Under the pieces are notes generated by a model. It was not told where the DNA came from, made no database searches, and saw nothing but the letters and a program-made list of their open reading frames with translations. A DNA stretch of 64,000 nucleotides from Actinopolymorpha alba DSM 45243 (lineage in GTDB: Bacteria; Actinomycetota; Actinomycetes; Propionibacteriales; Actinopolymorphaceae): contig NZ_KB892739.1 of assembly GCF_000373925.1 (NCBI RefSeq), positions 1-64,000 of the forward strand. Reading direction: 5' to 3'. The position numbers and the translations under genes were made by a program. Below are positions 1 through 64,000 of the stretch, piece after piece; position 1 is the first letter of the stretch; each line of letters begins with the position of its first letter.

Positions 1-1
1 C

Positions 2-226
2 GTCGGCAGCCTCAAAGGCGTCTCCACCCCCAGGCTCCGGCAGGAGTCCCCCGGACACATCCGCAAATACCTGTGGGGTGAACACTTCTGGTCCCCGTCC
101 TACATCGCCGCATCCTGCGCAGGCGCCCCGCTCGCCGTGGTGAAGGAGTACACCGAGAACCAGAAGCATCCCGACCGAGGCAGACAGCGCAGACCCGTGC
201 GTCCGTGCAAGTCACCCCGGCTTTAA
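2..226 (+). CDS. tnpA: IS200/IS605-type transposase TnpA, C-terminal part
   Basis: An open frame enters from the left edge and stops with TAA at 224-226. The translation contains LWGEHFWSPSYIAASCAGAP followed by VVKEYIE-like VVKEYTENQ, the usual end of Y1 (HUH/tyrosine) TnpA transposases, where the helix after the sheet carries the catalytic tyrosine. The start lies outside the window, so whether the element is intact is not visible. The stop is followed within 20 bases by a short perfect hairpin, the arrangement expected at an IS200/IS605 right end. No tnpB follows, so this would be an IS200-like (tnpA only) member or an element that lost tnpB. Confidence 0.85.
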   Translation, partial: VGSLKGVSTPRLRQESPGHIRKYLWGEHFWSPSYIAASCAGAPLAVVKEYTENQKHPDRGRQRRPVRPCKSPRL

Positions 227-241
227 GAAGCGACTCCACCC

Positions 242-257
242 CGGGCCTGAAGGCCCG
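242..257. repeat. Hairpin at IS200/IS605 right end
   Basis: CGGGCCTGAAGGCCCG is an inverted repeat with a GAA-type loop, 16 bases after the tnpA stop codon. IS200/IS605 elements carry subterminal hairpins rather than terminal inverted repeats. The exact cleavage point is probably shortly downstream, before about position 285, but cannot be fixed without an empty site. Confidence 0.6.
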
Positions 258-588
258 AGGTTCCTCGCTAGATCCTACTGAACTCCGCGGTCCGCCTACA
301 AGGATGTCCGCCTCGAACGGGCAGAGCGTAGCCCCACGCGACGCGGATGTCAGATTTCCTGGGATTCCTGTCCGCCGGACGCCTGCGCCGGACGGGCTCC
401 TCGTCGAAGTCGTCCACGCGACAACAACCTCCGCAGAGGCTGTCCGGCATGCGGTGCTCGACGGATTCGATCCTGACCCTGTTGGTCTGAACGTCGTTCA
501 GGCGTTCGTCGACGGCATTCCCACCCACGGGCACGGATGGGTGGATGCATGGAAAGGTACGCGCCGCAACCCGATCTTGCTAGGGCGT
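258..588. other. No recognised gene between IS end and 0.6 kb
   Basis: Several overlapping open frames exist on both strands, including a plus-strand frame running to 846 inside the next gene, but none has a ribosome binding site, a recognisable domain or an uninterrupted match to a known family. It may be decayed coding sequence left after IS insertion. Confidence 0.4.
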
Positions 589-1599
589 TCAGCGGGACTC
601 GGCTACCCACCACCGCGCTTTGTAGAACTGGGTGCCAGGCCTGGTCCGCGTGGTGTCGGGTCCGAAGAATTCCACCGTGTCGGTGCACCAGCTGGTTGCG
701 CAGCCGGCTTTTGGTCTTGTCTGGAGTATCTGACCGGTCCCAGGATTCGTGCTCACCGACTTGACGCCGACACGGTCGAGTTTGTCAGAGTCGGGATAGT
801 CGGTGGTGAATTCGTCCTTAGAAACGCTGTACTGGTAGACGCGTGAGCCGGTGGTCACCCAGAACCTGTCTGGGTTCCCATAGACCGGCTGGAGATCATG
901 CCCCCACAGAGAAGGGAGCTCGGTCGAGCGAACCTCGGTGAGGGTGGGCTGGGCGGGCGTGCCACCGTACTTGAGCGCAACAATGTGATGGCCGCCCAGG
1001 GCCCAGATCATGCGGGTCTCAGGGTCCCATTGCACGCCGTGGGCATCAGGAAGGTTGTACTGCACGTAGGTTTGTGAGTTGGCTCCCTGGGACGCGGTGT
1101 AGACGCGTAGCCAACCTCCAGTGCTGGCGGCTACGGCGACGTTCCCGTCCGGGAGTAGCTCGGCGGAGTGGGGATTGTCAAGAGGGGCTATGCCGTCGTC
1201 AGCGTTCACCGACCATTGCCTCTTGCCCGATGGGTATCGAATCAGGCCGACGAATCCATACGATGCGGTCGCTAGTACGAGACGAGTGTCGTACTTCCTG
1301 CTGTAGCGCAGCTTGGCCTCGTCCACCAACCTCCAGCCCGGTGTCGGTTCCGTGAAACCGTCAGCAGCGGTCGGCTGCCATGCCCACTTCAGCGCCTTGC
1401 TGTTGTTCGCTTCGTTCCAGTTCTCGACCGACGGGTCGAGAACAAGAATTCGTTGTGATGCCTGGTCCGTGCCTGCGACCAGGTACTGCTGTTCGTCGGC
1501 AGCCGCCCCAGCGGACGTCGGTGCCCCTGACAAGATTCCGGCAGCTACCGAAACCATCCCGATAAGCGCACAGAGCCGCGTTGTGGCAGTCCATCGCAT
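589..1599 (-). CDS. Secreted DUF6528-like beta-propeller protein
   Basis: A 336-residue protein with a Sec-type signal peptide: basic start MRWTATTR, a hydrophobic core of about 20 residues, then an AGAAADEQQ cleavage region. The mature part reads as repeated beta-strand units with phrases such as YLVAGTDQASQRILVLD, HSAELLPDGNVAVA, AHGVQWDPETRMIWALG and WGHDLQPVYGNPDRFWV, resembling actinobacterial secreted proteins annotated DUF6528, which have six-bladed propeller-like repeats. The full length is present and the C-terminus ends after a DTVEFFGPD segment. No enzyme residues are evident. The gene stands alone on the minus strand next to an IS remnant. The family call is from memory of motif style and is moderately sure; the export prediction is firm. 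Confidence 0.75.
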   Translation of the reverse strand: MRWTATTRLCALIGMVSVAAGILSGAPTSAGAAADEQQYLVAGTDQASQRILVLDPSVENWNEANNSKALKWAWQPTAADGFTEPTPGWRLVDEAKLRYSRKYDTRLVLATASYGFVGLIRYPSGKRQWSVNADDGIAPLDNPHSAELLPDGNVAVAASTGGWLRVYTASQGANSQTYVQYNLPDAHGVQWDPETRMIWALGGHHIVALKYGGTPAQPTLTEVRSTELPSLWGHDLQPVYGNPDRFWVTTGSRVYQYSVSKDEFTTDYPDSDKLDRVGVKSVSTNPGTGQILQTRPKAGCATSWCTDTVEFFGPDTTRTRPGTQFYKARWWVAESR

Positions 1600-1681
1600 G
1601 AAGGTGTCTCCTCACGTTCTGCGGCTGTAGGGATGGCTACTGCTCTACCACAAGCGTTTGCGGTGTGGGGCGACCTGCCGA

Positions 1682-2203
1682 TCATGGTCGCGCCGACCAC
1701 TCGTCCTCAAGGATGCTGAAGAGCTCAGAGTCCCGCCATCCGTCGCGGATCAGCATCGTGTGTCGCATCCGGCCTTCGTACGTCATGCCCAACTTCTTCA
1801 GGACACCGGCCGAGGCGAGGTTTCGCGGATCGCAGGTGCCATAGATGCGGTGCAGATCCATCTCCTCGAACCCGATCGTCAGAAGACCGGACCCAATCTC
1901 TGTCCCGATCCCGCGTCCCCAAACCAGTGGATGCACAACGTATGAGATCTCGCCCTGCCGGTGCCTATCCTCGACGTTCAGCTGACCGAGGCCAAGGATC
2001 TGGCCGTCGACACGCGCGGCGTAGACGAACCACTTCTGCGGGCTGTCAGTCCAGGCGTTCACCGCCGCTTTCACAAACCCTTGCGTCTGCTCCTCTGTAT
2101 CGGGCCCATAGGGCTGGTACCGGCAGGCCTCCGGAAGCTTTGCCCAGGAATGCACCGCCATCCAGTCCGTTATACGCAGCGGTTCCAGTCGTACACTCGG
2201 CAT
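1682..2203 (-). CDS. GNAT family N-acetyltransferase
   Basis: A 173-residue RimJ/RimL-type GNAT protein starting MPSVRLEPLRITDW. The acetyl-CoA binding motif A is visible as VVHPLVWGRGIGTEIGSGLL, followed by the motif B region NLASAGVLKKLGMTYEGRMR that is characteristic of RimJ/RimL and spermidine-type acetyltransferases. The open frame extends further upstream but that extension has no similarity; the start is placed at the ATG that begins the domain. No clear Shine-Dalgarno sequence precedes it. It probably acetylates an amino group of a small molecule or protein N-terminus; the substrate cannot be told. It is transcribed away from the 39-bp repeat copy at 2426. Confidence 0.85.
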   Translation of the reverse strand: MPSVRLEPLRITDWMAVHSWAKLPEACRYQPYGPDTEEQTQGFVKAAVNAWTDSPQKWFVYAARVDGQILGLGQLNVEDRHRQGEISYVVHPLVWGRGIGTEIGSGLLTIGFEEMDLHRIYGTCDPRNLASAGVLKKLGMTYEGRMRHTMLIRDGWRDSELFSILEDEWSARP

Positions 2204-2425
2204 CCGGCAACCCTGCCAGCGCAACACGACCCCCGCGAGATAATTACTGAACGACGACGACGCCGGCAATCGACCTGACTCCCGAACGCATCGCCTGCGA
2301 GATTCGATTCCCCTCAGTCGCCCCGAGGCTCCTCGTGGATTCTTCTGCTGAGGAGTCAGCAAGTAGCCTCCGACGGCGACCCGACGCAGGACCTCGCATC
2401 CTTCGACGCGAGGTTCCAGCGCTAC

Positions 2426-2464
2426 GGCTCCCCACGAAGCACACTCAATCCAGCCTGCCTGGTG
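2426..2464. repeat. 39-bp direct repeat, copy A
   Basis: Starts GGCTCCCCACGAAGCAC and ends CCTGCCTGGTG. A second copy lies at 32272-32310 in the same orientation with 36 of 39 bases identical. The two bracket about 29.8 kb of mostly accessory genes. Could be a duplicated integration site, remnants of one IS family, or an unrelated dispersed repeat. Confidence 0.6.
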
Positions 2465-2519
2465 ATGACGCTGTGCCCAAAAGCCCCGAACTGGCCTCAC
2501 ATCCGCGGCGCCCCAACAA

Positions 2520-2567
2520 GATCGTGGAAACTCCAGGGGGTCATAGCACCCCGGAATCTCCACGATC
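2520..2567. repeat. 48-nt bipartite hairpin in intergenic region
   Basis: Outer arms GATCGTGGA and TCCACGATC pair perfectly; inside, CC/GG and GGGGT/ACCCC continue the stem around a CATAGC loop. It lies about 100 bases before the CMD gene at 2670, in a 466-base gene-free stretch (2204-2669) that otherwise holds only the repeat copy at 2426. No T-run follows on either strand, so a classical terminator is unlikely. Confidence 0.5.
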
Positions 2568-2669
2568 ACACACGGCCAGGCTCCTGGCGCCGAACGAGAT
2601 CGGCGCGCTGATCGACGGATCATGTCACATTCGAGCCGGCCCATTCGTCTTATAGGTAAAGGAGGCTCC

Positions 2670-3224
2670 ATGCTCAAGTGGATGATTCGCCGCAAGCTCC
2701 GCGCATTCGAGCGTCAGCATGGCTATGACTCATCGTTCATGCACGAAGTGCTCGACACCGACCTCAGGGCGTTTCTCAAGTTCGGGTTCGCGACCGGCAT
2801 CGGCACGTACCGCAAGGACGTCCCGCTCGACGTGTACTTCGCGGCGGGGCTCACCTCGGCGATGCACGCCGATTGCGGGCCGTGCACGCAGCTCGGCGTC
2901 GATTTCGCGCTGCAGGCCGGTGTCCCGGCGCCCACGATCGCGGCGGTCGTCGCCGGCGACGAGGCTGCGATGTCGCGCGACGTCGCACTCGGCGTCCGGT
3001 ACGCGCGAGCGGTGATCGCTCACGACCCCGAGGCCGACGTGTACCGCGAGGAGATCGTGCAGCGCTGGGGCCCGCGGGCGTTGCTCGCGCTCGCGTTCGG
3101 GATCATGAGCGCGCAGCTCTATCCGACGCTGAAATACGCGCTCGGCCACGGCAAGGCATGCACACGGGTCGTGGTCGCCGGTGAGACCGTCACGCCGCGG
3201 CAGCGGGCGGCCGGGACCATGTGA
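2670..3224 (+). CDS. Carboxymuconolactone decarboxylase (AhpD-fold) family protein
   Basis: A 184-residue protein. The start is set by an excellent ribosome binding site, AAAGGAGG, seven bases before ATG at 2670; upstream in-frame ATGs lack one. The redox motif HADCGPCTQLGVDFAL holds Cys69 and Cys72 in the CxxC arrangement of AhpD-like CMD proteins, where the pair acts in peroxide reduction or disulfide exchange. The region around it (FAAGLTSAMHADCGPC, DVALGVRYARAV) fits the all-helical CMD fold. The C-terminus seems complete (CTRVVVAGETVTPRQ). The 3' end overlaps the broken DUF418 frame on the other strand by 35 bases, so a deletion has probably brought the two together. Confidence 0.85.
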   Translation: MLKWMIRRKLRAFERQHGYDSSFMHEVLDTDLRAFLKFGFATGIGTYRKDVPLDVYFAAGLTSAMHADCGPCTQLGVDFALQAGVPAPTIAAVVAGDEAAMSRDVALGVRYARAVIAHDPEADVYREEIVQRWGPRALLALAFGIMSAQLYPTLKYALGHGKACTRVVVAGETVTPRQRAAGTM

Positions 3225-3699
3225 ACAAGTGGTCCCGGAACGCCGCCCGGCGCGATGACGGCGACCGATCTCCACTCAGTAGCAGGCTCAAAGCGGCGTA
3301 CAGGGTGAGGATGTTGCTGAACCACAGCAGTGCGGCGTGCACCGCGCCGATAGCGAACAGCGCGGCCGACCGGCGCAGCAGGCGCGGCACGGCCGGGGCC
3401 TGGGCGCGGGTGGCGGCGTCGATCTGCAGGGTGAACGAGTAGCCGAACAGGAACGAGAACAGCACGAAGAACTTGTTCACGAAGGCGGTGTCCACGATCA
3501 CGGACACCGCCTGGTCGATCGGGCTGTCGAAGGTGTAGGTGAGGTCGAACGTCCCTCCCTGCATGCTCCGGATCCCGGTCACAGCGGCGACGACGTTGGT
3601 GATGAGGATCCCGAACAGCGCGAGGCTGCGGATGGCGTCCACTTCGCCGATGCGGCGGCCGGTCTGCACGCCGGGTTCAAGGTCAGTCGTTGTGGCCAT
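3190..3699 (-). pseudogene. Truncated DUF418/YeiB-like membrane protein
   Basis: The 169-residue frame begins with the typical N-terminus of DUF418/YeiB membrane proteins: GRRIGEVDAIRSLALFGILI, then FVNKFFVLFSFLFGYSFTLQ and a third hydrophobic stretch. Full-length family members have about 370-420 residues and 10 or so membrane helices; here similarity ends after LTLYAALSLLLSGD and the frame runs into low-complexity residues across the 3' end of the convergent CMD gene. A strong AAAGGAGG site precedes the start, so the 5' end was a working gene. Best read as the surviving N-terminal third of a gene cut by a deletion whose junction is near 3260. Confidence 0.75.
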
Positions 3700-3800
3700 G
3701 GGTGTCGTGAACCTCCTTTAACCCCTGGTAGATCCATGAGCTGTCCGGCGGTTGGGGTGTTCTCGATGTAACGGCTGGTGGGGCGGACCGATGGAACGTT

Positions 3801-4088
3801 TTACGAGTCCACCCACTGGGTGTCGAAGAGACGCCTTAGCAGCGGTGCGGTGTCCCGCGGCGCGTTGCGCAGCCGGACCAGGATCAAGGAATCGGCGAGT
3901 TCCTCCAGCGCCGCGTCGATGACGTCCAGATCGGACCGGCGCAAGGAGGGAGCTCGGCGGGCAAGCCGCCGCAGTTCGGCGTCGATGACGGTGCGGCTGT
4001 GCTTGTGCACGTAGGAAACGAGATCCGACGTGGGATCCTCCGAGCACGGGGCCGGCTGTCGAGCAGGGCACGATGAATCAGTGGCCAT
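3801..4088 (-). CDS. Small protein resembling glutamyl-tRNA reductase dimerization domain
   Basis: A 95-residue helical protein with ATG at 4088 inside the 3' end of the multicopper oxidase gene (11-base overlap), implying coupled translation. Its segment VIDAELRRLARRAPSLRR followed by VIDAALEELADSLILVRLRN and DTAPLLRRLFD resembles the C-terminal helical spine of HemA (glutamyl-tRNA reductase), which mediates dimerization. No catalytic or NADPH domain is present, so it is not an enzyme of tetrapyrrole synthesis by itself. The position as last gene of the oxidase operon suggests a role linked to that system. A longer upstream ATG (4154) exists in the same frame. Homology is suggestive only. 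Confidence 0.55.
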   Translation of the reverse strand: MATDSSCPARQPAPCSEDPTSDLVSYVHKHSRTVIDAELRRLARRAPSLRRSDLDVIDAALEELADSLILVRLRNAPRDTAPLLRRLFDTQWVDS

Positions 4089-6081
4089 GGCTTGGGTTCC
4101 TGGCCGAATCGACGCCGCGGGCAGTGTGCGAGTGGCCGAATGGCGTGGTAACACCGTCGTAGCGGAGCCGCAGCATCATTCCCTGATGTGCGTGCGGCAG
4201 ATTGTGGCAATGGTTCATCCAGATCCCGGGGTTCGCGGCCTTGAATGCGACCTCCCACACCTCTCCTGGGCGGACATCGAATGTGTCCACCCACAAGGGA
4301 CTTCCGGACGACGGAGTCCCGTCTCTGGACAGGATCAGCACCGGATGGCCGTGTAGATGCCAGGGATGCGTTTCCAGGCTCCGGTTGACCACGGTGAACC
4401 GGACGAGATCGCCTTCGGTGACGAGCTGGTCCGGGATCGACGGGTGCCCCCGACCGTTGACCGTCTGTGCGTACGCCAGCCCACCGTCGACCATGGCCAC
4501 ACCACGGTCCAGGACGATCGTGAACTGCCGGTCAGGGGCATCGGCATCGAACGGCGCGGCGACGGGAGTTCCGTAGTGCAGAAGGTCGAGTTCGGGCCAG
4601 CCCGAGGTGTCTTCGATGGCCGGCGTTCCACCGGCTGAGTCGGCCTGCGGGCGCAGCCGCACCCCGCCCTCGCGATCGTTGTCGAGCACGAGGGCCACGG
4701 CGGTGTCGGGCATACCGAAGACCAGGTCGTACCTACCGCCCGCAGGCAAGCGAAGCTTGACGCCTCGGACCTCGCCGGGCCGGTTGAGATCCCGGCCATC
4801 GACGGCCGCCACCCGGAACGGCGTTCCAGCCAGCGCGAACCAGTGCGGAACTGAATCGGTGTTGATCAACCGCAGTCGCACCGGCGTACCGGCTGGCGCG
4901 GTGTGTTCGGTACGCCCGTCCTGATCCGCGATCACCATGATGCCGTCGAACGTGTGCACCGGCAGGGTCAGATCCAGCTTCTCTGCATCAGCCGCTTCAT
5001 CCCCCTGCCGTCTGTCGCGTGGTGTCACGACGAGGGTCCCGTACAGCCCTCTGCGCACGCCGCGGTGCGAAGCCTGGTGGGTGTGGTACCAGTAGGTCCC
5101 CACCTGGTCGGCACGGAACTGGTAGACGAACTCCTGCCCAGGGGCAACGACGTCCTGCGTTACGCCCGGTGCGCCATCGTCACCGCAAGCCACGTCATAG
5201 CCGTGCCAATGCAGGGTCACTCCGTCCTCGATGTCGGTGTTGCGCAAGGTGACCTTGATCAGATCACCTTCGGTGGCGGTGATCGCCGGACCGGGCACCT
5301 GCCCGCCATAGGTCCACGCATCGATCTCACGACCGGACGGGAGTCTGACCCTGGCCGTCTGGGCGGTGAGTTCGTACTGCCTCCTGGTGCCCCCCGGAGT
5401 CGGTCTGCGGGCACCGCGCAGATCGGTCACTGACACGGCGGCTCGGGAGCCGGACAAAGGACTCGGACCGCCTCCAGCAGTGACGGATTCAGCAGGCATG
5501 AGTGACAGTCCGACACCGGCGCCCCCTGCACCCACCACGACCGCGCCACCTGCAACGGTGATGAACCGGCGGCGCGAGAACCCAGGGTGGCTGTCAGCGG
5601 TCTTCTCGGCCGGTGCCGCGAGCACTCGCGCGGTCAGCAGGGCGCCCGCGCCCACCAGCGCGATGGCGATCAGCGCGGTGCCCCAGGTGAGGGGGTACCC
5701 GGCCAGGAAGGTCACCACGAGGCCTGCCAGCGCCGCGTAAGCGGCGGCAAGTAACGCGACAACGTTACTTGCCGGCACCGGTTTGCTCGGCGTCCGCCTC
5801 GTATCGAGTAGCCGCGGGCCAGCGATCAGCACGGCGGCCAATCCGGTGACCGCGAGCAGCGGCAGCCCCAGCAGAACCTTCTCCTGTACGAACCACCAGC
5901 CCCGGCCGGCCAGCATCGCCACCGTGACCACCCGGCCAAGGATCATCAGCACGGCCGCCGCCAGGAGAGCGAACGCGAGCCGGGCGCGCCGGATGGCCAG
6001 GGTGACACCGGTCGCGAACCATGCGGCGACGCTCAGCAGTGCGACCGCATGGTCCAGGAGAATCAACTGACTCGTTGTCAT
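4078..6081 (-). CDS. Membrane-anchored multicopper oxidase with N-terminal TM domain
   Basis: A 667-residue protein. Residues 1-155 form four to five membrane helices; at 169-190 a twin-arginine-like stretch SRRRFITVAGG plus a hydrophobic segment leads into the oxidase. Copper sites are all present: HWHG at 291-294, HTH at 333-335, HPWHLHGH, and the T1/T2/T3 motif HCHNLPHAHQGM near the C-terminus, where Met is the likely axial T1 ligand. Two cupredoxin domains are visible, making it a short-type oxidase facing the cell exterior. It probably oxidises Cu(I), Fe(II), Mn(II) or organic substrates with O2. Start ATG overlaps the stop of the upstream DUF6220-like gene by 4 bases (ATGA), so they form an operon, likely under the palindrome at 6664. 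Confidence 0.92.
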   Translation of the reverse strand: MTTSQLILLDHAVALLSVAAWFATGVTLAIRRARLAFALLAAAVLMILGRVVTVAMLAGRGWWFVQEKVLLGLPLLAVTGLAAVLIAGPRLLDTRRTPSKPVPASNVVALLAAAYAALAGLVVTFLAGYPLTWGTALIAIALVGAGALLTARVLAAPAEKTADSHPGFSRRRFITVAGGAVVVGAGGAGVGLSLMPAESVTAGGGPSPLSGSRAAVSVTDLRGARRPTPGGTRRQYELTAQTARVRLPSGREIDAWTYGGQVPGPAITATEGDLIKVTLRNTDIEDGVTLHWHGYDVACGDDGAPGVTQDVVAPGQEFVYQFRADQVGTYWYHTHQASHRGVRRGLYGTLVVTPRDRRQGDEAADAEKLDLTLPVHTFDGIMVIADQDGRTEHTAPAGTPVRLRLINTDSVPHWFALAGTPFRVAAVDGRDLNRPGEVRGVKLRLPAGGRYDLVFGMPDTAVALVLDNDREGGVRLRPQADSAGGTPAIEDTSGWPELDLLHYGTPVAAPFDADAPDRQFTIVLDRGVAMVDGGLAYAQTVNGRGHPSIPDQLVTEGDLVRFTVVNRSLETHPWHLHGHPVLILSRDGTPSSGSPLWVDTFDVRPGEVWEVAFKAANPGIWMNHCHNLPHAHQGMMLRLRYDGVTTPFGHSHTARGVDSARNPSHGH

Positions 6082-6560
6082 GACGCCGGCTGAGCGGATC
6101 CCGCCGCGGAACCGGCCGCCCTGGCGTCCTCGCCCGTGCCGGCTCCTCGAGTGGGCGCCGCGGGTCCCGACAGCTCTCGCGTCTGCCGGATGATCCTCCC
6201 GACCACCCCCATGATGATCAGGCCGTTGACCGCGTGCAGACCGAAGACGAGCTTGCCGGCCGTCGTGCTGGTGTCGCCCGCGTCATTGAACGCCTTGGCG
6301 ATCAGCGCGATCACACCCTGGACAACCCCCAACCCGGCGACCAGACCGGTTGTCCCGATGAGCCGCCCGGGCATCCGCGCCAGCGCGGCGACCAAGGTCG
6401 TCAGAACCGCGATGAGGACGATCCCGTACCCCAACCCACGGTGCGGCTGGAATGCCTCGTCGTTGGGCGCGCTGTCGAACGCACCCATCGCGGCAAAGTA
6501 GAACTGCACGACGATGGCCAGCATCAGCAGGCGCGCCATCACCGCAAAGACCTTACGCAT
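6078..6560 (-). CDS. Four-helix membrane protein, DUF6220-like
   Basis: A 160-residue integral membrane protein with four predicted helices and a disordered Ala/Gly/Ser C-terminus. FAAMGAFDSAPNDEAFQPHR and the later LVFGLHAVNGLIIM contain His residues in helices one to two and three to four, in the style of small heme-b-like or DUF6220 proteins. The start is supported by GAAGGAG eight bases upstream. It is the first gene of the oxidase operon and overlaps the oxidase start. The position suggests it is an electron-transfer or assembly partner of the multicopper oxidase, but this is inference. The duplicated palindromic element at 6641-6725 lies 80-165 bases upstream. Confidence 0.75.
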   Translation of the reverse strand: MRKVFAVMARLLMLAIVVQFYFAAMGAFDSAPNDEAFQPHRGLGYGIVLIAVLTTLVAALARMPGRLIGTTGLVAGLGVVQGVIALIAKAFNDAGDTSTTAGKLVFGLHAVNGLIIMGVVGRIIRQTRELSGPAAPTRGAGTGEDARAAGSAAGSAQPAS

Positions 6561-6640
6561 GGGGAGAACTCCTTCAGGTTGGTTGAATCGCAGTAGGCGG
6601 GTTCACGTAAGCGATGGTCCCGCCGACGATGCCGTCGCCG

Positions 6641-6725
6641 CCTCCGACAGTGGATGGCAGTGCCTACGCAGATCTGCGTAGACAACTCGTGCAGAATCGC
6701 GCTCGTCGTCGTAGCTCGTCGCGCG
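6641..6725. promoter_or_regulatory. Duplicated regulatory element, copy 1, with perfect 18-bp palindrome
   Basis: An 85-base block that aligns without gaps to 7895-7979 at roughly three-quarters identity. Its core at 6664-6681, CTACGCAGATCTGCGTAG, is a perfect palindrome. It lies upstream of the minus-strand DUF6220/oxidase operon. NarL/LuxR-type response regulators bind such dyads as dimers, and one is encoded 2.6 kb away at 9272; that pairing is inference. Confidence 0.7.
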
Positions 6726-6758
6726 GTTGAGAGGGAGCCCAGCACCTACGATGCGGCT

Positions 6759-7619
6759 TCAGGGAACCTGGGTTTGGCTGGCGGCCACGACCGTTGACGT
6801 CCCTGATCTTTCGGAGTGCCGCTGGGCGATCCGCAGCGAAGCGAGGAGTGCGAGGAAGAGCATGCCGTAGACGGCGAGCAGGATGGAGGTTTCGTAGATG
6901 TCGCTGGTTTGCCAGGTGTGGCCGGTGGCGTCGGTGACCGTGGTGCGGTCGCTTTTGAAGTACGCGGCGAAAAATGACAGCGTCGTTGCCGCGTAAAGAA
7001 TGACTGCTTGAAGGTCACTGACGGTTCGTGTCCGCGCTGCTGATGGCGCCGGGCCGCGGCTGCGCAGGTAGAGGGCGAAGGCTTGCATGTACAGGTAGAC
7101 GGTGAACGTCCAGCCCAGGAAGTTGACGAGAGGTACGCCGAAGAAGCCTCCGCCGTTTTCCCAGATCCACCATTGGTTGATCGTCGCGCTGCTCGGGTCC
7201 ATTGCCAGGTCCCAGGCGGTCATGGCGGACGCGCCGACGATCGGGGTACCGATCGTGGTCAGCCAGGGTGAGTTGCGGTGGACGTCGGCGAGCAGGCTCG
7301 TGGCGACGATCCATGCCAGGTAGCCGATGGCCAGGTAGGCGGGGCCGATGTACCACGGCACCTGGAAGATCTTGCCGTCTCCGGTGTAGTGGTAGTGCCC
7401 GAACGGGAAACCGGTCTGGATGCTCAGGTTCTCCAGAAGGTTACTGATCACTAAGCCCGCCACGATGAAGACGGTGATAGCGCGCCACCCGTAGCGCCGC
7501 GAGCCATGCAGCGCAAGAAATCCGACTTGCACGACGATCAGCGGTATCCCAATTCCGGGAATGAACATCGCCGCGATCAAGCCGGCTGCGATGAGGGCCG
7601 TGAGGACTGCTGTAGTCAT
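6759..7619 (-). CDS. Carotenoid biosynthesis family (CruF-like) membrane protein
   Basis: A 286-residue protein with about seven membrane helices. FPFGHYHYTGDGKIFQVPWY and AMTAWDLAMDPSSATINQWW are signature stretches of the carotenoid-biosynthesis membrane family (CruF/bisanhydrobacterioruberin hydratase, Pfam Caroten_synth): conserved HYHYT, D-x-x-M-D-P and the W-x-W-x-x-G-G-x-x-F-G-V-P run (WIWENGGGFFGVP). In the family these act on the ends of C40-C50 carotenoids as hydratases; no carotenoid genes are nearby, so the substrate here is open. The ATG at 7619 is chosen over a 65-residue upstream extension that is hydrophilic and unlike the family. Copy 2 of the palindromic element is about 300 bases upstream. 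Confidence 0.8.
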   Translation of the reverse strand: MTTAVLTALIAAGLIAAMFIPGIGIPLIVVQVGFLALHGSRRYGWRAITVFIVAGLVISNLLENLSIQTGFPFGHYHYTGDGKIFQVPWYIGPAYLAIGYLAWIVATSLLADVHRNSPWLTTIGTPIVGASAMTAWDLAMDPSSATINQWWIWENGGGFFGVPLVNFLGWTFTVYLYMQAFALYLRSRGPAPSAARTRTVSDLQAVILYAATTLSFFAAYFKSDRTTVTDATGHTWQTSDIYETSILLAVYGMLFLALLASLRIAQRHSERSGTSTVVAASQTQVP

Positions 7620-7894
7620 GAAGACCTCGCGGGGATGGACTTGTGGAGGCGGCTGAAGGTCGCTTTGCTGCTTGTTGCCTGGGCTGTGGACATATGGCTT
7701 CGCCTTGGTCAATACGGACATTCGGTGGTCACACGGTGCATCCGGTTTGTCTTGATGACCCTGGTATCTGGGAAGATTTCTGGGACCGACGTGTGCCCGC
7801 TCAGCGAACGGCATCCAGTTCGCGGGCTGTGCTTACGGAGACGTCCGTACGTCCTTTCACGGGATCGATCGTCGCGCCGTCGAGGCGGCCGTGG

Positions 7895-7979
7895 CCTCCG
7901 ACAGCGGATGGCGTCGCCTACGCAGATCTACGTAGGCGAAGCTGCTCTGATCGCGCTCCTCGTCGTAGATGGTCGCGCG
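7895..7979. promoter_or_regulatory. Duplicated regulatory element, copy 2, with near-perfect palindrome
   Basis: Gap-free counterpart of 6641-6725. The core CCTACGCAGATCTACGTAGG (7917-7936) is palindromic except for one base pair, and the symmetry extends to 7915-7938. It sits between the minus-strand CruF-like gene and the plus-strand histidine kinase, so one bound regulator could act on both divergent promoters. This 405-base interval (7620-8024) contains no other gene. Confidence 0.7.
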
Positions 7980-7992
7980 TCTGGCTGGAGCC

Positions 7993-8018
7993 GGTTCCCC
8001 GCGCGGGAACCCTATGAT
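7993..8018 (+). promoter_or_regulatory. Leaderless promoter of the histidine kinase with overlapping palindrome
   Basis: TATGAT at 8013-8018 is a good -10 box; the kinase ATG follows after six bases, where transcription would start. Immediately upstream is a perfect inverted repeat GGTTCCC-N5-GGGAACC (7993-8011), placed in the -10/-35 spacer where a bound protein would block RNA polymerase. Confidence 0.6.
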
Positions 8019-8024
8019 GACGGG

Positions 8025-9275
8025 ATGCAACGCCGAGCACCGTCGTTCCGCCTGCCTGTCATGGCGCAGGACGTGTTGCTCGCGCTCTTCATCACCGTGA
8101 TGCAGGTTCAGGGCATCGACCGCGTAGCCGGAGAGTCCGTGTCACGGCCCCTCACCGATCTCGGGTACCTGGGATACGCCCTGCCGATCGTGAGTGGCCT
8201 GGTCATTGCCGTCCGCCGCCGGTGGCCGGTGCCAGTGTTCGTCACGACCGCCCTCGCCAGCCTGGTTTACTACGGCTTCGACTTCCCGGACGCACCCACC
8301 TGGCTCGGACTCTTCGTCGCCCTGTACACGCTGACCGCCTACGGCGATGGGCGCCGGTCGCTGGTGACAGCTGGCGTCGGTATCGGGGTGCTGACCGTCG
8401 CTTGGCTGGTCTTCGCGGCTGACATCGAGCCACGCGCCGCCATCGGATGGGTGTTCTTCCGGATCGGGGCCTCGGTCATGAGCGCCGCCCTTGGCGAGTC
8501 GGTCCGGTCCAGGCGATTCATCGCGGCCGAGGCACAGGAGCGCGCTGAGCGCGCTGAACACACTCGGGAGGAAGAAGCACGCTCGCGGGTTGACGCCGAA
8601 CGGCTGCGGATCGCGCGCGAGGTCCACGACACCGTCGCGCACGCCATCGCGATCATCAATGTCCAGGCCGGTGTCACCGCACACGTGCTCGACAAGCGGC
8701 CCGAACAGGCTCGCGAGGCGCTGATAGCCATCGAGCAGACGAGCTCGCAGGCGTTGCGGGAGATGCGGGCCATCCTCGGGGTCCTTCGCGACGCCAACGA
8801 CGGGCGAGTGCCGCACCCGGGCCTGGGGCAGATCGACGAACTCACCGCGAAGGCGCGCGATGCCGGACTCGACATCAACCTCGAGGCAATGCCGCCAGCG
8901 GTGCCACTACCGAGCGCGGTTGGCAGCGCGGCGTACCGAGTCCTGCAGGAGTCGATCACCAACGTGATCCGCCACGTCGGCCCGACCCGGGTGACGGTAG
9001 CGCTGGACTATGGAATCGATGTCTTGGAGGTCCGTGTGAGCGATGAGGGTCGCCGAGGCGCCCCAGCTGGTGGGCCTTCGGACTATCGTCCACGGGCCCA
9101 GCATCCGACGAGCAACGGCACCGGTCGCTCGGCTGAGCCAGGCCGCGGGATCCTTGGAATGCGCGAACGCTGCCAGCTCCTGGGAGGAGAACTCACCGCC
9201 AGGTCGCTGCCGGGCGGAGGGTTCGAAGTCAAGGCGAGGTTGCCCCTGGCGCCGACCGGAACGGCGCACCTATGA
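8025..9275 (+). CDS. NarL-family sensor histidine kinase
   Basis: A 416-residue HisKA_3-type kinase. Residues about 15-155 hold five membrane helices with short loops, so there is no large extracellular sensor and the signal is probably sensed in or at the membrane. A coiled-coil linker rich in Glu/Arg (165-195) leads to the H-box REVHDTVAHAIAIINVQAG with His201 as phospho-acceptor, then the N-box AAYRVLQESITNVIRH and the G-box GRGILGMRERCQLLGGEL. The start is the ATG directly after a TATGAT -10 box, fitting a leaderless transcript; the long upstream open frame is excluded because it crosses the regulatory element. It overlaps the response regulator start by four bases (ATGA). Confidence 0.9.
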   Translation: MQRRAPSFRLPVMAQDVLLALFITVMQVQGIDRVAGESVSRPLTDLGYLGYALPIVSGLVIAVRRRWPVPVFVTTALASLVYYGFDFPDAPTWLGLFVALYTLTAYGDGRRSLVTAGVGIGVLTVAWLVFAADIEPRAAIGWVFFRIGASVMSAALGESVRSRRFIAAEAQERAERAEHTREEEARSRVDAERLRIAREVHDTVAHAIAIINVQAGVTAHVLDKRPEQAREALIAIEQTSSQALREMRAILGVLRDANDGRVPHPGLGQIDELTAKARDAGLDINLEAMPPAVPLPSAVGSAAYRVLQESITNVIRHVGPTRVTVALDYGIDVLEVRVSDEGRRGAPAGGPSDYRPRAQHPTSNGTGRSAEPGRGILGMRERCQLLGGELTARSLPGGGFEVKARLPLAPTGTAHL

Positions 9276-9964
9276 ACGCCGCAGCCGCATCGTCGCCTGG
9301 CAAGGCTCCGATCAAGGTTCTGCTCGCCGACGATGAGGGTCTTGTGCGATCCGGGTTCAAGGTCCTGCTCGACGTCGAAGACGACATCGAGGTGGTCGGG
9401 GAAGCCACCAACGGTGCCGAGGCCGTCGAACGAGCCCGCGCCACCCGCCCCGACGTTGTGCTCATGGACATCCGCATGCCAGAAATGGACGGGATCCAGG
9501 CGACCAGCCAGATCGCCAAGACGCACGGCCTGCAGAAGGTCCGAATCCTGATCCTGACCACCTACGACACCGATGCCTACGTTTTCGAGGGGCTGCGAGC
9601 CGGCGCAAGCGGCTTCCTACTCAAAGACGCCGGACCGGCCGAGCTCCTTCATGGCATCCGGGTCGTCGCCGCCGGAGACGCCCTGCTCGCACCGCGGATC
9701 ACCCGACGCCTGATCGCCCAGTTCACCACGCAACGAACAGCCGCCCAGGACGGGGAGAACCGACTGGCCGTGCTGACCCAGCGCGAGCGTGAGGTGGTGG
9801 CTCTGGTGGGGCGCGGAATGAGCAACGACGAGATCGGCGCCGAGCTGTTCCTCAGCCCGGCGACCGCCCGCACCCATGTCAGCCATGCGATGGTGAAACT
9901 GGGTGCACGTGACCGCGCGCAGCTGGTCGTCATCGCGTTCCAAACAGGACTGGCCAGCCCTTGA
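9272..9964 (+). CDS. NarL/LuxR-family response regulator
   Basis: A 230-residue regulator. The receiver domain (15-130) has the acidic pair ADDE at 19-22, the phosphorylation site VVLMDIRMPEMDG with Asp66, the conserved Thr in LILTTYD and Lys in FLLKDAGP. The C-terminal LuxR helix-turn-helix begins LTQREREVVALVGRGMSNDE and continues with the recognition helix SPATARTHVSHAMVKLG. It is co-translated with the kinase. The likely targets are the two palindromes at 6664 and 7917, one on each side of the CruF-like gene, and possibly its own promoter; this is inferred from location only. Confidence 0.92.
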   Translation: MNAAAASSPGKAPIKVLLADDEGLVRSGFKVLLDVEDDIEVVGEATNGAEAVERARATRPDVVLMDIRMPEMDGIQATSQIAKTHGLQKVRILILTTYDTDAYVFEGLRAGASGFLLKDAGPAELLHGIRVVAAGDALLAPRITRRLIAQFTTQRTAAQDGENRLAVLTQREREVVALVGRGMSNDEIGAELFLSPATARTHVSHAMVKLGARDRAQLVVIAFQTGLASP

Positions 9965-10287
9965 CCATGGAGCTGCTCGCTTCAGCGATGCGTGGCGGCA
10001 TCGCTAGCTAGCAGGTCTTCCCACACGCTGTCGGGTCCGGGGCTGACAATTTCGGTGGTGCCGGTGTCCATGCCGGTGAAGGTGAGATCGAATTCCGCTA
10101 TCTCGAACGGCTTCGGTCACCGTCGCCGTCGTCACACCACCGAGCTCCACGAGAGAGCTCCCCAACACAGCAGAGTGTCGGCCGACGAAGACGAGGACGC
10201 CCACCTTCTCTGAACTTTCCCGAAACTCCTCCGGCGGGTTCGGGTGACGGTACAACCAGGTGCGCGCACCGTCGAACACGCCGAAAG
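9965..10287. other. Probable remnant sequence between regulator and methyltransferase
   Basis: No intact gene. On the minus strand a short frame near 10000-10100 reads like a protein tail (FDLTFTGMDTGTTEIV, then SVWEDLLASDAA and a stop), but it is closed upstream by a stop codon. Other frames are open yet arginine-rich and shadow-like. Possibly a decayed gene end. Confidence 0.35.
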
Positions 10288-11088
10288 TCAGGTGCGGTCC
10301 CGATCTTTCGTTGCCAACAGTACGAAACCACCGGGAAGCTTGCGGAGCCTCTCCTGCTGCTCGGCCGGGAGCTCTGGCCTGTCGTTCGGATACTCGTCCA
10401 GGAGTTCGATGCGCATACCTGCCCACGCAAGTGCCGTGATGATATCGCCGAGGGGCCAGCGGAACTCCACGGTTCCCGGCATGATGTCGTCCGGTCCGGT
10501 GCCGGCCAAGCCTGGCGGGCCGGCAGCGTTCCACTGTGGCCGATCCCGCCGAAAGTAGTCCTCAACGGCTACGTACCGGCTGCCGTCGTACTCGAGGCAG
10601 ATGAAGAGCGGATGGATCTCGTCGACGAGCAGACGCCCACCCATCTTCAACGACGATGTGACGATGCCGGCCCATCGCTTGATGTCTGGTAGCCAACCCA
10701 AGGCTCCGCAGCTCAGGAAGACCACATCAAACCCACCAGCCAGCAGCTCAGGAGGAAGCTGATAGACGTCCGCCGCGACGAAGGTGGCATCCAAGCCTGC
10801 GAGCTTGGCCTTACGGCGAGCGTGCCTGATGTTTTCCGGCGCGATGTCCACACCCGTGACCCGCGCTCCAGCGAGGGCAAGGCTGAGAGTGTCTTCGCCG
10901 GATGCGCACTGCAGATGAAGTACGTCGAGACCGCGCCAATCCGAGATGGGCAGCTCGTTGGCGGGTAGGTTTGCCTCACCCTGCGCGAACAGCTCTCCCG
11001 AGTGAAGGCCTTCACCGCGTACGAGAGCGATCGTGTCCCACGCGTGACGATTGACCTCGGTAAATCGGGCGATCTCGGCGGGTTCCAT
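10288..11088 (-). CDS. Class I SAM-dependent methyltransferase
   Basis: A 266-residue methyltransferase. Motif I is seen as GLDVLHLQCASGEDTLSLAL, with the acidic residue after strand 2 in RVTGVDIAPENIRHAR, then DATFVAADVYQLP and FDVVFLSCGALGWL as later motifs. The C-terminal part (GGRLLVDEIHPLFICLEYDG, GFVLLATKDR) matches the common actinobacterial small-molecule methyltransferases of about 270 residues. The substrate is unknown; family members modify metabolites or antibiotics. The chosen ATG follows TATCCT (11096-11101) by seven bases with no SD, so the mRNA is probably leaderless; the upstream 48-residue extension is unlike the family. It is divergent from the Otr(A)-like gene and shares the same intergenic space. 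Confidence 0.88.
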   Translation of the reverse strand: MEPAEIARFTEVNRHAWDTIALVRGEGLHSGELFAQGEANLPANELPISDWRGLDVLHLQCASGEDTLSLALAGARVTGVDIAPENIRHARRKAKLAGLDATFVAADVYQLPPELLAGGFDVVFLSCGALGWLPDIKRWAGIVTSSLKMGGRLLVDEIHPLFICLEYDGSRYVAVEDYFRRDRPQWNAAGPPGLAGTGPDDIMPGTVEFRWPLGDIITALAWAGMRIELLDEYPNDRPELPAEQQERLRKLPGGFVLLATKDRDRT

Positions 11089-11095
11089 GCCAGCG

Positions 11096-11101
11096 AGGAT
11101 A
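11096..11101 (-). promoter_or_regulatory. -10 box of leaderless methyltransferase gene
   Basis: Read on the minus strand this is TATCCT, seven bases ahead of the ATG at 11088. No SD-like sequence lies in between. Confidence 0.45.
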
Positions 11102-11206
11102 GGGCGACATGGGCGGAATCGGCCAGCCAATTGGTGAAGCTGGCCGGACGCCTCTGGTGATGCATCGATGCGAGATCGTACATTGAACCTACACGGTTTG
11201 GTGTAA

Positions 11207-11358
11207 CCTTGCGCCAAAGCCCGCCTGCGCAAGGAATCAGCGTACGGCTAAGGAATCGTTGTCCCTCTGAACGGATGAGGAGGTCGCCATGCGTGGCACT
11301 CACGAACTGCCCCAACTGTCAGTGCCACTGAGCGTCCGCGGAGGGACAACGAAACCTC
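11207..11358 (+). promoter_or_regulatory. Structured leader (attenuator-like) of the ribosomal protection gene
   Basis: Three inverted repeats lie in the 5' leader. CCTTGCGC/GCGCAAGG (11207-11214, 11227-11234) forms a first hairpin. TCGTTGTCCCTC (11256-11267) pairs perfectly over 12 bp with GAGGGACAACGA (11341-11352), which contains the GGAGGG that serves as the SD of the downstream gene. Within that loop GTGGCACT/AGTGCCAC (11293-11300, 11321-11328) forms an inner stem inside a leader ORF. The layout matches translation- or transcription-attenuation leaders of inducible resistance genes, where a stalled ribosome frees the SD. Confidence 0.7.
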
Positions 11359-11411
11359 ATGGCGTCTTCGCCCCGTTCACCTTTAAACCTTGGAATCGTC
11401 GCCCATGTTGA
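11289..11411 (+). CDS. Leader peptide ORF overlapping the Otr(A)-like start
   Basis: A 40-codon ORF with a strong ribosome binding site GAGGAGGT (11277-11284) five bases before its ATG, better than that of the main gene. It begins MRGTHELPQLSVPLSV and ends in a TGA 52 bases inside the downstream gene in another frame. Its translation would pass through both the inner hairpin and the strand that masks the downstream SD. That fits a ribosome-sensing leader peptide. No database family is expected for such a short peptide. Confidence 0.6.
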   Translation: MRGTHELPQLSVPLSVRGGTTKPHGVFAPFTFKPWNRRPC

Positions 11412-13365
11412 CGCCGGCAAGACCAGCCTGACCGAACGCCTGCTGTTCGACGCGGGCGTCATCAGCAAACTAGGCAGCGTCGACAGGGGTACGACTCAGA
11501 CGGACACTCTCGATCTGGAACGGCGACGCGGCATCACGATCAAGGCGGCCGTGGTGTCCTTCACGATCGAAGAGGCAAAGATCAACCTGATCGACACGCC
11601 CGGGCACTCCGAATTCATCGCGGAGGTCGAGCGCGCCCTCCTCGCGCTCGATGCCGCGGTGCTCGTCATATCTGCGGTCGAAGGGGTCCAGGCTCACACC
11701 CGGGTTCTCATGCGTACCTTGAAGAGGTTACGCATTCCGACCGTGTTCTTCGTGAACAAGGTCGACCGGATGGGCGCCCAATACGACAGGTTGTTAGGCG
11801 ACATCGCAGCCAAGCTCACACCTCAGGTGATCGCAATGAGCCGAGTGAGCTGCCTTGGCGCGAAGAACGCGACCGTAACTCCCTGCACGCTCGATGACGA
11901 CCAACACCTCGAGCAGATCGTGGAAGTCCTTGGGGAGAACGACGAGTCACTGCTCGATGCGTACCTCTATAGTTCACGGGGCCTCGACGGCGCCTTCCTG
12001 GAACGAAACCTGGCAGCTCAGACCAAACAAGGTCTGGTGCATCCGATCTACTTCGGCTCAGCCATCACGGGCGCTGGGGTTCCCGATCTCGTCCGAGGAA
12101 TCCGCGACCTCCTGGAACCAAGCGCCCCACCAGGCGAGGAGCTGAGCGGTGCCGAAGACTTGAGCGGCACGGTGTTCAAGATCGAACGCGGTCGGGCCGG
12201 CGAGAAGGTCGCCTACGTCAGGCTGTATTCGGGTGCGATCGGCGTCCGCGACCGCGTCGTCTTCTCAAGGCGAACAGCACACGCAAACGTCAACGAGTAC
12301 GAGGGAAAGGTTACGGCCATCCATGTATTCGAAGATGGCCGTACGATGCAAGCCGCCAAGGTGTCCATGGGAAACATCGGCAAGATCTGGGGACTCGCAG
12401 ACATCCAGATCGGCGATCAGCTCGGCCGCTCCAAGCAGGCACGTGCTGAGGCGTCCTTTGCGCCACCCACGTTAGAAACAGTAATCAAATCAAAGCATCC
12501 CGACGACCGGATCGCGCTCCATGCTGCGTTACAAAAACTTGCGGAGCAAGACCCGCTGATCAATATTCGACGAAACGACCTCGCTCAGGAAACAACCGTC
12601 TGCCTCTACGGCGAGGTGCAAAGAGAAGTCCTCGAAGCCCAGATCGTCGAAGAATTTGGCATTGAAGTCGAATTCGAGGAAACTCGGACTATCCATGTTG
12701 AGCGCGTTATCGGCACTGGCGAGGCGTACGAACATATGGGCCTACATGAGCACGTCCCCATCGCCGCGACCGTAGGCCTGCGCATTGAGCCAGCGCCACC
12801 TGGCGCCGGGGTCACCTACGAAGTCGGCATCGAACCCGGCCTGCTCTTGCGGGTCTACCACACTGCAATCGAGGAAACAGTGTACGAAACTCTCCACCAA
12901 GGCTTGTTCGGCTGGGACGTGCCCGACTGCAAGGTGACATTGACTCTTGGAGCGTACGACAGCATCGGCAGCACGGGTGGCGACTTCCGCGCGATGACGG
13001 CACTCGTCCTGATGGCGGCCCTCCTACAGGCCGGCACGCAGGTCTGCGAGCCGCTCAACCACTTCGAACTGGAGGTCCCCAAAGACACGGTCAGCGTCAC
13101 CATGGCCAAACTCATCGAACTCGACGCCACACCCGAAAACACCACCATCCAAGGAGAGTCGGGCCATCTCGACGGCAGGATTCCGGCACGAGCTGTCCAC
13201 AACCTCGAACGCCAAATCCCTGGACTCACCAGGGGCGAAGGGATCGTCCTCACCGAGTTCGCCGGCTACCGCCCAGTCACCGGCACCCCACCCCGTCGCG
13301 CTCGCACCGACGCCAATCCGCTCAATCGCAAGGAATACCTCAGCCACCTCGCCAAGCGCGGATAA
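11359..13365 (+). CDS. Otr(A)/Tet(M)-like ribosomal protection GTPase
   Basis: A 668-residue EF-G-like GTPase. GTP motifs: AHVDAGKT (15-22), the switch region RRRGITI (56-62), DTPGH (79-83) and NKVD (133-136). Domains II to V follow, ending IPARAVHNLERQIPGLTRGE and FAGYRPVTG, as in Tet(M)/Otr(A). Such proteins remove tetracycline from the ribosomal A site. In Tet(M) the domain IV loop reads YSPVST; here the aligned loop is YDSIGSTGGDFR, so tetracycline protection is likely but not certain and another ribosome-targeting drug is possible. ATG 11359 follows GGAGGG by about 13 bases, an unusually long spacing, inside the predicted leader structure. It converges with the Sul-like gene. Confidence 0.88.
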   Translation: MASSPRSPLNLGIVAHVDAGKTSLTERLLFDAGVISKLGSVDRGTTQTDTLDLERRRGITIKAAVVSFTIEEAKINLIDTPGHSEFIAEVERALLALDAAVLVISAVEGVQAHTRVLMRTLKRLRIPTVFFVNKVDRMGAQYDRLLGDIAAKLTPQVIAMSRVSCLGAKNATVTPCTLDDDQHLEQIVEVLGENDESLLDAYLYSSRGLDGAFLERNLAAQTKQGLVHPIYFGSAITGAGVPDLVRGIRDLLEPSAPPGEELSGAEDLSGTVFKIERGRAGEKVAYVRLYSGAIGVRDRVVFSRRTAHANVNEYEGKVTAIHVFEDGRTMQAAKVSMGNIGKIWGLADIQIGDQLGRSKQARAEASFAPPTLETVIKSKHPDDRIALHAALQKLAEQDPLINIRRNDLAQETTVCLYGEVQREVLEAQIVEEFGIEVEFEETRTIHVERVIGTGEAYEHMGLHEHVPIAATVGLRIEPAPPGAGVTYEVGIEPGLLLRVYHTAIEETVYETLHQGLFGWDVPDCKVTLTLGAYDSIGSTGGDFRAMTALVLMAALLQAGTQVCEPLNHFELEVPKDTVSVTMAKLIELDATPENTTIQGESGHLDGRIPARAVHNLERQIPGLTRGEGIVLTEFAGYRPVTGTPPRRARTDANPLNRKEYLSHLAKRG

Positions 13366-13407
13366 CGAGGTAGCGATCGGCGAGTTTCCCCCCAACGGCC
13401 ACCAGCG

Positions 13408-14262
13408 TCATCGCCGCGTGACTGGAGGACGTGCGCCCAGAGCATCCCAGATGGTGAGCGCATCCCGAATAGCGGCGACGTCGTGAGTGCGGATGAAGTC
13501 GACCCCCTGGCGCGCGGCATATAGTTCTGCAGCGAGACTCGCAGGGCCGATGTTGTCCAGATCACGACCAGTGAGGGAGCGTAGGAACGACTTTCGGGAC
13601 GGCGAGACCAGGACCGGCAGTCCGAGCTGAGACTTCAACGCGCCGATCCGGGCCAGAGCCATCAGCGAGGGCTCTGGAGTTCTGCCCAGAAAATAACCGA
13701 GTCCGGGATCGATGATCAGCCGTTCACGGCTGACACCGGCCCTTTGTAGTGCGGCCAAGCGCCCCCTGAAGAACCCCTCGATGCCCTTCCACACCGTTTC
13801 GGCAGCGGTCAACACTTCGGTGGCTGGCCCTCTGCGTTGCACGGAATGCATGACGATCAGCCGACATCCCAGGTCGGCCAACTCCCGGTAGCGGCTGGCA
13901 TCGGGGAAGCCTTGGATGTCGTTCAGGTACGAGGCGCCGCGCGCGGCGGCAAAGCGTTGGGTCTCAGGCAGGAACGAGTCAACCGACACCGGTATGTCCG
14001 CGGCTACCAGCTCGTCGATGACGTCAGCCAGCCGCCGTATCTCTTCATCAGCGGTCACCCTCTGGGCGCTTGGATTGCTCGCCGCCGGGCCAAGCTCAAT
14101 GATGTCGGCGCCCGCCGCACGCAATCGCCAAGCATGCGCAATCGCGTCCTCGGCGGCCAGGAACCTGCCACCATCCGAGAACGAGTCGGTGGTGATGTTG
14201 ACGATCCCGACAAGCCGAGGCCGACCCGAGGGTACTACCGCGGAATCAAGATGTTGGACCAT
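13408..14262 (-). CDS. Sul-like dihydropteroate synthase
   Basis: A 284-residue TIM-barrel pterin-binding enzyme that joins hydroxymethyl-dihydropterin pyrophosphate and p-aminobenzoate in folate synthesis. NITTDSFSDGGR, DPGLGYFLG (185-193) and SRKSF (222-226) are the DHPS signature. Unlike housekeeping FolP, which has GGESTRPG, this protein has GPAASNPSAQ (58-67), VDSFLPETQRFAA (94-106), LNDIQGFPD (113-121) and VMHSVQRRGPAT (137-148). These match the special sequences of mobile sulfonamide-resistance enzymes Sul1/Sul2 closely. ATG 14262 has GGGAG upstream and gives the Sul length (271-279) plus a short N-tail. The location, between a ribosomal protection gene and an APH-like gene with no other folate genes, supports a resistance role. 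Confidence 0.9.
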   Translation of the reverse strand: MVQHLDSAVVPSGRPRLVGIVNITTDSFSDGGRFLAAEDAIAHAWRLRAAGADIIELGPAASNPSAQRVTADEEIRRLADVIDELVAADIPVSVDSFLPETQRFAAARGASYLNDIQGFPDASRYRELADLGCRLIVMHSVQRRGPATEVLTAAETVWKGIEGFFRGRLAALQRAGVSRERLIIDPGLGYFLGRTPEPSLMALARIGALKSQLGLPVLVSPSRKSFLRSLTGRDLDNIGPASLAAELYAARQGVDFIRTHDVAAIRDALTIWDALGARPPVTRR

Positions 14263-14410
14263 AGCCGTGTCTCCCAGGTCGATCCCAGAAGCCCAGGCGC
14301 ACGGCACAACATCCCTTTGATGGAGCCGCTCCCCGATGGTTACATCCATCTCAAGTCGCCAGTCACGGCTCAACCGCAGTCTACTGGTCACGCAGAGCGG
14401 ATAGGAAGAT

Positions 14411-15118
14411 CTACGTATGCCGGTTGACGATCTCTCGGCAGGCGGTCGCCCATTCGATTGCGTGCCGCGCTTGATCTCGTCGGGCCGCTGGTAGTGCGAG
14501 ATCGGTGAGGTGCACCGACTCCTCAGCGATCAAGGCTGTCTGCTGACCGACCATGGCATGTACGAGTTCCTCAACCCACGGATGGCCGTAGCCATAGCGC
14601 ACTTCCCGAACCTGGTCGGCTTGCTGCGAGATCGGGATCTGATCTACTGGATAGATGCACCAACTCCACGCCATGTAGGCAACATCGTCGATGCGATTCC
14701 CAGGGCCAGCAAAGTCCCAGTCGATGAATGCGACCGGGTAACCGTCTTGGAACAGGGTGTTTGTAGAGCCCGCATCGCCATGGGTGATGCATTCCTCTCC
14801 GTCGGCGAGAGGATGCCCCGCGGTTATGTCATGGAGATCACGGAGCATTCTGGCACCCAGCTTGGCTGCGCCACACGCACGCTGGCGTGGGTGATCCGAA
14901 ATGCTGCCGGGGATGTACGTGAAGATGTCCCGACCAGCCTCGTCAATGCCAAGGTATCGAGGCGCAAAGGAATACCCGACGGACTCCAGATACCCCAGCA
15001 GCGACGCTACATACGTCGAGTGCGGGCCCCGAGTCCGTCGGACCGTCGAGCCGACGCGTACAACCTCATCCGTCAGGTGGCCACCAGCGAGGGGCTGCTC
15101 ATTCATGGCCTCCATCAT
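14411..15118 (-). CDS. APH-like phosphotransferase
   Basis: A 235-residue aminoglycoside-phosphotransferase-fold kinase. The catalytic loop is ITHGDAGSTNTLF (His113, Asp115, Asn120) and the metal-binding motif is FIDWDFAGPGNRIDD (Asp133). The N-lobe is short (LTDEVVRVGSTVRRTRGPHS) and a Brenner-type lysine is not obvious, as often in short actinobacterial APH relatives. It could phosphorylate an antibiotic or another small hydroxylated metabolite. Two further ATGs (15115 and 15106) are possible starts; no good SD discriminates. The 3' end lies 148 bases from the Sul-like gene start on the same strand. An N-terminal fragment of a paralogue is seen at 20427-20504. Confidence 0.85.
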   Translation of the reverse strand: MMEAMNEQPLAGGHLTDEVVRVGSTVRRTRGPHSTYVASLLGYLESVGYSFAPRYLGIDEAGRDIFTYIPGSISDHPRQRACGAAKLGARMLRDLHDITAGHPLADGEECITHGDAGSTNTLFQDGYPVAFIDWDFAGPGNRIDDVAYMAWSWCIYPVDQIPISQQADQVREVRYGYGHPWVEELVHAMVGQQTALIAEESVHLTDLALPAARRDQARHAIEWATACREIVNRHT

Positions 15119-15199
15119 GGAGGAGGTACGACCTTGTTGCCCAGCAGACCACCGGACCGCCTGGACCAGCTACAAGCGGCTAAGGAAACCGAGTTGTGG

Positions 15200-15352
15200 G
15201 GTGGGCACTGGGCCTTCGCCGCGTTCGCCGGCATCTGCGCCGCCACCGCAGTCATCGCCACTGCCAGTCGCGGAGTACGAAAGATGCGCCCGCTCGAAGA
15301 ACTCCAGGCCGACAGGACTCGCGGGCATCGGCGGCCGGCAGAACCCGCTTGA
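15200..15352 (+). pseudogene. Possible C-terminal remnant of an FtsX-like permease
   Basis: The plus-strand frame reads a hydrophobic helix FAAFAGICAATAVIATAS followed by GVRKMRPLEELQAD, which is the usual ending of FtsX-type ABC permeases (last helix, then a basic stretch and a P-x-E-x-L-R-x-E-like tail). Nothing upstream continues it: the same frame runs through the antisense of the APH-like gene. No start or SD. Suggestive only. Confidence 0.3.
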
Positions 15353-15517
15353 CGGATCGTGGCCGTCATGGGCAGGCTGGCCGAGTCCTCGACAACGGAG
15401 CAGCAGGGGAAGGAGGTGCGGAGTTGAACCTGCCGGTCATGCCCGCGCCATCGCCCCTACCGACCCGCTGAGCCCGCGGACCAGGACGGTGGCCCACCAG
15501 CCCCTTCGGAGGCCACC

Positions 15518-18274
15518 TTGTCCGATCGGTTGCCCGATCCTTCCGATCCTTCCGTCCGTCGTGCGTTCCTCGACGGGCTCGACGTTCGACCCGACCCGTT
15601 CCAGCTCCACGCCATGGATGGGCTCGACGACGGCCACTCCGTCCTCGTCATGGCACCAACCGGCGCGGGTAAGACGTTCGTCGCCGACTACGCGGTCGCA
15701 CGCAGCCTCGCCGCCGGAACCACCGCCGTCTACACCACACCGCTGAAGGCACTCAGCAACCAGAAGTACCGCGACCTCTCCGCCCGACTCGGCCAAGACC
15801 GCGTCGGGCTCATCACCGGAGACCGGACCGTCAATCCTGGTGCCGCGGTGCTCGTCGTGACGACGGAGGTGCTGCGGGCCATGTTGTACGAAGTGCGGGC
15901 GGCGCGGCACGAACTCGAAACGACAGCGATGTCGGAGGGGGTCCACCCGGCTTCCCCACCGCCGGCACTGGCCCGACTGGGTGTCGTCGTACTCGACGAA
16001 TTTCACTACCTCCAGGACACCGAGCGCGGCGCGGTCTGGGAAGAGGTCGTGATCAACACGCCTGCCGACGTGCCCCTCGTGTGCCTGTCGGCCACGATCC
16101 CGGACGTCGCGCTCGTGCACGACTGGCTGACAAAAGTCCACGGCCCGACCGAGCTGGTCGTCGCGGACCAGCGGCCGGTGCAGCTCAACCATCTCTACGC
16201 TGTTGGCAATCTGCGCCGAGCCGCGCCGATGCTGCTTCCGGTGTACGTCGACGGACGGCTCAACACCGCGGCCGAACTCCTCGACGGTACGCGCCGCGAC
16301 ACCCGAGGCGAGGGTCTGCGGGCCCGCGACCGGGACCGGCCCGTCCCACCGTCCCGGCAGGACCTGATCGAACACCTGCGGGCAAACAACCTCGTACCCG
16401 CGATCTGGTTCGTCCTGTCAAGGTCAGGTTGCGACGAGGCGGTCACCGACTGCCTGGCCAGTGATCTCCAGCTCACGACCGAGGCGGAACGGGTACGGAT
16501 CCGGGCCCTGGTCGGCGAATCGCTCGCCCGCTTGTCGAGTGGGGAACTCCGCGCGATCGACGCCCCCGGCTGGCAGCACGCGCTCGAGTCCGGCGTCGCG
16601 GCCCACCATGGCGGGTTGGCGCCGGTCCAGCGCGAGGTCGTCGAGGCGGCGTTCGCCGAAGGACTTCTGAAGGTCGCCTTCGCGACGGAGACGCTCGCGC
16701 TCGGCGTCAACCTGCCCGCCCGCACCGTCGTGATCGACCGTGTCATTCGCGCCAGTGGGGAACTGCTGGATGCGGGCGAGTTCGCCCAGCTCTCCGGCCG
16801 GGCCGGCCGCCGCGGCATCGACGACGTGGGGCAGGTGGTGGTTCCGTGGTCGCCGCATGTCCCCTTCCACCGGGTCGCCGCGATCGTCGGCGGGCACCTC
16901 GCGGCCATCCGGTCGGCATTCCGGGTGACGCCGGCAATGACCCTCAACCTCGTCCGCATAGGTACGCCGGACGAGGCGCGCGCCGCGGTCGAGTCATCGC
17001 TGCGGCATCGCTGCGCGCTGGATCAGGCGGCTGTCCTGCGTACCGATCTCGCCACTCGTCAAGGCGAGCTTGACGACCTCACCGAGCAGCTCGAGCTGTC
17101 CGACCTGGCCGAACCCGCCGACCTCACCGAGCAAGCCGAAGCCGCCAACCTCGCCGAATCCGCCGACCGGACCGAGCAAGCCGAAGCCGCCAACCTCGCC
17201 GAACCCGCCGACCGGACCGAACCCGCCGACCTGGCCATGGAGCTGGCCGGTGTCCGCCCGGGCGATGTCGTCGTCGACACCGGACGGACGTCGTACGGCC
17301 CGGTCGTCGTCCTGGCCGTGGGTACCAAGCGGGGCGCCACCTGCGTCGAGGCCATCCACACCAGCGGGCGGCGCCTCCAGCTCACGCCGTCGAGCCTGCG
17401 CGGCCGCCCGGCCGTACTCGCCCACCTCGACCTGCCGGACTGGGAGCCGACCCAACGTGGCCACGCCAAACGGGCCGCCGACGCGCTGGCCCAACTCGAC
17501 CTCCCACTCGCTGGACTCGAACACGCCACCTCGCCCATTCCGCATCCCCACGCGAAGCCAGCCGCACCTGGACGACGGCTCGCGGCGCGACGCAGCCGGC
17601 TGGCCGCGACGGTCGAGAGTCTGGAGACGTTGGTCGCGGAGACGACCGACGGTGTGAGGACAGAGCTCGACCGGGTGATCCGCCTCCTCCGCCGCCGCGG
17701 ACACCTTGTCAACTGGACCTTGACACCGTCGGGTCAGGCGGTACGGCGGCTGTTCCATCCGTCCGGACTGCTGCTCGGGGAGTGCCTGGTGGCCGGAGTT
17801 CTGGACGGACTGGAGCCCGCCTCACTCGCGTCGGCCGCGTCGTGGTTCACGGCGCGCAGCCGCCTTGGCGGGCCACCCTCGACCGGTATCGCCACACCGG
17901 AACTGGCCCGGCGATGGGAAACCGTTCGTGCCATCACCCGGGCAGTCCAGGCCGACGAGATCGCCGAAGGGCTGTCCCCCACGCCGCACCCCGAGCCCGC
18001 GCTCGGCGTACCCGTCCACCGCTGGGCTGCTGGTTCGCCGCTCGACGTCGCGGTGGGCGCCAGCGACGTCCTGGTCGGAGACGTCGTACGCGAGATACGC
18101 CAGGTGGCCGAACTCCTCGACCAACTGGCAACCGTCCCTGGAAACCACCAGACACCCGCGCGGGCCGCCGTCGTCGCGTTACGCCGCGGCGCCGTCGTCG
18201 CGGCTGACGAACGAACGACGCCCGACGGAACGGCGTACCCAACACTCCTGCTCAGCACCCCGGTATCGAACTGA
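15518..18274 (+). CDS. Ski2/Mtr4-like DEAD-box helicase (HelY-like)
   Basis: A 918-residue superfamily 2 helicase. Q-motif region FQLHAMDGL, Walker A APTGAGKT (46-53), TTPLKALSNQKYRDL (motif Ia), VVLDEFHYL (DEVH-type motif II), LSATIP (motif III), and the C-terminal core with FATETLALGVNLPARTVVI and QLSGRAGRRGIDD (motif VI). The C-terminal third holds the DSHCT-like region (LFHPSGLLLGECLVAGVLDG, VVREIRQVAELLDQL). It probably unwinds structured RNA, as HelY does. The start is TTG at 15518, set by CGGAGG five bases upstream. A repeat-rich linker lies between helicase core and C-terminal domain. It is not in the proteasome/tat neighbourhood usual for helY, so it may be a second or relocated copy. 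Confidence 0.9.
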   Translation: MSDRLPDPSDPSVRRAFLDGLDVRPDPFQLHAMDGLDDGHSVLVMAPTGAGKTFVADYAVARSLAAGTTAVYTTPLKALSNQKYRDLSARLGQDRVGLITGDRTVNPGAAVLVVTTEVLRAMLYEVRAARHELETTAMSEGVHPASPPPALARLGVVVLDEFHYLQDTERGAVWEEVVINTPADVPLVCLSATIPDVALVHDWLTKVHGPTELVVADQRPVQLNHLYAVGNLRRAAPMLLPVYVDGRLNTAAELLDGTRRDTRGEGLRARDRDRPVPPSRQDLIEHLRANNLVPAIWFVLSRSGCDEAVTDCLASDLQLTTEAERVRIRALVGESLARLSSGELRAIDAPGWQHALESGVAAHHGGLAPVQREVVEAAFAEGLLKVAFATETLALGVNLPARTVVIDRVIRASGELLDAGEFAQLSGRAGRRGIDDVGQVVVPWSPHVPFHRVAAIVGGHLAAIRSAFRVTPAMTLNLVRIGTPDEARAAVESSLRHRCALDQAAVLRTDLATRQGELDDLTEQLELSDLAEPADLTEQAEAANLAESADRTEQAEAANLAEPADRTEPADLAMELAGVRPGDVVVDTGRTSYGPVVVLAVGTKRGATCVEAIHTSGRRLQLTPSSLRGRPAVLAHLDLPDWEPTQRGHAKRAADALAQLDLPLAGLEHATSPIPHPHAKPAAPGRRLAARRSRLAATVESLETLVAETTDGVRTELDRVIRLLRRRGHLVNWTLTPSGQAVRRLFHPSGLLLGECLVAGVLDGLEPASLASAASWFTARSRLGGPPSTGIATPELARRWETVRAITRAVQADEIAEGLSPTPHPEPALGVPVHRWAAGSPLDVAVGASDVLVGDVVREIRQVAELLDQLATVPGNHQTPARAAVVALRRGAVVAADERTTPDGTAYPTLLLSTPVSN
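17126..17215 (+). repeat. 45-bp tandem repeat inside the helicase gene
   Basis: Two adjacent 45-base units (17126-17170 and 17171-17215) differ at one base, with partial units on both sides (from 17111 and to about 17235). Each encodes the 15-residue unit TEQAEAANLAESADR or its EPADR variant, an acidic helical linker. Copy number is likely to vary between strains. Confidence 0.85.
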
Positions 18275-18306
18275 GTGCCGACCAAGAGGCCTGCGTAAAA
18301 AGCCGT

Positions 18307-18336
18307 TTGCCAGGCTTTGCCGGCATCGCTTACGGT
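18307..18336 (+). promoter_or_regulatory. Promoter of the leader-controlled ABC transporter gene
   Basis: TTGCCA (18307-18312) and TACGGT (18331-18336) are spaced by 18 bases, as in vegetative actinobacterial promoters. Transcription would start near 18343, giving a leader of about 120 bases that contains the leader peptide and hairpin below. Confidence 0.5.
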
Positions 18337-18368
18337 GCTGGCGTCAGGTTTGGAAGGGGGTGACGGTC

Positions 18369-18416
18369 ATGTCCGATCGACTGACAGCGTCGCCCGAGAG
18401 CCGCCCCCAGGCCTGA
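18369..18416 (+). CDS. Leader peptide upstream of ABC transporter
   Basis: A 15-codon ORF, MSDRLTASPESRPQA, with a very good ribosome binding site GGAAGGGGG (18352-18360) eight bases before its ATG. It ends ten bases before the left arm of a hairpin that masks the SD of the following gene. A ribosome held near its stop codon would cover the start of that arm. This is the typical plan of leader peptides regulating antibiotic exporters or ribosome modification genes. Confidence 0.6.
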   Translation: MSDRLTASPESRPQA

Positions 18417-18425
18417 CAATCAGCC

Positions 18426-18460
18426 GGGGCCTCGCTGCTGAGACTCACAGTGGAGGCCCC
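18426..18460 (+). promoter_or_regulatory. SD-sequestering hairpin before ABC transporter
   Basis: GGGGCCTC (18426-18433) pairs perfectly with GAGGCCCC (18453-18460). The right arm includes part of GTGGAGG, the SD of the gene starting at 18463. The left arm could instead pair with the CCCCCAGGCC stretch at the end of the leader ORF (18404-18413), so two exclusive structures are possible. Confidence 0.65.
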
Positions 18461-18462
18461 AC

Positions 18463-20190
18463 ATGCAGCTTTCCCTCCTGCTTCGCCTGCGTCCCTTCCT
18501 CCTCGCCGGGCAACGGTCGAGGCTTGCTCTCTACATCGCGTTGTTGCTGGCTTCGGCGCTGCTCGCGGTCGCGGTCCCGCTGGCCTTTCAGCGCACCGTC
18601 GATGATGGACTGGCAATCGGCGCCACAGCGGTCGCGCTGACGTGGACCGGCGTCGCCCTGGCACTCGGTCTGATCGCCGCCGGGGCGGCTGCCGTCGCGA
18701 ACGCCGCGGGCGCCGATATAGGTGGCAGAATCTCAGAGGCGCTGCGGTTGGCGCTGTTCGAGCAGATCACCGCCCAGCCGTACGCCTTCCATGCGCAGTC
18801 CAAGGCCGGTGCCGTGGTCTCCCGACTGACGCGCAGCCCCTCAGCGGCCAGCAACCTGATCCAGTCGGTCTTCGGCACCCTGATCGGCCAGGGAGTGCTG
18901 TTGGTTTTGGCTGTGGTCACGTTGGCCCGGATCAATGTGATCGCGGTTGTAGTGGTGTTGGCGATGGTGCCGCTATTTATGATCCCGCTGCGCCTGTTCA
19001 CGAACCGTATTTATGCGGCGGGGCGCGAACAAACCGCCGCCACCAGCGAGGCCGAGCATTTTCTGACCGAACGACTCAACGTCGAAGGCGCGGTGACCCG
19101 TCACCTGCTCCATTCACACCCGGCCGAGTCCGCGGCCTTCGCCGCCCGGGTCGCGAGGATCCGGACGGCATTGGTTCGGCGCAATGGCAGCTTCTACGGA
19201 TCCCAGTTCTTCACCTCCGCCCTCGCCGCTCTCGGCGTGGCTGGCGCCTACGCTGCTGGCACGCTGCAGGGCGCATCAGTAGGACAGGTTGTCGCGATGG
19301 CCGCCCTGGTGAAGCTGATCTACGACCCCCTTGTGCAGATCAGCATCCAAGGGCTCGGCCTGAGCGGCGGCATCATCGAACTGGAGAGGATCTTCGCGGT
19401 GCTGGACCTGCCGGTGCAGCAGCCTGCAGGTAACCGGAGGCTGGGGGCGCCAGCGACGCGGCTCGCCTTCGAGCGTGTGTGGTTCCGGCATCCAGCGCCC
19501 GGAACGGCAACCCTTCCTGACCTCGCCGCGGACACCACTACGGTGGGCGAACACGACTGGGCGGTGGCCGACCTCACGTTCTCATTGGTGCCGGGTGGTA
19601 CGACGGCCCTGGTCGGCCCCAGCGGAGCCGGCAAAACCACAACAGCCCTGCTTGCCGTCGCGGTGCATCAGCCGACCCGAGGTCGGATCATGATCGACGA
19701 CGTCGATCTGGCTGATCTGTCCCCGGCGTCGCGGCATCGGGCCATTGGCATGGTGACTCAGGACGTCTTCGTCCTCCACACCAGCCTCCGCGACAACCTC
19801 ACGGTGGCAGGCCCCGAGGCGACCGACGACCAGATCCTGGAGGCCCTGCACCGCGCCCAACTCGCCGGCCTGATCGACACGCTGCCGCAGGGGCTCGACA
19901 CTGTGGTGGGTGATCGCGGATTTCGGCTGTCCGGCGGAGAACGTCAACGACTCAGCCTTGCCCGGCTCTTCCTGGCCGATCCGGACATCGTGATTCTGGA
20001 CGAGGCCACGGCCCACCTGGACACGTTGACCGAGGCCGCCCTCCACAACGCGATGACCCACCATCTTGCCGGGCGAACCTTGCTGATCATCGCCCACCGA
20101 CCGAGCACGATCGAGAACGCCGATCGCACCATCCGTCTCGATCACGGCCGGGTCGTCGCCATTGATCCAGATCGAAGGATCACGCGATGA
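18463..20190 (+). CDS. ABC exporter half-transporter (permease-ATPase fusion)
   Basis: A 575-residue type IV ABC exporter. Six membrane helices occupy residues about 20-310; the ATPase domain has Walker A VGPSGAGKTTTALL, Q-loop GMVTQDVFVLHTSLRDNL, signature LSGGERQRLSLARL, Walker B DIVILDEATAHLD and the switch histidine in LLIIAHRPSTI. Members of this group export drugs, peptides or lipids as homo- or heterodimers. It is preceded by a leader peptide and SD-masking hairpin, so expression is probably induced by a translation inhibitor. Its stop overlaps an ATG of a truncated second ORF (20187), which suggests that a co-translated partner gene was lost. Confidence 0.9.
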   Translation: MQLSLLLRLRPFLLAGQRSRLALYIALLLASALLAVAVPLAFQRTVDDGLAIGATAVALTWTGVALALGLIAAGAAAVANAAGADIGGRISEALRLALFEQITAQPYAFHAQSKAGAVVSRLTRSPSAASNLIQSVFGTLIGQGVLLVLAVVTLARINVIAVVVVLAMVPLFMIPLRLFTNRIYAAGREQTAATSEAEHFLTERLNVEGAVTRHLLHSHPAESAAFAARVARIRTALVRRNGSFYGSQFFTSALAALGVAGAYAAGTLQGASVGQVVAMAALVKLIYDPLVQISIQGLGLSGGIIELERIFAVLDLPVQQPAGNRRLGAPATRLAFERVWFRHPAPGTATLPDLAADTTTVGEHDWAVADLTFSLVPGGTTALVGPSGAGKTTTALLAVAVHQPTRGRIMIDDVDLADLSPASRHRAIGMVTQDVFVLHTSLRDNLTVAGPEATDDQILEALHRAQLAGLIDTLPQGLDTVVGDRGFRLSGGERQRLSLARLFLADPDIVILDEATAHLDTLTEAALHNAMTHHLAGRTLLIIAHRPSTIENADRTIRLDHGRVVAIDPDRRITR

Positions 20191-20261
20191 CCGAACCCCC
20201 TTCGATTTCCAAGCCGAAAGCGGGGTCCGATTCTCACTCATACGACAGCCGTCGATCGTGA
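20187..20261 (+). pseudogene. Truncated ORF co-translated with ABC exporter
   Basis: The ATG overlaps the exporter stop (ATGA) as in genuine translationally coupled pairs, but the frame closes after 24 codons (begins MTEPPSISKPKAGSDS). What follows is a patchwork containing an APH fragment on the other strand. Probably the first codons of a partner gene removed by recombination. Confidence 0.4.
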
Positions 20262-20426
20262 CCTTGGCTGCGTCTTGTGGGTATCGAACGCTGGAGTCGA
20301 TACCGCGGGCGCCATCAATGCCGAGGTGAAGTCGGCGTGGTTAGGGGCGCGGCGATGCTCGTTGATATACGCCGGGTCCCGGAGCATCCCACCACTGTGC
20401 GTCTTGCTCTGCAACGCCGTTGGCCA

Positions 20427-20504
20427 ACCTCGCGCCCGTCGTACCGTCTCGCCAATGCGGACTACCGGATTGAGATTCCCGCCGGTGAGGACTTCTTCTG
20501 GCAC
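20427..20504 (-). pseudogene. N-terminal fragment of an APH-like phosphotransferase
   Basis: On the minus strand EEVLTGGNLNPVVRIGETVR continues with RARG, the same opening as the intact APH-like gene at 14411-15118 (LAGGHLTDEVVRVGSTVRR). Similarity stops abruptly after about 26 residues, and the rest of the open frame to 20238 is unrelated. The 393-base stretch 20191-20583 holds no intact gene. Confidence 0.55.
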
Positions 20505-20583
20505 GGTCTAACGCTACAGCCGACAGCCAGTGGATCGATGGAGCCGGCGCCGCGCAAACCCGCGTGCACCAGCCGCCAGCTCT

Positions 20584-21255
20584 TTATGACAGCAACGGAA
20601 ATCGACCGGCCTGAGACCCGAGTTCACTTCGTTCGTGCTCCGTAAGCGATCGTCGGCCGGTACCAACCTCGAAGAACTGCTGGTCGTCCCAATCGAGACT
20701 GACGGGCGGTTCCCCACCCAATAGCGCTACGAGGACTGGCCGCGTCACACGCAAGGCGGGTTCAGTCGTCCACGGCGAGCGGCCCAGCGTCATTGCGGCA
20801 TCAATTCCATGCGCCGCCAAGGAGATCACCCGCGTGAGCAGCCAATCCCCGAGTCTCATGGCCCCGACCCGGTTGATCTCCACCACCCGTTCGAGTTCGA
20901 CCTCATCCGCCCACGTCACGATGGAATGCACCATGGAGTCGAAGTACTCGGGCGCGGTCGTATGCCCGACGAGGATGCGGGCATGCCTTTGGGTGCGCTC
21001 GACATTAAGTTGGCGATATTCCGTCGTGGACCGTTCAGGCCGGCGGTAGTAGTCCGCCGCTTCTCGCGGTGTAGCAGCTTCCGGCGCTCTCGGAAAGTCA
21101 CCAGACCGCACGCTGTCGGCCGTGTGGACGACAAGCTCCGCCAGAGTCCATGGCGGACAGTTGGTGAGGCGAGCGAATTCCTGCTCCGACACATCACGAA
21201 GCGCTTCACTCATCGCCCGTCCCTCAGCCGTCAATGCCAGCCGGATCTCCTTCAT
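20584..21255 (-). CDS. DinB-fold / maleylpyruvate isomerase N-terminal family protein
   Basis: A 223-residue protein of the TIGR03083/MDMPI_N type, the mycothiol-dependent branch of the DinB four-helix fold found almost only in actinobacteria. Typical features are EFARLTNCPPWTLAELVVHT near the N-terminus (His for metal binding), an Asp/His-containing helix DWLLTRVISLAAHGIDAAM, and the C-terminal domain LRVTRPVLVALLGG. These proteins catalyse thiol-dependent isomerase or S-transferase reactions; the substrate here is not evident. The ATG follows TAGGCT by seven bases without an SD, fitting a leaderless mRNA; the long upstream open frame is antisense to the next ABC gene and is discarded. Confidence 0.82.
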   Translation of the reverse strand: MKEIRLALTAEGRAMSEALRDVSEQEFARLTNCPPWTLAELVVHTADSVRSGDFPRAPEAATPREAADYYRRPERSTTEYRQLNVERTQRHARILVGHTTAPEYFDSMVHSIVTWADEVELERVVEINRVGAMRLGDWLLTRVISLAAHGIDAAMTLGRSPWTTEPALRVTRPVLVALLGGEPPVSLDWDDQQFFEVGTGRRSLTEHERSELGSQAGRFPLLS

Positions 21256-21262
21256 GCGCGGC

Positions 21263-21268
21263 AGCCTA
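21263..21268 (-). promoter_or_regulatory. -10 box of leaderless DinB-fold gene
   Basis: Minus-strand TAGGCT, seven bases ahead of the ATG at 21255, with no SD between. Confidence 0.45.
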
Positions 21269-21391
21269 GCCCGGATGCCTGGTGTGCAATCCGCGTACAA
21301 CAAGCACGCTCGATCCGGCGCTGAACGTGGCCGGAAGAGGCCATGAATTCTGTCGGGCGCCCGCGGGGTCGCGTGTGGCAGCGTCGAGCGC

Positions 21392-23269
21392 ATGGCGCGA
21401 TTCGATCTGGTTCCGGTGCTTCGGAGGTATCTCCTGCATGCCCGACTGTTGTGGCGGGTGGCTCCCGGGCCGACTGTGCTATGTGCGGTACTGACGATGC
21501 TGTCAGCGTTGGCGAGTACGGCGGTGTTGGTGACGACGGGCCGGCTGGTCGGGGCGTTAGCGACGGCGATCTCCTCGGGTCCAGGCTCGGCGGCGGCAGG
21601 TGCCGCTTGGTGGTGGCTGGCGGCGACTGCCTCAGCACTGGTGATCGGTCCCGTGTCATCGTCAGCGGTGGCCGCGGTGGCTGAGGGGATCTCGGCGAAG
21701 TACCTGGTCGCTGTGTCGGACATGACGATCCAACTCGGCACCGACCCATACGGCATCGGTCACCTGGAGGACCCCGTTATCGCGGGGCGTCTCGATGCGT
21801 TGGCGCGAGCACCGCAGGATTGGTTGTTTGTCACCGGTATCAACGGCGGCTGGCTGGTGCTGGCCGAGCGGCTCAGCGGTGTCGGTGCGTTCGTCGTACT
21901 GCTGGAATGGTCTTGGTGGCCGCCACTCATCGTGGTCTTGGCATGGCAGATCAACGCGCGGACGATGGCGCGATATATAAACGACGTCTTTGACGAGATG
22001 TTGACTGCGACAGGCAGCGGCCGGCGCCGGGCGACGTACTTGCGGTCGCTACTCACCGCGGGCACGACCGCGAAAGAGGTACGCCTGTTTGGGTTGGTCG
22101 ACTGGCTGGCCGATCGGTACCTCGCGACCTGGCACACCACAATGGCTGTGGTGTGGGCCCGTCGGACCAAAAGCCTGCGGCGAACCATATGGTCAGCGGT
22201 GATCGTGCTGGCAGCGAATGCCCTCGTGTTCGGTCTGCTCGCGCGCGATGCGTGGATCGGCGGCGTATCGACTGGCTCGCTGGTGACTGTCGCACTGTCG
22301 ATCCTGGCGCTCGCAGCATTCGGCAGCCTGTATCCGAGTAACGGGTTCGCACGAACCACCTCTGTGCTCGCCGAGGTGGTTACGACGCGCGTCCAACGCG
22401 GTTTGTCACCCCTTCCCGACCGTCGAGGCAGTGCCATCCCGGCGCCAGCACGACCACTGCCGGTGCGTCCGCAGCCTGTGGCGGTGGACCTGCAGGACGT
22501 GACGTTCGGCTATGCGTCCCGCGCCAATCCAACCCTGGCGGGGTTGACCCTGCGTATTCCGGCAGGCCAGTCCGTCGCGCTCGTGGGCGTGAACGGTGCC
22601 GGCAAATCGACGCTGATCAAGCTCCTGTGCGGCCTGTATCGACCGCAGTCAGGAACAGTTCGGATCGACGGCGCTGACCCCGGCGTCGATGTCACGGCTC
22701 GGCGCCGAGTGAGCGCCATCTTCCAGGATTTCGTTCGCTACCAGCTCCCGCTGCGCGACAACGTCGGCTTCGGCGCAGAGGCGGTCGCCGATCACGCCGT
22801 CCTCGAACACGCTCTTCACGATGCTGGCGGGGCACAACTGCTCGACGAGCTCAGCTTCGGATGGGACACGATCCTGTCCGCGGAGTACGCCAAGGGCACC
22901 GACCTGTCCGGCGGGCAGTGGCAACGGGTAGCCCTTGCCCGCGCATTCGCCGCCCTGTCCGCCGACGCGGGGCTGCTGGTCCTGGACGAGCCCACCGCCG
23001 CCCTCGACGTACGCACCGAGGCGGCACTCTTCGATCGTTTCCTCCAGGTGACTCGGGGCGCCACCACGATCCTGGTGTCGCACCGCTTGTCGAGTGTCAG
23101 ACATGCCGACCGGATCCTCGTACTCGACAATCCCGACGGAGCCGGCGCCCGCGTCATCGAGGACGGCAGCCACGACGAGCTGCTCGCCGCAGGCGGCGCG
23201 TACGCGGAGATGTTCACCCTGCAGGCATCACGCTTCGCAGCTGCCGGGAGCGAAGGAGCGACCCGATGA
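21392..23269 (+). CDS. ABC exporter half-transporter, first of a pair
   Basis: A 625-residue permease-ATPase fusion. The N-terminal part (25-330) has about six membrane helices; the ATPase has Walker A VGVNGAGKSTLIKLL, signature LSGGQWQRVALARAF, Walker B GLLVLDEPTAALD and switch histidine TTILVSHRLSSV. The GVNGAGKST and GGQWQR forms are typical of actinobacterial exporters linked to natural-product or peptide export. Its stop overlaps the start of the next gene (ATGA at 23266), so the two are made together and probably form a heterodimer. The start ATG has no strong SD. The substrate is unknown. Confidence 0.9.
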   Translation: MARFDLVPVLRRYLLHARLLWRVAPGPTVLCAVLTMLSALASTAVLVTTGRLVGALATAISSGPGSAAAGAAWWWLAATASALVIGPVSSSAVAAVAEGISAKYLVAVSDMTIQLGTDPYGIGHLEDPVIAGRLDALARAPQDWLFVTGINGGWLVLAERLSGVGAFVVLLEWSWWPPLIVVLAWQINARTMARYINDVFDEMLTATGSGRRRATYLRSLLTAGTTAKEVRLFGLVDWLADRYLATWHTTMAVVWARRTKSLRRTIWSAVIVLAANALVFGLLARDAWIGGVSTGSLVTVALSILALAAFGSLYPSNGFARTTSVLAEVVTTRVQRGLSPLPDRRGSAIPAPARPLPVRPQPVAVDLQDVTFGYASRANPTLAGLTLRIPAGQSVALVGVNGAGKSTLIKLLCGLYRPQSGTVRIDGADPGVDVTARRRVSAIFQDFVRYQLPLRDNVGFGAEAVADHAVLEHALHDAGGAQLLDELSFGWDTILSAEYAKGTDLSGGQWQRVALARAFAALSADAGLLVLDEPTAALDVRTEAALFDRFLQVTRGATTILVSHRLSSVRHADRILVLDNPDGAGARVIEDGSHDELLAAGGAYAEMFTLQASRFAAAGSEGATR

Positions 23270-25047
23270 CGCGCATGATGCGGTCACTGTGGCTCCTCGC
23301 AGCGACCTCCGCGAAAGTCAGTCCGTGGCAGTCGCTGGCATGCCTGGGTGAGCCGGTCGGGCGTGTCCTGCAGCTGCTGCAACCCCTGTATCTGGCGTGG
23401 TTCGTCACCGGTATCGCCGAGCATGAGCTGGGGCTCGTCCTCTCGGCTGCTGTCGCGTTCGTCGGGTCAGTTGGTGTGTCACTGGCGCTCGGCATCATCG
23501 GCATGGACGCCCGTGGCAGGCAGCAGGAACGAGTCGGCACCTTCTTCGCAGCCCGGATCGGCCGCATCACGGGCGCCATCCCGACCCTGGACCACCTCGA
23601 GTCCCCGCGCTACCTCGACGAGTTGCAGGTAATGCGGGAGAACGAAGGTGCCCTGGGTCTGGCGCTCAACCAGTTGTTGAACGCCGTCAGCAATCTCATC
23701 TTCGTCGTCGGGACGATCGCCTTGGCCATCACGGCCGACTGGCGGTTGCTGCTGGTCGCGTTGGCGGGTGCGCCGGCCGTGGTCGCCACCCGGTGGGCAG
23801 TGGCGTGGCGGGCCTCGGCAGAAACGAAGTCCGCCGAACCTGGCCGGTTGGCCAGCCACCTGCTCGGCCTCGGCCTGTCCGCAGCGCCTGGCGCCGAGCT
23901 CCGCGTCTTCGATCTCCAGGGCACGATCCGCGGCCGTCTCCGAGCTGCGACCTCGCTCTGGCGAGCACCGCTTGTCGACGTGGCCCGCCGACAAGCCGTC
24001 CTTGACATCGCCGGAAACGTACTGTTCTTTGGCGTCGCGATAGCCGTCTCGGCCTGGATGGTGCGCGACGCGATCGGCGGCACCGTGCTGCTCCCCGACC
24101 TGGTCCTATCTTTGATGCTCATCGGTCGGCTCCAAGCGACAAGCAGCATCGTGCAAAACTCGATCCACGCTCTGGCGGACATGATCCGCACTGCGAACCG
24201 CTACCTCTGGCTCCTCGACTACCACCAGCAGCAAGCCCGCGCCCACAGCGGAACGGCGATGCCACCGGCGGCCCTGACCAAGGGGATCCGCCTGGACCAC
24301 CTCACCTACAGCTACCCCGATGCCGCCCGCCCCGCCCTCGACGATGTGTGTCTCGACCTACCCGCCGGCGCGATCATTGCTCTGGTTGGCGAAAACGGGG
24401 CGGGCAAGTCAACCTTGGTCAAGCTGCTCACCGGCCTGTATCGACCCACAGCCGGCGCGGTTCTGCTGGACGGGGTCGACCTGGCCGACCATGATCTGAC
24501 CGCCTGGCGCACACGCGTCAGCGGCGCATTCCAAGACCATGCCCGCTTCGAACTCCCTGCCGGTGATGCCATTGGCGCCGGCGACCTGGCGCACATCAGC
24601 GACGGGGACAGGATTCACCACGCCCTCCGCGCCGCCGCGGCCGAGGACGTACTTGCCGCCCTTCCCGATGGTCTCGACACCCACCTCGGATCACAGTGGC
24701 AGAACGGGGTCGACCTGTCAGGTGGCCAGTGGCAGAGACTTGCCATTGCCCGCGGCATGATGCGGAGTGAACCACTCCTGCTCATCCTCGACGAACCCAC
24801 CGCCGCGCTCGACCCCGCCACCGAACACAACCTGTTCCAGCGGTACTCAGCGGCCGCCCACGACGCCAGGCGGCAAGGCGGCATAACCCTGCTCATCACC
24901 CACCGCTTCTCCACCGTCGCCGCCGCCGACCTCGTAGTCGTACTCGACCACGGTCGCATCCTCGAGCAGGGCACTCACAAGGAGCTCATAGCGGCAGACG
25001 GGCAGTACGCCAACCTCAACAAACTGCAGGCCCATGGGTACCGCTAA
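23266..25047 (+). CDS. ABC exporter half-transporter, second of a pair
   Basis: A 593-residue permease-ATPase fusion starting MTRMMRSLWLLA at the ATG that overlaps the upstream stop. Membrane helices fill residues about 25-300. Walker A VGENGAGKSTLVKLL, signature LSGGQWQRLAIARGM, Walker B LLLILDEPTAALD and switch histidine TLLITHRFSTV are all intact, so both sites of the heterodimer appear active. A conserved Q-loop is visible in SGAFQDHARFEL. No substrate gene (peptide precursor, synthase) is adjacent, so a detoxification or immunity role is as likely as product export. Confidence 0.9.
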   Translation: MTRMMRSLWLLAATSAKVSPWQSLACLGEPVGRVLQLLQPLYLAWFVTGIAEHELGLVLSAAVAFVGSVGVSLALGIIGMDARGRQQERVGTFFAARIGRITGAIPTLDHLESPRYLDELQVMRENEGALGLALNQLLNAVSNLIFVVGTIALAITADWRLLLVALAGAPAVVATRWAVAWRASAETKSAEPGRLASHLLGLGLSAAPGAELRVFDLQGTIRGRLRAATSLWRAPLVDVARRQAVLDIAGNVLFFGVAIAVSAWMVRDAIGGTVLLPDLVLSLMLIGRLQATSSIVQNSIHALADMIRTANRYLWLLDYHQQQARAHSGTAMPPAALTKGIRLDHLTYSYPDAARPALDDVCLDLPAGAIIALVGENGAGKSTLVKLLTGLYRPTAGAVLLDGVDLADHDLTAWRTRVSGAFQDHARFELPAGDAIGAGDLAHISDGDRIHHALRAAAAEDVLAALPDGLDTHLGSQWQNGVDLSGGQWQRLAIARGMMRSEPLLLILDEPTAALDPATEHNLFQRYSAAAHDARRQGGITLLITHRFSTVAAADLVVVLDHGRILEQGTHKELIAADGQYANLNKLQAHGYR

Positions 25048-25331
25048 CACCATCAAAGTCGCTGGATGGCTGTCGCGGGGACTGTGCATCTTACGGTGTT
25101 TCCGGCCCGACACGCTGCCCGTGGTAAACCAGTTGGCGGCGGTGCACGCCCCCGAGAAGATCTTCTGCGTGATTCGAGCCTGAGCCTTGGTGTGCAGTCA
25201 ACGCCCAGCGTTTCGAACGCACCCGCGTAGCCGCATGGTCAGGGGGCGACCGAGATCGGTCGCGCCGCCGGTGGGCCTCCCTCCTGCGGGAATGGCAGCT
25301 TGCGATCATCCTTCTCAGAATCGGATCACTC

Positions 25332-25511
25332 ATGTCTTCTACCGTCGACGCGCCCGTAAAGGGCGCGCGGCTCGGCGACGCTGTCGACGATGTCGCCTTC
25401 GGGCACCCCTACCTCATGGCCGGCACACTGATCATCCTCACCACGCTGCTCACTATCCCTACTCTCCAAAGGGCCGCTGCTTCCCAAAACACCTCCGTAA
25501 GCGTCGAATGA
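25332..25511 (+). CDS. Small putative membrane protein or transporter remnant
   Basis: A 59-residue ORF beginning MSSTVDAPVKGARLGD with one hydrophobic helix (YLMAGTLIILTTLLTIPTL). No ribosome binding site is clear. The mixture of an acidic lead-in and a single helix near a short polar tail could be a small membrane protein, or the last helix of a lost MFS exporter. The preceding 284 bases (25048-25331) show no gene. Confidence 0.3.
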   Translation: MSSTVDAPVKGARLGDAVDDVAFGHPYLMAGTLIILTTLLTIPTLQRAAASQNTSVSVE

Positions 25512-25637
25512 CGAGCCGTCCCACCCGAGTTCGAGGCAGTCAAGGCGACCCGGTCCTCACTCGGGAATGGAGCGCCGGGTTTCTGCCAGGTCAACGCAAC
25601 TCGCGTCGATGTCCCAAACCCTGTGCAACCAATGCGG

Positions 25638-25940
25638 TCATCTGACCGTGTACAAGAACGGATGACTCTCGTGGTCGGAATAGACGGCACAGTCGGTGCC
25701 CGCGTCACGAAGCCAGGCGGCGCCGAGTCCGACCACAAGGTCCTTCGCGGCAGCGAGATCGTCCACTTCGATGTCCAGGTGGATTTGCTGCGGGCGTGCA
25801 GGATCTGGCCAGTGCGGCTGCTCCCCCGTTGCTCCTTGGAAAGCGAGAGTAGGACGCCTCCCAACCTCGACCTTGATCGTCACCCACCCCACGAGCACGC
25901 CTGCGCCCGATGCCGGTTCCTCCGTGCCAATCCCGCGCAA
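25638..25940 (-). pseudogene. N-terminally truncated VOC (glyoxalase/bleomycin-resistance) protein
   Basis: The frame ends with the second half of a VOC domain: LAFQGATGEQPHWPDPARPQ, then HLDIEVDDLAAAKDLVVGLG and AVYSDHESHPFLYTVR, including the metal-ligand His of the QQIHLDI strand and the final HPF motif. About 50 residues that should precede it (first beta-alpha-beta unit and first His/Glu ligand) are missing; instead the frame runs antisense into the recombinase fragment. The junction is near 25870. Confidence 0.65.
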
Positions 25941-26135
25941 CTGCCGCGGATCGTCGACATGATCAACAACACCGGAGAACGTCTTCAGGAAGCCCGGGAC
26001 CCCACCTGGCTCGGCGAGGTCGCCGCACTGGAGGAATCATTGCAGCACCTACGCCGTCGTCATGATGAGGCACAGGCCCGTGATCCTCTTCGCGTGAGCT
26101 CTATTCCTGATCCCCGGCAGACTGGGGTGCACTGA
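25890..26135 (+). pseudogene. C-terminal fragment of an actinobacterial tyrosine recombinase
   Basis: HEHACARCRFLRANPAQLPR, then IVDMINNTGERLQEARDPTW and LGEVAALEESLQHLRRRH match the cysteine-containing tail of large site-specific integrases of actinobacterial integrative elements, in which an HxxxCxxCxxLRxDP stretch precedes a long helix with the GWLGEVEGL-type motif. The catalytic domain is absent. It abuts the VOC fragment, showing at least one rearrangement here. Confidence 0.6.
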
Positions 26136-26165
26136 CGGGTCCTGTTACGGCGGCCGATGGGCCCG

Positions 26166-26171
26166 TACCGT
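26166..26171 (+). promoter_or_regulatory. -10 box of leaderless XRE regulator gene
   Basis: TACCGT, seven bases ahead of the GTG at 26179, with no SD between. Confidence 0.4.
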
Positions 26172-26178
26172 CGAGTGC

Positions 26179-27111
26179 GTGGATCGGCGTAGGGATATTC
26201 AGGAGTTCCTGACGAGTCGTCGGGCGCGGTTGACGCCGGAGCAGGCAGGGCTGGCGAGGTCCGGCGACACGCGACGCGTCGCGGGTCTGCGTCGGGAAGA
26301 GGTGGCGACGCTGGCTGGGGTCAGCGTGGACTATTACGCGCGACTTGAGCGAGGCCAGCTGGCCGGGGCATCGAATTCGGTGCTGGAGGCGGTGTCTCGC
26401 GCGTTGCAGCTGGATGAAGCGGAACGGCAGCATCTGTTCGACCTTGCGCGAAATGTTGAGCGGAAACCGTCTTGTCGGCTGCGGCGGAAGTCGGCGCCGT
26501 CCGGTCCGCGGCAAGCCGTCATGTCGATCCTTGCCGGGATGACCGGGCTACCGGCCTACGTGCGCACACCGAAGATGGAGATCCTGGCGGCGAACGAGTT
26601 GTGTCAGGCGCTGTACGGGGGTGCACTGGACGAGAGCCGACTGCCGCTGAATCTGGCCCGGTATCTGTTCCTTGACCCGCATTCACGCGGCTTCTTCCTG
26701 GATTGGGAAGCAATCGCCGACGATCTGGTCGGTGCATTGCGGATCGTGGCCGGCCGGGACCCGCGGGATCGGGCGTTGAGCGACCTGATCGGGGAGCTGT
26801 CGACCCGCAGCGACGAATTCGTAGCCCGGTGGGCCCGGCAGAACGTCCGTTTGCACCGCACCACTCGCAAGCGGCTGCAGAACCGGGTGGTCGGCGCGAT
26901 CGAACTGACCGGCAACGCGCTCGAACTGCCCGGTGATGATCTTGTCCTGATTGCCTACACCGCCGATCCCGGCTCACCGGCCGAAGATCAACTGCAGCTG
27001 CTGGCCAGCTGGGCTGCCAGCCATAGTCCGACGATGGTCGATCCCGATCCGGCCAAACCGTCAAGTGGCACCGACTTACCAGACCCTCGGCACACGCCCT
27101 TTCCCTTCTGA
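26179..27111 (+). CDS. XRE-family regulator with MmyB-like ligand domain
   Basis: A 310-residue regulator. The N-terminal helix-turn-helix contains SGDTRRVAGLRREEVATLAG followed by VSVDYYARLERG, the diagnostic opening of MmyB-like XRE proteins. The C-terminal MmyB_LBD (PAYVRTPKMEILAANELCQA, then RYLFLDPHSRGFFLDWEAIA and HRTTRKRLQNRVVGAIELTG) is a PAS-like pocket that binds fatty-acid-like ligands in known cases. Such genes usually repress an adjacent reductase or dehydrogenase, which is exactly what follows: an aldo/keto reductase 24 bases downstream in the same direction. GTG start, no SD, with TACCGT at -10 distance. Confidence 0.9.
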   Translation: MDRRRDIQEFLTSRRARLTPEQAGLARSGDTRRVAGLRREEVATLAGVSVDYYARLERGQLAGASNSVLEAVSRALQLDEAERQHLFDLARNVERKPSCRLRRKSAPSGPRQAVMSILAGMTGLPAYVRTPKMEILAANELCQALYGGALDESRLPLNLARYLFLDPHSRGFFLDWEAIADDLVGALRIVAGRDPRDRALSDLIGELSTRSDEFVARWARQNVRLHRTTRKRLQNRVVGAIELTGNALELPGDDLVLIAYTADPGSPAEDQLQLLASWAASHSPTMVDPDPAKPSSGTDLPDPRHTPFPF

Positions 27112-27135
27112 GCAACGAGAGAACCGAGATCAACA

Positions 27136-28023
27136 ATGTCTGATGCGTCTACCCTGACTTTGAACAACTGCGTCACCATGCCCGCCTTGGGATTCGGCGT
27201 CTTCCAGACCCCGCCTGATGAGACACGTGCGGCGGTGTCGGCGGCCCTGGCAGATGGTTACCGGAACATCGACACGGCGGCCGCCTACGGTAATGAGCGG
27301 CAGGTCGGGGAGGCGGTCGCCGCGGCGGGTCTGGATCGGTCCGAGGTGTTCGTGGAGACCAAGATCTGGATCAGCGACTACGGCTATGACCAGACACTGC
27401 ACGGGTTCGAGAAGAGTGCCCGCAAACTCGGTGTCGATCAGATCGACTTGTTGATCTTGCATCAGGCGTTGCCGTCGGAGTTCGACAAGACGCTGGAAGC
27501 CTACCGCGCCCTGGAGACCCTGCTGGCCGACGGCAAGGTTCGCGCGATCGGGGTGAGCAACTTCATGGTCGACCACCTGACCGCACTGCTGGACCGCGCC
27601 ACGGTGGTGCCGGCGGTCAATCAGATCGAAGTTCATCCCTACTTCACCCAGCCGCAGGTCCAGGCGATGAACGCCGAGCACGGCATCCTGACCCAGGCCT
27701 GGTCTCCGATCGGCGGCATCACCTTCTACCGCGACGGTCAGCACAGCAGCACCCTGCAGGACCCAGACATCGGCCGGATCGCCGATGCCCACGGCAAGAC
27801 GCCGGCACAGGTGATGCTTCGCTGGCACCTGCAGCGGGGCCGCTCGGCCATCCCGAAGTCGACCAACCCGCAGCGGATCGCGGAGAACATCGACGTCTTC
27901 GACTTCGAGCTCACCGCCACGGAGCTGGCGGAGATTGACGCCCTCGACACGGGCCGTCGCGGCGGGCCCGAGCCCGAAGCAATCACCTTGGAGACCTTCG
28001 GCCGAGCGATTCCCGAGGACTGA
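27136..28023 (+). CDS. Aldo/keto reductase, 2,5-diketogluconate reductase type
   Basis: A 295-residue NADPH-dependent reductase of the AKR5 type. Catalytic tetrad: Asp in YRNIDTAAAYGNE, Tyr of the same motif, Lys in VFVETKIWI and His in LLILHQALP. The NADPH-binding end has the IPKSTNPQRIAENIDVFDF signature. It reduces aldehydes or ketones of sugars, xenobiotics or lipid-derived carbonyls. It is immediately downstream of the MmyB-like regulator and begins a redox cluster transcribed rightward with the genes to 31009. Confidence 0.92.
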   Translation: MSDASTLTLNNCVTMPALGFGVFQTPPDETRAAVSAALADGYRNIDTAAAYGNERQVGEAVAAAGLDRSEVFVETKIWISDYGYDQTLHGFEKSARKLGVDQIDLLILHQALPSEFDKTLEAYRALETLLADGKVRAIGVSNFMVDHLTALLDRATVVPAVNQIEVHPYFTQPQVQAMNAEHGILTQAWSPIGGITFYRDGQHSSTLQDPDIGRIADAHGKTPAQVMLRWHLQRGRSAIPKSTNPQRIAENIDVFDFELTATELAEIDALDTGRRGGPEPEAITLETFGRAIPED

Positions 28024-28110
28024 GCCCACGACCTCCGCCAAGGTCTGCACACCTCTGCCGCCCGCGTCGCCGGACATCGCCACACCCATCTCCCGAACGA
28101 GGACGCACCC

Positions 28111-28818
28111 ATGCCCACCCCGACGCCAAGACGTGGCCTGCTCACCCGAGGCCTATTCCTCGCCGCAGGCGTGTGCATCGGAACAACCGCATGCTCTGCC
28201 GACAACCCCACGGGTCGACCAGCGACAACTACCGAGCCGCGTGACGAAAGCACCACTGTGACCGATCCAGCTACGCCAACGAGAGCCGAGCGGCCGCGAG
28301 TCCTGCTGGCCTACTTCTCCCGGGCAGGCGAGAACTACTACAACGGCGGCCGGCGGAACCTGAAGGTCGGCAATACCGAAATGCTGGCCGAGATGATCAG
28401 CGATCTGGTCGACTGCAACGTCCATCGCATCGAACCCGCTGATCCGTACCCGCAGGGATACGACGCAACCGTTGCCCGCAACGTAGAGGAACAAGACGCC
28501 GACGCGCGGCCCAAGATCGCGAACCCGCTCAACTCGATGACTGACTACGACACGGTGTTGTTGGGCAGCCCGATCTGGAATGTGCGGGCGCCGATGATCA
28601 TGTCCACCTTCACCGACGCCCACGACTTCACTGGCAAGACCATCTGCCCGTTCGTCACCTACGCCGTCAGCGGGCTGGCCGGCGTCGATCGTGACTACGC
28701 CGCCTCCTGCCCGACCGCACGCATCAGTACCGGCCTCGCGGTCCGCGGCGAGGACGCCACCCGGCGCCGACCACAGGTCGAAGCCTGGCTCCGACGGGTC
28801 GGCTTGCTCACCGACTGA
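28111..28818 (+). CDS. Exported flavodoxin-like lipoprotein
   Basis: A 235-residue protein. The N-terminus PRRGLLTRGLFLAAGVCIG with a following TACS is a twin-arginine-like lipoprotein signal with lipobox Cys, so the protein is anchored outside the membrane. After a Thr/Pro-rich spacer comes a long-chain flavodoxin-like domain: VLLAYFSRAGENYYNGG with FMN-phosphate binding loop, YDTVLLGSPIWNVRAPMIM and FTGKTICPFVTYAVSG. Such exported flavodoxins may pass electrons to extracytoplasmic targets. It sits between reductase genes, suggesting shared redox function. Confidence 0.85.
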   Translation: MPTPTPRRGLLTRGLFLAAGVCIGTTACSADNPTGRPATTTEPRDESTTVTDPATPTRAERPRVLLAYFSRAGENYYNGGRRNLKVGNTEMLAEMISDLVDCNVHRIEPADPYPQGYDATVARNVEEQDADARPKIANPLNSMTDYDTVLLGSPIWNVRAPMIMSTFTDAHDFTGKTICPFVTYAVSGLAGVDRDYAASCPTARISTGLAVRGEDATRRRPQVEAWLRRVGLLTD

Positions 28819-28860
28819 CCATCCACCATCAACACCCATCCGCGTGCAAGGAGGACAGCC

Positions 28861-29190
28861 GTGACCGAGAAGGCCAATCTCACACCCGCGCAACGCGCCA
28901 TCGGCGGCTTTGCCCCGAAGCTGGTCTCGCTGACCGATGACGTGCTGTTCGGCGACGTGTGGGAACGCGCCGAGCTACCCAAGCGAGACCGCAGCCTGAT
29001 CACCGTCGCTGCACTCATTGCTGGCGGCAACACCGAGCAACTGCGCAATCATCTGCGGCTGGCTCAGCAGAACGGGCTCACCGAGACCGAGTTGAAGGAG
29101 GTGATCATCCACCTCGCGTTCTACGCCGGCTGGCCTCGCGCGATGTCAGCGATGAACGTTGCCAAGACCGTTTTCATCACCGAGGACTGA
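28861..29190 (+). CDS. Carboxymuconolactone decarboxylase family protein
   Basis: A 109-residue CMD-domain protein starting with GTG, set by AAGGAGGA eight bases upstream. The sequence WERAELPKRDRSLITVAALI, then NHLRLAQQNGLTETELKEVI and HLAFYAGWPRAMSAMNV is the gamma-carboxymuconolactone decarboxylase type, which lacks the CxxC of AhpD. In redox clusters with aldo/keto reductases these are common partners of unclear activity. The conserved His of IIHLAFYAGWP is present. Confidence 0.9.
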   Translation: MTEKANLTPAQRAIGGFAPKLVSLTDDVLFGDVWERAELPKRDRSLITVAALIAGGNTEQLRNHLRLAQQNGLTETELKEVIIHLAFYAGWPRAMSAMNVAKTVFITED

Positions 29191-29218
29191 CCGACCACAA
29201 GGGGAAGGAGAGGCCGAG

Positions 29219-29947
29219 ATGGCTGAGCAACACTGGCCGGTGGCGGTGATCACCGGAGCATCGTCGGGCATCGGCGCGGCAACGGCCCGAGCCTTGGTCG
29301 ACCACAACTATCGGGTCGCGTTGCTGGCCCGACGCATCAACCGCTTGGAAGAACTCGCCGCCGATCTGGGCCCCGCCGCGCTCCCGATCGCGGCCGACGT
29401 CACCGATCGACCGGCACTGCTCGCCGCAGCTGAACGAATCGCAGCCGAGTTGGGTCGCGCGGACGTGCTGATCAACAACGCCGGAGTGATGCTGCTCGGC
29501 CCGTTCGACAGCACCCAACGCGAGGAAGCCCGCCGGATGGTCGAGGTCAACCTGCTCGGCGCGATGACCGCCACCGAGGTCTTCCTCGGTCAACTCCGCG
29601 CCGGCGGCGGCGACCTGGTCAACATTTCCTCGGTCGCCGGCCGCACCGCACGTGCCGGCAACGCCGCCTATGCCGCGACGAAATGGGGCATGAACGGCTG
29701 GTCCGAAGCACTCCGCCAAGAACTCCAACCCGACATCCGCGTCACCGTCATCGAACCCGGCGCGGTCGCCACCGAACTCACCGACCACATCACCGACCCA
29801 GCAGCCAAACAAGGAGCCGAACAGCTCTACGAGCAGCTGGCGATCACCGCCGAGGATGTCGCCGACGTGATCACCTTCGCCGTGACCCGGCCGCGGCGGA
29901 TGACGCTGAACGAGATCCTGCTGCGGCCTACCAGCCAACCCGGATAA
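29219..29947 (+). CDS. Short-chain dehydrogenase/reductase
   Basis: A 242-residue classical SDR. Cofactor motif VITGASSGIGAATARAL near residue 10, NNAG in DVLINNAGVMLLG, catalytic Ser in LVNISSVAGRTA, and YAATKWGMNGWS with catalytic Tyr and Lys. ARRINRLEEL after strand 2 indicates NADP(H). The start at ATG 29219 has GGGGAAGGAGAGG upstream; a longer frame would overlap the preceding gene. The C-terminus MTLNEILLRPTSQ matches the YdfG/NADP-dependent serine dehydrogenase-like group. Confidence 0.92.
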   Translation: MAEQHWPVAVITGASSGIGAATARALVDHNYRVALLARRINRLEELAADLGPAALPIAADVTDRPALLAAAERIAAELGRADVLINNAGVMLLGPFDSTQREEARRMVEVNLLGAMTATEVFLGQLRAGGGDLVNISSVAGRTARAGNAAYAATKWGMNGWSEALRQELQPDIRVTVIEPGAVATELTDHITDPAAKQGAEQLYEQLAITAEDVADVITFAVTRPRRMTLNEILLRPTSQPG

Positions 29948-30019
29948 CAGCCTCCACCAGCACGACAACACGACTGCCACGCGGCACCGCTCAACAGCGG
30001 ATGCGCGGTGAAGGAGTAG

Positions 30020-31009
<990 letters not shown>

Positions 31010-31026
31010 ACCGGTCCACAACACCA

Positions 31027-31160
31027 GTGAACAGGAGCCGGATCCTCGTCCCCTCAGCTGCCCTGCTGTGGGGGCTGCAGCTGGCATTCCTCAGCCCAGC
31101 TTTCGCGCTCATCTTGACCGAGCTCTACAACGCGACCACTGCTGAGGTCGGCTGGGTACG
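31027..31160 (+). pseudogene. N-terminal fragment of an MFS transporter
   Basis: From a GTG 17 bases after the preceding stop, the frame reads LVPSAALLWGLQLAFLSPAF and LILTELYNATTAEVGWV, the first helix and loop of sugar-efflux-type MFS transporters. Similarity ends at about 31160 and the frame closes at 31236. The following stretch to 31496 has no gene I can recognise; a minus-strand frame (31244-31498) with LTALIDIADSLEPGW is protein-like but unassigned. Confidence 0.5.
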
Positions 31161-31496
31161 CGGCGGTCAGATCCTGACCGGAGAGATCGGCATCGGCGAA
31201 CCGGGTCCCTTCGACGGTCTGGCTCGCTGCGAGTGACAAGCTGTCACCCTCGACCAGATCGTTCAGCTGCAGCGTGTCGATCCTTGGGGCATGCGTCGTC
31301 CTCGATCTGCTGGCCATGCGTTACTCCTGGGTTGTCGTCCATCGTGGCGAGAATCTGACTGGCCCATCCCGGCTCCAGGGAATCGGCGATGTCGATCAGC
31401 GCGGTCAGCTGGCTGGGGTGCAAGCGGTCGAAGAGCACCTCCCGCAGCATCGAAATTGAGTTGCCCAACTGAGCTGGCCATCGCAAAGCTCGCGCC

Positions 31497-32027
31497 ATGT
31501 CCTCCGCGCGCAGACTGACGCTTGAACACTTTCAGTGGATCGACGGGCACGCAGACGTCTGGGAGATCTTCCGTGATCCCAGCGCGCTCACCGCAGTGGT
31601 CAAAGGCCTGGTAGAACCATTCAAGGACGACGGGATCACCGCGGTCTGCGGTATCGAGTCCCGGGGCTTCGCGCTCGGGGTGGCAACCGCGATCCAACTC
31701 GGCGCCGGATTCGTGCCAGTACGCAAGCAAGCTGGTCTCTTACCGGGCGAGAAGATCACTCGACAGACCGCTCCGGATTACCGCGGCGTTTGCCACGAGC
31801 TCCGACTTCAGCGCGGCTCGCTGACCCCATCAGACCGCGTACTGATGGTCGACGACTGGATCGAAACCGGCAGTCAGGCGGCAGCCGTCAAGTCCATGGT
31901 CGACGAATGTGGAAGCCACTGGGCCGGCTGCAGCGTCATTGTCGACGAGACCAATGACGACCGTCGAATGATGCTGGGGGTACGCGGCCTGGTCACAGCC
32001 GCCGACCTACCAGCCTGGACCCCGTAG
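31497..32027 (+). CDS. Orphan adenine-type phosphoribosyltransferase
   Basis: A 176-residue type I phosphoribosyltransferase. CGIESRGFALGVATAIQLGA and VPVRKQAGLLPGEK are the N-terminal and flexible-loop regions of adenine/xanthine-type enzymes; the PRPP-binding signature is VLMVDDWIETGSQAAA, with Asp-Asp retained. The length is normal for APRT-like proteins. No other purine gene is close. Family members in actinobacteria act in nucleobase salvage or in unassigned pathways. The true start may be an internal codon nearer EHFQWIDGHADVW; no SD is clear. Confidence 0.8.
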   Translation: MSSARRLTLEHFQWIDGHADVWEIFRDPSALTAVVKGLVEPFKDDGITAVCGIESRGFALGVATAIQLGAGFVPVRKQAGLLPGEKITRQTAPDYRGVCHELRLQRGSLTPSDRVLMVDDWIETGSQAAAVKSMVDECGSHWAGCSVIVDETNDDRRMMLGVRGLVTAADLPAWTP

Positions 32028-32204
32028 GTCGAGCCGAATATCCGCAAACCCCTCGCGCCGAGGGCTCGCAGCATCGTGACGGAAGCGAGAGCCGGCTTGG
32101 TGGTGGTGTCTCGACGGAGAAGCCGACGCATCTGCGCCAGGTCGGGGTGTACCGCGGGTGGCGTCTCACATTGTGTACACCTTCTCGGGTACGAGGCGGG
32201 GCAT

Positions 32205-32246
32205 GTCCCCACCAGGCAAGGCAAATTCGCCTAGTGAGGTGGGGAC
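32205..32246. repeat. 42-bp imperfect palindrome
   Basis: Arms GTCCCCACC and GGTGGGGAC at the ends and AGGC/GCCT near the centre around AATT are exactly complementary, with mismatches between. It is followed 25 bases later by the 39-bp repeat copy B. CACCAGGCA in its left half recurs inverted as TGCCTGGTG in that repeat. May be an IS end or protein-binding site. Confidence 0.6.
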
Positions 32247-32271
32247 TTGCCGCGTGAGGTCTGCCAAAGAT

Positions 32272-32310
32272 GGCTCCCCACGAAGCACGCTCAATTCACC
32301 CTGCCTGGTG
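32272..32310. repeat. 39-bp direct repeat, copy B
   Basis: Matches 2426-2464 at 36 of 39 positions in the same orientation. It marks the point where fragmentary genes stop and continuous chromosomal-type genes begin. Confidence 0.6.
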
Positions 32311-32451
32311 GCCACCCAGCGCACGAGAATCCGAATTCGACAGCATCGCCAATAAAGATGGTAAGGCTCGCACTGTCATTGCAAGCCGTTCGTCACCGCC
32401 TGGCGCCAGCCAGCTGAAATCGGCTCAGAAAAAGCTCGAGCGGGCCGATAA

Positions 32452-33399
32452 TTATTTGCTCGACCGGCGGACCGTAATGTCGAACTCGCGGTAGACCCGC
32501 GCCCAGAATCCGTCCCGCAACCAGACCCGAGCCTCCGGGTAGGGGCGCAGCGAGTGGCCGAGTTCCTTCTCCGCCTCGATCAGGAGCTCGGTGTCGATGA
32601 CGGTCGGGAGGATCGGCCCGGGGAGGAGATCGCGGACGTTGTCGCGGCCGCGGGTGAGGATCCACTTCTGGGCGACGTGCTCGCCGACTTCCTCGACCGT
32701 GTTGCGGTTGGGGCCGAGCTTCGGGACGGTGCCACCGGGCGTGGACCGGACCGGCCGCGGCGCGGGCGTCTTCCCCGCGAACACCTGAGCGGGCGTGGGT
32801 GCGGGTTGGGCCGCCTGGGTGGACAGCGGATGCGACTCGCGCACATACGGCCGCAGGAGGTCCGCGGACAGCACCTCGACCGTGTCCGCCTCCCAGACCA
32901 GGCGCTCGGCCTGGTTGCTGCCGTAGGAGGGTTCGACCCCCCACAGATGGATGCGTACGCCGTACGCCTGCGCCGCCTCCACCGCGGACACCAGGTCCTC
33001 GTCACCGGCGAGCAGCACCGCGTCAGTGACCGCTCCGTGTCGGGCGAGTGCGTCGAGGTCGCTGCGGATCTGGGCGTCGACGCCCTTCTGCTGGCCCTGC
33101 TTGTTGAGGTTTCCCAACCGGACCTTGACCATCGGCAGGGCGGCGATCACCCGTTGGTCGACGGTTGGTACGCGGTCGTGAGCGGCGTCGTACCAATACA
33201 CCCGGAGCAACTCGCCCGGCAGCCGCTCGGCGGCCTGTTTTTGTAGGACCTGGATCAACTCGTCGGCAGCGACGCGGTACTCGCGGCGTTCGCGCGCACC
33301 GAAGAGCACTTCACCGGCCGCGGCGTAGAGGTAGCCGACGTCGACCAGGATGGCGTACTTCATCGCGAAGACCGACGCACTGAGGTCTGGGATTCCCAT
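32452..33399 (-). CDS. NYN-domain (PIN-like) putative ribonuclease
   Basis: A 315-residue protein. The NYN fold is seen in KYAILVDVGYLYAAAGEVLF (first acidic site), KGVDAQIRSDLDALAR and DAVLLAGDEDLVSAVEAAQA (later acidic residues) followed by YGVRIHLWGV. A Pro-rich linker leads to a C-terminal domain (QKWILTRGRDNVRDLLPGP, YPEARVWLRDGFWARVYREF) that may bind RNA or a partner. NYN proteins cut structured RNA. The ATG at 33399 is chosen because AGGGAGG lies six bases upstream. It stands alone and the gene is of a type common in actinobacterial chromosomes. Confidence 0.85.
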   Translation of the reverse strand: MGIPDLSASVFAMKYAILVDVGYLYAAAGEVLFGARERREYRVAADELIQVLQKQAAERLPGELLRVYWYDAAHDRVPTVDQRVIAALPMVKVRLGNLNKQGQQKGVDAQIRSDLDALARHGAVTDAVLLAGDEDLVSAVEAAQAYGVRIHLWGVEPSYGSNQAERLVWEADTVEVLSADLLRPYVRESHPLSTQAAQPAPTPAQVFAGKTPAPRPVRSTPGGTVPKLGPNRNTVEEVGEHVAQKWILTRGRDNVRDLLPGPILPTVIDTELLIEAEKELGHSLRPYPEARVWLRDGFWARVYREFDITVRRSSK

Positions 33400-33580
33400 C
33401 GTCACCCTCCCTCGACCTCACTGCACGTTGCCGCGCACCGGCAAAATTCCTGAGCCGGGCGCTTTCCCCAGCGAGCGTACACGTCTGTCCCATCCGGTGG
33501 ACCGCGGATGTTGAGACACGGCCGACGCTCACGGAGCGTCGGCGATGGATGGAACGCCAGGCAGCCGGGATCAGCGGCCG

Positions 33581-34567
33581 CTACTCGCGGTGCTGCTGCC
33601 ACCGGTCGGCAGGGTTGCCGGCCTCTCCCCTGCGCCCGAGTCGGTCGATGACGTCGACGAGCTGTCGTACGGTGCGCTCGATCTCCTGGTTGGCGCGGTT
33701 CCGCTCGGTGATGATCACGGCGAGCAGGAGCGCCGTCAGCGCGATGGAGCCGTTGAAGATCTGGAGAAGGATCATGTCGGTCAGCAGTCCCTCGTTGGCG
33801 AACGGACCGTACCCGTGCGCGGCGGCATCGACAGCGAGGGCAGAGGCGATCAACGCACAGGGGGCGGTGCCGGCGAGTTGGAAGCGGAATCCCGCCCAGA
33901 TCAGGAACGGAAATGCCACAAAAAGGATATCCAAGGTCCGCAGCGCGATGCCAATCGCCAGGAACGTGCCAGCCAGGAGCGCCGCGGCCTCGACCCACCG
34001 CTGCCAAGGAACGCCGCGTGGCCAACCGATACTGCGGATGACGAGGAGCAGTGGGGTGACGATGAGGACGCCGAGCGCCTCCCCCGTCCACCACAGCATC
34101 CACGTCGACCAGAACCCGTTCACCGGAATCGGACCGAAGAACACGATCGCGACGCTGCCCACGGTGGCGCTGATCAGCGTCGAGGTGAAGGCACCCAGGA
34201 AGACCAGCGCGAAGGCATCGCGCAGCCGGTCGAGTTGGTTGTGGAACCCCACCCGGCGCAGCATCAGGTATCCACAGACGGGAGCTAACGTGTTGCCGAA
34301 CGTGGTCCCGAGCACGACGGGCAAAGGGCTCCCGATCAGGAGGTTCGACACGAGGGCACCCACCAGGATGCCGGGCCAGACCCAGGGGCCAAGCAGCAAC
34401 AGGGCAGCCATCGCGACACCGGTCACCGGCCACAGCGGGGCGAGCTGCCGTCGATGGACCAACTCGTCGAGGAGCCCGGCGTCCGCCGCTACCCAGTAGG
34501 CCACCGCTACAACGAGGTTCTTGAGGCAAACCACCGCAGCACGGCGGAGCCTGTGGCTGTCAACCAC
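33581..34567 (-). CDS. MASE1-domain membrane protein without output domain
   Basis: A 328-residue membrane protein with eight or so helices in the MASE1 pattern: WPVTGVAMAALLLLGPWVWP, LVSNLLIGSPLPVVLGTTFG and WWTGEALGVLIVTPLLLV are family hallmarks. MASE1 normally precedes GGDEF/EAL or kinase domains; here only a short coiled-coil (ERNRANQEIERTVRQLVDVI) follows, then the stop. It may signal through a partner or be a stand-alone receptor. GTG start; minus-strand TAACAT (34574-34579) is six bases upstream, so the mRNA may be leaderless. Confidence 0.82.
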   Translation of the reverse strand: MVDSHRLRRAAVVCLKNLVVAVAYWVAADAGLLDELVHRRQLAPLWPVTGVAMAALLLLGPWVWPGILVGALVSNLLIGSPLPVVLGTTFGNTLAPVCGYLMLRRVGFHNQLDRLRDAFALVFLGAFTSTLISATVGSVAIVFFGPIPVNGFWSTWMLWWTGEALGVLIVTPLLLVIRSIGWPRGVPWQRWVEAAALLAGTFLAIGIALRTLDILFVAFPFLIWAGFRFQLAGTAPCALIASALAVDAAAHGYGPFANEGLLTDMILLQIFNGSIALTALLLAVIITERNRANQEIERTVRQLVDVIDRLGRRGEAGNPADRWQQHRE

Positions 34568-34573
34568 AGGACG

Positions 34574-34579
34574 ATGTTA
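34574..34579 (-). promoter_or_regulatory. -10 box of leaderless MASE1 gene
   Basis: Minus-strand TAACAT, six bases ahead of the GTG at 34567. No SD-like sequence lies between. Confidence 0.4.
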
Positions 34580-34669
34580 CGCGCGTTGACCAGGTCACCA
34601 CCCATCTCGCGGACCCCCATTCCCGACCGCCAGGGCGGTCGGATTCCGGTGTGCGCAAGATGCCCGGTT

Positions 34670-34721
34670 TGCAAAAGGCAAGGCCCCTCTCTGAGCTACA
34701 ACCTGGCTACAGAGAGGGGCC
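34670..34721 (-). terminator. Rho-independent terminator after tRNA-Asn
   Basis: A perfect 12-bp stem (34682-34693 with 34710-34721; arms GGCCCCTCTCTG/CAGAGAGGGGCC) with a 16-nt loop is followed on the minus strand by TTGCCTTTTGC. It ends transcription of the tRNA gene 45 bases upstream. Confidence 0.85.
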
Positions 34722-34765
34722 TCCAGACCCACCGGCCTTCGGGTTGGAACCCCAGGCCAAACGCG

Positions 34766-34838
34766 CTCCCGCGGCTGGACTCGAACCAGCAACCTGCCGG
34801 TTAACAGCCGGACGCTCTGCCAATTGAGCTACGCGGGA
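34766..34838 (-). tRNA. tRNA-Asn (GTT)
   Basis: The minus strand folds into a full cloverleaf: acceptor stem TCCCGCG/CGCGGGA, D-arm with AGCTCAATTGGCAGAGC, anticodon loop CTGTTAA giving GTT, and T-arm GGTTCGAGTCC. Discriminator base G; CCA is not encoded. tRNA-Asn is a common integration target for mobile elements, but no integrase or duplicated 3' end is seen beside it. Confidence 0.95.
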
Positions 34839-34919
34839 TCGCCGTGCCGGCGACTGCCGGCCCCGCATAGGTTAGCAGCACCCTCGCCGGGGCAGCGCAC
34901 GCCTCCGTCCCCTGATCCA

Positions 34920-36542
34920 TCAGCGTGGCAGTGCGCCGAACTCGCGGAACACCCTCAGCACTTCCGGCTCGCTGGCGAACGCCTTGGCGACGTCCTGATC
35001 GGTGACGATCCGGTGGGCGTTGGTATCGATGTAGTCCCGGAGTAACCGGTCAAAGGTGGCAGATCCGGCCGCCTGCCGCGCGCGAAGCAGCATCGCACCG
35101 CCCTGCCGGTAGACGCCCGCGCCGTACAGATCGGGGTTGCCGAGCGCGTCGTACCACCGCATCGACTCACCGACCTTGTTGTGGACCAGCGTCGGAGCGA
35201 CGAACGTCATGCGCGCGCTGAGGTCGCCGCTGGTCAGCGCCTCGGCGTACTCCGCGAAGGACTCGTCGAGCCAGGGGTCGCGGGCCTGGTTGTTGCCGAC
35301 TAACCCGTAGAACCACATGTGCGCCACCTCGTGCGGCACCAGTTGCGGGAAGCCAGCCATGTCGACGTCCCCGAACTGGATCGCCCCCGGGAACTCGATG
35401 CCGCTGGTGATGTCCGGCACGATCGAGACCCAGAGGTCGGCGTACGGGAACGGTCCGAGGTGTGTCGAGAGCTCCTTCATCGCCGCCTCGGTGGAGTCGG
35501 CCCACTCGGCGACCGGTGTACTGGTGCCGATGGTCGGGGCGCCGACGTGCAGGCGTACGCCGTCCACGGTGCGCTCGACCAGCTCCATCCGCCCCACCGT
35601 CACGGCGACGTCGCGGACGGCGTCAGCGCTGAACCGGTGGACGACACTCCCCGAACGCGACGAGGGTTCGGTGCCCATCGACCGACCCGTGCCGAGCACC
35701 TGGTCGGCCCGCGGCGCCACCACGTCGAGCTGCGCCAGCCGGAACTCCTCGCTGGTGACCGTCTCCCCGAACAACCGGACCGCCGGGTCGGTCACCCAAC
35801 CGCGGCCGCGTTCCCAGGCGAGCAGGGGGTACGCCGTCGCGAGCCACGCGGTGCGGTCCTCGGTCGAGTAGCCAACGCGTTCGGGGGTGTCGGCGCCCAG
35901 GGTGAGCGTGAACGCGAGGTCGATCGTGGCCTTCTTGCCGGCCGCGATACATCCCTTGACAGGCAGGCGGACCAGCGTCCCGGGCGTGCCCGTCGGGGCG
36001 CCCGCCGCCTCGACCTTCGGTGTCACGACGGCACCACCCACGGCCGCCGACGTCACGTCGAGCCGGTTGCCGAAGCTCGCCGTCTCCGGCTTGTTGGGCC
36101 ACGTGCGGAACACCACCTCGCAGGTACGCCGGTCCGGTGTGAAGACGACCTGCTCGGTCCCTTGGACCACTCGGCGGTCGGCTGGTACGTCGAAGCAGAG
36201 CTTCACCACCGGGCGGTCCTTCCACGGCCCGGCTCGCTGCGCGTTCCGCGCCTGGGTGGCGGTCGCGGCCGTCGTCCCGGTCGTCTCTGTCGTCGCCTGG
36301 GAGGGGTCGGCGTACGACACCTTGGAGCTGACCCCGCCACCGCCACCATCGGTCGGACACGCGGAGGGTTGGTTCGGTGAGGACGGCGGAGGAGCGGAAT
36401 CGGTCGGCGCCGGCGTCGCGGTCGGTGCGGCACTCGGAGTCGCGAGGCCGCCGACGGCGCTCGGGGCACATCCGGCGAGTCCGGCCGCGACGAGGCCGAG
36501 CACCACCGCGGCGACGCGGAGCCGGCTCCTCGCCCGACTCAC
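34920..36542 (-). CDS. M1-family zinc metallopeptidase lipoprotein
   Basis: A 540-residue protein. The start is GTG at 36542 overlapping the upstream stop by four bases. The signal peptide ends in the lipobox LAGCAPS, then a long Pro/Thr/Ser-rich spacer. The catalytic site is VPHEVAHMWFYGL (HExxH) with the third zinc ligand Glu in WLDESFAEY 18 residues on; the GxMEN-like exopeptidase motif is replaced by GIEFPGAIQF, which suggests altered substrate choice compared with aminopeptidase N. The N-terminal beta domain (FDVPADRRVVQGTEQVVFTP) is M1-like. It acts on the outer face of the membrane. A longer upstream frame is antisense noise. Confidence 0.88.
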   Translation of the reverse strand: MSRARSRLRVAAVVLGLVAAGLAGCAPSAVGGLATPSAAPTATPAPTDSAPPPSSPNQPSACPTDGGGGGVSSKVSYADPSQATTETTGTTAATATQARNAQRAGPWKDRPVVKLCFDVPADRRVVQGTEQVVFTPDRRTCEVVFRTWPNKPETASFGNRLDVTSAAVGGAVVTPKVEAAGAPTGTPGTLVRLPVKGCIAAGKKATIDLAFTLTLGADTPERVGYSTEDRTAWLATAYPLLAWERGRGWVTDPAVRLFGETVTSEEFRLAQLDVVAPRADQVLGTGRSMGTEPSSRSGSVVHRFSADAVRDVAVTVGRMELVERTVDGVRLHVGAPTIGTSTPVAEWADSTEAAMKELSTHLGPFPYADLWVSIVPDITSGIEFPGAIQFGDVDMAGFPQLVPHEVAHMWFYGLVGNNQARDPWLDESFAEYAEALTSGDLSARMTFVAPTLVHNKVGESMRWYDALGNPDLYGAGVYRQGGAMLLRARQAAGSATFDRLLRDYIDTNAHRIVTDQDVAKAFASEPEVLRVFREFGALPR

Positions 36543-37057
36543 GGCTCGACCTCGGCGCGCACCGCGGCAAGAGCGCGTTCGGCCGCCGCCAGGATCTCCG
36601 GATCGTCTGGATCGATACCTTCGTCGAACGCGACCGCCCACAAAAGTGCTGTGCCCACACCAGGAGCACGGCGAGCGATCACGCGGATGCCGCGCCGCCC
36701 CCGCAGGGCGACGCGCTGCTCGAACACCACACTGGCGGTGATCCGCTCGCGGATGAGCCCCAACAAGGAGACGTCGGGCTGCTCGAAGCGGAAGGTCGAG
36801 GTGGGCTGCGGCTCTCCGAGCGGTGCGGTCTCGGTGACGCGGAGGAGTTCGGCGTCGCGGTCCCACTCGGCGTGCTCGACCTGCTCCCACGGAACCCGAT
36901 GATGGGGAGCACCCGACTCGCCTGGCAGGTGGATCGCCAGGTTGGTCGCGACCACCCAGCGACCAGACACGTCGGAGCCGGCCGCGAGGATTCGTTCGTG
37001 GCGTTCGAGCGCGAGGGAGTCGGTCACCTCGCGGGGAACGCTATGCCGTCGGCGCAC
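36539..37057 (-). CDS. Conserved actinobacterial protein of unknown function
   Basis: A 172-residue soluble protein, mainly beta-strands in its middle (GRWVVATNLAIHL, APHHRVPWEQVEHAEWDRDA, TSTFRFEQPDVSLLG), resembling the PH-like small proteins that occur in actinobacteria, with a helical C-terminus (EILAAAERALAAVRAEVEP). It begins MRRRHSVPREVTDSLAL and is translationally coupled to the M1 peptidase gene (GTGA overlap). No enzyme motif. A role connected with the cell envelope protease is possible from gene order only. Confidence 0.75.
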   Translation of the reverse strand: MRRRHSVPREVTDSLALERHERILAAGSDVSGRWVVATNLAIHLPGESGAPHHRVPWEQVEHAEWDRDAELLRVTETAPLGEPQPTSTFRFEQPDVSLLGLIRERITASVVFEQRVALRGRRGIRVIARRAPGVGTALLWAVAFDEGIDPDDPEILAAAERALAAVRAEVEP

Positions 37058-37149
37058 CAGGTCACCGTACTGGCCCCGCCTCCAAGATCCGAGGACGAGG
37101 CCAGCTCGTGGTGCGAACGACTACCCGGGCCCAGGCTGACGCCGGAACC

Positions 37150-38268
37150 TCAGGCGAGGTACTCCCGGAGTGCCGGCGCCCAACCGCCACCCCGCAGCTT
37201 GGCGAGCGTCTTGGCCTCGATCTGCCGGACGCGTTCCCGGGTGACCCCGAACCTCCGGCCGACCTCCTCCAGGGTGTGGATCTGACCGTCGGTGAGGCCG
37301 TAGCGCATCTGGACGACGTAGCGTTCCCGCTCACCCAACTGCGCGAGCGCGGAGTCGATGTGCTCGCGCATCAACGACGACGCCGCCGCCTCCAACGGGG
37401 CGACGGCGTCCAGGTCCTCAATCAGGTCACCAAGCTCAGACGCTTCCATCTCACCGATCGGAGTATGCAGCGAGACGGGTTCTCGGGCCAACCGAAGAAG
37501 CTCACTCACACGTTCGGGACCAAGCCCGACGAGCCCTGCGACTTCCTCGATCAGAGGATCTCGACCCAGCTGTTGGAAGAGCTGCCGCTGCGCGCGGAGC
37601 ACCCGGTTGATCGCGTCGACAACGTGGACGGGTACGCGGATCGCGCGCGACTGGTCGGCGATCGCGCGGGAGATCGCCTGCCGGATCCACCAGGTGGCGT
37701 ACGTCGAGAACTTGTAACCCCGGGTGTAGTCGAACTTCTCGACCGCCCGGATAAGACCCAGGTTGCCTTCCTGGATGAGGTCCAGGAGGGGCAGCCCGCG
37801 ACCTGTACACCGCTTGGCGACTGACACCACCAAGCGCAGGTTCGCCTCGATGAGGCGACGCTTCGCCTCACATCCGAGACGTACGAGCGCCCTGAGCTCG
37901 GCGTCCGTCGCCACCACGGTGCCACCCTCGACGAGGCGGCGTTCGGCGAAGAGTCCTGCCTCCACCGCCCGCGCCAGCTCGACTTCCTCCTCGGCGGTGA
38001 GCAGCCGGACGCGTCCTATCTCGCGGAGGTACTGCCGGACGAGATCGGGCGCGCGTTCGGTCGGCTCATCGAGAAGCGGGAGGTCTTCTACCTCTGATCC
38101 TTGCTCGATGGCGCCGGCCGCAGTTTCTGATTGTTGAACACGAACGGGGATCGTGTCGGGCTCGTCGGCGTCAACGGGGCGAGGATCAGGTTGCATGCCC
38201 CGCGCTGCCTCGTCAGCTGTCGGGGTGTCGGCTCTTTGAGCCACGGTCTTGAGTGCGAAAACCGGCAC
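37150..38268 (-). CDS. RNA polymerase sigma factor, group 2 sigma-70
   Basis: A 372-residue sigma factor. Region 1.2 [19 protein letters not shown], region 2.1-2.4 [40 protein letters not shown] and [20 protein letters not shown], region 3 and region 4.2 [20 protein letters not shown] are all intact. The lack of the long acidic region 1.1 of the principal sigma and the length point to a group 2 (HrdA/C/D- or SigB-like of mycobacteria) factor for alternate growth conditions. The start is GTG 38268 because GGGAGGAG lies about eight bases upstream; the upstream ATG at 38322 has no SD. Confidence 0.92.
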
Positions 38269-38393
38269 AGCGCAACTCCTCCCACGGGGAAGATCGGCAT
38301 GATCCAGTGTGCCTGTCCGCACTCAGTTACGTAGGGCATTTACGAATACTCGTGGAGCTATGGCCAACGTCGGCACATCACCCGCCAGACGCC

Positions 38394-40001
38394 TCAGTCG
38401 AGCTTCATCCCGGATGTCGGAACCCAGTACCCCTCCAGCGGTCCATCGGCGATGAGGGCGTGGACCGATCCGTCAATCCAGGCGGTCCGGTCGAACGGCG
38501 CGGGTTGCTGGGACGGCACCACCACGGTCCTGGTGTCCACGAGCTTCCCGTCCGCGTCGTACTTCGTACCGATGTACGTCTGGCGACCCAGGAACGCGCC
38601 CGTCCGGTTGGCGCGGTACCCCACCTCCGCGACCGGACCGCGCAGCATGACCCGCCCCGGCTTCTCCGGAACCCACAAACCCGTGAGTGGCCCCGTGGCG
38701 ACGCGGTAATAGACGCCTCTCCCCTTGATCCGCATCCGGCGGATGGTCGTGCCGGTCGTCGCCTCGTGCAGTGTCAACCGCTTCTGGCCGAGCAGGTCGC
38801 CAGTGGGGATGTCGAAGTTGTACCCGACCTGGACGCCGGGCTCGAAGTCGATGGTGCGTGGTTCGTCGAACACCGGCGAGGGGTTGTCGTCGCGCAGGAT
38901 GTCGGCGAAGCGGACGAACTCCGCCGCACCGGTCATCCGCCACAGCTGGACGAACTGCTCGATGTGCAGGTTGTGGTACTTGTTCGCGGCGACGCTCTCG
39001 TGCTTCAGGTCGTACATCGACCGGCCGCGCGGGACCCGCACGGTCACCCGGTGGCGGTTCATCGTGGTGACCGCGCCGTCGAAGAGCGCCAGTGCCGAGT
39101 CGTTCTTGGAGAGGCGGTAGTACTGCCACAGCCCGAAGATGGCGGACATGTGGCCGTTGAAGACGAGGTCGGACTCGCGCGGCGTACCAAGCGGATACTC
39201 GACGAGCCAGAGCAGGCCACGGGAATCGACACTGACCACCCAGGGTGCGGTCGTGCTGGGGGCATTCAGGAAGCTCGCGAAGGTCCGGTCGGCTGCCTGC
39301 CGCCACTTCGCCTCGCCCGTGGCCTCGGCCAGCCGGGAGAAGAAGAGGAGTACCTTGCCCTGCGCGAGCCCGCTGTACCACGGCGCCCGCATCGTCTCGT
39401 CGGGGTTGCCGTTCAGCCGGAAGTCGAAGCCGTACGGGTAGTACCAGGCACCGCGGGACTCGACCCGGCGGTCGATGAGGCGCTGCGCCTGCGCCTTCGC
39501 GCGGTCGAGGTAGGCGGTGTTCTTGGTGAGCCGGTAGGCGTCGATGTTCTCCAGCCCGTAGTTGGCCTGGAAGTTGGGATGGTCATAGACCTTGCCGCCA
39601 AGCCTGTAGACGCGTACTCCCTGCGCGTCGTGCGGGCCGGTGTCCTTCAGGGAAGTGACACGGTTCATCACCACGGGCGCCTGGTTGATGGGGAGGTCGC
39701 GGAACTTGTAGCCGTCCCGGCTGAACGAGAACCCCGGCCGCCCGAGTCGCACCGGTTTCCCGGGCGGTGCGGACCCGTCGTTCTGCTGGCGGAGGACGGC
39801 GTCCACGTCCCGGGAGGGTGGGAACACCAGATCCTTCCGCGGCCCCGCCCGATCGGGTGGCTGGCTCGGGTTGTTCAGCTGGCTCGAGTTGTTCAACTCA
39901 CCCGGCCCGTCGAGCTGATCAGACTCGACCGCCGTCAGCGGCGAGCACGCTGAGGACAGCAGGCCAAGGACAAGCGCAACCGCCGCCACCCACCGCCACA
40001 T
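38394..40001 (-). CDS. Lipoprotein with D-glucuronyl C5-epimerase-like domain
   Basis: A 535-residue protein with a lipoprotein signal (VLGLLSSACSP) and a disordered spacer. The main domain has VYDHPNFQANYGLENIDAYR, WYYPYGFDFRLNGN, MRAPWYSGLAQGKVLLFFSR and DLVFNGHMSAIFGLWQYYRL: the alpha/alpha barrel signature of D-glucuronyl C5-epimerases, which invert glucuronate to iduronate in heparan-like chains. Tyr and Glu residues of those motifs are retained. The last 150 residues form a beta-rich module (GVYYRVATGPLTGLWVPEKP and a repeat-like GPLEGYWVPTSG) that may bind polysaccharide. It probably modifies an extracellular uronate polymer. No glycosyltransferases are adjacent. Confidence 0.82.
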   Translation of the reverse strand: MWRWVAAVALVLGLLSSACSPLTAVESDQLDGPGELNNSSQLNNPSQPPDRAGPRKDLVFPPSRDVDAVLRQQNDGSAPPGKPVRLGRPGFSFSRDGYKFRDLPINQAPVVMNRVTSLKDTGPHDAQGVRVYRLGGKVYDHPNFQANYGLENIDAYRLTKNTAYLDRAKAQAQRLIDRRVESRGAWYYPYGFDFRLNGNPDETMRAPWYSGLAQGKVLLFFSRLAEATGEAKWRQAADRTFASFLNAPSTTAPWVVSVDSRGLLWLVEYPLGTPRESDLVFNGHMSAIFGLWQYYRLSKNDSALALFDGAVTTMNRHRVTVRVPRGRSMYDLKHESVAANKYHNLHIEQFVQLWRMTGAAEFVRFADILRDDNPSPVFDEPRTIDFEPGVQVGYNFDIPTGDLLGQKRLTLHEATTGTTIRRMRIKGRGVYYRVATGPLTGLWVPEKPGRVMLRGPVAEVGYRANRTGAFLGRQTYIGTKYDADGKLVDTRTVVVPSQQPAPFDRTAWIDGSVHALIADGPLEGYWVPTSGMKLD

Positions 40002-40178
40002 CCGCCGCCTACCTCTCCCCCCGTGCCACCCGGGTCACTGAACGTGCCATTCGACGCCTCTGGCCGGGATGGCTAACAGAAAGAGAAAACGCAGCGTCGC
40101 CAGCAGCGGTTGCATCCCTGCTCCGCAACTTTCGTGGCCGATCCCGGACGACTGTGGCGATCGACGTTTCGCGGACGT

Positions 40179-40220
40179 AAAAAACGGACGCCGTGTGGTC
40201 ACACGACCACACGGCGTCCG
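40179..40220 (-). terminator. Rho-independent terminator of the sugar isomerase transcript
   Basis: A perfect 15-bp stem (40185-40199 with 40206-40220) around a CACACG loop is followed on the minus strand by TTTTTT (40184-40179). It lies 19 bases after the stop of the minus-strand TIM-barrel gene. Confidence 0.92.
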
Positions 40221-40238
40221 TGGTATCAGTAGGCGGGG

Positions 40239-41249
40239 TCAGCTGTCGGAGCTGAAGGCAGCGTCGAACGACGCGGCCGACGGCTCGATCTCGCACAAGG
40301 CCCGCACGGTCGCGAGCGCTTCCGGCGCGCCCATCAACCGGTCCATGCCCGCGTCCTCCCACTCCACCGAGATCGGGCCGTCGTACCCGATCGCGTTGAG
40401 CGCGCGGAAGCAGTCCTCCCACGGCACGTCACCACGTCCGGTCGACACGAAGTCCCAACCCCGGCGCAGGTCGCCCCAGGGCAGGTGGGACGACAACCGA
40501 CCGTTGCGGCCGTTGCCGACCCGGCGCTTGGCGTCCTTACAGTCGACGTGGTAGATCCGGTCCTTGAAGTCGAGGATGAACCCCACCGGGTCGAGGTCCT
40601 GCCACACGAAGTGGCTCGGGTCCCAGTTCAGACCGAACGCCGGCCGGTGACCGATCGCCTCGAGCGTGCGGACCGTCGTCCAGTAGTCGTACGCGATCTC
40701 GCTCGGGTGCACCTCGTGGGCAAACCGCACACCCACCTCGTCGTACACGTCGAGGATGGGGTTCCACCGGTCGGCGAAGTCCTGGTAGCCCGCGTCGACC
40801 AGGGCCTCGGAGGCCGGCGGGAACATCGCGACGTACTTCCAGATCGACGAGCCGGTGAAGCCGACCACGGTGTTGACACCCAGCCGGGCGGCCGCCCGCG
40901 CGGTCATCTTCATTTCCTCGGCGGCTCGCTGGCGCACGCCCTCGGGATCGCCGTCGCCCCAGATCCGGGCCGGCAGGATGTCCTTGTGGCGTTCGTCGAT
41001 CGGGTCGTCGCAGACGGCCTGACCCTTGAGGTGGTTGGAGATCGCCCAGACCTTGAGGTTGTGCCTCTCCAGAGTGTCCAGCTTGTCCTTGACGTACTTG
41101 TCGTCCTCGGCCGCCTTCCAGACATCCAGATGGTCGCCCCAGCAGGCGATTTCGAGGCCGTCATATCCCCATTCGGAGGCCAGCCGGCACATCTCCTCAA
41201 AGGGCAGGTCAGCCCACTGACCGGTGAACAAGGTAACGGGACGTGGCAT
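40239..41249 (-). CDS. Sugar phosphate isomerase/epimerase family TIM-barrel protein
   Basis: A 336-residue AP-endonuclease-2-like TIM barrel. [74 protein letters not shown] and [10 protein letters not shown] carry the Glu, Asp and His metal ligands of xylose-isomerase-like epimerases (EVHP, DPSH, HVDCKD), and the last Glu is in [12 protein letters not shown]. The start has AAGGAGAAG upstream. It forms a transcription unit with the Gfo/Idh/MocA gene 122 bases away, a pairing typical of catabolism of inositol-like or keto-sugars. A LacI-like palindrome precedes it. Confidence 0.88.
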
Positions 41250-41309
41250 CTGCTCTTCTCCTTCTCGAAGCTGGCGGGTACTTCACGTGGCCTGTGCCTG
41301 TGCCTGCGC

Positions 41310-41331
41310 CGCATGGCGTCGATACCATGCG
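41310..41331. promoter_or_regulatory. LacI-type palindrome before TIM-barrel gene
   Basis: GCATGGCGTCGATACCATGC (41311-41330) is an inverted repeat with central TCGA and flanking C/G that extends it to 22 bases. It lies 62 bases upstream of the gene at 41249, between it and the Gfo/Idh/MocA gene. Just beyond is a second short palindrome CACGTAAACGTG. Confidence 0.5.
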
Positions 41332-41371
41332 AAGCGCGTAATGACCACGTAAACGTGATCATTTGGGTCAC

Positions 41372-42550
41372 TCATACGGCGTCGATGCTCACCCAGCCGG
41401 AGCCAGCCTCGGCACTACGCTCCACCGCGTCAAGCACGAGTTGCACCTGCAGGCCGTCGGCGAACGTCGGCGCCGGGTTGGTTCCCTCGCCGATCGCGGT
41501 CACCAGGTCGTACGCCTCGTGGGTGAAGCTGTGCTCCCAGCCGATGATGTGCCCGGCCGGCCACCACGCCGACATGTACGGGTGCTCGGCCTCGGTGACC
41601 AGGACCCGCCGGAACCCCTGCGTCGTGGTGTCGTCGTCGGCGAGGAAGAGCTCGAGCTCGTTGAGGCGTTCGAGGTCGAAGACCAGGGAGCCCTTCTCGC
41701 CGTTCAGCTCGATCCGCAGGCCGTTCTTGCGCCCGGTCGCGAACCTGCTCGCTTCGTACGTCGCCACCGCACCGCCCGACAGCCGGGCGAGGAAGAGCGC
41801 CGCGTCGTCAACGGTGACTTGCCCCCGCTCGCTCGAACCCGTGCCACGCAGCCCTTCCGTGGACGCCACCAGCGGGCGTTCCTTGATGAACGTCTCGGTC
41901 AGGCCGCTCACCCCGGTGACGGTTTGCCCGGTGATGAACTGCGTGAGGTCGACAATGTGCGACGCGATGTCACCGAGCGCACCCGAGCCGGCCTCGTCCT
42001 TCTTCAGCCGCCACACCAACGGGAATTCCGGGTCAACGATCCAGTCTTGGAGGTAGACCGCACGAATGTGGCGGATCGCCCCAAGCTTGCCGCCAAGGAC
42101 GAGCTTGCGGGCGAACGCGGCGGCCGGCACCCGGCGGTAGTTGAACCCCACCATCGACCGGACGCCGTTACTGGCGGCGGCGTCGGCCGCCTTCACCATC
42201 TCGCGGGCTTCCTCGACGGTGTTGGCGAGCGGCTTCTCACAGAGCACGTGCTTGCCGGCGGCGAGGGCGGCGATCGCCACCTCAGCGTGGTTGCCGCCCG
42301 GGCTGCAGACGTCGACCAGCCCGATGTCGTCGCGCTCGACCAGCGTGCGCCAGTCGGTTTCGTACGACCGCCAGCCGAACTTCTCGGCGGCCGCCCGGAC
42401 CTTGTCTTCGCTACGCCCGCAGATCGCCGCCATGTCGACCGCGTACGGCAGGTCGAAGGCGGAGTTCACGGTACGCCAGGCCTGCGAGTGCGCCTGGCCC
42501 ATGAAGGCGTACCCCACCATGCCCACGCCGAGCGTTGGCTTGCTTGTCAT
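41372..42550 (-). CDS. Gfo/Idh/MocA family oxidoreductase
   Basis: A 392-residue NAD(P)-dependent sugar dehydrogenase-like protein. The Rossmann motif is GVGMVGYAFMGQAHSQAW; AGKHVLCEKPLANTVEEARE has the catalytic-type EKP; and GALGDIASHIVDLTQFITG carries the Asp and His of the active site. The C-terminal sheet (WWPAGHIIGWEHSFTHEAYD) matches the large subgroup beside xylose-isomerase-like TIM barrels. The start is supported by AAAGGAGACGAGGAG. Two 12-base direct repeats GCTGGGCGTTCG occur just upstream (42580-42625 region) and may be operator half-sites. Confidence 0.9.
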   Translation of the reverse strand: MTSKPTLGVGMVGYAFMGQAHSQAWRTVNSAFDLPYAVDMAAICGRSEDKVRAAAEKFGWRSYETDWRTLVERDDIGLVDVCSPGGNHAEVAIAALAAGKHVLCEKPLANTVEEAREMVKAADAAASNGVRSMVGFNYRRVPAAAFARKLVLGGKLGAIRHIRAVYLQDWIVDPEFPLVWRLKKDEAGSGALGDIASHIVDLTQFITGQTVTGVSGLTETFIKERPLVASTEGLRGTGSSERGQVTVDDAALFLARLSGGAVATYEASRFATGRKNGLRIELNGEKGSLVFDLERLNELELFLADDDTTTQGFRRVLVTEAEHPYMSAWWPAGHIIGWEHSFTHEAYDLVTAIGEGTNPAPTFADGLQVQLVLDAVERSAEAGSGWVSIDAV

Positions 42551-42637
42551 GCGTACTCCTCGTCTCCTTTAACGAACGCCCAGCACTGTCGATCCCCAGC
42601 ACTACCGAACGCCCAGCTCATGGTCGTGTTCGACTTC

Positions 42638-43807
42638 TCATCGAGCCACTCCAAGCAAATAGTCCATGGCCAGCTGGTCAAGCCGCTCGAAGGCCATCCC
42701 GCGACTGGCCAGGGCCTCAATCCTCGCGTCGTCCCAATCCTCTTCGCGAAGGGTCGCGTAGGTCTCGCCCGCGGCCAATGTCGGCCGTGCGAGCTCGTCC
42801 AGCTTGGAGGTCGCCAGCGCCTCCCGCACCTCCGGGTCGGCACGGAACGCCTTCGCCTTCGCCCGCAGGATGAGGTAGTTGCGCATGCAGCCGCGCGCCG
42901 ACTCCCAGACGCCCGCCATGTCCTCGGTCCGCGGCGGCTTGAAGTCGAAGTGCCGTGGCCCGTCGTAGCCGCCGGACTCCAGTGTGTCGACTGCCCAGAA
43001 CGCCCCGCGCAGGTTGCCCGCACCAAAGCGCAGGTCCTGGTCGAACCGCGGTCCGGTCTGACCGTTCAGGTCCACGTGGAAGAGTTTGCCGTGCCACAGC
43101 GCCTGGGCGATGCCGTGCGCGAAGTTGACCCCGGCCATCTCCTCGTGCCCCACCTCGGGGTTGAGGCCGACGAGTTCGGGGTGCTCCAGTTCGTTGATGA
43201 ACGCCAGGGCGTGCCCGATCGTCGGCAGCAGGATGTCACCACGCGGCTCGTTCGGCTTCGGCTCCACCGCGAACCTGATGTCGTACCCCTGGTCGAGGAC
43301 GTACGACGCGAGGACGTCGAACGCCTCCTTCATCCGGTCGAGCGCGGCCCGCACGTCCTTGGCCGCCCCGGACTCCGCACCTTCCCGGCCGCCCCAGCAG
43401 ACGTAGGTCTTCGCGCCGAGTTCGGCGGCCAGGTCGAGGTTGTCCATCACCTTGCGGATCGCGAACCTGCGGACCGCGCGGTCGTTGGCGGTGAAAGCAC
43501 CGTCCTTGAAGATCGGGTGCCCGAAGAGGTTCGTCGTCGCCATCGGGACGATCAGGCCGGTGTCGTCCAGGGCCTTGCGGAATGCCGCGATGTGCTCGGT
43601 CCGCTCCAACGCCGTGGCCTCGAACGGAAAGAGGTCGTTGTCGTGGAATGTCACGCCGTAGGCGCCGAGCTCGGACAGCTTGTGCACGGCGTGCGCGGGT
43701 TCGAGCGGCTCGCGGACCGCCGTACCAAACACGTCGACGCCCTGCCAGCCAACGGTCCACAACCCGAACGAGAACTTGTCCTCGCGGGTCGGTGTGTAGT
43801 CGGTCAT
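42638..43807 (-). CDS. xylA: Xylose isomerase
   Basis: A 389-residue class I xylose isomerase of the short actinobacterial type, converting D-xylose to D-xylulose. Active site: His in [14 protein letters not shown], Glu and Lys in [11 protein letters not shown], the metal ligands in [13 protein letters not shown] and [19 protein letters not shown], and the Trp-containing [20 protein letters not shown]. Its ATG overlaps the stop of the ROK repressor gene by four bases, so the two are co-translated and autoregulated together. The xylulokinase gene lies 2.6 kb away in the same orientation. Confidence 0.96.
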
Positions 43808-45177
43808 CCGGTCTCCTTCCGTGGGGTTTTCGTTACCCGCGAGACGCTGCTCGCGGGGACGGTCGCGGCGCTGGTCGCCGGGACGCGGGTGGGATCGTCA
43901 AGGAGCGGTTGCAGGGCGGCGTAGGCGGCACCGGTCGCGGCGGCCCACAGGCCGAGCCGGGACAGCTCCACCCGCGCGCCGCCGAGTTCGGGTGCGACGA
44001 CGCGGGCGGCGAGCTCCGCCTCGACCGCGGGCAGGAGGAACTCCCCCAGGCGGGCGAAGTAGCCACCGAGGACGAGCAGCCGGGGATTCGCGAGGTTGAT
44101 GAGCATCGAGGCTCCGAACCCCAGCGCGCGGCCGATCTGGTCGAACGCCCGCAAGGTGCGCTTGTCACCGGCCCGGGCGCGGTCCCGGAGCAGGTCGAGG
44201 CGTTCGTCGAGGTCACGTTCGTGGTCATGAATGGGATCGTCGGGCGCTCCCGCCAGGTGGAGGAGAGCCCCGAGGCCGCACAGGGTCTCCCAGCAACCGC
44301 GCCGCCCGCAGCCGCAGACCTCGCCCTCGGGGTCGATCGCGAGGTGCCCGACCTCACCGGCGAACCCCGCACTCCCCCGGACCACCCGGCCGTCCACGAC
44401 GATGCCGCCACCGACTCCGACGCCACCGGTGAGGTAGACGAGGTCGCGGTCGTCTGCGTCCGAGCCGGCGCTGAACTCCGCGAACGTCGCGAGGTTGGCC
44501 TCGTTGTCGACCGCGACCGCGGCGGGCTCGAGGTGGTGGCCGGCGAACGCGAACGTGCGGGCCAGCCGGGTCGAGATCAGGTCGCGCAGGGGTACGTCGT
44601 TCCAGTGCAGGTTGGGCGCCACCCGTACGACACCGCGCCCGACGTCAACCAGGCCTGGCGCGGCCACCCCGACACCGGCGAGGACGGTCTGGTCAGACGC
44701 GAGCGCTTTTCGCGCGACCTCGCGGAGAACGGTGCCAGCGCGGTCGACCACCTCGTCGATGCCACGGCCGGCCACATCGAACGACGTCCGCACGGTCGCC
44801 CGCTGGACACCTCCGAGGTCGAGACCGACGGCCGCGAGATAGTCGACGTTCAGCTCCAGGCCGAGGGCGAGGACGCGTTCTCCCACCAGCTCGACCCGCT
44901 GGCCTGGTCGCCCGACGACTCCCTGCGAGGTGGCCTGGTGAGTCCGGGCGAGCCCGCGTTCGGCGAGTTCGGCGACGAGGCTCGACACGGTGGCCTTGGT
45001 CAGCCGGGTGTCGACGGCGAGTTGCGGCCTGGTGCGCGGGCCGCCGCGAAGGGCGCGGAGCACCAGAGCCAGGTTCGTGCGGCGGACGGCGGCCTGATCC
45101 GCTCTGCCCGCCAGGTGCGTCGTCGCACCCCTCACCGAGTCGCCCGCACGCTGATGGTCCTTGATCTGTCCAGGCAC
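43804..45177 (-). CDS. ROK-family repressor (XylR-like)
   Basis: A 457-residue ROK regulator. The winged helix DNA-binding region is residues 30-85 ([39 protein letters not shown]). The sugar-kinase-like domain has the ROK zinc site [14 protein letters not shown] (C-x-C-x2-x-C) and [12 protein letters not shown]; the ATP motif [15 protein letters not shown] is present as in both repressors and kinases. By position and overlap with xylA it is almost surely the xylose repressor. GTG start at 45177 with an inverted repeat directly in front, a likely autoregulatory operator. An extra 20-residue tail follows the ROK domain. Confidence 0.92.
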
Positions 45178-45179
45178 CT

Positions 45180-45202
45180 ATTCGTTCAGGTCCCGAACAA
45201 AT
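45180..45202. promoter_or_regulatory. Predicted ROK (XylR) operator
   Basis: ATTCGTTC and GAACAAAT (45180-45187 and 45195-45202) are inverted repeats with one mismatch around a seven-base spacer, three bases ahead of the ROK gene start. The TTTGTTC-type half-sites resemble XylR/ROK operators. Confidence 0.55.
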
Positions 45203-45282
45203 TAGGGGCGGTCGGTCCGGGCGGTCAAGGCAAGGACCGATTCCCGCCAGCGTTCCGGCGGCCGGGCGAGCATCGTGGGCGC

Positions 45283-45879
45283 ATGACCACGAGCACCTCC
45301 ACGACCACCAGCACCTCCCTAACGACCGGCAGCTCCATGACGACCGGCACCTCCATGACCGCGAGCAGCTCCATGACCGGCGCCCCCGGGACCACCCGCC
45401 CAGACCTGCGCATCGTGCCGGTTCCCGCCGCGACGCTGCGCCGCCTCCGTGAGCAGGGGTACGACGACTTCGGTATCCCCTGGACTGTGGTCCCGGGCGC
45501 GCCCGGCCGACCGGTGCGCTGCTGCCTGCGACGTACCACGCCCGACGAGCGGGTCGTCCTCATCTCCTACGCGCCGGTCCACCACGCGGCGTTCACCGAC
45601 CGGACCGCGCCCTACAACGAGGTCGGGCCGATCTTCGTCCACGCCGAGGAATGCGAAGGCTACGTCGAGGACGGCGGCTTCCCGTCGGCCTGGCGGGAAG
45701 CCCCTCAGGTGCTGCGCGCGTACGCGCCGGACGGTGAGATCCTCGACGGCGTCCTCACCCAACCGGACGAGGATCGGTTGGCGATCGCGGCGGACCTCCT
45801 GCGCGAGCCCGGGGTCGCGTTCGTCCACTCCCGGTGCGTCGGACCCGGCTGCTTCGCCTTCGAGATCCGCCGCGCCTGA
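45283..45879 (+). CDS. DUF1203 family protein
   Basis: A 198-residue protein. After a Ser/Thr/Met-rich N-terminus comes the DUF1203 domain: LRIVPVPAATLRRLREQGYD, VLISYAPVHHAAFTDRTAPY, NEVGPIFVHAEECEGYV and GVAFVHSRCVGPGCFAFEIR, with conserved Cys and His. DUF1203 proteins are about 150-160 residues, so the first 40 codons may not be translated or are a recent expansion: the stretch is built of repeated ACCTCC/AGCTCC ATGACC units and has four in-frame ATGs. Function unknown. It is divergent from the xyl operon. Confidence 0.85.
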   Translation: MTTSTSTTTSTSLTTGSSMTTGTSMTASSSMTGAPGTTRPDLRIVPVPAATLRRLREQGYDDFGIPWTVVPGAPGRPVRCCLRRTTPDERVVLISYAPVHHAAFTDRTAPYNEVGPIFVHAEECEGYVEDGGFPSAWREAPQVLRAYAPDGEILDGVLTQPDEDRLAIAADLLREPGVAFVHSRCVGPGCFAFEIRRA

Positions 45880-45940
45880 GCCCTCTTCAAAACTCCTGGT
45901 CGCCGCACCGCCGTGTGGCGCCAAGGGGACCTTGTCCCCC

Positions 45941-46333
45941 TCACGCCGGAGGGCGAGCCAGTGGGCGCCAGCCGTCCCGGCCCGCGGTCACCACGCGTGG
46001 ACGTTGCGGAGCCAGCGGGTCGCGAGGCCGCGGCCGTGGCCGAGCGGCGACGACCGGGGCGTCTGGCTCCCACCGCCGCGGATCGGAGGTCAGCCCGAGG
46101 AGATAGGTGACCGTGCACTCGAGCGCGCTGGCGAGTTCCGGAAGCTTCGCGACATCGATACCGGCGCCGTGCTCCAGGCTGCTCAGTGCCTTGTTGGTGG
46201 TCATGACACCCAGCCGTGCCAGGCGGGTGACCACCTGCTTCTGGGTAAGGCCGAGGCCCCGCCGTCGCTCCCGTAGCCGCTGGGTCACGACCAGCCGCCG
46301 GCGTGCGTTTGACTCGGTTGGTTCCATCGCCAT
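45941..46333 (-). CDS. XRE-family helix-turn-helix regulator
   Basis: A 130-residue protein whose residues 15-80 form a Cro/C1 helix-turn-helix: RLRERRRGLGLTQKQVVTRL, then VMTTNKALSSLEHGAGIDVA and LASALECTVTYLLGL. The tail is Arg/Pro-rich and without known domain. ATG 46333 is preceded by GGGGGAGG five bases upstream, better than the ATG ten codons earlier. It sits between DUF1203 and xylB; whether it controls either cannot be told. Confidence 0.82.
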   Translation of the reverse strand: MAMEPTESNARRRLVVTQRLRERRRGLGLTQKQVVTRLARLGVMTTNKALSSLEHGAGIDVAKLPELASALECTVTYLLGLTSDPRRWEPDAPVVAARPRPRPRDPLAPQRPRVVTAGRDGWRPLARPPA

Positions 46334-46455
46334 CTCGCCTCCCCCGACGAGCACCCTCCCCATTCGGCCACTCGGCCAATCGTGGAGTCCGTCGGGAGCG
46401 GACAGCGGTTGGGTAACACCAATGACGCGAGCCCGCGCTGCGCTCGCCCGCCGCC

Positions 46456-47862
46456 TCAGCCGTGTAGGGACCCGCGCGCCTCGGCGTACGCCGAGCGGAT
46501 CCGCTCACCCGCCTCGGTGTCGACGTCGTCGCGTACGACCGCCGCACCCTGGTCCCACCGTGGTGGTTCGGCACCGCCCGCCAGCGCCCAGGCGGCCTGC
46601 CGGGCCGCACCCAAAGCGACGTACTCGGCGGGTGCCGGGACCGTGACGGGTACGCCGAACACCGTCGGCGCGACGGCCTGCACCACCGGCGACCGGGCCG
46701 CACCTCCGATCAACAGCACCCGGCGTACCACCACGCCGTGGTCGCGCAGCGCGTCGAGCCCGTCGGCGAGTCCACACAGCATCCCTTCGACCGCCGCCCG
46801 GGCGAGGTTGGCGGGGGTCATCGCGTCCCGGCGGAGGTTGTGCAGGGAGCCGGCCGCATCGGGCAGGTTGGGCGTGCGTTCGCCGTCGAGGTACGGCAGG
46901 AGGACGAGCCCGCCGGCACCGGGCCGCGCGGTCAGTGCCAGCTCGTTGAACCCGGCCACGTCGACGCCCAGCATCGCGGCGGTCGCGGTGAGAACGCGCG
47001 CGGCGTTGAGCGTGCACACCAGCGGAAGGAAGCGACCGGTCGCGTCGGCGAAGCCCGCGACAATCCCGGTCGGGTCGGCCGTCGGCTTGTCATGAGCCGC
47101 GAACACCGTGCCGCTGGTGCCGAGCGAGACCACCACGTCGCCGGCCTGGACACCAAGCCCGAGAGCCGCGCCCATGTTGTCGCCGGTGCCGGCCGAGACC
47201 AGCGCTCCCGCCGGCGCGACGCTGCCAGGAGCCACCGCACCCGCCGGCTCGGAAGGGCCGAGCACCCGTGGCAGGACCGGCGTACGTCCGAACGCCAACT
47301 CCAGCAGGTCGGTGCGGTAGTCGCCGGTGGCCGGCGACCAGTACGACGTGCCGGAGGCGTCGCCACGGTCGGTGACGGCTCGCTCCGGCCGACCACACAA
47401 CATCCAGGTGAGGTAGTCGTGCGGGAGCATGACCTGGGCCACCCGGTCGGCATTGGAGGGCTCGTGTTCGGCCAGCCAGGCCAGCTTCGTCACGGTCATG
47501 CTCGCGACGGGGACGCTGCCGACCGCCTCCGCCCACGCCTTCGGGCCGCCGAGCCGCTCGGTCAGCCGGGCCGCGGCGCCGGCCGATCGGGTGTCGTTCC
47601 ACAGCAGCGCCGGACGTACGACCTCGCCGGCCTCATCGACCGTCACCATGCCGTGCTGCTGCCCGGCGACGCCGATCGCCGCCGCCTCGTCGAGCAGTCC
47701 GTCGCCAGCTTCCTGGAACGCCGACCACCACGCCTCGGGCGGGCACTCGGTGCCATCGGGGTGCGGCGCTGACCGCTCGGCGAGCACCTCGCCGGAGTCA
47801 GCGTCACAGACGACGACCTTGCAGGACTGCGTGGACGAATCGATCCCGGCGACCTTGGGCAT
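46456..47862 (-). CDS. xylB: Xylulokinase
   Basis: A 468-residue FGGY kinase that phosphorylates D-xylulose to xylulose 5-phosphate. N-terminal ATP/Mg loop [15 protein letters not shown], substrate signature [10 protein letters not shown] and [13 protein letters not shown], the FGGY-C phosphate motif [20 protein letters not shown] and adenosine-binding [18 protein letters not shown]. The Asp of HD-Y-LTW is the likely substrate ligand and the catalytic Asp lies in [11 protein letters not shown]. Length and motifs are standard. With xylA and the ROK repressor it completes D-xylose use; no xylose transporter is in the window. Confidence 0.95.
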
Positions 47863-47889
47863 AAGGAAAACCTAGTGTCGTCGGGAGGC

Positions 47890-49803
47890 TTAGGCCAGAC
47901 CGCCCACCGCGCGCTCGCGCAGGGCGCGGCGATGCTGTTCGAGCGCGACCAGCTCGCCAAACATCTTGTTGTAGGCGTCGGTCTGGTCGACGGGATTCGT
48001 GCGCTGCAGGCGGGACTTCACATCGGCGATCAGGCGCGACACCGAGAGCTCCCGCACCCGCGCGAGCAGCGAGTCGGCATAGCGGGCATCCGGCCCTCCG
48101 GCCGCCCGGAGCGGCTCGACGGCCAGCGCCGTGACCAGGCTGCGAAGGCCGTCGTCGGGCGTCCGGTCACCCACCGCGGAGACCCACGCGTCTCCCCCGG
48201 CCGAGGTGCCCGCGCCGCCGGCCGCCGCCACTGACTGGCGGAGCGCGGCGTACGCCGGATGGGTGAAGTCGTCGTCGTCGAGAGCGTCGAACTCCGGCCC
48301 GACGAGGGTCGGCGACTGGATGACGAGCTTGAACAACTCCCGCTCCACCCAAAGGCGCGGGTCGGCCGGATCGGGCAGCGGCGTCGCCGGGACCCGGGCG
48401 GGCTGCGAAACCTCCGCGGCGCGGACCGGTGCGGACCCGCGTCCGGGTTGACCCGCACCGCCATTGGCGGACGCGTTCATGGCCCGGCGTACCTCCGCGC
48501 GGACCTCCTCGATCTCCATGCCGAGCATGCCGGCGAGCTCGCGGGCGTACGCACCAACCTTCGCCTTGTCGCGGACCGAGCCCACCAGCGGCGCGGTCGC
48601 CCGCAACGCGTCGACCCGCCCGTCAGCCCGGTCGAGGTCGTAGCGGGTGAGGATGTTGCCGAGAACGAAGCGGTAGAGGGGGACCCGGCGGGCGACGAGA
48701 TCGCGCACCGCGGCGTCTCCGTGCTTCAGGCGCAGGTCACACGGGTCGAGGCCGGACTGCTCCACCGCGACGTAGGTCTGGGAGACGAACTGCTGGTCGC
48801 CCTCGAACGCCCGCATCGCCGCGCGCTGCCCCGCCTCGTCGCCGTCGAAGGTGAAGATCACCTCGCCGCGGAACTGCTCGTGGTCGAGGAGCAGCCGGCG
48901 GAGGACCCGCGCATGGTCTTCACCGAACGCCGTACCGCAGGTCGCCACGGCTGTCGGCACTCCCGCCAGGTGGCAGGCCATCACGTCGGTGTACCCCTCG
49001 ACGACCACCGCCTGCGAGCGCCGGGCGATCTCGCGGCGGGCCAGGTCGACGCCGTACAACAGCTGGCTCTTGTGGTAGATCGGGGTCTCTGGCGTGTTGA
49101 GGTACTTCGCCTCGATCCGGTCGTCCTCAAACAACCGCCGCGCACCGAAGCCCACCACATCACCGGACAGCTCGCGGATCGGCCACACGAGCCGGCCACG
49201 GAAGCGGTCATAGTGTCCGCGGGCGCCGCTGGCGACCAGACCGGCGGTGTTCAGCTCCTCGTCGGAGAATCCCCGAGCGCGCAGGTGACTGAGCAGCGCG
49301 AGCGGCCCGCGCGGCGCGAACCCCACGCCGAACTGCTCGGCCGCCTCCCGGTCGAAGCCGCGCTCGGCGAGGAACGACCGTCCCTGCCCGGCGTCGGGTG
49401 AGGTGTGGAGCTGCTCGGCGTAGAACTCCGCGGCCGCCTTGTGGGCCTCGATCAGGCGGGCGCGAGTGCCCGGCTGCCGGCGGTCGGGCGCGGCGCCGTC
49501 GGCGTAGCGGAGCTGGATACCCGCCCGGGCGGCCAGGCGTTCCATCGCCTCGACGAACGACAGCCCCTCGATCTCCTGGATGAACCAGATCGCGTCGCCG
49601 CCGACGCCGCAGCCGAAGCAGTGGGCGTAACCAATCTGGGGGCGGACGTTGAAGGACGGCGACTTCTCGTCGTGGAACGGGCAGAGACCCTTGAGTGACC
49701 CCGCGCCGGCCGGCCGCAACGTGACGTACTGCGAGATCACCTCGTCGATCCGCGTGCGTTCGCGGACCAGCGCGATGTCGTCGTCGCGGATCCGGCCAGC
49801 CAT
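47890..49803 (-). CDS. dnaG: DNA primase
   Basis: A 637-residue bacterial primase that makes RNA primers at the fork. The CHC2 zinc finger is complete (Cys41 and His44 in CPFHDEKSPSF; Cys62 and Cys65 in CFGCG). The TOPRIM part has VVEGYTDVMACHLAG and IFTFDGDEAGQRAA with the acidic metal sites. The C-terminal DnaB-binding domain follows a Gly/Ala/Pro linker near residue 450 (ELFKLVIQSPTLVGPEFDAL). In most actinobacteria dgt lies directly upstream; here dgt is 11.8 kb away on the same strand with a catabolic operon between. Confidence 0.97.
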   Translation of the reverse strand: MAGRIRDDDIALVRERTRIDEVISQYVTLRPAGAGSLKGLCPFHDEKSPSFNVRPQIGYAHCFGCGVGGDAIWFIQEIEGLSFVEAMERLAARAGIQLRYADGAAPDRRQPGTRARLIEAHKAAAEFYAEQLHTSPDAGQGRSFLAERGFDREAAEQFGVGFAPRGPLALLSHLRARGFSDEELNTAGLVASGARGHYDRFRGRLVWPIRELSGDVVGFGARRLFEDDRIEAKYLNTPETPIYHKSQLLYGVDLARREIARRSQAVVVEGYTDVMACHLAGVPTAVATCGTAFGEDHARVLRRLLLDHEQFRGEVIFTFDGDEAGQRAAMRAFEGDQQFVSQTYVAVEQSGLDPCDLRLKHGDAAVRDLVARRVPLYRFVLGNILTRYDLDRADGRVDALRATAPLVGSVRDKAKVGAYARELAGMLGMEIEEVRAEVRRAMNASANGGAGQPGRGSAPVRAAEVSQPARVPATPLPDPADPRLWVERELFKLVIQSPTLVGPEFDALDDDDFTHPAYAALRQSVAAAGGAGTSAGGDAWVSAVGDRTPDDGLRSLVTALAVEPLRAAGGPDARYADSLLARVRELSVSRLIADVKSRLQRTNPVDQTDAYNKMFGELVALEQHRRALRERAVGGLA

Positions 49804-50027
49804 GCCGGCGAGTCTACGACCGACGGCACCGGCGGCTGGCGGCGGCCGGCGGCGGTCGGGTCCCAGGCCGCCGAGACCAAAGCTTCACCCGAAGACCCGA
49901 ACCGGCCGTCCCGGTTTCAACGTGATGACGAATGACCGCCTGACGGTCTCAGGTCGATAACAGCTGTCGGTGAACGGTTTGCCAGAACGAAATTCACAGT
50001 GATCATCTTTGCCAAATCAATTTCCTT

Positions 50028-50402
50028 CCGGTTGGCAATCACCTCACCAAGGAGGAGGCAGCGGACTTCTACAACGAGGGCTGGATCATGGAGCCGGGCA
50101 GTCTGCCTGACGCGTCACTGATCCCCTCCTCCGAGCCCTACAAGCTGAGCAAGTGGGACGCCGGCCAGTCGATCACGTTGACCGCCAACGAGAAGTACTG
50201 GGGCGACCCGCCCGCCGTGCAGACCGTGGTCATCCGGTTCATCGCCCAGGACGAGCAGGTCCAGGCTCTGCAGAACGGCTTGGTCAACATCATCGAACCG
50301 CAGTCGAACCCCGACCTGCTCAACCAGGCGGCCCTGACCGATCGGGGTAACGGCCACCCGGTGGCGTGCCACTTCGCCGCCACCGATCTGACCGTCCTCT
50401 GA
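50028..50402 (+). pseudogene. Fragment of a family 5 (Dpp/Opp-type) solute-binding protein
   Basis: From about 50028 the frame reads PVGNHLTKEEAADFYNEGWI, then PYKLSKWDAGQSITLTANEK and YWGDPPAVQTVVIRFIAQDE, an internal part of SBP_bac_5 lipoproteins (the WGxxPxxxxxxxRxI motif). There is no signal peptide or start, and homology ends near 50330, before a stop at 50400. Family members have over 500 residues, so this is about one fifth of a gene. An inverted repeat TTGCCAA/TTGGCAA (50009-50038) lies at its left end. It marks scar DNA between dnaG and the next operon. Confidence 0.7.
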
Positions 50403-50431
50403 TCCGCTTGGGTCGCGCGCGGCGGGGGCGC

Positions 50432-51430
50432 TCACGCTACAGCTGGGTCCGTCGCGCAGGTCAGCGTGTCCTTCAGCAGGGCGGTCGCGGCGCCGAGCGG
50501 GCTGGACGCACCACCGCTCACGGTCACCACACCGATCTCGCCGCAGTCGTACGACACCGCCTTCTCCGGGCCGGCGATCGCGGCGAGCGGATCGGTCTCC
50601 CCCAGCCGCTCCAGCTGGACGCTCACCAGACCGGGCCGGTCGACGGACGCGACGGCGACGGCCCGCAGCCGGGTGCCGGCACGGCGTGCGGCGACCGCTT
50701 CCTCGGCGGTCGCCGCGGTGATCGGGGCGAGGTCGGTGTCGAGCGTCGAGACGTCCCAGTCCCACAGCAGGCCGGCGAGGATGCGTACCTTCCCAGCGGC
50801 GTCCGCTCCTGACAGGTCCGCGGCGGTATCGGCCTCCGCAATGCCGCGTTGACGGGCGTCCGCGACCGCCTCGGCGAGGCTCGCGCCGTCGCCCATCCGG
50901 TCCACCACGTAGGTGCTCGTGCCGTTCAGGCAGGCACGTACGGCGCGGATGTCGTAGCCCAGCAAGGCATGTCGCGCGACGTCGGCGGCGGGCAGGGCGG
51001 CGCCAGTGGTGGCCGAGACCCCGAAGCCGAGCCCCGCGTCCGCGCTGGCGCGGCGGAGCCGGCGCCAATGCGCGAGGACGTGACACTTGGTCGCCGTGAC
51101 CACGTGCGCGCCGAGCCGCCAGGCCGTGAGCGCCTCCTCTGCCGCCACGGCGGCGAACCCGGGATCGGATGGGTACGCCTGAACGACGACCCGCGCGCCG
51201 GTCGCCACGATGAGCCGCGCCAGTGGGACCCGCGGGCCCCACTCCGACCGCGGCGGAACGTTTGGGCCCGCAAGCTGGCATTGCGTGCTGCGGCCCGTCA
51301 CAGCCGCGATGCGGAGGCGGTAGGCGTACCGCTGCTCAAGGGCATCCGAACGGCCACGCACCAGCCGGACGTACGCCTGACCGACAGGGCCGTACCCGAC
51401 CAGCACGATCGGGACATCGAGAACGCTCAC
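50432..51430 (-). CDS. Homoserine dehydrogenase-like oxidoreductase
   Basis: A 332-residue NAD(P)-dependent enzyme. The nucleotide loop is PIVLVGYGPVGQAYVRLV; TATKCHVLAHW matches the Lys-containing TANK motif; and LNGTSTYVVDRMGDGASLAE, then IAEADTAADLSGADAAGKVR is the homoserine dehydrogenase catalytic region with the Asp and Lys of D-x3-D-A-x2-K. No ACT domain, so no threonine feedback is expected. It is the last gene of the ten-gene operon; GTG 51430 overlaps the M24 gene stop (GTGA). In this setting it may handle aspartate semialdehyde made by transamination, or a related semialdehyde. Confidence 0.82.
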   Translation of the reverse strand: MSVLDVPIVLVGYGPVGQAYVRLVRGRSDALEQRYAYRLRIAAVTGRSTQCQLAGPNVPPRSEWGPRVPLARLIVATGARVVVQAYPSDPGFAAVAAEEALTAWRLGAHVVTATKCHVLAHWRRLRRASADAGLGFGVSATTGAALPAADVARHALLGYDIRAVRACLNGTSTYVVDRMGDGASLAEAVADARQRGIAEADTAADLSGADAAGKVRILAGLLWDWDVSTLDTDLAPITAATAEEAVAARRAGTRLRAVAVASVDRPGLVSVQLERLGETDPLAAIAGPEKAVSYDCGEIGVVTVSGGASSPLGAATALLKDTLTCATDPAVA

Positions 51431-52584
51431 GAACCCAGCACAGGTCCCACCGGGCACGTTGTCAAGATCTCATTGCCCTGCTCGGTGACGAGGACCGTGG
51501 CGGAGAATCCGATCCCACCGACACCTTCCAGCCGAAGGGTCGGCACGACATGGACAACCATGCGGGGCTGGAACTCCCGGTGTTCGGTCTCCTTCAACGA
51601 CAGCAGGTGACCCTCACCCCAGTCGGGCGCGAACGCGATTCCTACCGAATATCCGCTGCGCTTTCGGTAGGTGTGAAGCATCCCGTGGTCGCCGATGACC
51701 CGGCGGCAGGTCTCGTGCGCCTGCGCCGGCGTGGCGCCCGGACGCACCATCTCAACCGTCGCCTGCCTGGCGGCCGCGCAGGCCTCCGCCATCCGAGCCA
51801 GGTCACCCGTCAGACGGCCGTGCCACACGGTGTGCATGAGCGGCGCGTGGTACCGATCCCGGCTGGCGGCCATTTCCAGGAGGACCGGCTCGTCTCGCGC
51901 GACCACGCGATCGGTCCAGCTGGCGTGGATGGTCCCTGACCGTGGACCGGACGCGACGAAGGGTTCCATACCGAAGTACTCCGACCCGTACGACACAAGT
52001 CCGGCGAAAGCTGCCGCCGCGATGTCCCGTTCCCGGGCACCGACCTGAACCGCCTCCACCGCTGCCAGCATCCCGGCGTTCGTCACCGTGGCCGCCGCAC
52101 GGATCTTCGCGATCTCCGTGTCAGACTTGAGGACTCGCAGCTCCGCCAGCACCCCGTCGAGCGCGAACGGCTTGTCGTGCTTGACGCCGCCGAGCTGCGC
52201 CGCCAACCGCGCGTGCGCGACCGGAGGAAGGAACCAGGAGTTCTCCTCCAGGCCCACGATCCGGGCGTCTGGAACCAACTCCCGCACCAGATCGACCGTC
52301 GCCCCGAGCGGGTCTAGGGCATCCGGGTAGCCGTGGATCTGCTGCAGATGGGTCGTGGCCCGGGCGTTGACCGTTTCGGTTTCCCGGGTGAGGACCGCCG
52401 GCTCTCCCGTTGCCGGGACCACCAGGCACTGGTAGGTGTAATAGCCGGGCGTCGCATGGCCACTCAGATAGCAGACGTTCTCCGGGGTGTGCACAACGGC
52501 AACGTCAACACCTTCTTGACGCAGGACCGCTTGCAGTCGGTCAACCCGGGACCCGAACTCCTCGGCCGGGAACGCTGGACTCAT
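51427..52584 (-). CDS. M24-fold hydrolase lacking metal ligands, DoeA/creatinase-like
   Basis: A 385-residue pita-bread-fold protein with a creatinase N-domain (VDVAVVHTPENVCYLSGHAT). In metallopeptidases of M24 the C-domain carries Asp, Asp, His, Glu, Glu; here the aligned places read LLEMAASRDRYHAPLMHTVW, RSGYSVGIAFAPDWGEGHLL and VVHVVPTLRLEGVGGIGFSA, so all five are altered. That pattern is known from creatinase and ectoine hydrolase DoeA, which cleave C-N bonds without metal; the SVGIAFAPDWGEGH block is very DoeA-like. It likely hydrolyses a cyclic or N-substituted amino acid. ATG 52584 overlaps the preceding stop (ATGA). Confidence 0.8.
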   Translation of the reverse strand: MSPAFPAEEFGSRVDRLQAVLRQEGVDVAVVHTPENVCYLSGHATPGYYTYQCLVVPATGEPAVLTRETETVNARATTHLQQIHGYPDALDPLGATVDLVRELVPDARIVGLEENSWFLPPVAHARLAAQLGGVKHDKPFALDGVLAELRVLKSDTEIAKIRAAATVTNAGMLAAVEAVQVGARERDIAAAAFAGLVSYGSEYFGMEPFVASGPRSGTIHASWTDRVVARDEPVLLEMAASRDRYHAPLMHTVWHGRLTGDLARMAEACAAARQATVEMVRPGATPAQAHETCRRVIGDHGMLHTYRKRSGYSVGIAFAPDWGEGHLLSLKETEHREFQPRMVVHVVPTLRLEGVGGIGFSATVLVTEQGNEILTTCPVGPVLGS

Positions 52585-53423
52585 GGGGACAACCTCTCGA
52601 CTCGCTGGTGTTTCAGATCGGTACGCCGATCCCGCAGGTAGGTAAGGTCACGGCGGACGGTGTGGACGCGCGCGGATTCGATGGCGACGACGGCGATCCC
52701 CTGCTCGGGCGCGACCTCGGCCAGTAGGGAGCCGCGTGGGTCATAGACAGCGCTGCGCCCGAAGAAGTCCAGCCCGTCGATCTCGCCGACGGCGTTCGCG
52801 ACCGCCACATAGACGCCGTTCTCGACGGCGCGCGCCGGGTGGTAGATGTCGTAACGGCTCTCCTGGTCGCCGTGACAGAACGCCGAGGCGAACACCATCA
52901 CGTCCACTGGAGGATCGGCGGTCGCGTACGCGCGGACGAACTCCGGAAACCCTTCGTCATAACAGATCCCGACGCCGAGAACGATCCCGCCGATCTCGAG
53001 CCGGAGCAACCCGCCCCCGGGCACGAAGACGTCCCGTTCCCCTTCCCACAGGTGCGCCTTGTGATAGGTCGCGATCCGCATACCCGCGCCGTCGAACACC
53101 ACCGCCGCGTTGGACAACCCGCCATTCCGGCGTACGGCTGCGCCGACCAGGAGAGCGGTCCCCGCCTGCCGGCAGGCCTGTCCCAAAGCCGCGAGCAGAG
53201 GCCCGCTGAGGTCGACGGCATACCTGTCGGGTTGGGCCGCGAGTCCCGCCAGGTCGTACCCGCACAGGAAGAGTTCCGGCAGGACCAGGAGGCGGGCGCC
53301 GGCCCGGCCAGCCCCGATCACCAGCTCCGCCGCCTTCTCGGCGTTCACGGCGACGTCGCCTGGCACGCTCGGCGCCTGCCCGACCGCCAGGAGGATCGAT
53401 GGCGGGGGCGTCACCTCCACCAT
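52581..53423 (-). CDS. Carbon-nitrogen hydrolase (nitrilase superfamily)
   Basis: A 280-residue amidase of the nitrilase superfamily. The catalytic triad is complete: Glu in LVLPELFLCGYDL, Lys in TYHKAHLWEGERDVF and Cys in GVGICYDEGFPEFVRAYA. The SRYDIYHPARAVENGVYVAV stretch is typical of omega-amidase/N-carbamoylase-like branches. It probably splits an amide or carbamoyl group from the imported substrate or an intermediate. It overlaps the M20 gene by 13 bases upstream and the M24 gene by 4 bases downstream. Confidence 0.87.
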   Translation of the reverse strand: MVEVTPPPSILLAVGQAPSVPGDVAVNAEKAAELVIGAGRAGARLLVLPELFLCGYDLAGLAAQPDRYAVDLSGPLLAALGQACRQAGTALLVGAAVRRNGGLSNAAVVFDGAGMRIATYHKAHLWEGERDVFVPGGGLLRLEIGGIVLGVGICYDEGFPEFVRAYATADPPVDVMVFASAFCHGDQESRYDIYHPARAVENGVYVAVANAVGEIDGLDFFGRSAVYDPRGSLLAEVAPEQGIAVVAIESARVHTVRRDLTYLRDRRTDLKHQRVERLSP

Positions 53424-54580
53424 GCCCCCTCGTGGCGCAGGAGTTCGCGCAGGATCGCCTCATATCCACGTACTCCGCATCGAAGGTCGTCGAGTGCCAC
53501 CGACTCGTCGACCGCGTGCATGACCTCGAGTTCGCCGGGACCGACCACCAGGCAGGGAATCCCCGCCGCACGAAAATGTGTCATGTCGCAGTTGACGACC
53601 AGCCCGCCAAGCTCTGGTGACAGGCCCGCGCCCGCAAGGCCGAGTTGACAGGCCACCACGAACGGATGGTCCGCCGGGGTCTCCGACGGCCCGCCGGTGC
53701 TGGGAGCACATGCGGAGATCCGGGCCTGCGCCGGCGCGTGCTCGGCGTTGAACCGCTCGAGGATCTGCTCGACCTCCACGAGAGCGTCCCGGTCCGTTTC
53801 GCCCGGCACCAGCCGCCGGTCGAGCGTGAGGCGGCAGCGTTCAGGCACCGCGTTTGGCGCCTCTCCACCCTCGACCAGGACCGGCGTGACCGTCGGCGCT
53901 CCGACCAGGGGGTGGCTCCGCCCGGCGAGCACACCGGCGTAGTCGGTGATCAGCTCCACAAGCTGGGCGGCGTGCACGATCGCGTTCACGCCGTTGTGCG
54001 GTGTCGCAGCGTGCGCGGCGACACCCGTCACCTCGATGACCGGACGCACCGATCCCTTGTGTGCGGTGAAAAGCCGGCCACCGGTGGGCTCCCCGACGAT
54101 CGCCGCGTCCGGCCGGTGGTCGGTCAGCAGCCGCCGCGCGCCGGTGCTCCCGACCTCCTCATCGACCACAGCCGTGTAGACGAGAGTGCCGGAGAGCCCG
54201 GCCGCTTCCTCGAGCAGTCCGAGGGCGGCGACTGCCATCGCCGCCAGACTCCCCTTGGCGTCGGCCGCACCCCGCCCGTAGAGCCGACCGTCCCGTTGCG
54301 TGGGTTCGAACGGCGGCGACGTCCAACCCGGCCCGGCCGGAACGACGTCCAGGTGCGAGTTCAGCATCACGGTCGGCCCGCCGGAGCCAAACTCCGCCCG
54401 GGCAATGAGGTTCGGGCGCCCTGGCGCCACCTCGTCGAGCTCGACATCGAAGCCGCCCTGGCGCAGGACGTCCGCCAGAAGTCCGGCGGCACCGGCCTCG
54501 TTGCCGGCTGGATTGGTCGTGTCGAGTGCCACCAGATCACAGAGGAGCCCCACCACATCGGGGATCTGGGCAGAAGTCAT
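53411..54580 (-). CDS. M20-family deacylase/peptidase (ArgE/DapE-like)
   Basis: A 389-residue dizinc hydrolase. Metal ligands: His in VMLNSHLDVVPAG, Asp in YGRGAADAKGSLAAMA, Glu-Glu in AVVDEEVGSTGA, Glu in AIVGEPTGGRL and the C-terminal His. The dimerization domain (VIEVTGVAAHAATPHNGVNA) contains the conserved His. Family members remove N-acetyl, N-succinyl or N-formyl groups from amino acids, for example acetylornithine deacetylase. ATG 54580 overlaps the stop of the enolase-like gene. In the operon it would release the free amino acid after the ring-opening or side-group step. Confidence 0.88.
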   Translation of the reverse strand: MTSAQIPDVVGLLCDLVALDTTNPAGNEAGAAGLLADVLRQGGFDVELDEVAPGRPNLIARAEFGSGGPTVMLNSHLDVVPAGPGWTSPPFEPTQRDGRLYGRGAADAKGSLAAMAVAALGLLEEAAGLSGTLVYTAVVDEEVGSTGARRLLTDHRPDAAIVGEPTGGRLFTAHKGSVRPVIEVTGVAAHAATPHNGVNAIVHAAQLVELITDYAGVLAGRSHPLVGAPTVTPVLVEGGEAPNAVPERCRLTLDRRLVPGETDRDALVEVEQILERFNAEHAPAQARISACAPSTGGPSETPADHPFVVACQLGLAGAGLSPELGGLVVNCDMTHFRAAGIPCLVVGPGELEVMHAVDESVALDDLRCGVRGYEAILRELLRHEGAWWR

Positions 54581-55668
54581 CGCATCCTCACGAGGGTTTC
54601 GTCTGTCAGGTTCACGTTGACACCGAGGCCAACCCCCCGTGGCACCACGACGGCACCGGCGCGCAGCTCCAACGGCCCGGCGACGTCCTCGGCGACGTTG
54701 GCGCATCCCCACAGCTCCGCCATCTCGACGTCGAGGGCGACCGCCAGCTGCGTGGTCGCCGCACAGCCGAGCCGGCCGCAGTCCATCTGGCCGAGCGCCA
54801 CGCCAAGACCGAGCTCGCGCGCCACCTCGACTGCCCGGAATAGCTCGTCGACCGTCCCGCACTTCTCCAGCTTGAGGTGTACGCCGTTGACCGCGCCGGC
54901 CGCGGCCAGGCGCCGTACCGAGCTGGCGTCCCCCGCGCTCTCGTCCGCGTACACCGGGACCTTCCCCGCCGCGCGTACCCGCGCCATCGCGTCGTCGTCA
55001 CCGGCCGGTGTCGGCTGTTCGATCCAGGCGACGTCGGCCGATACCAACCAGGGCAGGGCGGCCAGCGCCCGCTCGACATCCCAGGCCCCGTTGGCGTCCG
55101 CGAGCAACACCGTCCGCGGGCCGGCGGCCGCGCGTACCGCCGCCAGCCGGTCGGCGTCAACGCCCGCTTGCGGGTGACCGACCCGCACCTTGATCCGGGC
55201 GAACCCCTCGGCTACCGCGGCAGCCGCCCTGGCCGCGGCTTCCTCCGGCGTACCAAAGCCAATCTGCGCGTGGGTGGGCATCGCGTCGACGATCGGGACC
55301 TGACCACGGTGGCCAAGATGCTGGGCGAAGGAGACACCGGCCTGCCGGGCGGCGGCGTCGCGGCAGGCGAGATCGAAGCCCATCGCGGCAAGCCTTGAAC
55401 GCTTCAGCAGCCTGGGCAGGATCGCCGGTGGGCCAAGCTCCGCTGCGAGTTCGGCGTACGCGGCGAGGACGTCATCGGCTGTCTCGCCGGTCGCGTACGC
55501 GCCGTTGCCCCGGATCTCGGCCCATCCGCTCCCACCGTCGCGCAAGCGCACGTTGACGAACACCTCATCCAGGTGGTGGGCGTCAACCCGGGCATGACGC
55601 AGTGAAACCCGCAACGGGAGGGCGATCCGGTGGACGCTGAAGGCCGCCACCTCGCTCGACCGTGCCAC
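54577..55668 (-). CDS. Enolase-superfamily racemase/epimerase-like protein
   Basis: A 363-residue member of the MLE-like branch (N-acylamino acid racemase and dipeptide epimerase relatives). Metal ligands are Asp in TVLLADANGAWDVE, Glu in VAWIEQPTPAGDDDA and Asp in PVYADESAGDAS; the C-terminal catalytic Lys is in GVHLKLEKCGT. The N-side base motif, KxK in typical members, reads RIKVRVG here: the second Lys is Arg, so one-base or altered stereochemistry is possible. The start is taken as GTG 55668, one base after the aminotransferase stop; GTG 55650 is an alternative. A role in inverting an N-acyl amino acid fits its M20 neighbour. Confidence 0.82.
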   Translation of the reverse strand: MARSSEVAAFSVHRIALPLRVSLRHARVDAHHLDEVFVNVRLRDGGSGWAEIRGNGAYATGETADDVLAAYAELAAELGPPAILPRLLKRSRLAAMGFDLACRDAAARQAGVSFAQHLGHRGQVPIVDAMPTHAQIGFGTPEEAAARAAAAVAEGFARIKVRVGHPQAGVDADRLAAVRAAAGPRTVLLADANGAWDVERALAALPWLVSADVAWIEQPTPAGDDDAMARVRAAGKVPVYADESAGDASSVRRLAAAGAVNGVHLKLEKCGTVDELFRAVEVARELGLGVALGQMDCGRLGCAATTQLAVALDVEMAELWGCANVAEDVAGPLELRAGAVVVPRGVGLGVNVNLTDETLVRMR

Positions 55669-55669
55669 C

Positions 55670-56911
55670 TCAGCGGATTTCAAAATGCCCCACGACCTCG
55701 AGCAGCCGGTCGAGAGCCGGCGCCCAGACAGACTCGTCCTGCGCGAAGCACAGCCGCATATGCCCAAGGCCCGACGGCCCGAACTGGTAGCCCGGGTTGA
55801 CGACAATGCCCGCGTCCTTCTTCAACGCCAGCGCGATCCGCTGATCGCTGGTGTCGACAAGGACCTCGGGGAAGACGTACGCCGTCCCCCACGCGGGACG
55901 GACCCGCATCACCCGCGAGGCGTTGATCGCCTCGACCGTCATGTCGCGCAGGGATTGGTACTCCTTCAGGCGATTCCGCAGGAACTCCCCATCGTCGGCC
56001 AACCAGTGCGTCAACAGATGCTGGGCGTACGCGGGTGCCCGCAGAGCCGTCACGGACTGGACGTCCTCCATCCGGTCGACAATCTCCCTCGGCCCGACCG
56101 CGACGCCGAGGCGATAACCCGAAAGAGACTCGGTCTTGGACGGGCCCAGCAGCGTGACCGTGCGTCCGGCCATCCCGGGCACCGCCGCGAGATGGTGGAA
56201 CTCCTCGCCGTCGTAGACCAGACGGCAGTACAACTGGTCGGCTAGCACGAGAATGTCGTGATCCTGCGCGGCCCGCGCGATCCGCTCGATGGTCTCCTGG
56301 TCGTAGATCGCGCCGGTCGGGTTGTTGGGATGGCTGAAGACCATCAACCGCGGCTTGCGTTCGCACGCTTTCTCGAACGCCGACCAGTCCAGGGTGGGGC
56401 GTCCCTCGTCCGGAACCACCATGGGAACCCGCAGGACCTCGGCCCCGAAATACCGCAGCATCCGCTCGGTCGAGAGGTAGTCGGGATCGGGAAGGACGAC
56501 AACATCGCCCGGTGAGAGGATCGCGGCCAGCGCGATGAACAACGCACCCTGGGTGCCGGGCGTCAGGATGACGTCGGCGTCTCCGGTGCTCGGCAGCCCG
56601 AACTCCCGCTCGACGTTGGCCGCGACGGTCTCACGCACCGCGCGGTCACCGCGATAGGGCGTGTACGTCATCCCGCCGCCGCCCGCTGCCGCTGTGAAGC
56701 TCGGGAGCGCCCAGTCAGGTGCGGGGAACCGGTGCGTGTCGGCATAGGTCACGTCCAGCAGCGGCGTGCGCCCAGGCGCGTTCTCCAGTTCGCGTTCGGC
56801 CTCCCGCAGCGACATTCCCAACACCTCACGGAGTTCGGGTAGCGCCAGCCGGTCGATCGACGCGGGCACGTGCGTTTCTATCGTTCTCACCTCTCGATGT
56901 ACTGCGGTCAT
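55670..56911 (-). CDS. PLP-dependent aminotransferase class I/II
   Basis: A 413-residue fold-type I aminotransferase. The cofactor lysine is in VTLLGPSKTESLSGYRLGVA; LMVFSHPNNPTGAIY carries the PLP-contacting Asn, ILVLADQLYCRLVYDG the Asp/Tyr pair, and the C-terminal Arg in GLGHMRLCFAQ binds the substrate carboxylate. It is unlike the class III enzyme DoeD of known ectoine pathways. It could transaminate diaminobutyrate-like amines to a semialdehyde, or another amino acid. Its ATG overlaps the GntR stop (ATGA), and its stop adjoins the enolase-like start. Confidence 0.88.
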   Translation of the reverse strand: MTAVHREVRTIETHVPASIDRLALPELREVLGMSLREAERELENAPGRTPLLDVTYADTHRFPAPDWALPSFTAAAGGGGMTYTPYRGDRAVRETVAANVEREFGLPSTGDADVILTPGTQGALFIALAAILSPGDVVVLPDPDYLSTERMLRYFGAEVLRVPMVVPDEGRPTLDWSAFEKACERKPRLMVFSHPNNPTGAIYDQETIERIARAAQDHDILVLADQLYCRLVYDGEEFHHLAAVPGMAGRTVTLLGPSKTESLSGYRLGVAVGPREIVDRMEDVQSVTALRAPAYAQHLLTHWLADDGEFLRNRLKEYQSLRDMTVEAINASRVMRVRPAWGTAYVFPEVLVDTSDQRIALALKKDAGIVVNPGYQFGPSGLGHMRLCFAQDESVWAPALDRLLEVVGHFEIR

Positions 56912-57627
56912 GCGGATGGATCTGGTCGTTTCTGGTCTTCGGTCCGGCCTTGGAGTTCTGGAAGCAGGCGGTTGAGGGCTGTGATCCCGCCACGAACGTG
57001 GTCGCGGGTCACCGCGCGCATCCGGTCGGCGTCGCGGGCGCGAAGGGCGTCGATCATCGCCGCGTGCTCGCGAAGGGACGTCGTGGCCCGGTCAAGATCC
57101 GAGAGGTACATCGCGATGTAGCGGTCGCTGAGGGTCCGCAGGCGTTCAAGGACCTCAAGTGAATGCGGCATCTGGGCGAGTCCGTAGATCGCGCTGTGGA
57201 ACTGCCGGTCGAGAAGGGCGAACCTTGCGAGGTCCCCGCGTTCGGTCACCCACCGCTGCTCCTCGACGATCTCGACGAGCTCGTCGAGATCCTTGTCTGT
57301 CACGGCTTCGACCGCGGCACCCCCGAGCAGCACCTCCATCGCCTCGCGCCCGGCGTACACATCCCGGGCGTCGGCGAGGGAGACCGGCGTGATCATCCAC
57401 CGTTGGTGCGGCCGATCGACCACCAGCCCTTCGGCCGCGAGCCGTACCAACGCCTGCCGCAGCGGGACCCGACTGATCCCGAGTTCAGTGGCCAGGCCCT
57501 CCTGGTCGAGGGTCTGCTGGGGCGCCAGCCGGCCAGCGAGGATCCATTCCCGAAGACGCAGGTAGGCCCAGTCCTGCTTGCGCCACGACATGGGTAGCTG
57601 CGCGGGCGCGGAAGGAGGTAGCGGCAT
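56908..57627 (-). CDS. GntR-family regulator, FCD type
   Basis: A 239-residue FadR-subfamily regulator. The winged helix starts LRLREWILAGRLAPQQTLDQ and has EGLATELGISRVPLRQALVR, the typical recognition helix. The FCD domain binds a small effector through a metal site: Asp and His in DLARFALLDRQFHSAIYGLA, His in SLREHAAMIDALRA and His in VTRDHVRGG. It lies inside the operon between importer and enzyme genes, so it is likely the substrate-responsive control of the whole cluster. No operator can be assigned with certainty. Confidence 0.88.
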   Translation of the reverse strand: MPLPPSAPAQLPMSWRKQDWAYLRLREWILAGRLAPQQTLDQEGLATELGISRVPLRQALVRLAAEGLVVDRPHQRWMITPVSLADARDVYAGREAMEVLLGGAAVEAVTDKDLDELVEIVEEQRWVTERGDLARFALLDRQFHSAIYGLAQMPHSLEVLERLRTLSDRYIAMYLSDLDRATTSLREHAAMIDALRARDADRMRAVTRDHVRGGITALNRLLPELQGRTEDQKRPDPSA

Positions 57628-57669
57628 GGGAGCTCCGTTTCAGGACGTCTCGGTCAGGCGTGGCACGGG

Positions 57670-58422
57670 TCAGTGCGCGAGGATCTGCGCGAGGAAGTGT
57701 TGCGTACGCGCGTGACGAGGCCGGTCGAACGTCTCCTCCGTCGGCCCCTCCTCGATGATCTGGCCCGCGTCCATGAACACCACCCGGTCGGCCGAGCGCC
57801 GCGCGAAGCCCATCTCGTGTGTCACCACCACGATCGTCATGCCCTCGGCGGCCAGCGCCCGCATCACTTCGAGAACCTCCCTGGTGAACTCCGGGTCCAG
57901 TGCGCTCGTGGGTTCGTCGAACAACATCACCGCCGGTCGCATCGCCAACGCTCGCGCGATCGCCACCCGCTGCTGCTGGCCACCGGAGAGCTCGAACGGG
58001 TAGTGGTCAACCTTCTCGGCCAGGCCGACCTTCACGAGTAGGTCACGCGCCTCGGCCTCGGCCTGTGCGGCGGGGATACCGCGTACCCGTCTGGGTGCGA
58101 GCGTGACGTTCTCCAGCGCCGTCATGTGGGGGAAGAGGTTGAACTGCTGGAACACCATGCCGATCTCGCCGCGCAGAGGTTTGGGCTGCTCCCCCGCGGC
58201 AGCGAACCGCGTGCCACGGAAGGAGATCTCACCCGTCTGCACCGGCTCCAGGCCGGCGAGACAGCGCAGCATCGTGGACTTCCCCGCACCCGAGGGCCCA
58301 AGGATCACCACGGACTCACCCTCGCGGATGCCAAGCGTCACGTCCTTGACCACGGCCGCTCCGTGGTAGCTGCGGGTGATCCCGTCAGCCCGCAGCAGCG
58401 TTGGCGAGGTGGTCATCGTCAT
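57670..58422 (-). CDS. Amino-acid ABC transporter ATP-binding protein
   Basis: A 250-residue GlnQ/HisP-type ATPase. Walker [18 protein letters not shown]-loop [18 protein letters not shown], signature [16 protein letters not shown], Walker [15 protein letters not shown] and the switch His in [12 protein letters not shown]. The LFPHMT stretch after the Q-loop is the hallmark of polar amino-acid importers. Its start overlaps the permease stop by one base. It energises uptake for the operon's pathway. Confidence 0.94.
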
Positions 58423-59135
58423 CAGTTGCCTCCCGTCGTCGCGGGCATCACGGGCGGTGTCAAGGGCCCCTTGCGGCGAGCCGAGGCACGTCTCGTCACA
58501 TCAAGTCGGCGTTCGACCGCGTTGACAGCAAGGGTGAACAGCGTGGTGAGTACGAGATAGTGGATCGCCGCGGCGACCAACGTGTTGACATAGTCGAAGT
58601 TCGCCGCGGCGATCCGCTGGGCCGACAGCAGTAGGTCCTGGACCGCCACCACGGAGGCCAGCGCCGAGGTCTTGAGCATGCCGATGAACTGGTTACCGGT
58701 CGGCGGCAGGATCACCCGCGCCGCCTGCGGCAGCACCACCCAGCGCAGGATCTGGCGTTCGGACAAACCCAACATGTGCGCGGCGGTGCGCTGTCCGCGG
58801 TCGACCGACAGCAAGCCCGCCCGGATGATCTCCGCCATGTAGGCCGCTTCGTTCATGCTCAACGCGATCACCGCACAGGTGAACGGCGAGAACCGCAGGC
58901 CCCAACCCGGTAACACGTTGAAGACGAAGATCAGCTGGAGCAGGACCGGCGTTCCTCGAAACAGCCAGATGTAACCGTTGGCCAGCCATCGTGCCGGCGC
59001 GACCGAACTGGTCTTGACCAGTCCGAGCAGCAGGCCGCCGACGATACCCAGAACCATGGAGACCACGGTCAGGGCAAGGGTGATTCCCGCTGACTGGAAG
59101 AAGGTCGCGGAGAACACGTAGTCGAGGAACGACAC
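58422..59135 (-). CDS. Amino-acid ABC transporter permease
   Basis: A 237-residue HisM/GlnP-type permease with five membrane helices. The ATPase-contact EAA loop is [20 protein letters not shown] with [20 protein letters not shown], and [20 protein letters not shown] is the conserved N-terminal signature of this family. GTG start preceded by GGGAG. Only one permease is present, so it probably acts as a homodimer with two copies of the ATPase. Confidence 0.93.
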
Positions 59136-59187
59136 AGAAGACTCCCGTCGTCAGACGCGTGACGTGCTCGGCTCCACTGTGGAGCGG

Positions 59188-60060
59188 TCAGCCCTTCTTG
59201 AAGTAGTTGACCTCGGGCGGCAGGTGATACTTCTCCAGCAACTTGCCGTACTCCCCGCTCGCGACGAACTTGTCGAGCGCCGCCTTGACCGCCTTGGCCG
59301 TCTCGGTGTCGCCTTTTCGCACCGCGATGCCGATCTTGGTGCCGAGGTCGAACGTCGCCGCGACCTCAAGCGAACCCTTCTCCTGGGTGATGGTGTACGC
59401 CGCTCCCGGCGTCGAGGTGTCGAACGTGTCAGCCCGGCCCGACTTGACCGCCAGCAGCGCGTCCTGGTTCGTCGGCAGCGCCAGGATGTTCATCGCCGGC
59501 TTGCCGGCCGCCTTGAGCTGCTTGTTGAACTCGTTCATGTACTGCTCGCCGATGGCGCCGCGGGTCACGGCCACCGTCTTGCCGGACAGGTCATCGGGCA
59601 CCTTCGCGATCTTCTTCGGGTTGCCCTTGGGAACCAGCAGCGACTCACCGATCACCATGTAGGGAACGAAGTCGACGACCTTCTCCCGCTCGGGCTTGAT
59701 GTACATCGCCGAGTTGATGACGTCGATGCGCCTACCCTGCAGGGCGGGGATGAGGCCGTCGAAGTCGATGTCGAGCGGCTTGGAGTTCAACCCCATGGAC
59801 GCACCGAGTTTCTGGATCATCTCGATGTCGAAACCGTCGGGCTGGCCGGAGCTGCCCTTGAACTCGAATGGCGGGAAGGATGCGGCCGTGCCGTAGGTCA
59901 GGGTGCCGCTCTCGACCAGCTGCGTGGGTGGCGCGACCTCTGCCTTGGAGGTGGATCCACCAGTTGCCCCGTCCGCACCTCCGCAGGCGGCGAGCGCGCC
60001 GATGACGGTGAGCGTTCCGAGCGCCGCGATCGTGCGCCTCAACCTTCGAGTTACAACCAT
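59188..60060 (-). CDS. Family 3 solute-binding lipoprotein (EhuB-like type)
   Basis: A 290-residue lipoprotein with signal MVVTRRLRRTIAALGTLTVI and lipobox LAAC. The binding domain has TLTYGTAASFPPFEFKGSSG, PDGFDIEMIQKLGASMGL, ALQGRRIDVINSAMYIKPER and VVDFVPYMVIGESLLV, the standard family 3 periplasmic binding pattern for amino acids, opines and ectoine. Ligand residues cannot be read reliably by eye. It is the first gene of the operon; ATG 60060 is chosen since the signal peptide starts there. Its ligand defines the pathway. Confidence 0.9.
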   Translation of the reverse strand: MVVTRRLRRTIAALGTLTVIGALAACGGADGATGGSTSKAEVAPPTQLVESGTLTYGTAASFPPFEFKGSSGQPDGFDIEMIQKLGASMGLNSKPLDIDFDGLIPALQGRRIDVINSAMYIKPEREKVVDFVPYMVIGESLLVPKGNPKKIAKVPDDLSGKTVAVTRGAIGEQYMNEFNKQLKAAGKPAMNILALPTNQDALLAVKSGRADTFDTSTPGAAYTITQEKGSLEVAATFDLGTKIGIAVRKGDTETAKAVKAALDKFVASGEYGKLLEKYHLPPEVNYFKKG

Positions 60061-60198
60061 GTTTCCTCGTTTTCGCAGGTCAGAGCGTTCTGGATCCCCG
60101 CATCCCGTAATCCAGGAATCATGAAGGGTCAGCTGATCGCGGGTCAAGAGTTGAGCCGAAAGTTCACCGGACGGGAGGTGCCGGATCACAACGAGTCA

Positions 60199-60230
60199 GA
60201 GGCCGGTCGGCGTCACGACCGACCGGCCTC
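60199..60230 (-). terminator. Hairpin terminator after the FAD reductase gene
   Basis: A perfect 11-bp stem (60199-60209 with 60220-60230) and a ten-base loop, 86 bases after the stop of the minus-strand gene at 60316 and before the solute-binding protein gene. No T-run follows, as is common for actinobacterial terminators. Confidence 0.6.
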
Positions 60231-60315
60231 CACACCGCTCACCGCGAGGACTGCCGCATAAGAAGGGGAGCGGGCTTACCGAGTTGGAAAGTGAAAAACG
60301 AAGTCCCGCGGCTTC

Positions 60316-61548
60316 TCAGCCGGCATACACAGAATCCAGGCCGGTGGATCCGTCGGCCAGCTTCCTGGCATCGACCGGGCGGCCGGATCGGATGAGTGCC
60401 TGGACGTCGTCCTGGACGTCCCACACGTTGACGTTCATGCCCGCGACAACGCGGCCTTGACGAAGCCAGAACGCCACGAACTCCCGCGCCTTCGCCTCTC
60501 CGCGAACCACCACGTCGTCATACCCCGACCCCAGGTCCCCGCCGAACTCCATGCCCAGGTCGTACTGATCGGTGAAGAAGAACGGCACCGCGTCATAGGC
60601 ACCGCCTCCACCCAGCAGGGAACGCCCGGCGGCCGTACCACCGTCCTGCGCGTTCGCCCAGTGCTCCACCCGGATCTGGCGGCCGTACAGCGGCGACTGC
60701 CACCGGGCCACGTCACCGGCGGCGAACACGTCGGGGTTGGAGGTCTGGAGGGAGGAGTCTGTCAAGACGCCGTTGTCAACCGCGAGCCCGGCGGCCTCCG
60801 CGAGCTCGGTGTTGGGCTGGATCCCGATCCCGACGACCACGACGTCCGCGGGGAGCTCAGTGCCGTCCTCGGTCACGACGGCGCGCACCGATCCTTCAGC
60901 ACCACGGAATTCCGCGACGCCCTGGCCGAACCGGAACTCCACGCCGTGGTCACGGTGCAGGTCCGCGAAGACGTTGCCCATCTCCGGCCCGAGCACGGCA
61001 TGCAGCGGCGTCGGGTGCGGCTCGACCACCACCACGTCGGCGCCGTGCGTGCGGGCAGCGGCCGCCGCCTCCAGGCCGATCCACCCGGCGCCCACCACGA
61101 CCACCCGGGCGCCCGCCGCAAAAGACTCCTTCAGGCGAAGCGAATCCGCCATCGTCCGCAGATACAGCACACCATCGAGGTCGCCACCAGGAACGCGGAG
61201 CCGGCGTACGGACGAACCCGTTGTCAAGAGCAGCTTGTCGTAAGGGAGCACGTCGCCGTCGGCCAGCTCCACCTCGTGCCCGCCCGCATCGAGCCGCTGC
61301 GCACGCACACCGAGCCGCAGCTCGACCGCATGCTCGGCGTACCACTCCTGGGGATGGACGTACGCCACGGACGGCTCGTCGTTGCCGAGCAGCACCCCCT
61401 TGGACAGCGGCGGACGTTCGTACGGCCGTTCGCTCTCCTCACCGACCAACACGATCCGGCCGTCGAATCCCTCGGCACGCAGGGCTTCGGCGGCTCGGGC
61501 CCCGGCAAGACTGGCGCCAACGATCACGAACGTGGGAGCGGTGGGCAC
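60316..61548 (-). CDS. FAD-dependent pyridine nucleotide-disulfide-type oxidoreductase (ferredoxin reductase-like)
   Basis: A 410-residue flavoprotein. FAD motif FVIVGASLAGARAAEALRAE, the GERPYxRPPLSK signature as SERPYERPPLSKGVL, NAD motif RVVVVGAGWIGLEAAAAART and the second FAD motif NPDVFAAGDVARW. This is the rubredoxin/ferredoxin reductase class that passes electrons from NADH to oxygenases. The reductase C-terminal domain is complete (VVAGMNVNVWDVQDDVQALI). No ferredoxin or oxygenase gene is adjacent. GTG start with GGAGG seven bases upstream. It is separated from the operon by a terminator hairpin. Confidence 0.92.
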   Translation of the reverse strand: MPTAPTFVIVGASLAGARAAEALRAEGFDGRIVLVGEESERPYERPPLSKGVLLGNDEPSVAYVHPQEWYAEHAVELRLGVRAQRLDAGGHEVELADGDVLPYDKLLLTTGSSVRRLRVPGGDLDGVLYLRTMADSLRLKESFAAGARVVVVGAGWIGLEAAAAARTHGADVVVVEPHPTPLHAVLGPEMGNVFADLHRDHGVEFRFGQGVAEFRGAEGSVRAVVTEDGTELPADVVVVGIGIQPNTELAEAAGLAVDNGVLTDSSLQTSNPDVFAAGDVARWQSPLYGRQIRVEHWANAQDGGTAAGRSLLGGGGAYDAVPFFFTDQYDLGMEFGGDLGSGYDDVVVRGEAKAREFVAFWLRQGRVVAGMNVNVWDVQDDVQALIRSGRPVDARKLADGSTGLDSVYAG

Positions 61549-61581
61549 TGCACACCTCCAGATGATCGGTTTCTGGGCAAC

Positions 61582-62877
61582 CTACCCCGTGAGCGAACCA
61601 TGCAACGCGACAGCCGAGGCGTCGGTGAGCGACGCCACCTGGTCGACGATCACACGTAGCCGCGCCGCGTCGTCGCCCGCCACCGCGAAGTCGGCGCGGA
61701 ATGCCGGATCCAGGCCGCGCGGCGCGCACAGGCGGAGGGTCGCGACCAGCCCCTGGATGATCTCCCGCTGCCGCTCGAGGAGGGCGAGGCGTTCGGTGGA
61801 CCGCATGACGTACCTCGCCGCGATTCCCTTGAGGACAGCGATCTCCAGCCTGGTCTCCCGCGGGACCACGAGGTCGGCGCGGTAACGGGTCAACCTTCCA
61901 CCGCCGTACGCGGCGTGCGTCGCCTGCTCCGCCGCCGTACAGAACCGGCCGATGAGCTGGCTCGTCAGGTCCTTCAGCACGGCAAGGGAACGCCGATGGC
62001 CGTCGTAGTCAGACTCCGGCCAGTACCCGAAGTTCCGCAACCGGTCATAGGCCGCGTCCAGTTCGGCATCCTCGCTGCCCGGGACATACCAGTCGCGGAC
62101 GACCTCCCAGACGGTCCGGCGTTCGGCCGCGTCGGCGAGGCGGACCAGCGGGAGGCGGCCCGACACCACGCCGTCCTCGACATCATGGACGGAGTACGCC
62201 ACGTCGTCGGCGAAGTCCATGACCTGCGCCTCCACGCACCGGCGGTCGGGTGCGACCCCCGCGCGGAGCCAGGCGAACACCTCCTGGTCGTCGTCGTACA
62301 CGCCGAACTTCTGCCCCGCCTCGGCCGGCCGGTCGGCGCGCCGCCAGGGATACTTCGTCGCCGCGTCCAGAGTGGCGCGGGTCAGGTTGAGACCGGCGCT
62401 ACGACCAGGCTCGCGGGCACCGAGGTCCGCGGCCGCCGTGGGCACGAAGCTCTTGGCCTCCAGCCGGGTGAGCAGCCGCAGGGTCTGGGCATTCCCCTCG
62501 AACCCGCCGATCTGCCTCGACACCTCATCGAGTGCGGCCTCGCCGTTGTGACCGAACGGCGGATGCCCGAGGTCGTGCGCGAGACAGGCCGTGTCGACGA
62601 CGTCGGGATCACAGCCGAGGGCCTGACCGAGTTCGCGACCGACCTGCGCCACCTCGAGGGTGTGGGTGAGGCGGGTACGGACGAAGTCGTCGGTGCCGGG
62701 CCCGATGACCTGCGTCTTCGCCGCGAGCCGCCGCAGTGCCGCTGAATGCAGGACCCGCGCGCGGTCGCGGGCGAACGGCGTGCGACCGGCACTCTTCGGG
62801 GGCTCGGCGACCCAGCGCTCGACGTCGGGCGGGGTGTAGCCGGTGTCCTCCCGATGGGTATTTCCACGTACCGTCAT
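61582..62877 (-). CDS. dgt: Deoxyguanosinetriphosphate triphosphohydrolase-like protein
   Basis: A 431-residue HD-domain dNTPase. Metal site: His in [10 protein letters not shown], His-Asp in [17 protein letters not shown] and Asp in [39 protein letters not shown] is the family's N-terminal signature. It splits dNTPs to nucleosides and triphosphate and helps control dNTP pools. In related genomes it directly precedes dnaG; here the order and strand are kept but the two genes lie 11.8 kb apart. Confidence 0.94.
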
Positions 62878-62960
62878 CGCCGATGACCTTAGCCGCGCTG
62901 GCCCGGCCCGTCACGTACGGCCGTCTCCGCGAGACGGCCGGCGCGCCGCCTCCTCCGGAG

Positions 62961-62966
62961 TACAGT
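62961..62966 (+). promoter_or_regulatory. -10 box of the iron permease promoter
   Basis: TACAGT fits TAnnnT; transcription would begin near 62973, directly at the iron box that follows. Confidence 0.4.
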
Positions 62967-62976
62967 GAGGCCGGGG

Positions 62977-62995
62977 TTAGATAGGCAAGCCTAAC
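62977..62995 (+). promoter_or_regulatory. DtxR/IdeR-type iron box
   Basis: TTAGATAGGCAAGCCTAAC is a 19-bp near-palindrome matching the DtxR/IdeR box (TTAGGTTAGCCTAACCTAA) in both half-sites. It lies just downstream of the -10 box and 48 bases before the iron permease gene, so iron-loaded repressor would block transcription. Confidence 0.85.
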
Positions 62996-63042
62996 CAAAT
63001 GATCTCCCCCTCGCCGGGCCGTCCGGGAGGAGGCGGAGCGCG

Positions 63043-63909
63043 GTGCTCGCGACGTTCGTCATCGGCCTCCGCGAGGCACTGGAAGCGGCGCTGATCGTCG
63101 GGATCGTCGCGGCATTCCTACGCCAGCGCGGGCGCGGCGACGCATTGCGGTACGTCTGGCTCGGCGTGTTCGTCGCCGTACTGGCGTGCACCGCGATCGC
63201 CAGCGGCCTCGTGATCCTCTCGGCCGAACTCGACAAGCCGGCCCAGGACGGCCTGGAGGCGATCATCAGCCTGGTCGCCGTCGGCATGGTGACCTACATG
63301 GTCATCTGGATGCGCCGGCACGCGCGCGACCTCAGGCGGGATCTGGAGGGAGTGGCGTCCGGAGCGCTGGCCAAGGGCTCCGCCTTCGCCCTGGTCGCGA
63401 TGGCGGTCCTCGCCGTCCTTCGCGAAGGCGTCGAGACCGTGGTCTTCCTGCTCGCGGTGTTCCGGCAGGCCCAGGACCCCGCGCTGGCGGGCGTGGGTGC
63501 GATCCTTGGTCTGCTCGTCGCCCTCGCTCTGGGCTACGGCATCTACCGCGGCGGGGTACACCTCAACCTCTCGAGGTTCTTCCGTGCCACCGGCCTGGTA
63601 CTGGTGCTGGTGGCAGCCGGACTCCTGATGAGCGCCGCTCATGCCGCCCACGAGGCGGGCTGGCTCGACTTCGGCCAGGCTCGCGTGCTCGACCTCAGCT
63701 GGCTCGTACGCCCCGGCTCTGTCCGCGAGTCGCTGCTGACCGGCGTACTCGGCCTGCGGGCCAAGCCCGTGCTCATTGAGGTCGTGGTCTGGCTCCTCTA
63801 CTTCGTACCGCTCGCGCTCTATGTGGCCTGGCCCGCATCGGGCGGGCGCGCCCGTCCCACCACCTCGGACGTTGCCGCGACCTCGGCTCGGGCAGGGCGG
63901 CGCCCCTAA
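63043..63909 (+). CDS. efeU: FTR1/EfeU-family iron permease
   Basis: A 288-residue membrane protein with seven helices and two iron-binding REGxE-type motifs: REALEAALIVGIVAAF in the first helix and REGVETVVFLLAVF in the fourth. It takes up ferric iron after ferrous oxidation, in most bacteria with EfeO and EfeB encoded next to it. Neither lies in the 90 bases that remain; the next start codon (63991) belongs to another gene. GTG start with GGAGG nine bases before. Control by an iron box is clear from the upstream sequence. Confidence 0.9.
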   Translation: MLATFVIGLREALEAALIVGIVAAFLRQRGRGDALRYVWLGVFVAVLACTAIASGLVILSAELDKPAQDGLEAIISLVAVGMVTYMVIWMRRHARDLRRDLEGVASGALAKGSAFALVAMAVLAVLREGVETVVFLLAVFRQAQDPALAGVGAILGLLVALALGYGIYRGGVHLNLSRFFRATGLVLVLVAAGLLMSAAHAAHEAGWLDFGQARVLDLSWLVRPGSVRESLLTGVLGLRAKPVLIEVVVWLLYFVPLALYVAWPASGGRARPTTSDVAATSARAGRRP

Positions 63910-63977
63910 CCAAGCAAGAGACGAATCAGCTTATCCACAAGGGCTTCTGGGGCCCTGCGGGGTGATCATTTGAGTGA

Positions 63978-63983
63978 TAGGCT
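63978..63983 (+). promoter_or_regulatory. -10 box of a leaderless gene at the right edge
   Basis: TAGGCT, seven bases ahead of ATG at 63991, with no SD between. Confidence 0.45.
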
Positions 63984-63990
63984 CGCACAC

Positions 63991-64000
63991 ATGTTCGATC
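63991..64000 (+). CDS. Start of a gene cut by the window edge
   Basis: Only three codons (MFD) are visible. The ATG lies seven bases after TAGGCT, so a leaderless start is likely. No function can be assigned. Confidence 0.35.

Follow-up and report, generated by a model that had tools for sequence, protein, structure and literature searches.

Creatinase is a metal-free enzyme of the M24 family that acts on a C-N bond. The ectoine hydrolase EutD belongs to the same family, and work on its structure is reportedly the source for assigning Glu255 (printed numbering) as its nucleophile. A ligand-free site with Glu at this column is a feature of the EutD/DoeA type (TIGR02993), whose genes are partnered by EutABC and DoeB and, in some clusters, by amino-acid-type ABC import. 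The M24 metallopeptidases, including prolidase (Xaa-Pro dipeptidase) and aminopeptidase P, have the pita-bread fold and the five metal ligands Asp, Asp, His, Glu, and Glu. A further ectoine-hydrolase type, DoeA_2 (NF038259), is one that we infer to be the doeBDAC type. PMC7192451 reports genetic evidence for ectoine degradation by a doeBDAC cluster in Methylotuvimicrobium (see also PMC11067125), and PMC13188858 describes putative ectoine clusters of Gram-positive bacteria containing eutD with abgB-thrA-adh. Here we compare with these systems an M24 gene and its neighbors in a window of 64,000 nucleotides from Actinopolymorpha alba DSM 45243 (GCF_000373925.1, contig NZ_KB892739.1, positions 1-64,000, forward strand).

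Results

Loss of the metal ligands in an M24 protein of A. alba

The protein, P0001, and the codons at its five ligand columns are as follows.

51427..52584, minus strand: M24-fold hydrolase P0001, predicted metal-free, 385 aa without internal stop
51874..51876, minus strand: codon of Glu237, first ligand, Asp to Glu; column of EutD Glu255
51841..51843, minus strand: codon of Pro248, second ligand, Asp to Pro
51649..51651, minus strand: codon of Tyr312, ligand His to Tyr
51544..51546, minus strand: codon of Val347, ligand Glu to Val
51502..51504, minus strand: codon of Ser361, last ligand, Glu to Ser

P0001 matches Peptidase_M24 with 119.5 bits and Creatinase_N with 59.7 bits, both above the Pfam cut-off, and has the pita-bread fold of the M24 metallopeptidases. 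A sequence-only reading of the window had claimed that the five usual ligands are absent from this protein, quoting three motifs. These motifs are present in P0001, and the claim was confirmed by alignment to nine rows of metal-type prolidases taken from relatives of the window genome, which carry Asp, Asp, His, Glu, and Glu in 9/9, and to the solved Deinococcus prolidase (5cdl), which gave the identical five substitutions. The first change is conservative, the residue still being an acid; the other four are not.

Relocation of the ligands was examined with a shift test, in which each ligand residue was sought within three residues of its own column. Ligands in shifted positions, the outcome that the sequence-only reading had named as counting against it, did not appear in P0001 for any of the five columns, and the full set was recovered in 0/83 aligned rows of the P0001 clade versus 9/9 metal rows. 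P0001 could still be imagined as a metallopeptidase with relocated ligands given its M24 fold, and the last ligand Glu, alone among the five, reappears one residue later in 72/83 clade rows, P0001 not being one of them; the shift test rejects a metal peptidase built on shifted ligands, and we regard this reading as extremely improbable. The ligand loss goes beyond chance, since Glu237, Tyr312, and Ser361 are invariant (83/83 clade rows) and the same pattern of E, P, Y, I/M, and S/T occupies the five columns in 11/11 EutD-like rows. The resemblance of the site to that of ectoine hydrolases, also proposed from the sequence at the outset, is thereby borne out.

A ten-gene operon with a recurrent gene set

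P0001 is encoded in a run of ten genes with a common direction, bounded by those for a binding protein and a homoserine-dehydrogenase-like protein; several of the ten overlap by 1 to 31 bases. The other nine are listed below.

50432..51457, minus strand: homoserine-dehydrogenase-like protein (PF00742), which closes the run and also occurs in loci L032 and L035
52581..53423, minus strand: nitrilase-superfamily amidase (CN_hydrolase), gene overlapping that of P0001 by 4 bases, Glu-Lys-Cys triad intact
53411..54580, minus strand: M20 ArgE/DapE-type deacylase, zinc ligands intact; start inferred, open frame to 54862
54577..55650, minus strand: enolase-superfamily protein of the MLE/epimerase group, K-x-R for K-x-K; start inferred, frame to 55806
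55670..56911, minus strand: class I/II PLP aminotransferase, PLP Lys intact
56908..57627, minus strand: GntR/FCD regulator, from Pfam
57670..58422, minus strand: ABC transporter ATPase, amino-acid type, from homology to annotated plasmid operons
58422..59135, minus strand: ABC transporter permease, amino-acid type, from family scans
59188..60060, minus strand: substrate-binding protein (SBP_bac_3), Ser for Asp; start inferred, open frame to 60189

Related loci were collected by scanning 84,980 species genomes, the best 80 of 287 related stretches being used. Among these best 80, M24 orthologs 59 to 65% identical to P0001 occur in Actinomyces (MAG), Kineosporia, Streptomyces, Amycolatopsis, Auraticoccus, Saccharopolyspora, Wenjunlia, and Nocardia, the Roseovarius ortholog is 53% identical, and those of Paenibacillus, many Proteobacteria, and a few others are 39 to 45% identical. 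The gene and operon recur in three main phyla, Actinomycetota, Bacillota, and Proteobacteria. Closer to home the gene is patchy, because the best M24 match in each of five other members of the genus and two other members of the family is only 25 to 30% identical. The GC content per 2 kb is 0.65 to 0.71 in the operon region and 0.62 to 0.72 in its surroundings; it resembles the surroundings, so nothing follows from base composition about a recent import of the operon. Elsewhere in the window, and not linked to the operon, positions 46456-47862 encode a xylulokinase (TIGR01312, 437.9 bits with a cut-off of 380.25).

Mapping of reference proteins onto 84 loci and the window (85 units) revealed a recurring set composed of the importer, the GntR regulator, the M20 enzyme, the MLE-type enzyme, the M24 protein, an aminotransferase, an amidase of either the nitrilase or the amidotransferase type, and an aldolase (in some loci a homoserine dehydrogenase), with exceptions that include L028, L029, L049, L060, L065, L085, L092, and L102. 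The ORF clusters of the same 85 units give minimum counts, because some genes that tblastn shows lie outside the clusters: M24 in at least 82, M20 in at least 72, the MLE-type enzyme in at least 63 (all 63 of these units also having M20), a DHDPS-type aldolase in at least 51, the proteobacterial-type aminotransferase in at least 51, an SDR dehydrogenase in at least 44, an amidotransferase in at least 44, the nitrilase in at least 14, and the homoserine dehydrogenase in at least 3. No locus has members of both the nitrilase cluster (14 loci) and the cluster of the CTP-synthase-like amidotransferase (44 loci), as if one took the place of the other; this largely tracks phylogeny and may be a lineage-wise replacement. 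The aldolase and homoserine dehydrogenase clusters also share no locus, the latter being found in just three. Among the papers listed by a literature search, and judged by titles and abstract openings, none describes this operon, which is widespread but apparently uncharacterized.

Several loci depart from the common arrangement. A side branch of the clade (L028, L029, and L096) is found outside the main operon, its neighbors being amide hydrolases and genes of the 5-oxoprolinase-like or carboxyltransferase-like type; L053, L065, and L107 each contain two M24 genes of the P0001 kind; and L112, on a Rhizobium etli Mim1 plasmid, has a EutD-like gene (575.6 bits with a cut-off of 613) near eutBC, M20, and amidase genes.

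Partner enzymes and binding protein

Zinc ligands, catalytic triads, catalytic Lys residues, and the K-x-K motif are the functional signatures of the partner families, and by these motifs the partner enzymes appear catalytically intact. The M20 zinc ligands are kept in 73/73 sequences (the last His in 71/73), the nitrilase triad in 14/14, the amidotransferase Cys-His-Glu triad in 44/44, the aldolase Lys and Tyr in 52/52, and the aminotransferase Lys in 51/51 and 9/9 of the two sets. All 63 MLE-type sequences retain the three metal ligands and the two late Lys residues. Epimerases of the MLE group carry K-x-K, as do the two printed solved relatives of this enzyme; the second Lys of the motif is Arg in all 63, which makes a two-base racemase doubtful.

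The printed rows of the operon binding proteins retain the Arg that would be expected to bind a carboxylate. At a site that is Asp in four printed solved relatives, three of which are reconstructed ancestral proteins, Ser is found in 60/61 operon binding proteins. We take this Asp to be the residue that binds the alpha ammonium group. It is likewise missing from two EhuB ectoine-binding proteins, where Thr and Pro stand instead. The simplest reading is that the main operon imports a compound without a free alpha ammonium group, N-blocked in an ectoine-like manner. The clue does not hold for all relatives, because two binding proteins encoded next to other metal-free M24 genes, those of Methylobacterium L029 (M24 gene in the clade side branch) and R. 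etli L112 (M24 gene EutD-like), retain the Asp.

Closest relatives in sequence and fold

The top solved sequence match of P0001 is the ectoine hydrolase DoeA/EutD (PDB 6twj, 6twk, 6yo9) with an E-value of 2.4e-34. A structure model was built with AlphaFold2 from 24 sequences (mean pLDDT 92.0), and a Foldseek search with this model ranked EutD first. In VIA-align comparisons the likeness to EutD/DoeA covers the full-length fold (Z of 42 to 44), the two best scores being 44.2 (rmsd 2.1, 378 residues aligned) and 43.5, and Glu255 of EutD aligns with Glu237 of P0001. The Glu237 column is presumably, then, that of the catalytic Glu of EutD. Creatinase (PDB 1chm, 1kp0, 7yto) follows in fourth place with Z about 41 (41.6), and metal prolidases reach 41.0. 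EutD-like and metal-type M24 proteins are little separated by fold (Z of 44 versus 41), and because metal prolidases tie with creatinase, fold alone does not decide; therefore, the residues carry the argument. Xaa-Pro dipeptidase and aminopeptidase P resemble P0001 in fold and in His220 and differ from it in the five metal ligands.

We considered whether P0001 could act as creatinase does, releasing urea from an N-amidino (guanidino) acid with no ring opening. Such an acid would likewise be without a free alpha ammonium group, and creatinase, which was compared by fold and score alone, adds to its structural rank a sequence match that spans residues 4 to 381 of P0001 (E 3.9e-13). EutD is nearer in both sequence and fold, and deacylation by the M20 enzyme would have no obvious substrate, and we consider creatinase-like action improbable.

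A clade probably separate from the ectoine hydrolases

P0001 scores 264.4 bits with the DoeA_2 model NF038259, its best family score, and 167.6 bits with the eutD model TIGR02993, and reaches neither curated cut-off (575 and 613). The three DoeA_2 control rows pass NF038259 with 697 to 745 bits (E 1.1e-224 to 5e-210). Plain membership in an ectoine-hydrolase family is ruled out by scores so far under both cut-offs. Scanned singly, 24/24 clade members match both ectoine-hydrolase models, the best DoeA_2 E-value being 1.2e-91.

In a careful maximum-likelihood tree of 93 rows, 64 of them in the P0001 clade, this clade stands apart from EutD and DoeA_2, with node support that is only moderate (87/90); 98% of 200 bootstrap trees leave it intact if rows that belong to no group are disregarded. 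The window subclade of 10 rows has support of 99/100. The DoeA_2 controls form a neighboring group, separate from the P0001 clade with moderate support, and are the nearest ectoine-type rows (81/94 for a grouping that includes three long ungrouped rows as well). The deeper branching order is unsure because of several long branches. P0001 thus probably belongs to a separate clade; this, like the scores under both cut-offs and the recurrent operon, goes beyond the sequence-only reading.

Conservation of the active site was assessed at 76 reference positions that are invariant and identical across three EutD and three DoeA_2 rows, which are small control sets. Thirty-eight of the 76 persist in 90% or more of the 83 clade rows and the other 38 do not; those kept include His220, Trp223, Glu237, Arg244, Tyr245, His246, Arg309, Tyr312, Trp322, Glu324, and His345, with His220, Tyr245, and Arg309, like Glu237, invariant in 83/83. 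Eight positions are at least 95% fixed in the clade and unlike both ectoine types (Trp117, Gly205, Met206, Glu207, Gly217, Lys308, Ala319, and Arg351), of which Glu207, Lys308, Ala319, and Arg351 are otherwise in the three DoeA_2 rows. Kept residues and fixed differences together suggest the same chemistry on another substrate. Because half of the reference residues are kept, a metal-free C-N hydrolase is the best prediction for P0001, and the expectation of such an enzyme rather than an aminopeptidase, raised in the sequence-only reading, gains support from the residues common to ectoine hydrolases.

Residue 362, which adjoins the last ligand column, is Glu in 11/11 EutD-like rows and Asp in 3/3 DoeA_2 and 9/9 metal rows; within the clade it is the Glu noted above, and in the window subclade it is Ala (9/10) or Gly (1/10). 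This change and the loss of every metal ligand could indicate a catalytically dead or regulatory M24 protein. The retention of the ectoine-hydrolase residues, with Glu237 fixed throughout the clade, and the recurrence of the gene in an operon over three main phyla argue against this reading, which we judge very unlikely.

Is the substrate ectoine?

P0001 could be a third type of ectoine or hydroxyectoine hydrolase, in which case the route would run from ectoine to N-acetyl-diaminobutyrate, diaminobutyrate, aspartate semialdehyde, and homoserine through the M24 protein, the M20 enzyme, the aminotransferase, and the homoserine dehydrogenase. DoeA_2 is the best-scoring family and the nearest in the tree, and a control locus (L120, the wider locus of one DoeA_2-type row) has M20, aminotransferase, M24, and aldehyde dehydrogenase genes side by side in the doeBDAC order of the cluster described in PMC7192451. 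The putative Gram-positive ectoine clusters in PMC13188858 contain thrA and abgB, and its Actinomycetota clusters may partly overlap with the present operon; the words racemase, nitrilase, and M20 are absent from the main text of that paper.

Against this, the scores of P0001 lie under half of either cut-off, its clade appears separate with eight positions fixed unlike both ectoine-hydrolase types, and the partners differ, being M20, MLE-type, amidase, and class I aminotransferase proteins; the published ectoine route has no step for the MLE-type enzyme or the amidase. No homolog of EutA, EutB, EutC, or DoeB was found in window positions 44001-64000 (30% identity, 60% length); among the 85 loci, 4 have EutA-like genes, 6 have EutB-like genes, and 1 has a DoeB-like gene. 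A separate idea, that the host makes ectoine itself, was rejected, no ectoine synthase being found in the window genome (95.86% complete) by a search that was positive in 9/13 other genomes. A search of the window genome for DoeB, run without a positive control, likewise found nothing. When hosts were examined (50 of 80 loci submitted), 8/49 carried, besides the operon, a DoeA above the cut-off, and a few more had DoeA relatives just under it (best 564 bits). The remaining 41/49 are without DoeA above the cut-off, which neither supports nor refutes an ectoine role. Because eight hosts keep a DoeA of their own in addition, the role of the operon is probably not ectoine degradation; the substrate of P0001 is probably another compound, and a third type of ectoine hydrolase appears rather unlikely.

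Discussion

With five ligands replaced, EutD as the closest relative, and Glu237 invariant, P0001 is best read as a C-N hydrolase of the ectoine-hydrolase type that works without metal, and we favor, with moderate confidence, a role in which it opens a ring or unblocks a nitrogen for an operon of small-molecule catabolism. The computation shows the ligand loss, the conserved ectoine-hydrolase residues, the recurring gene set, and the intact partner motifs; from these we infer the metal-free state, the substrate class, and the following mechanism and order of steps. The ABC importer would take up an alpha-carboxylate compound with a blocked alpha nitrogen, for which a cyclic amidine or lactam is the likeliest candidate. 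Glu237 would attack the carbon of the C-N bond with His220 as proton shuttle, and water would then release an N-acyl amino acid, a scheme modeled on the one reportedly proposed for EutD Glu255. The M20 enzyme would deacylate this product, the nitrilase would remove an amide, and the aminotransferase would give a 2-oxo acid or semialdehyde that the homoserine dehydrogenase (in the window) or the aldolase (in many other hosts) could pass to central metabolism. This route offers no firm place for the steps of the MLE-type enzyme and the amidase.

Whether P0001 acts by ring opening on a cyclic amidine or lactam that resembles an amino acid but is not ectoine, with the operon as an unrecognized degradation pathway for a compound of plant-associated or soil habitats as the host names suggest, we regard as evenly balanced. 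Annotated plasmid relatives of P0001 are labeled "Xaa-Pro peptidase family protein," which is unlikely to be right because the metal ligands are lost, and the looser label of ectoine hydrolase is without support from the scores. Should the operon serve to break down a different cyclic amino-acid derivative, it would act on an environmental compound without a known route, and its binding protein would be a direct handle for identifying the imported compound. The pathway would then combine two fold families with altered canonical sites, a ligand-free M24 protein and a K-x-R enolase-superfamily enzyme.
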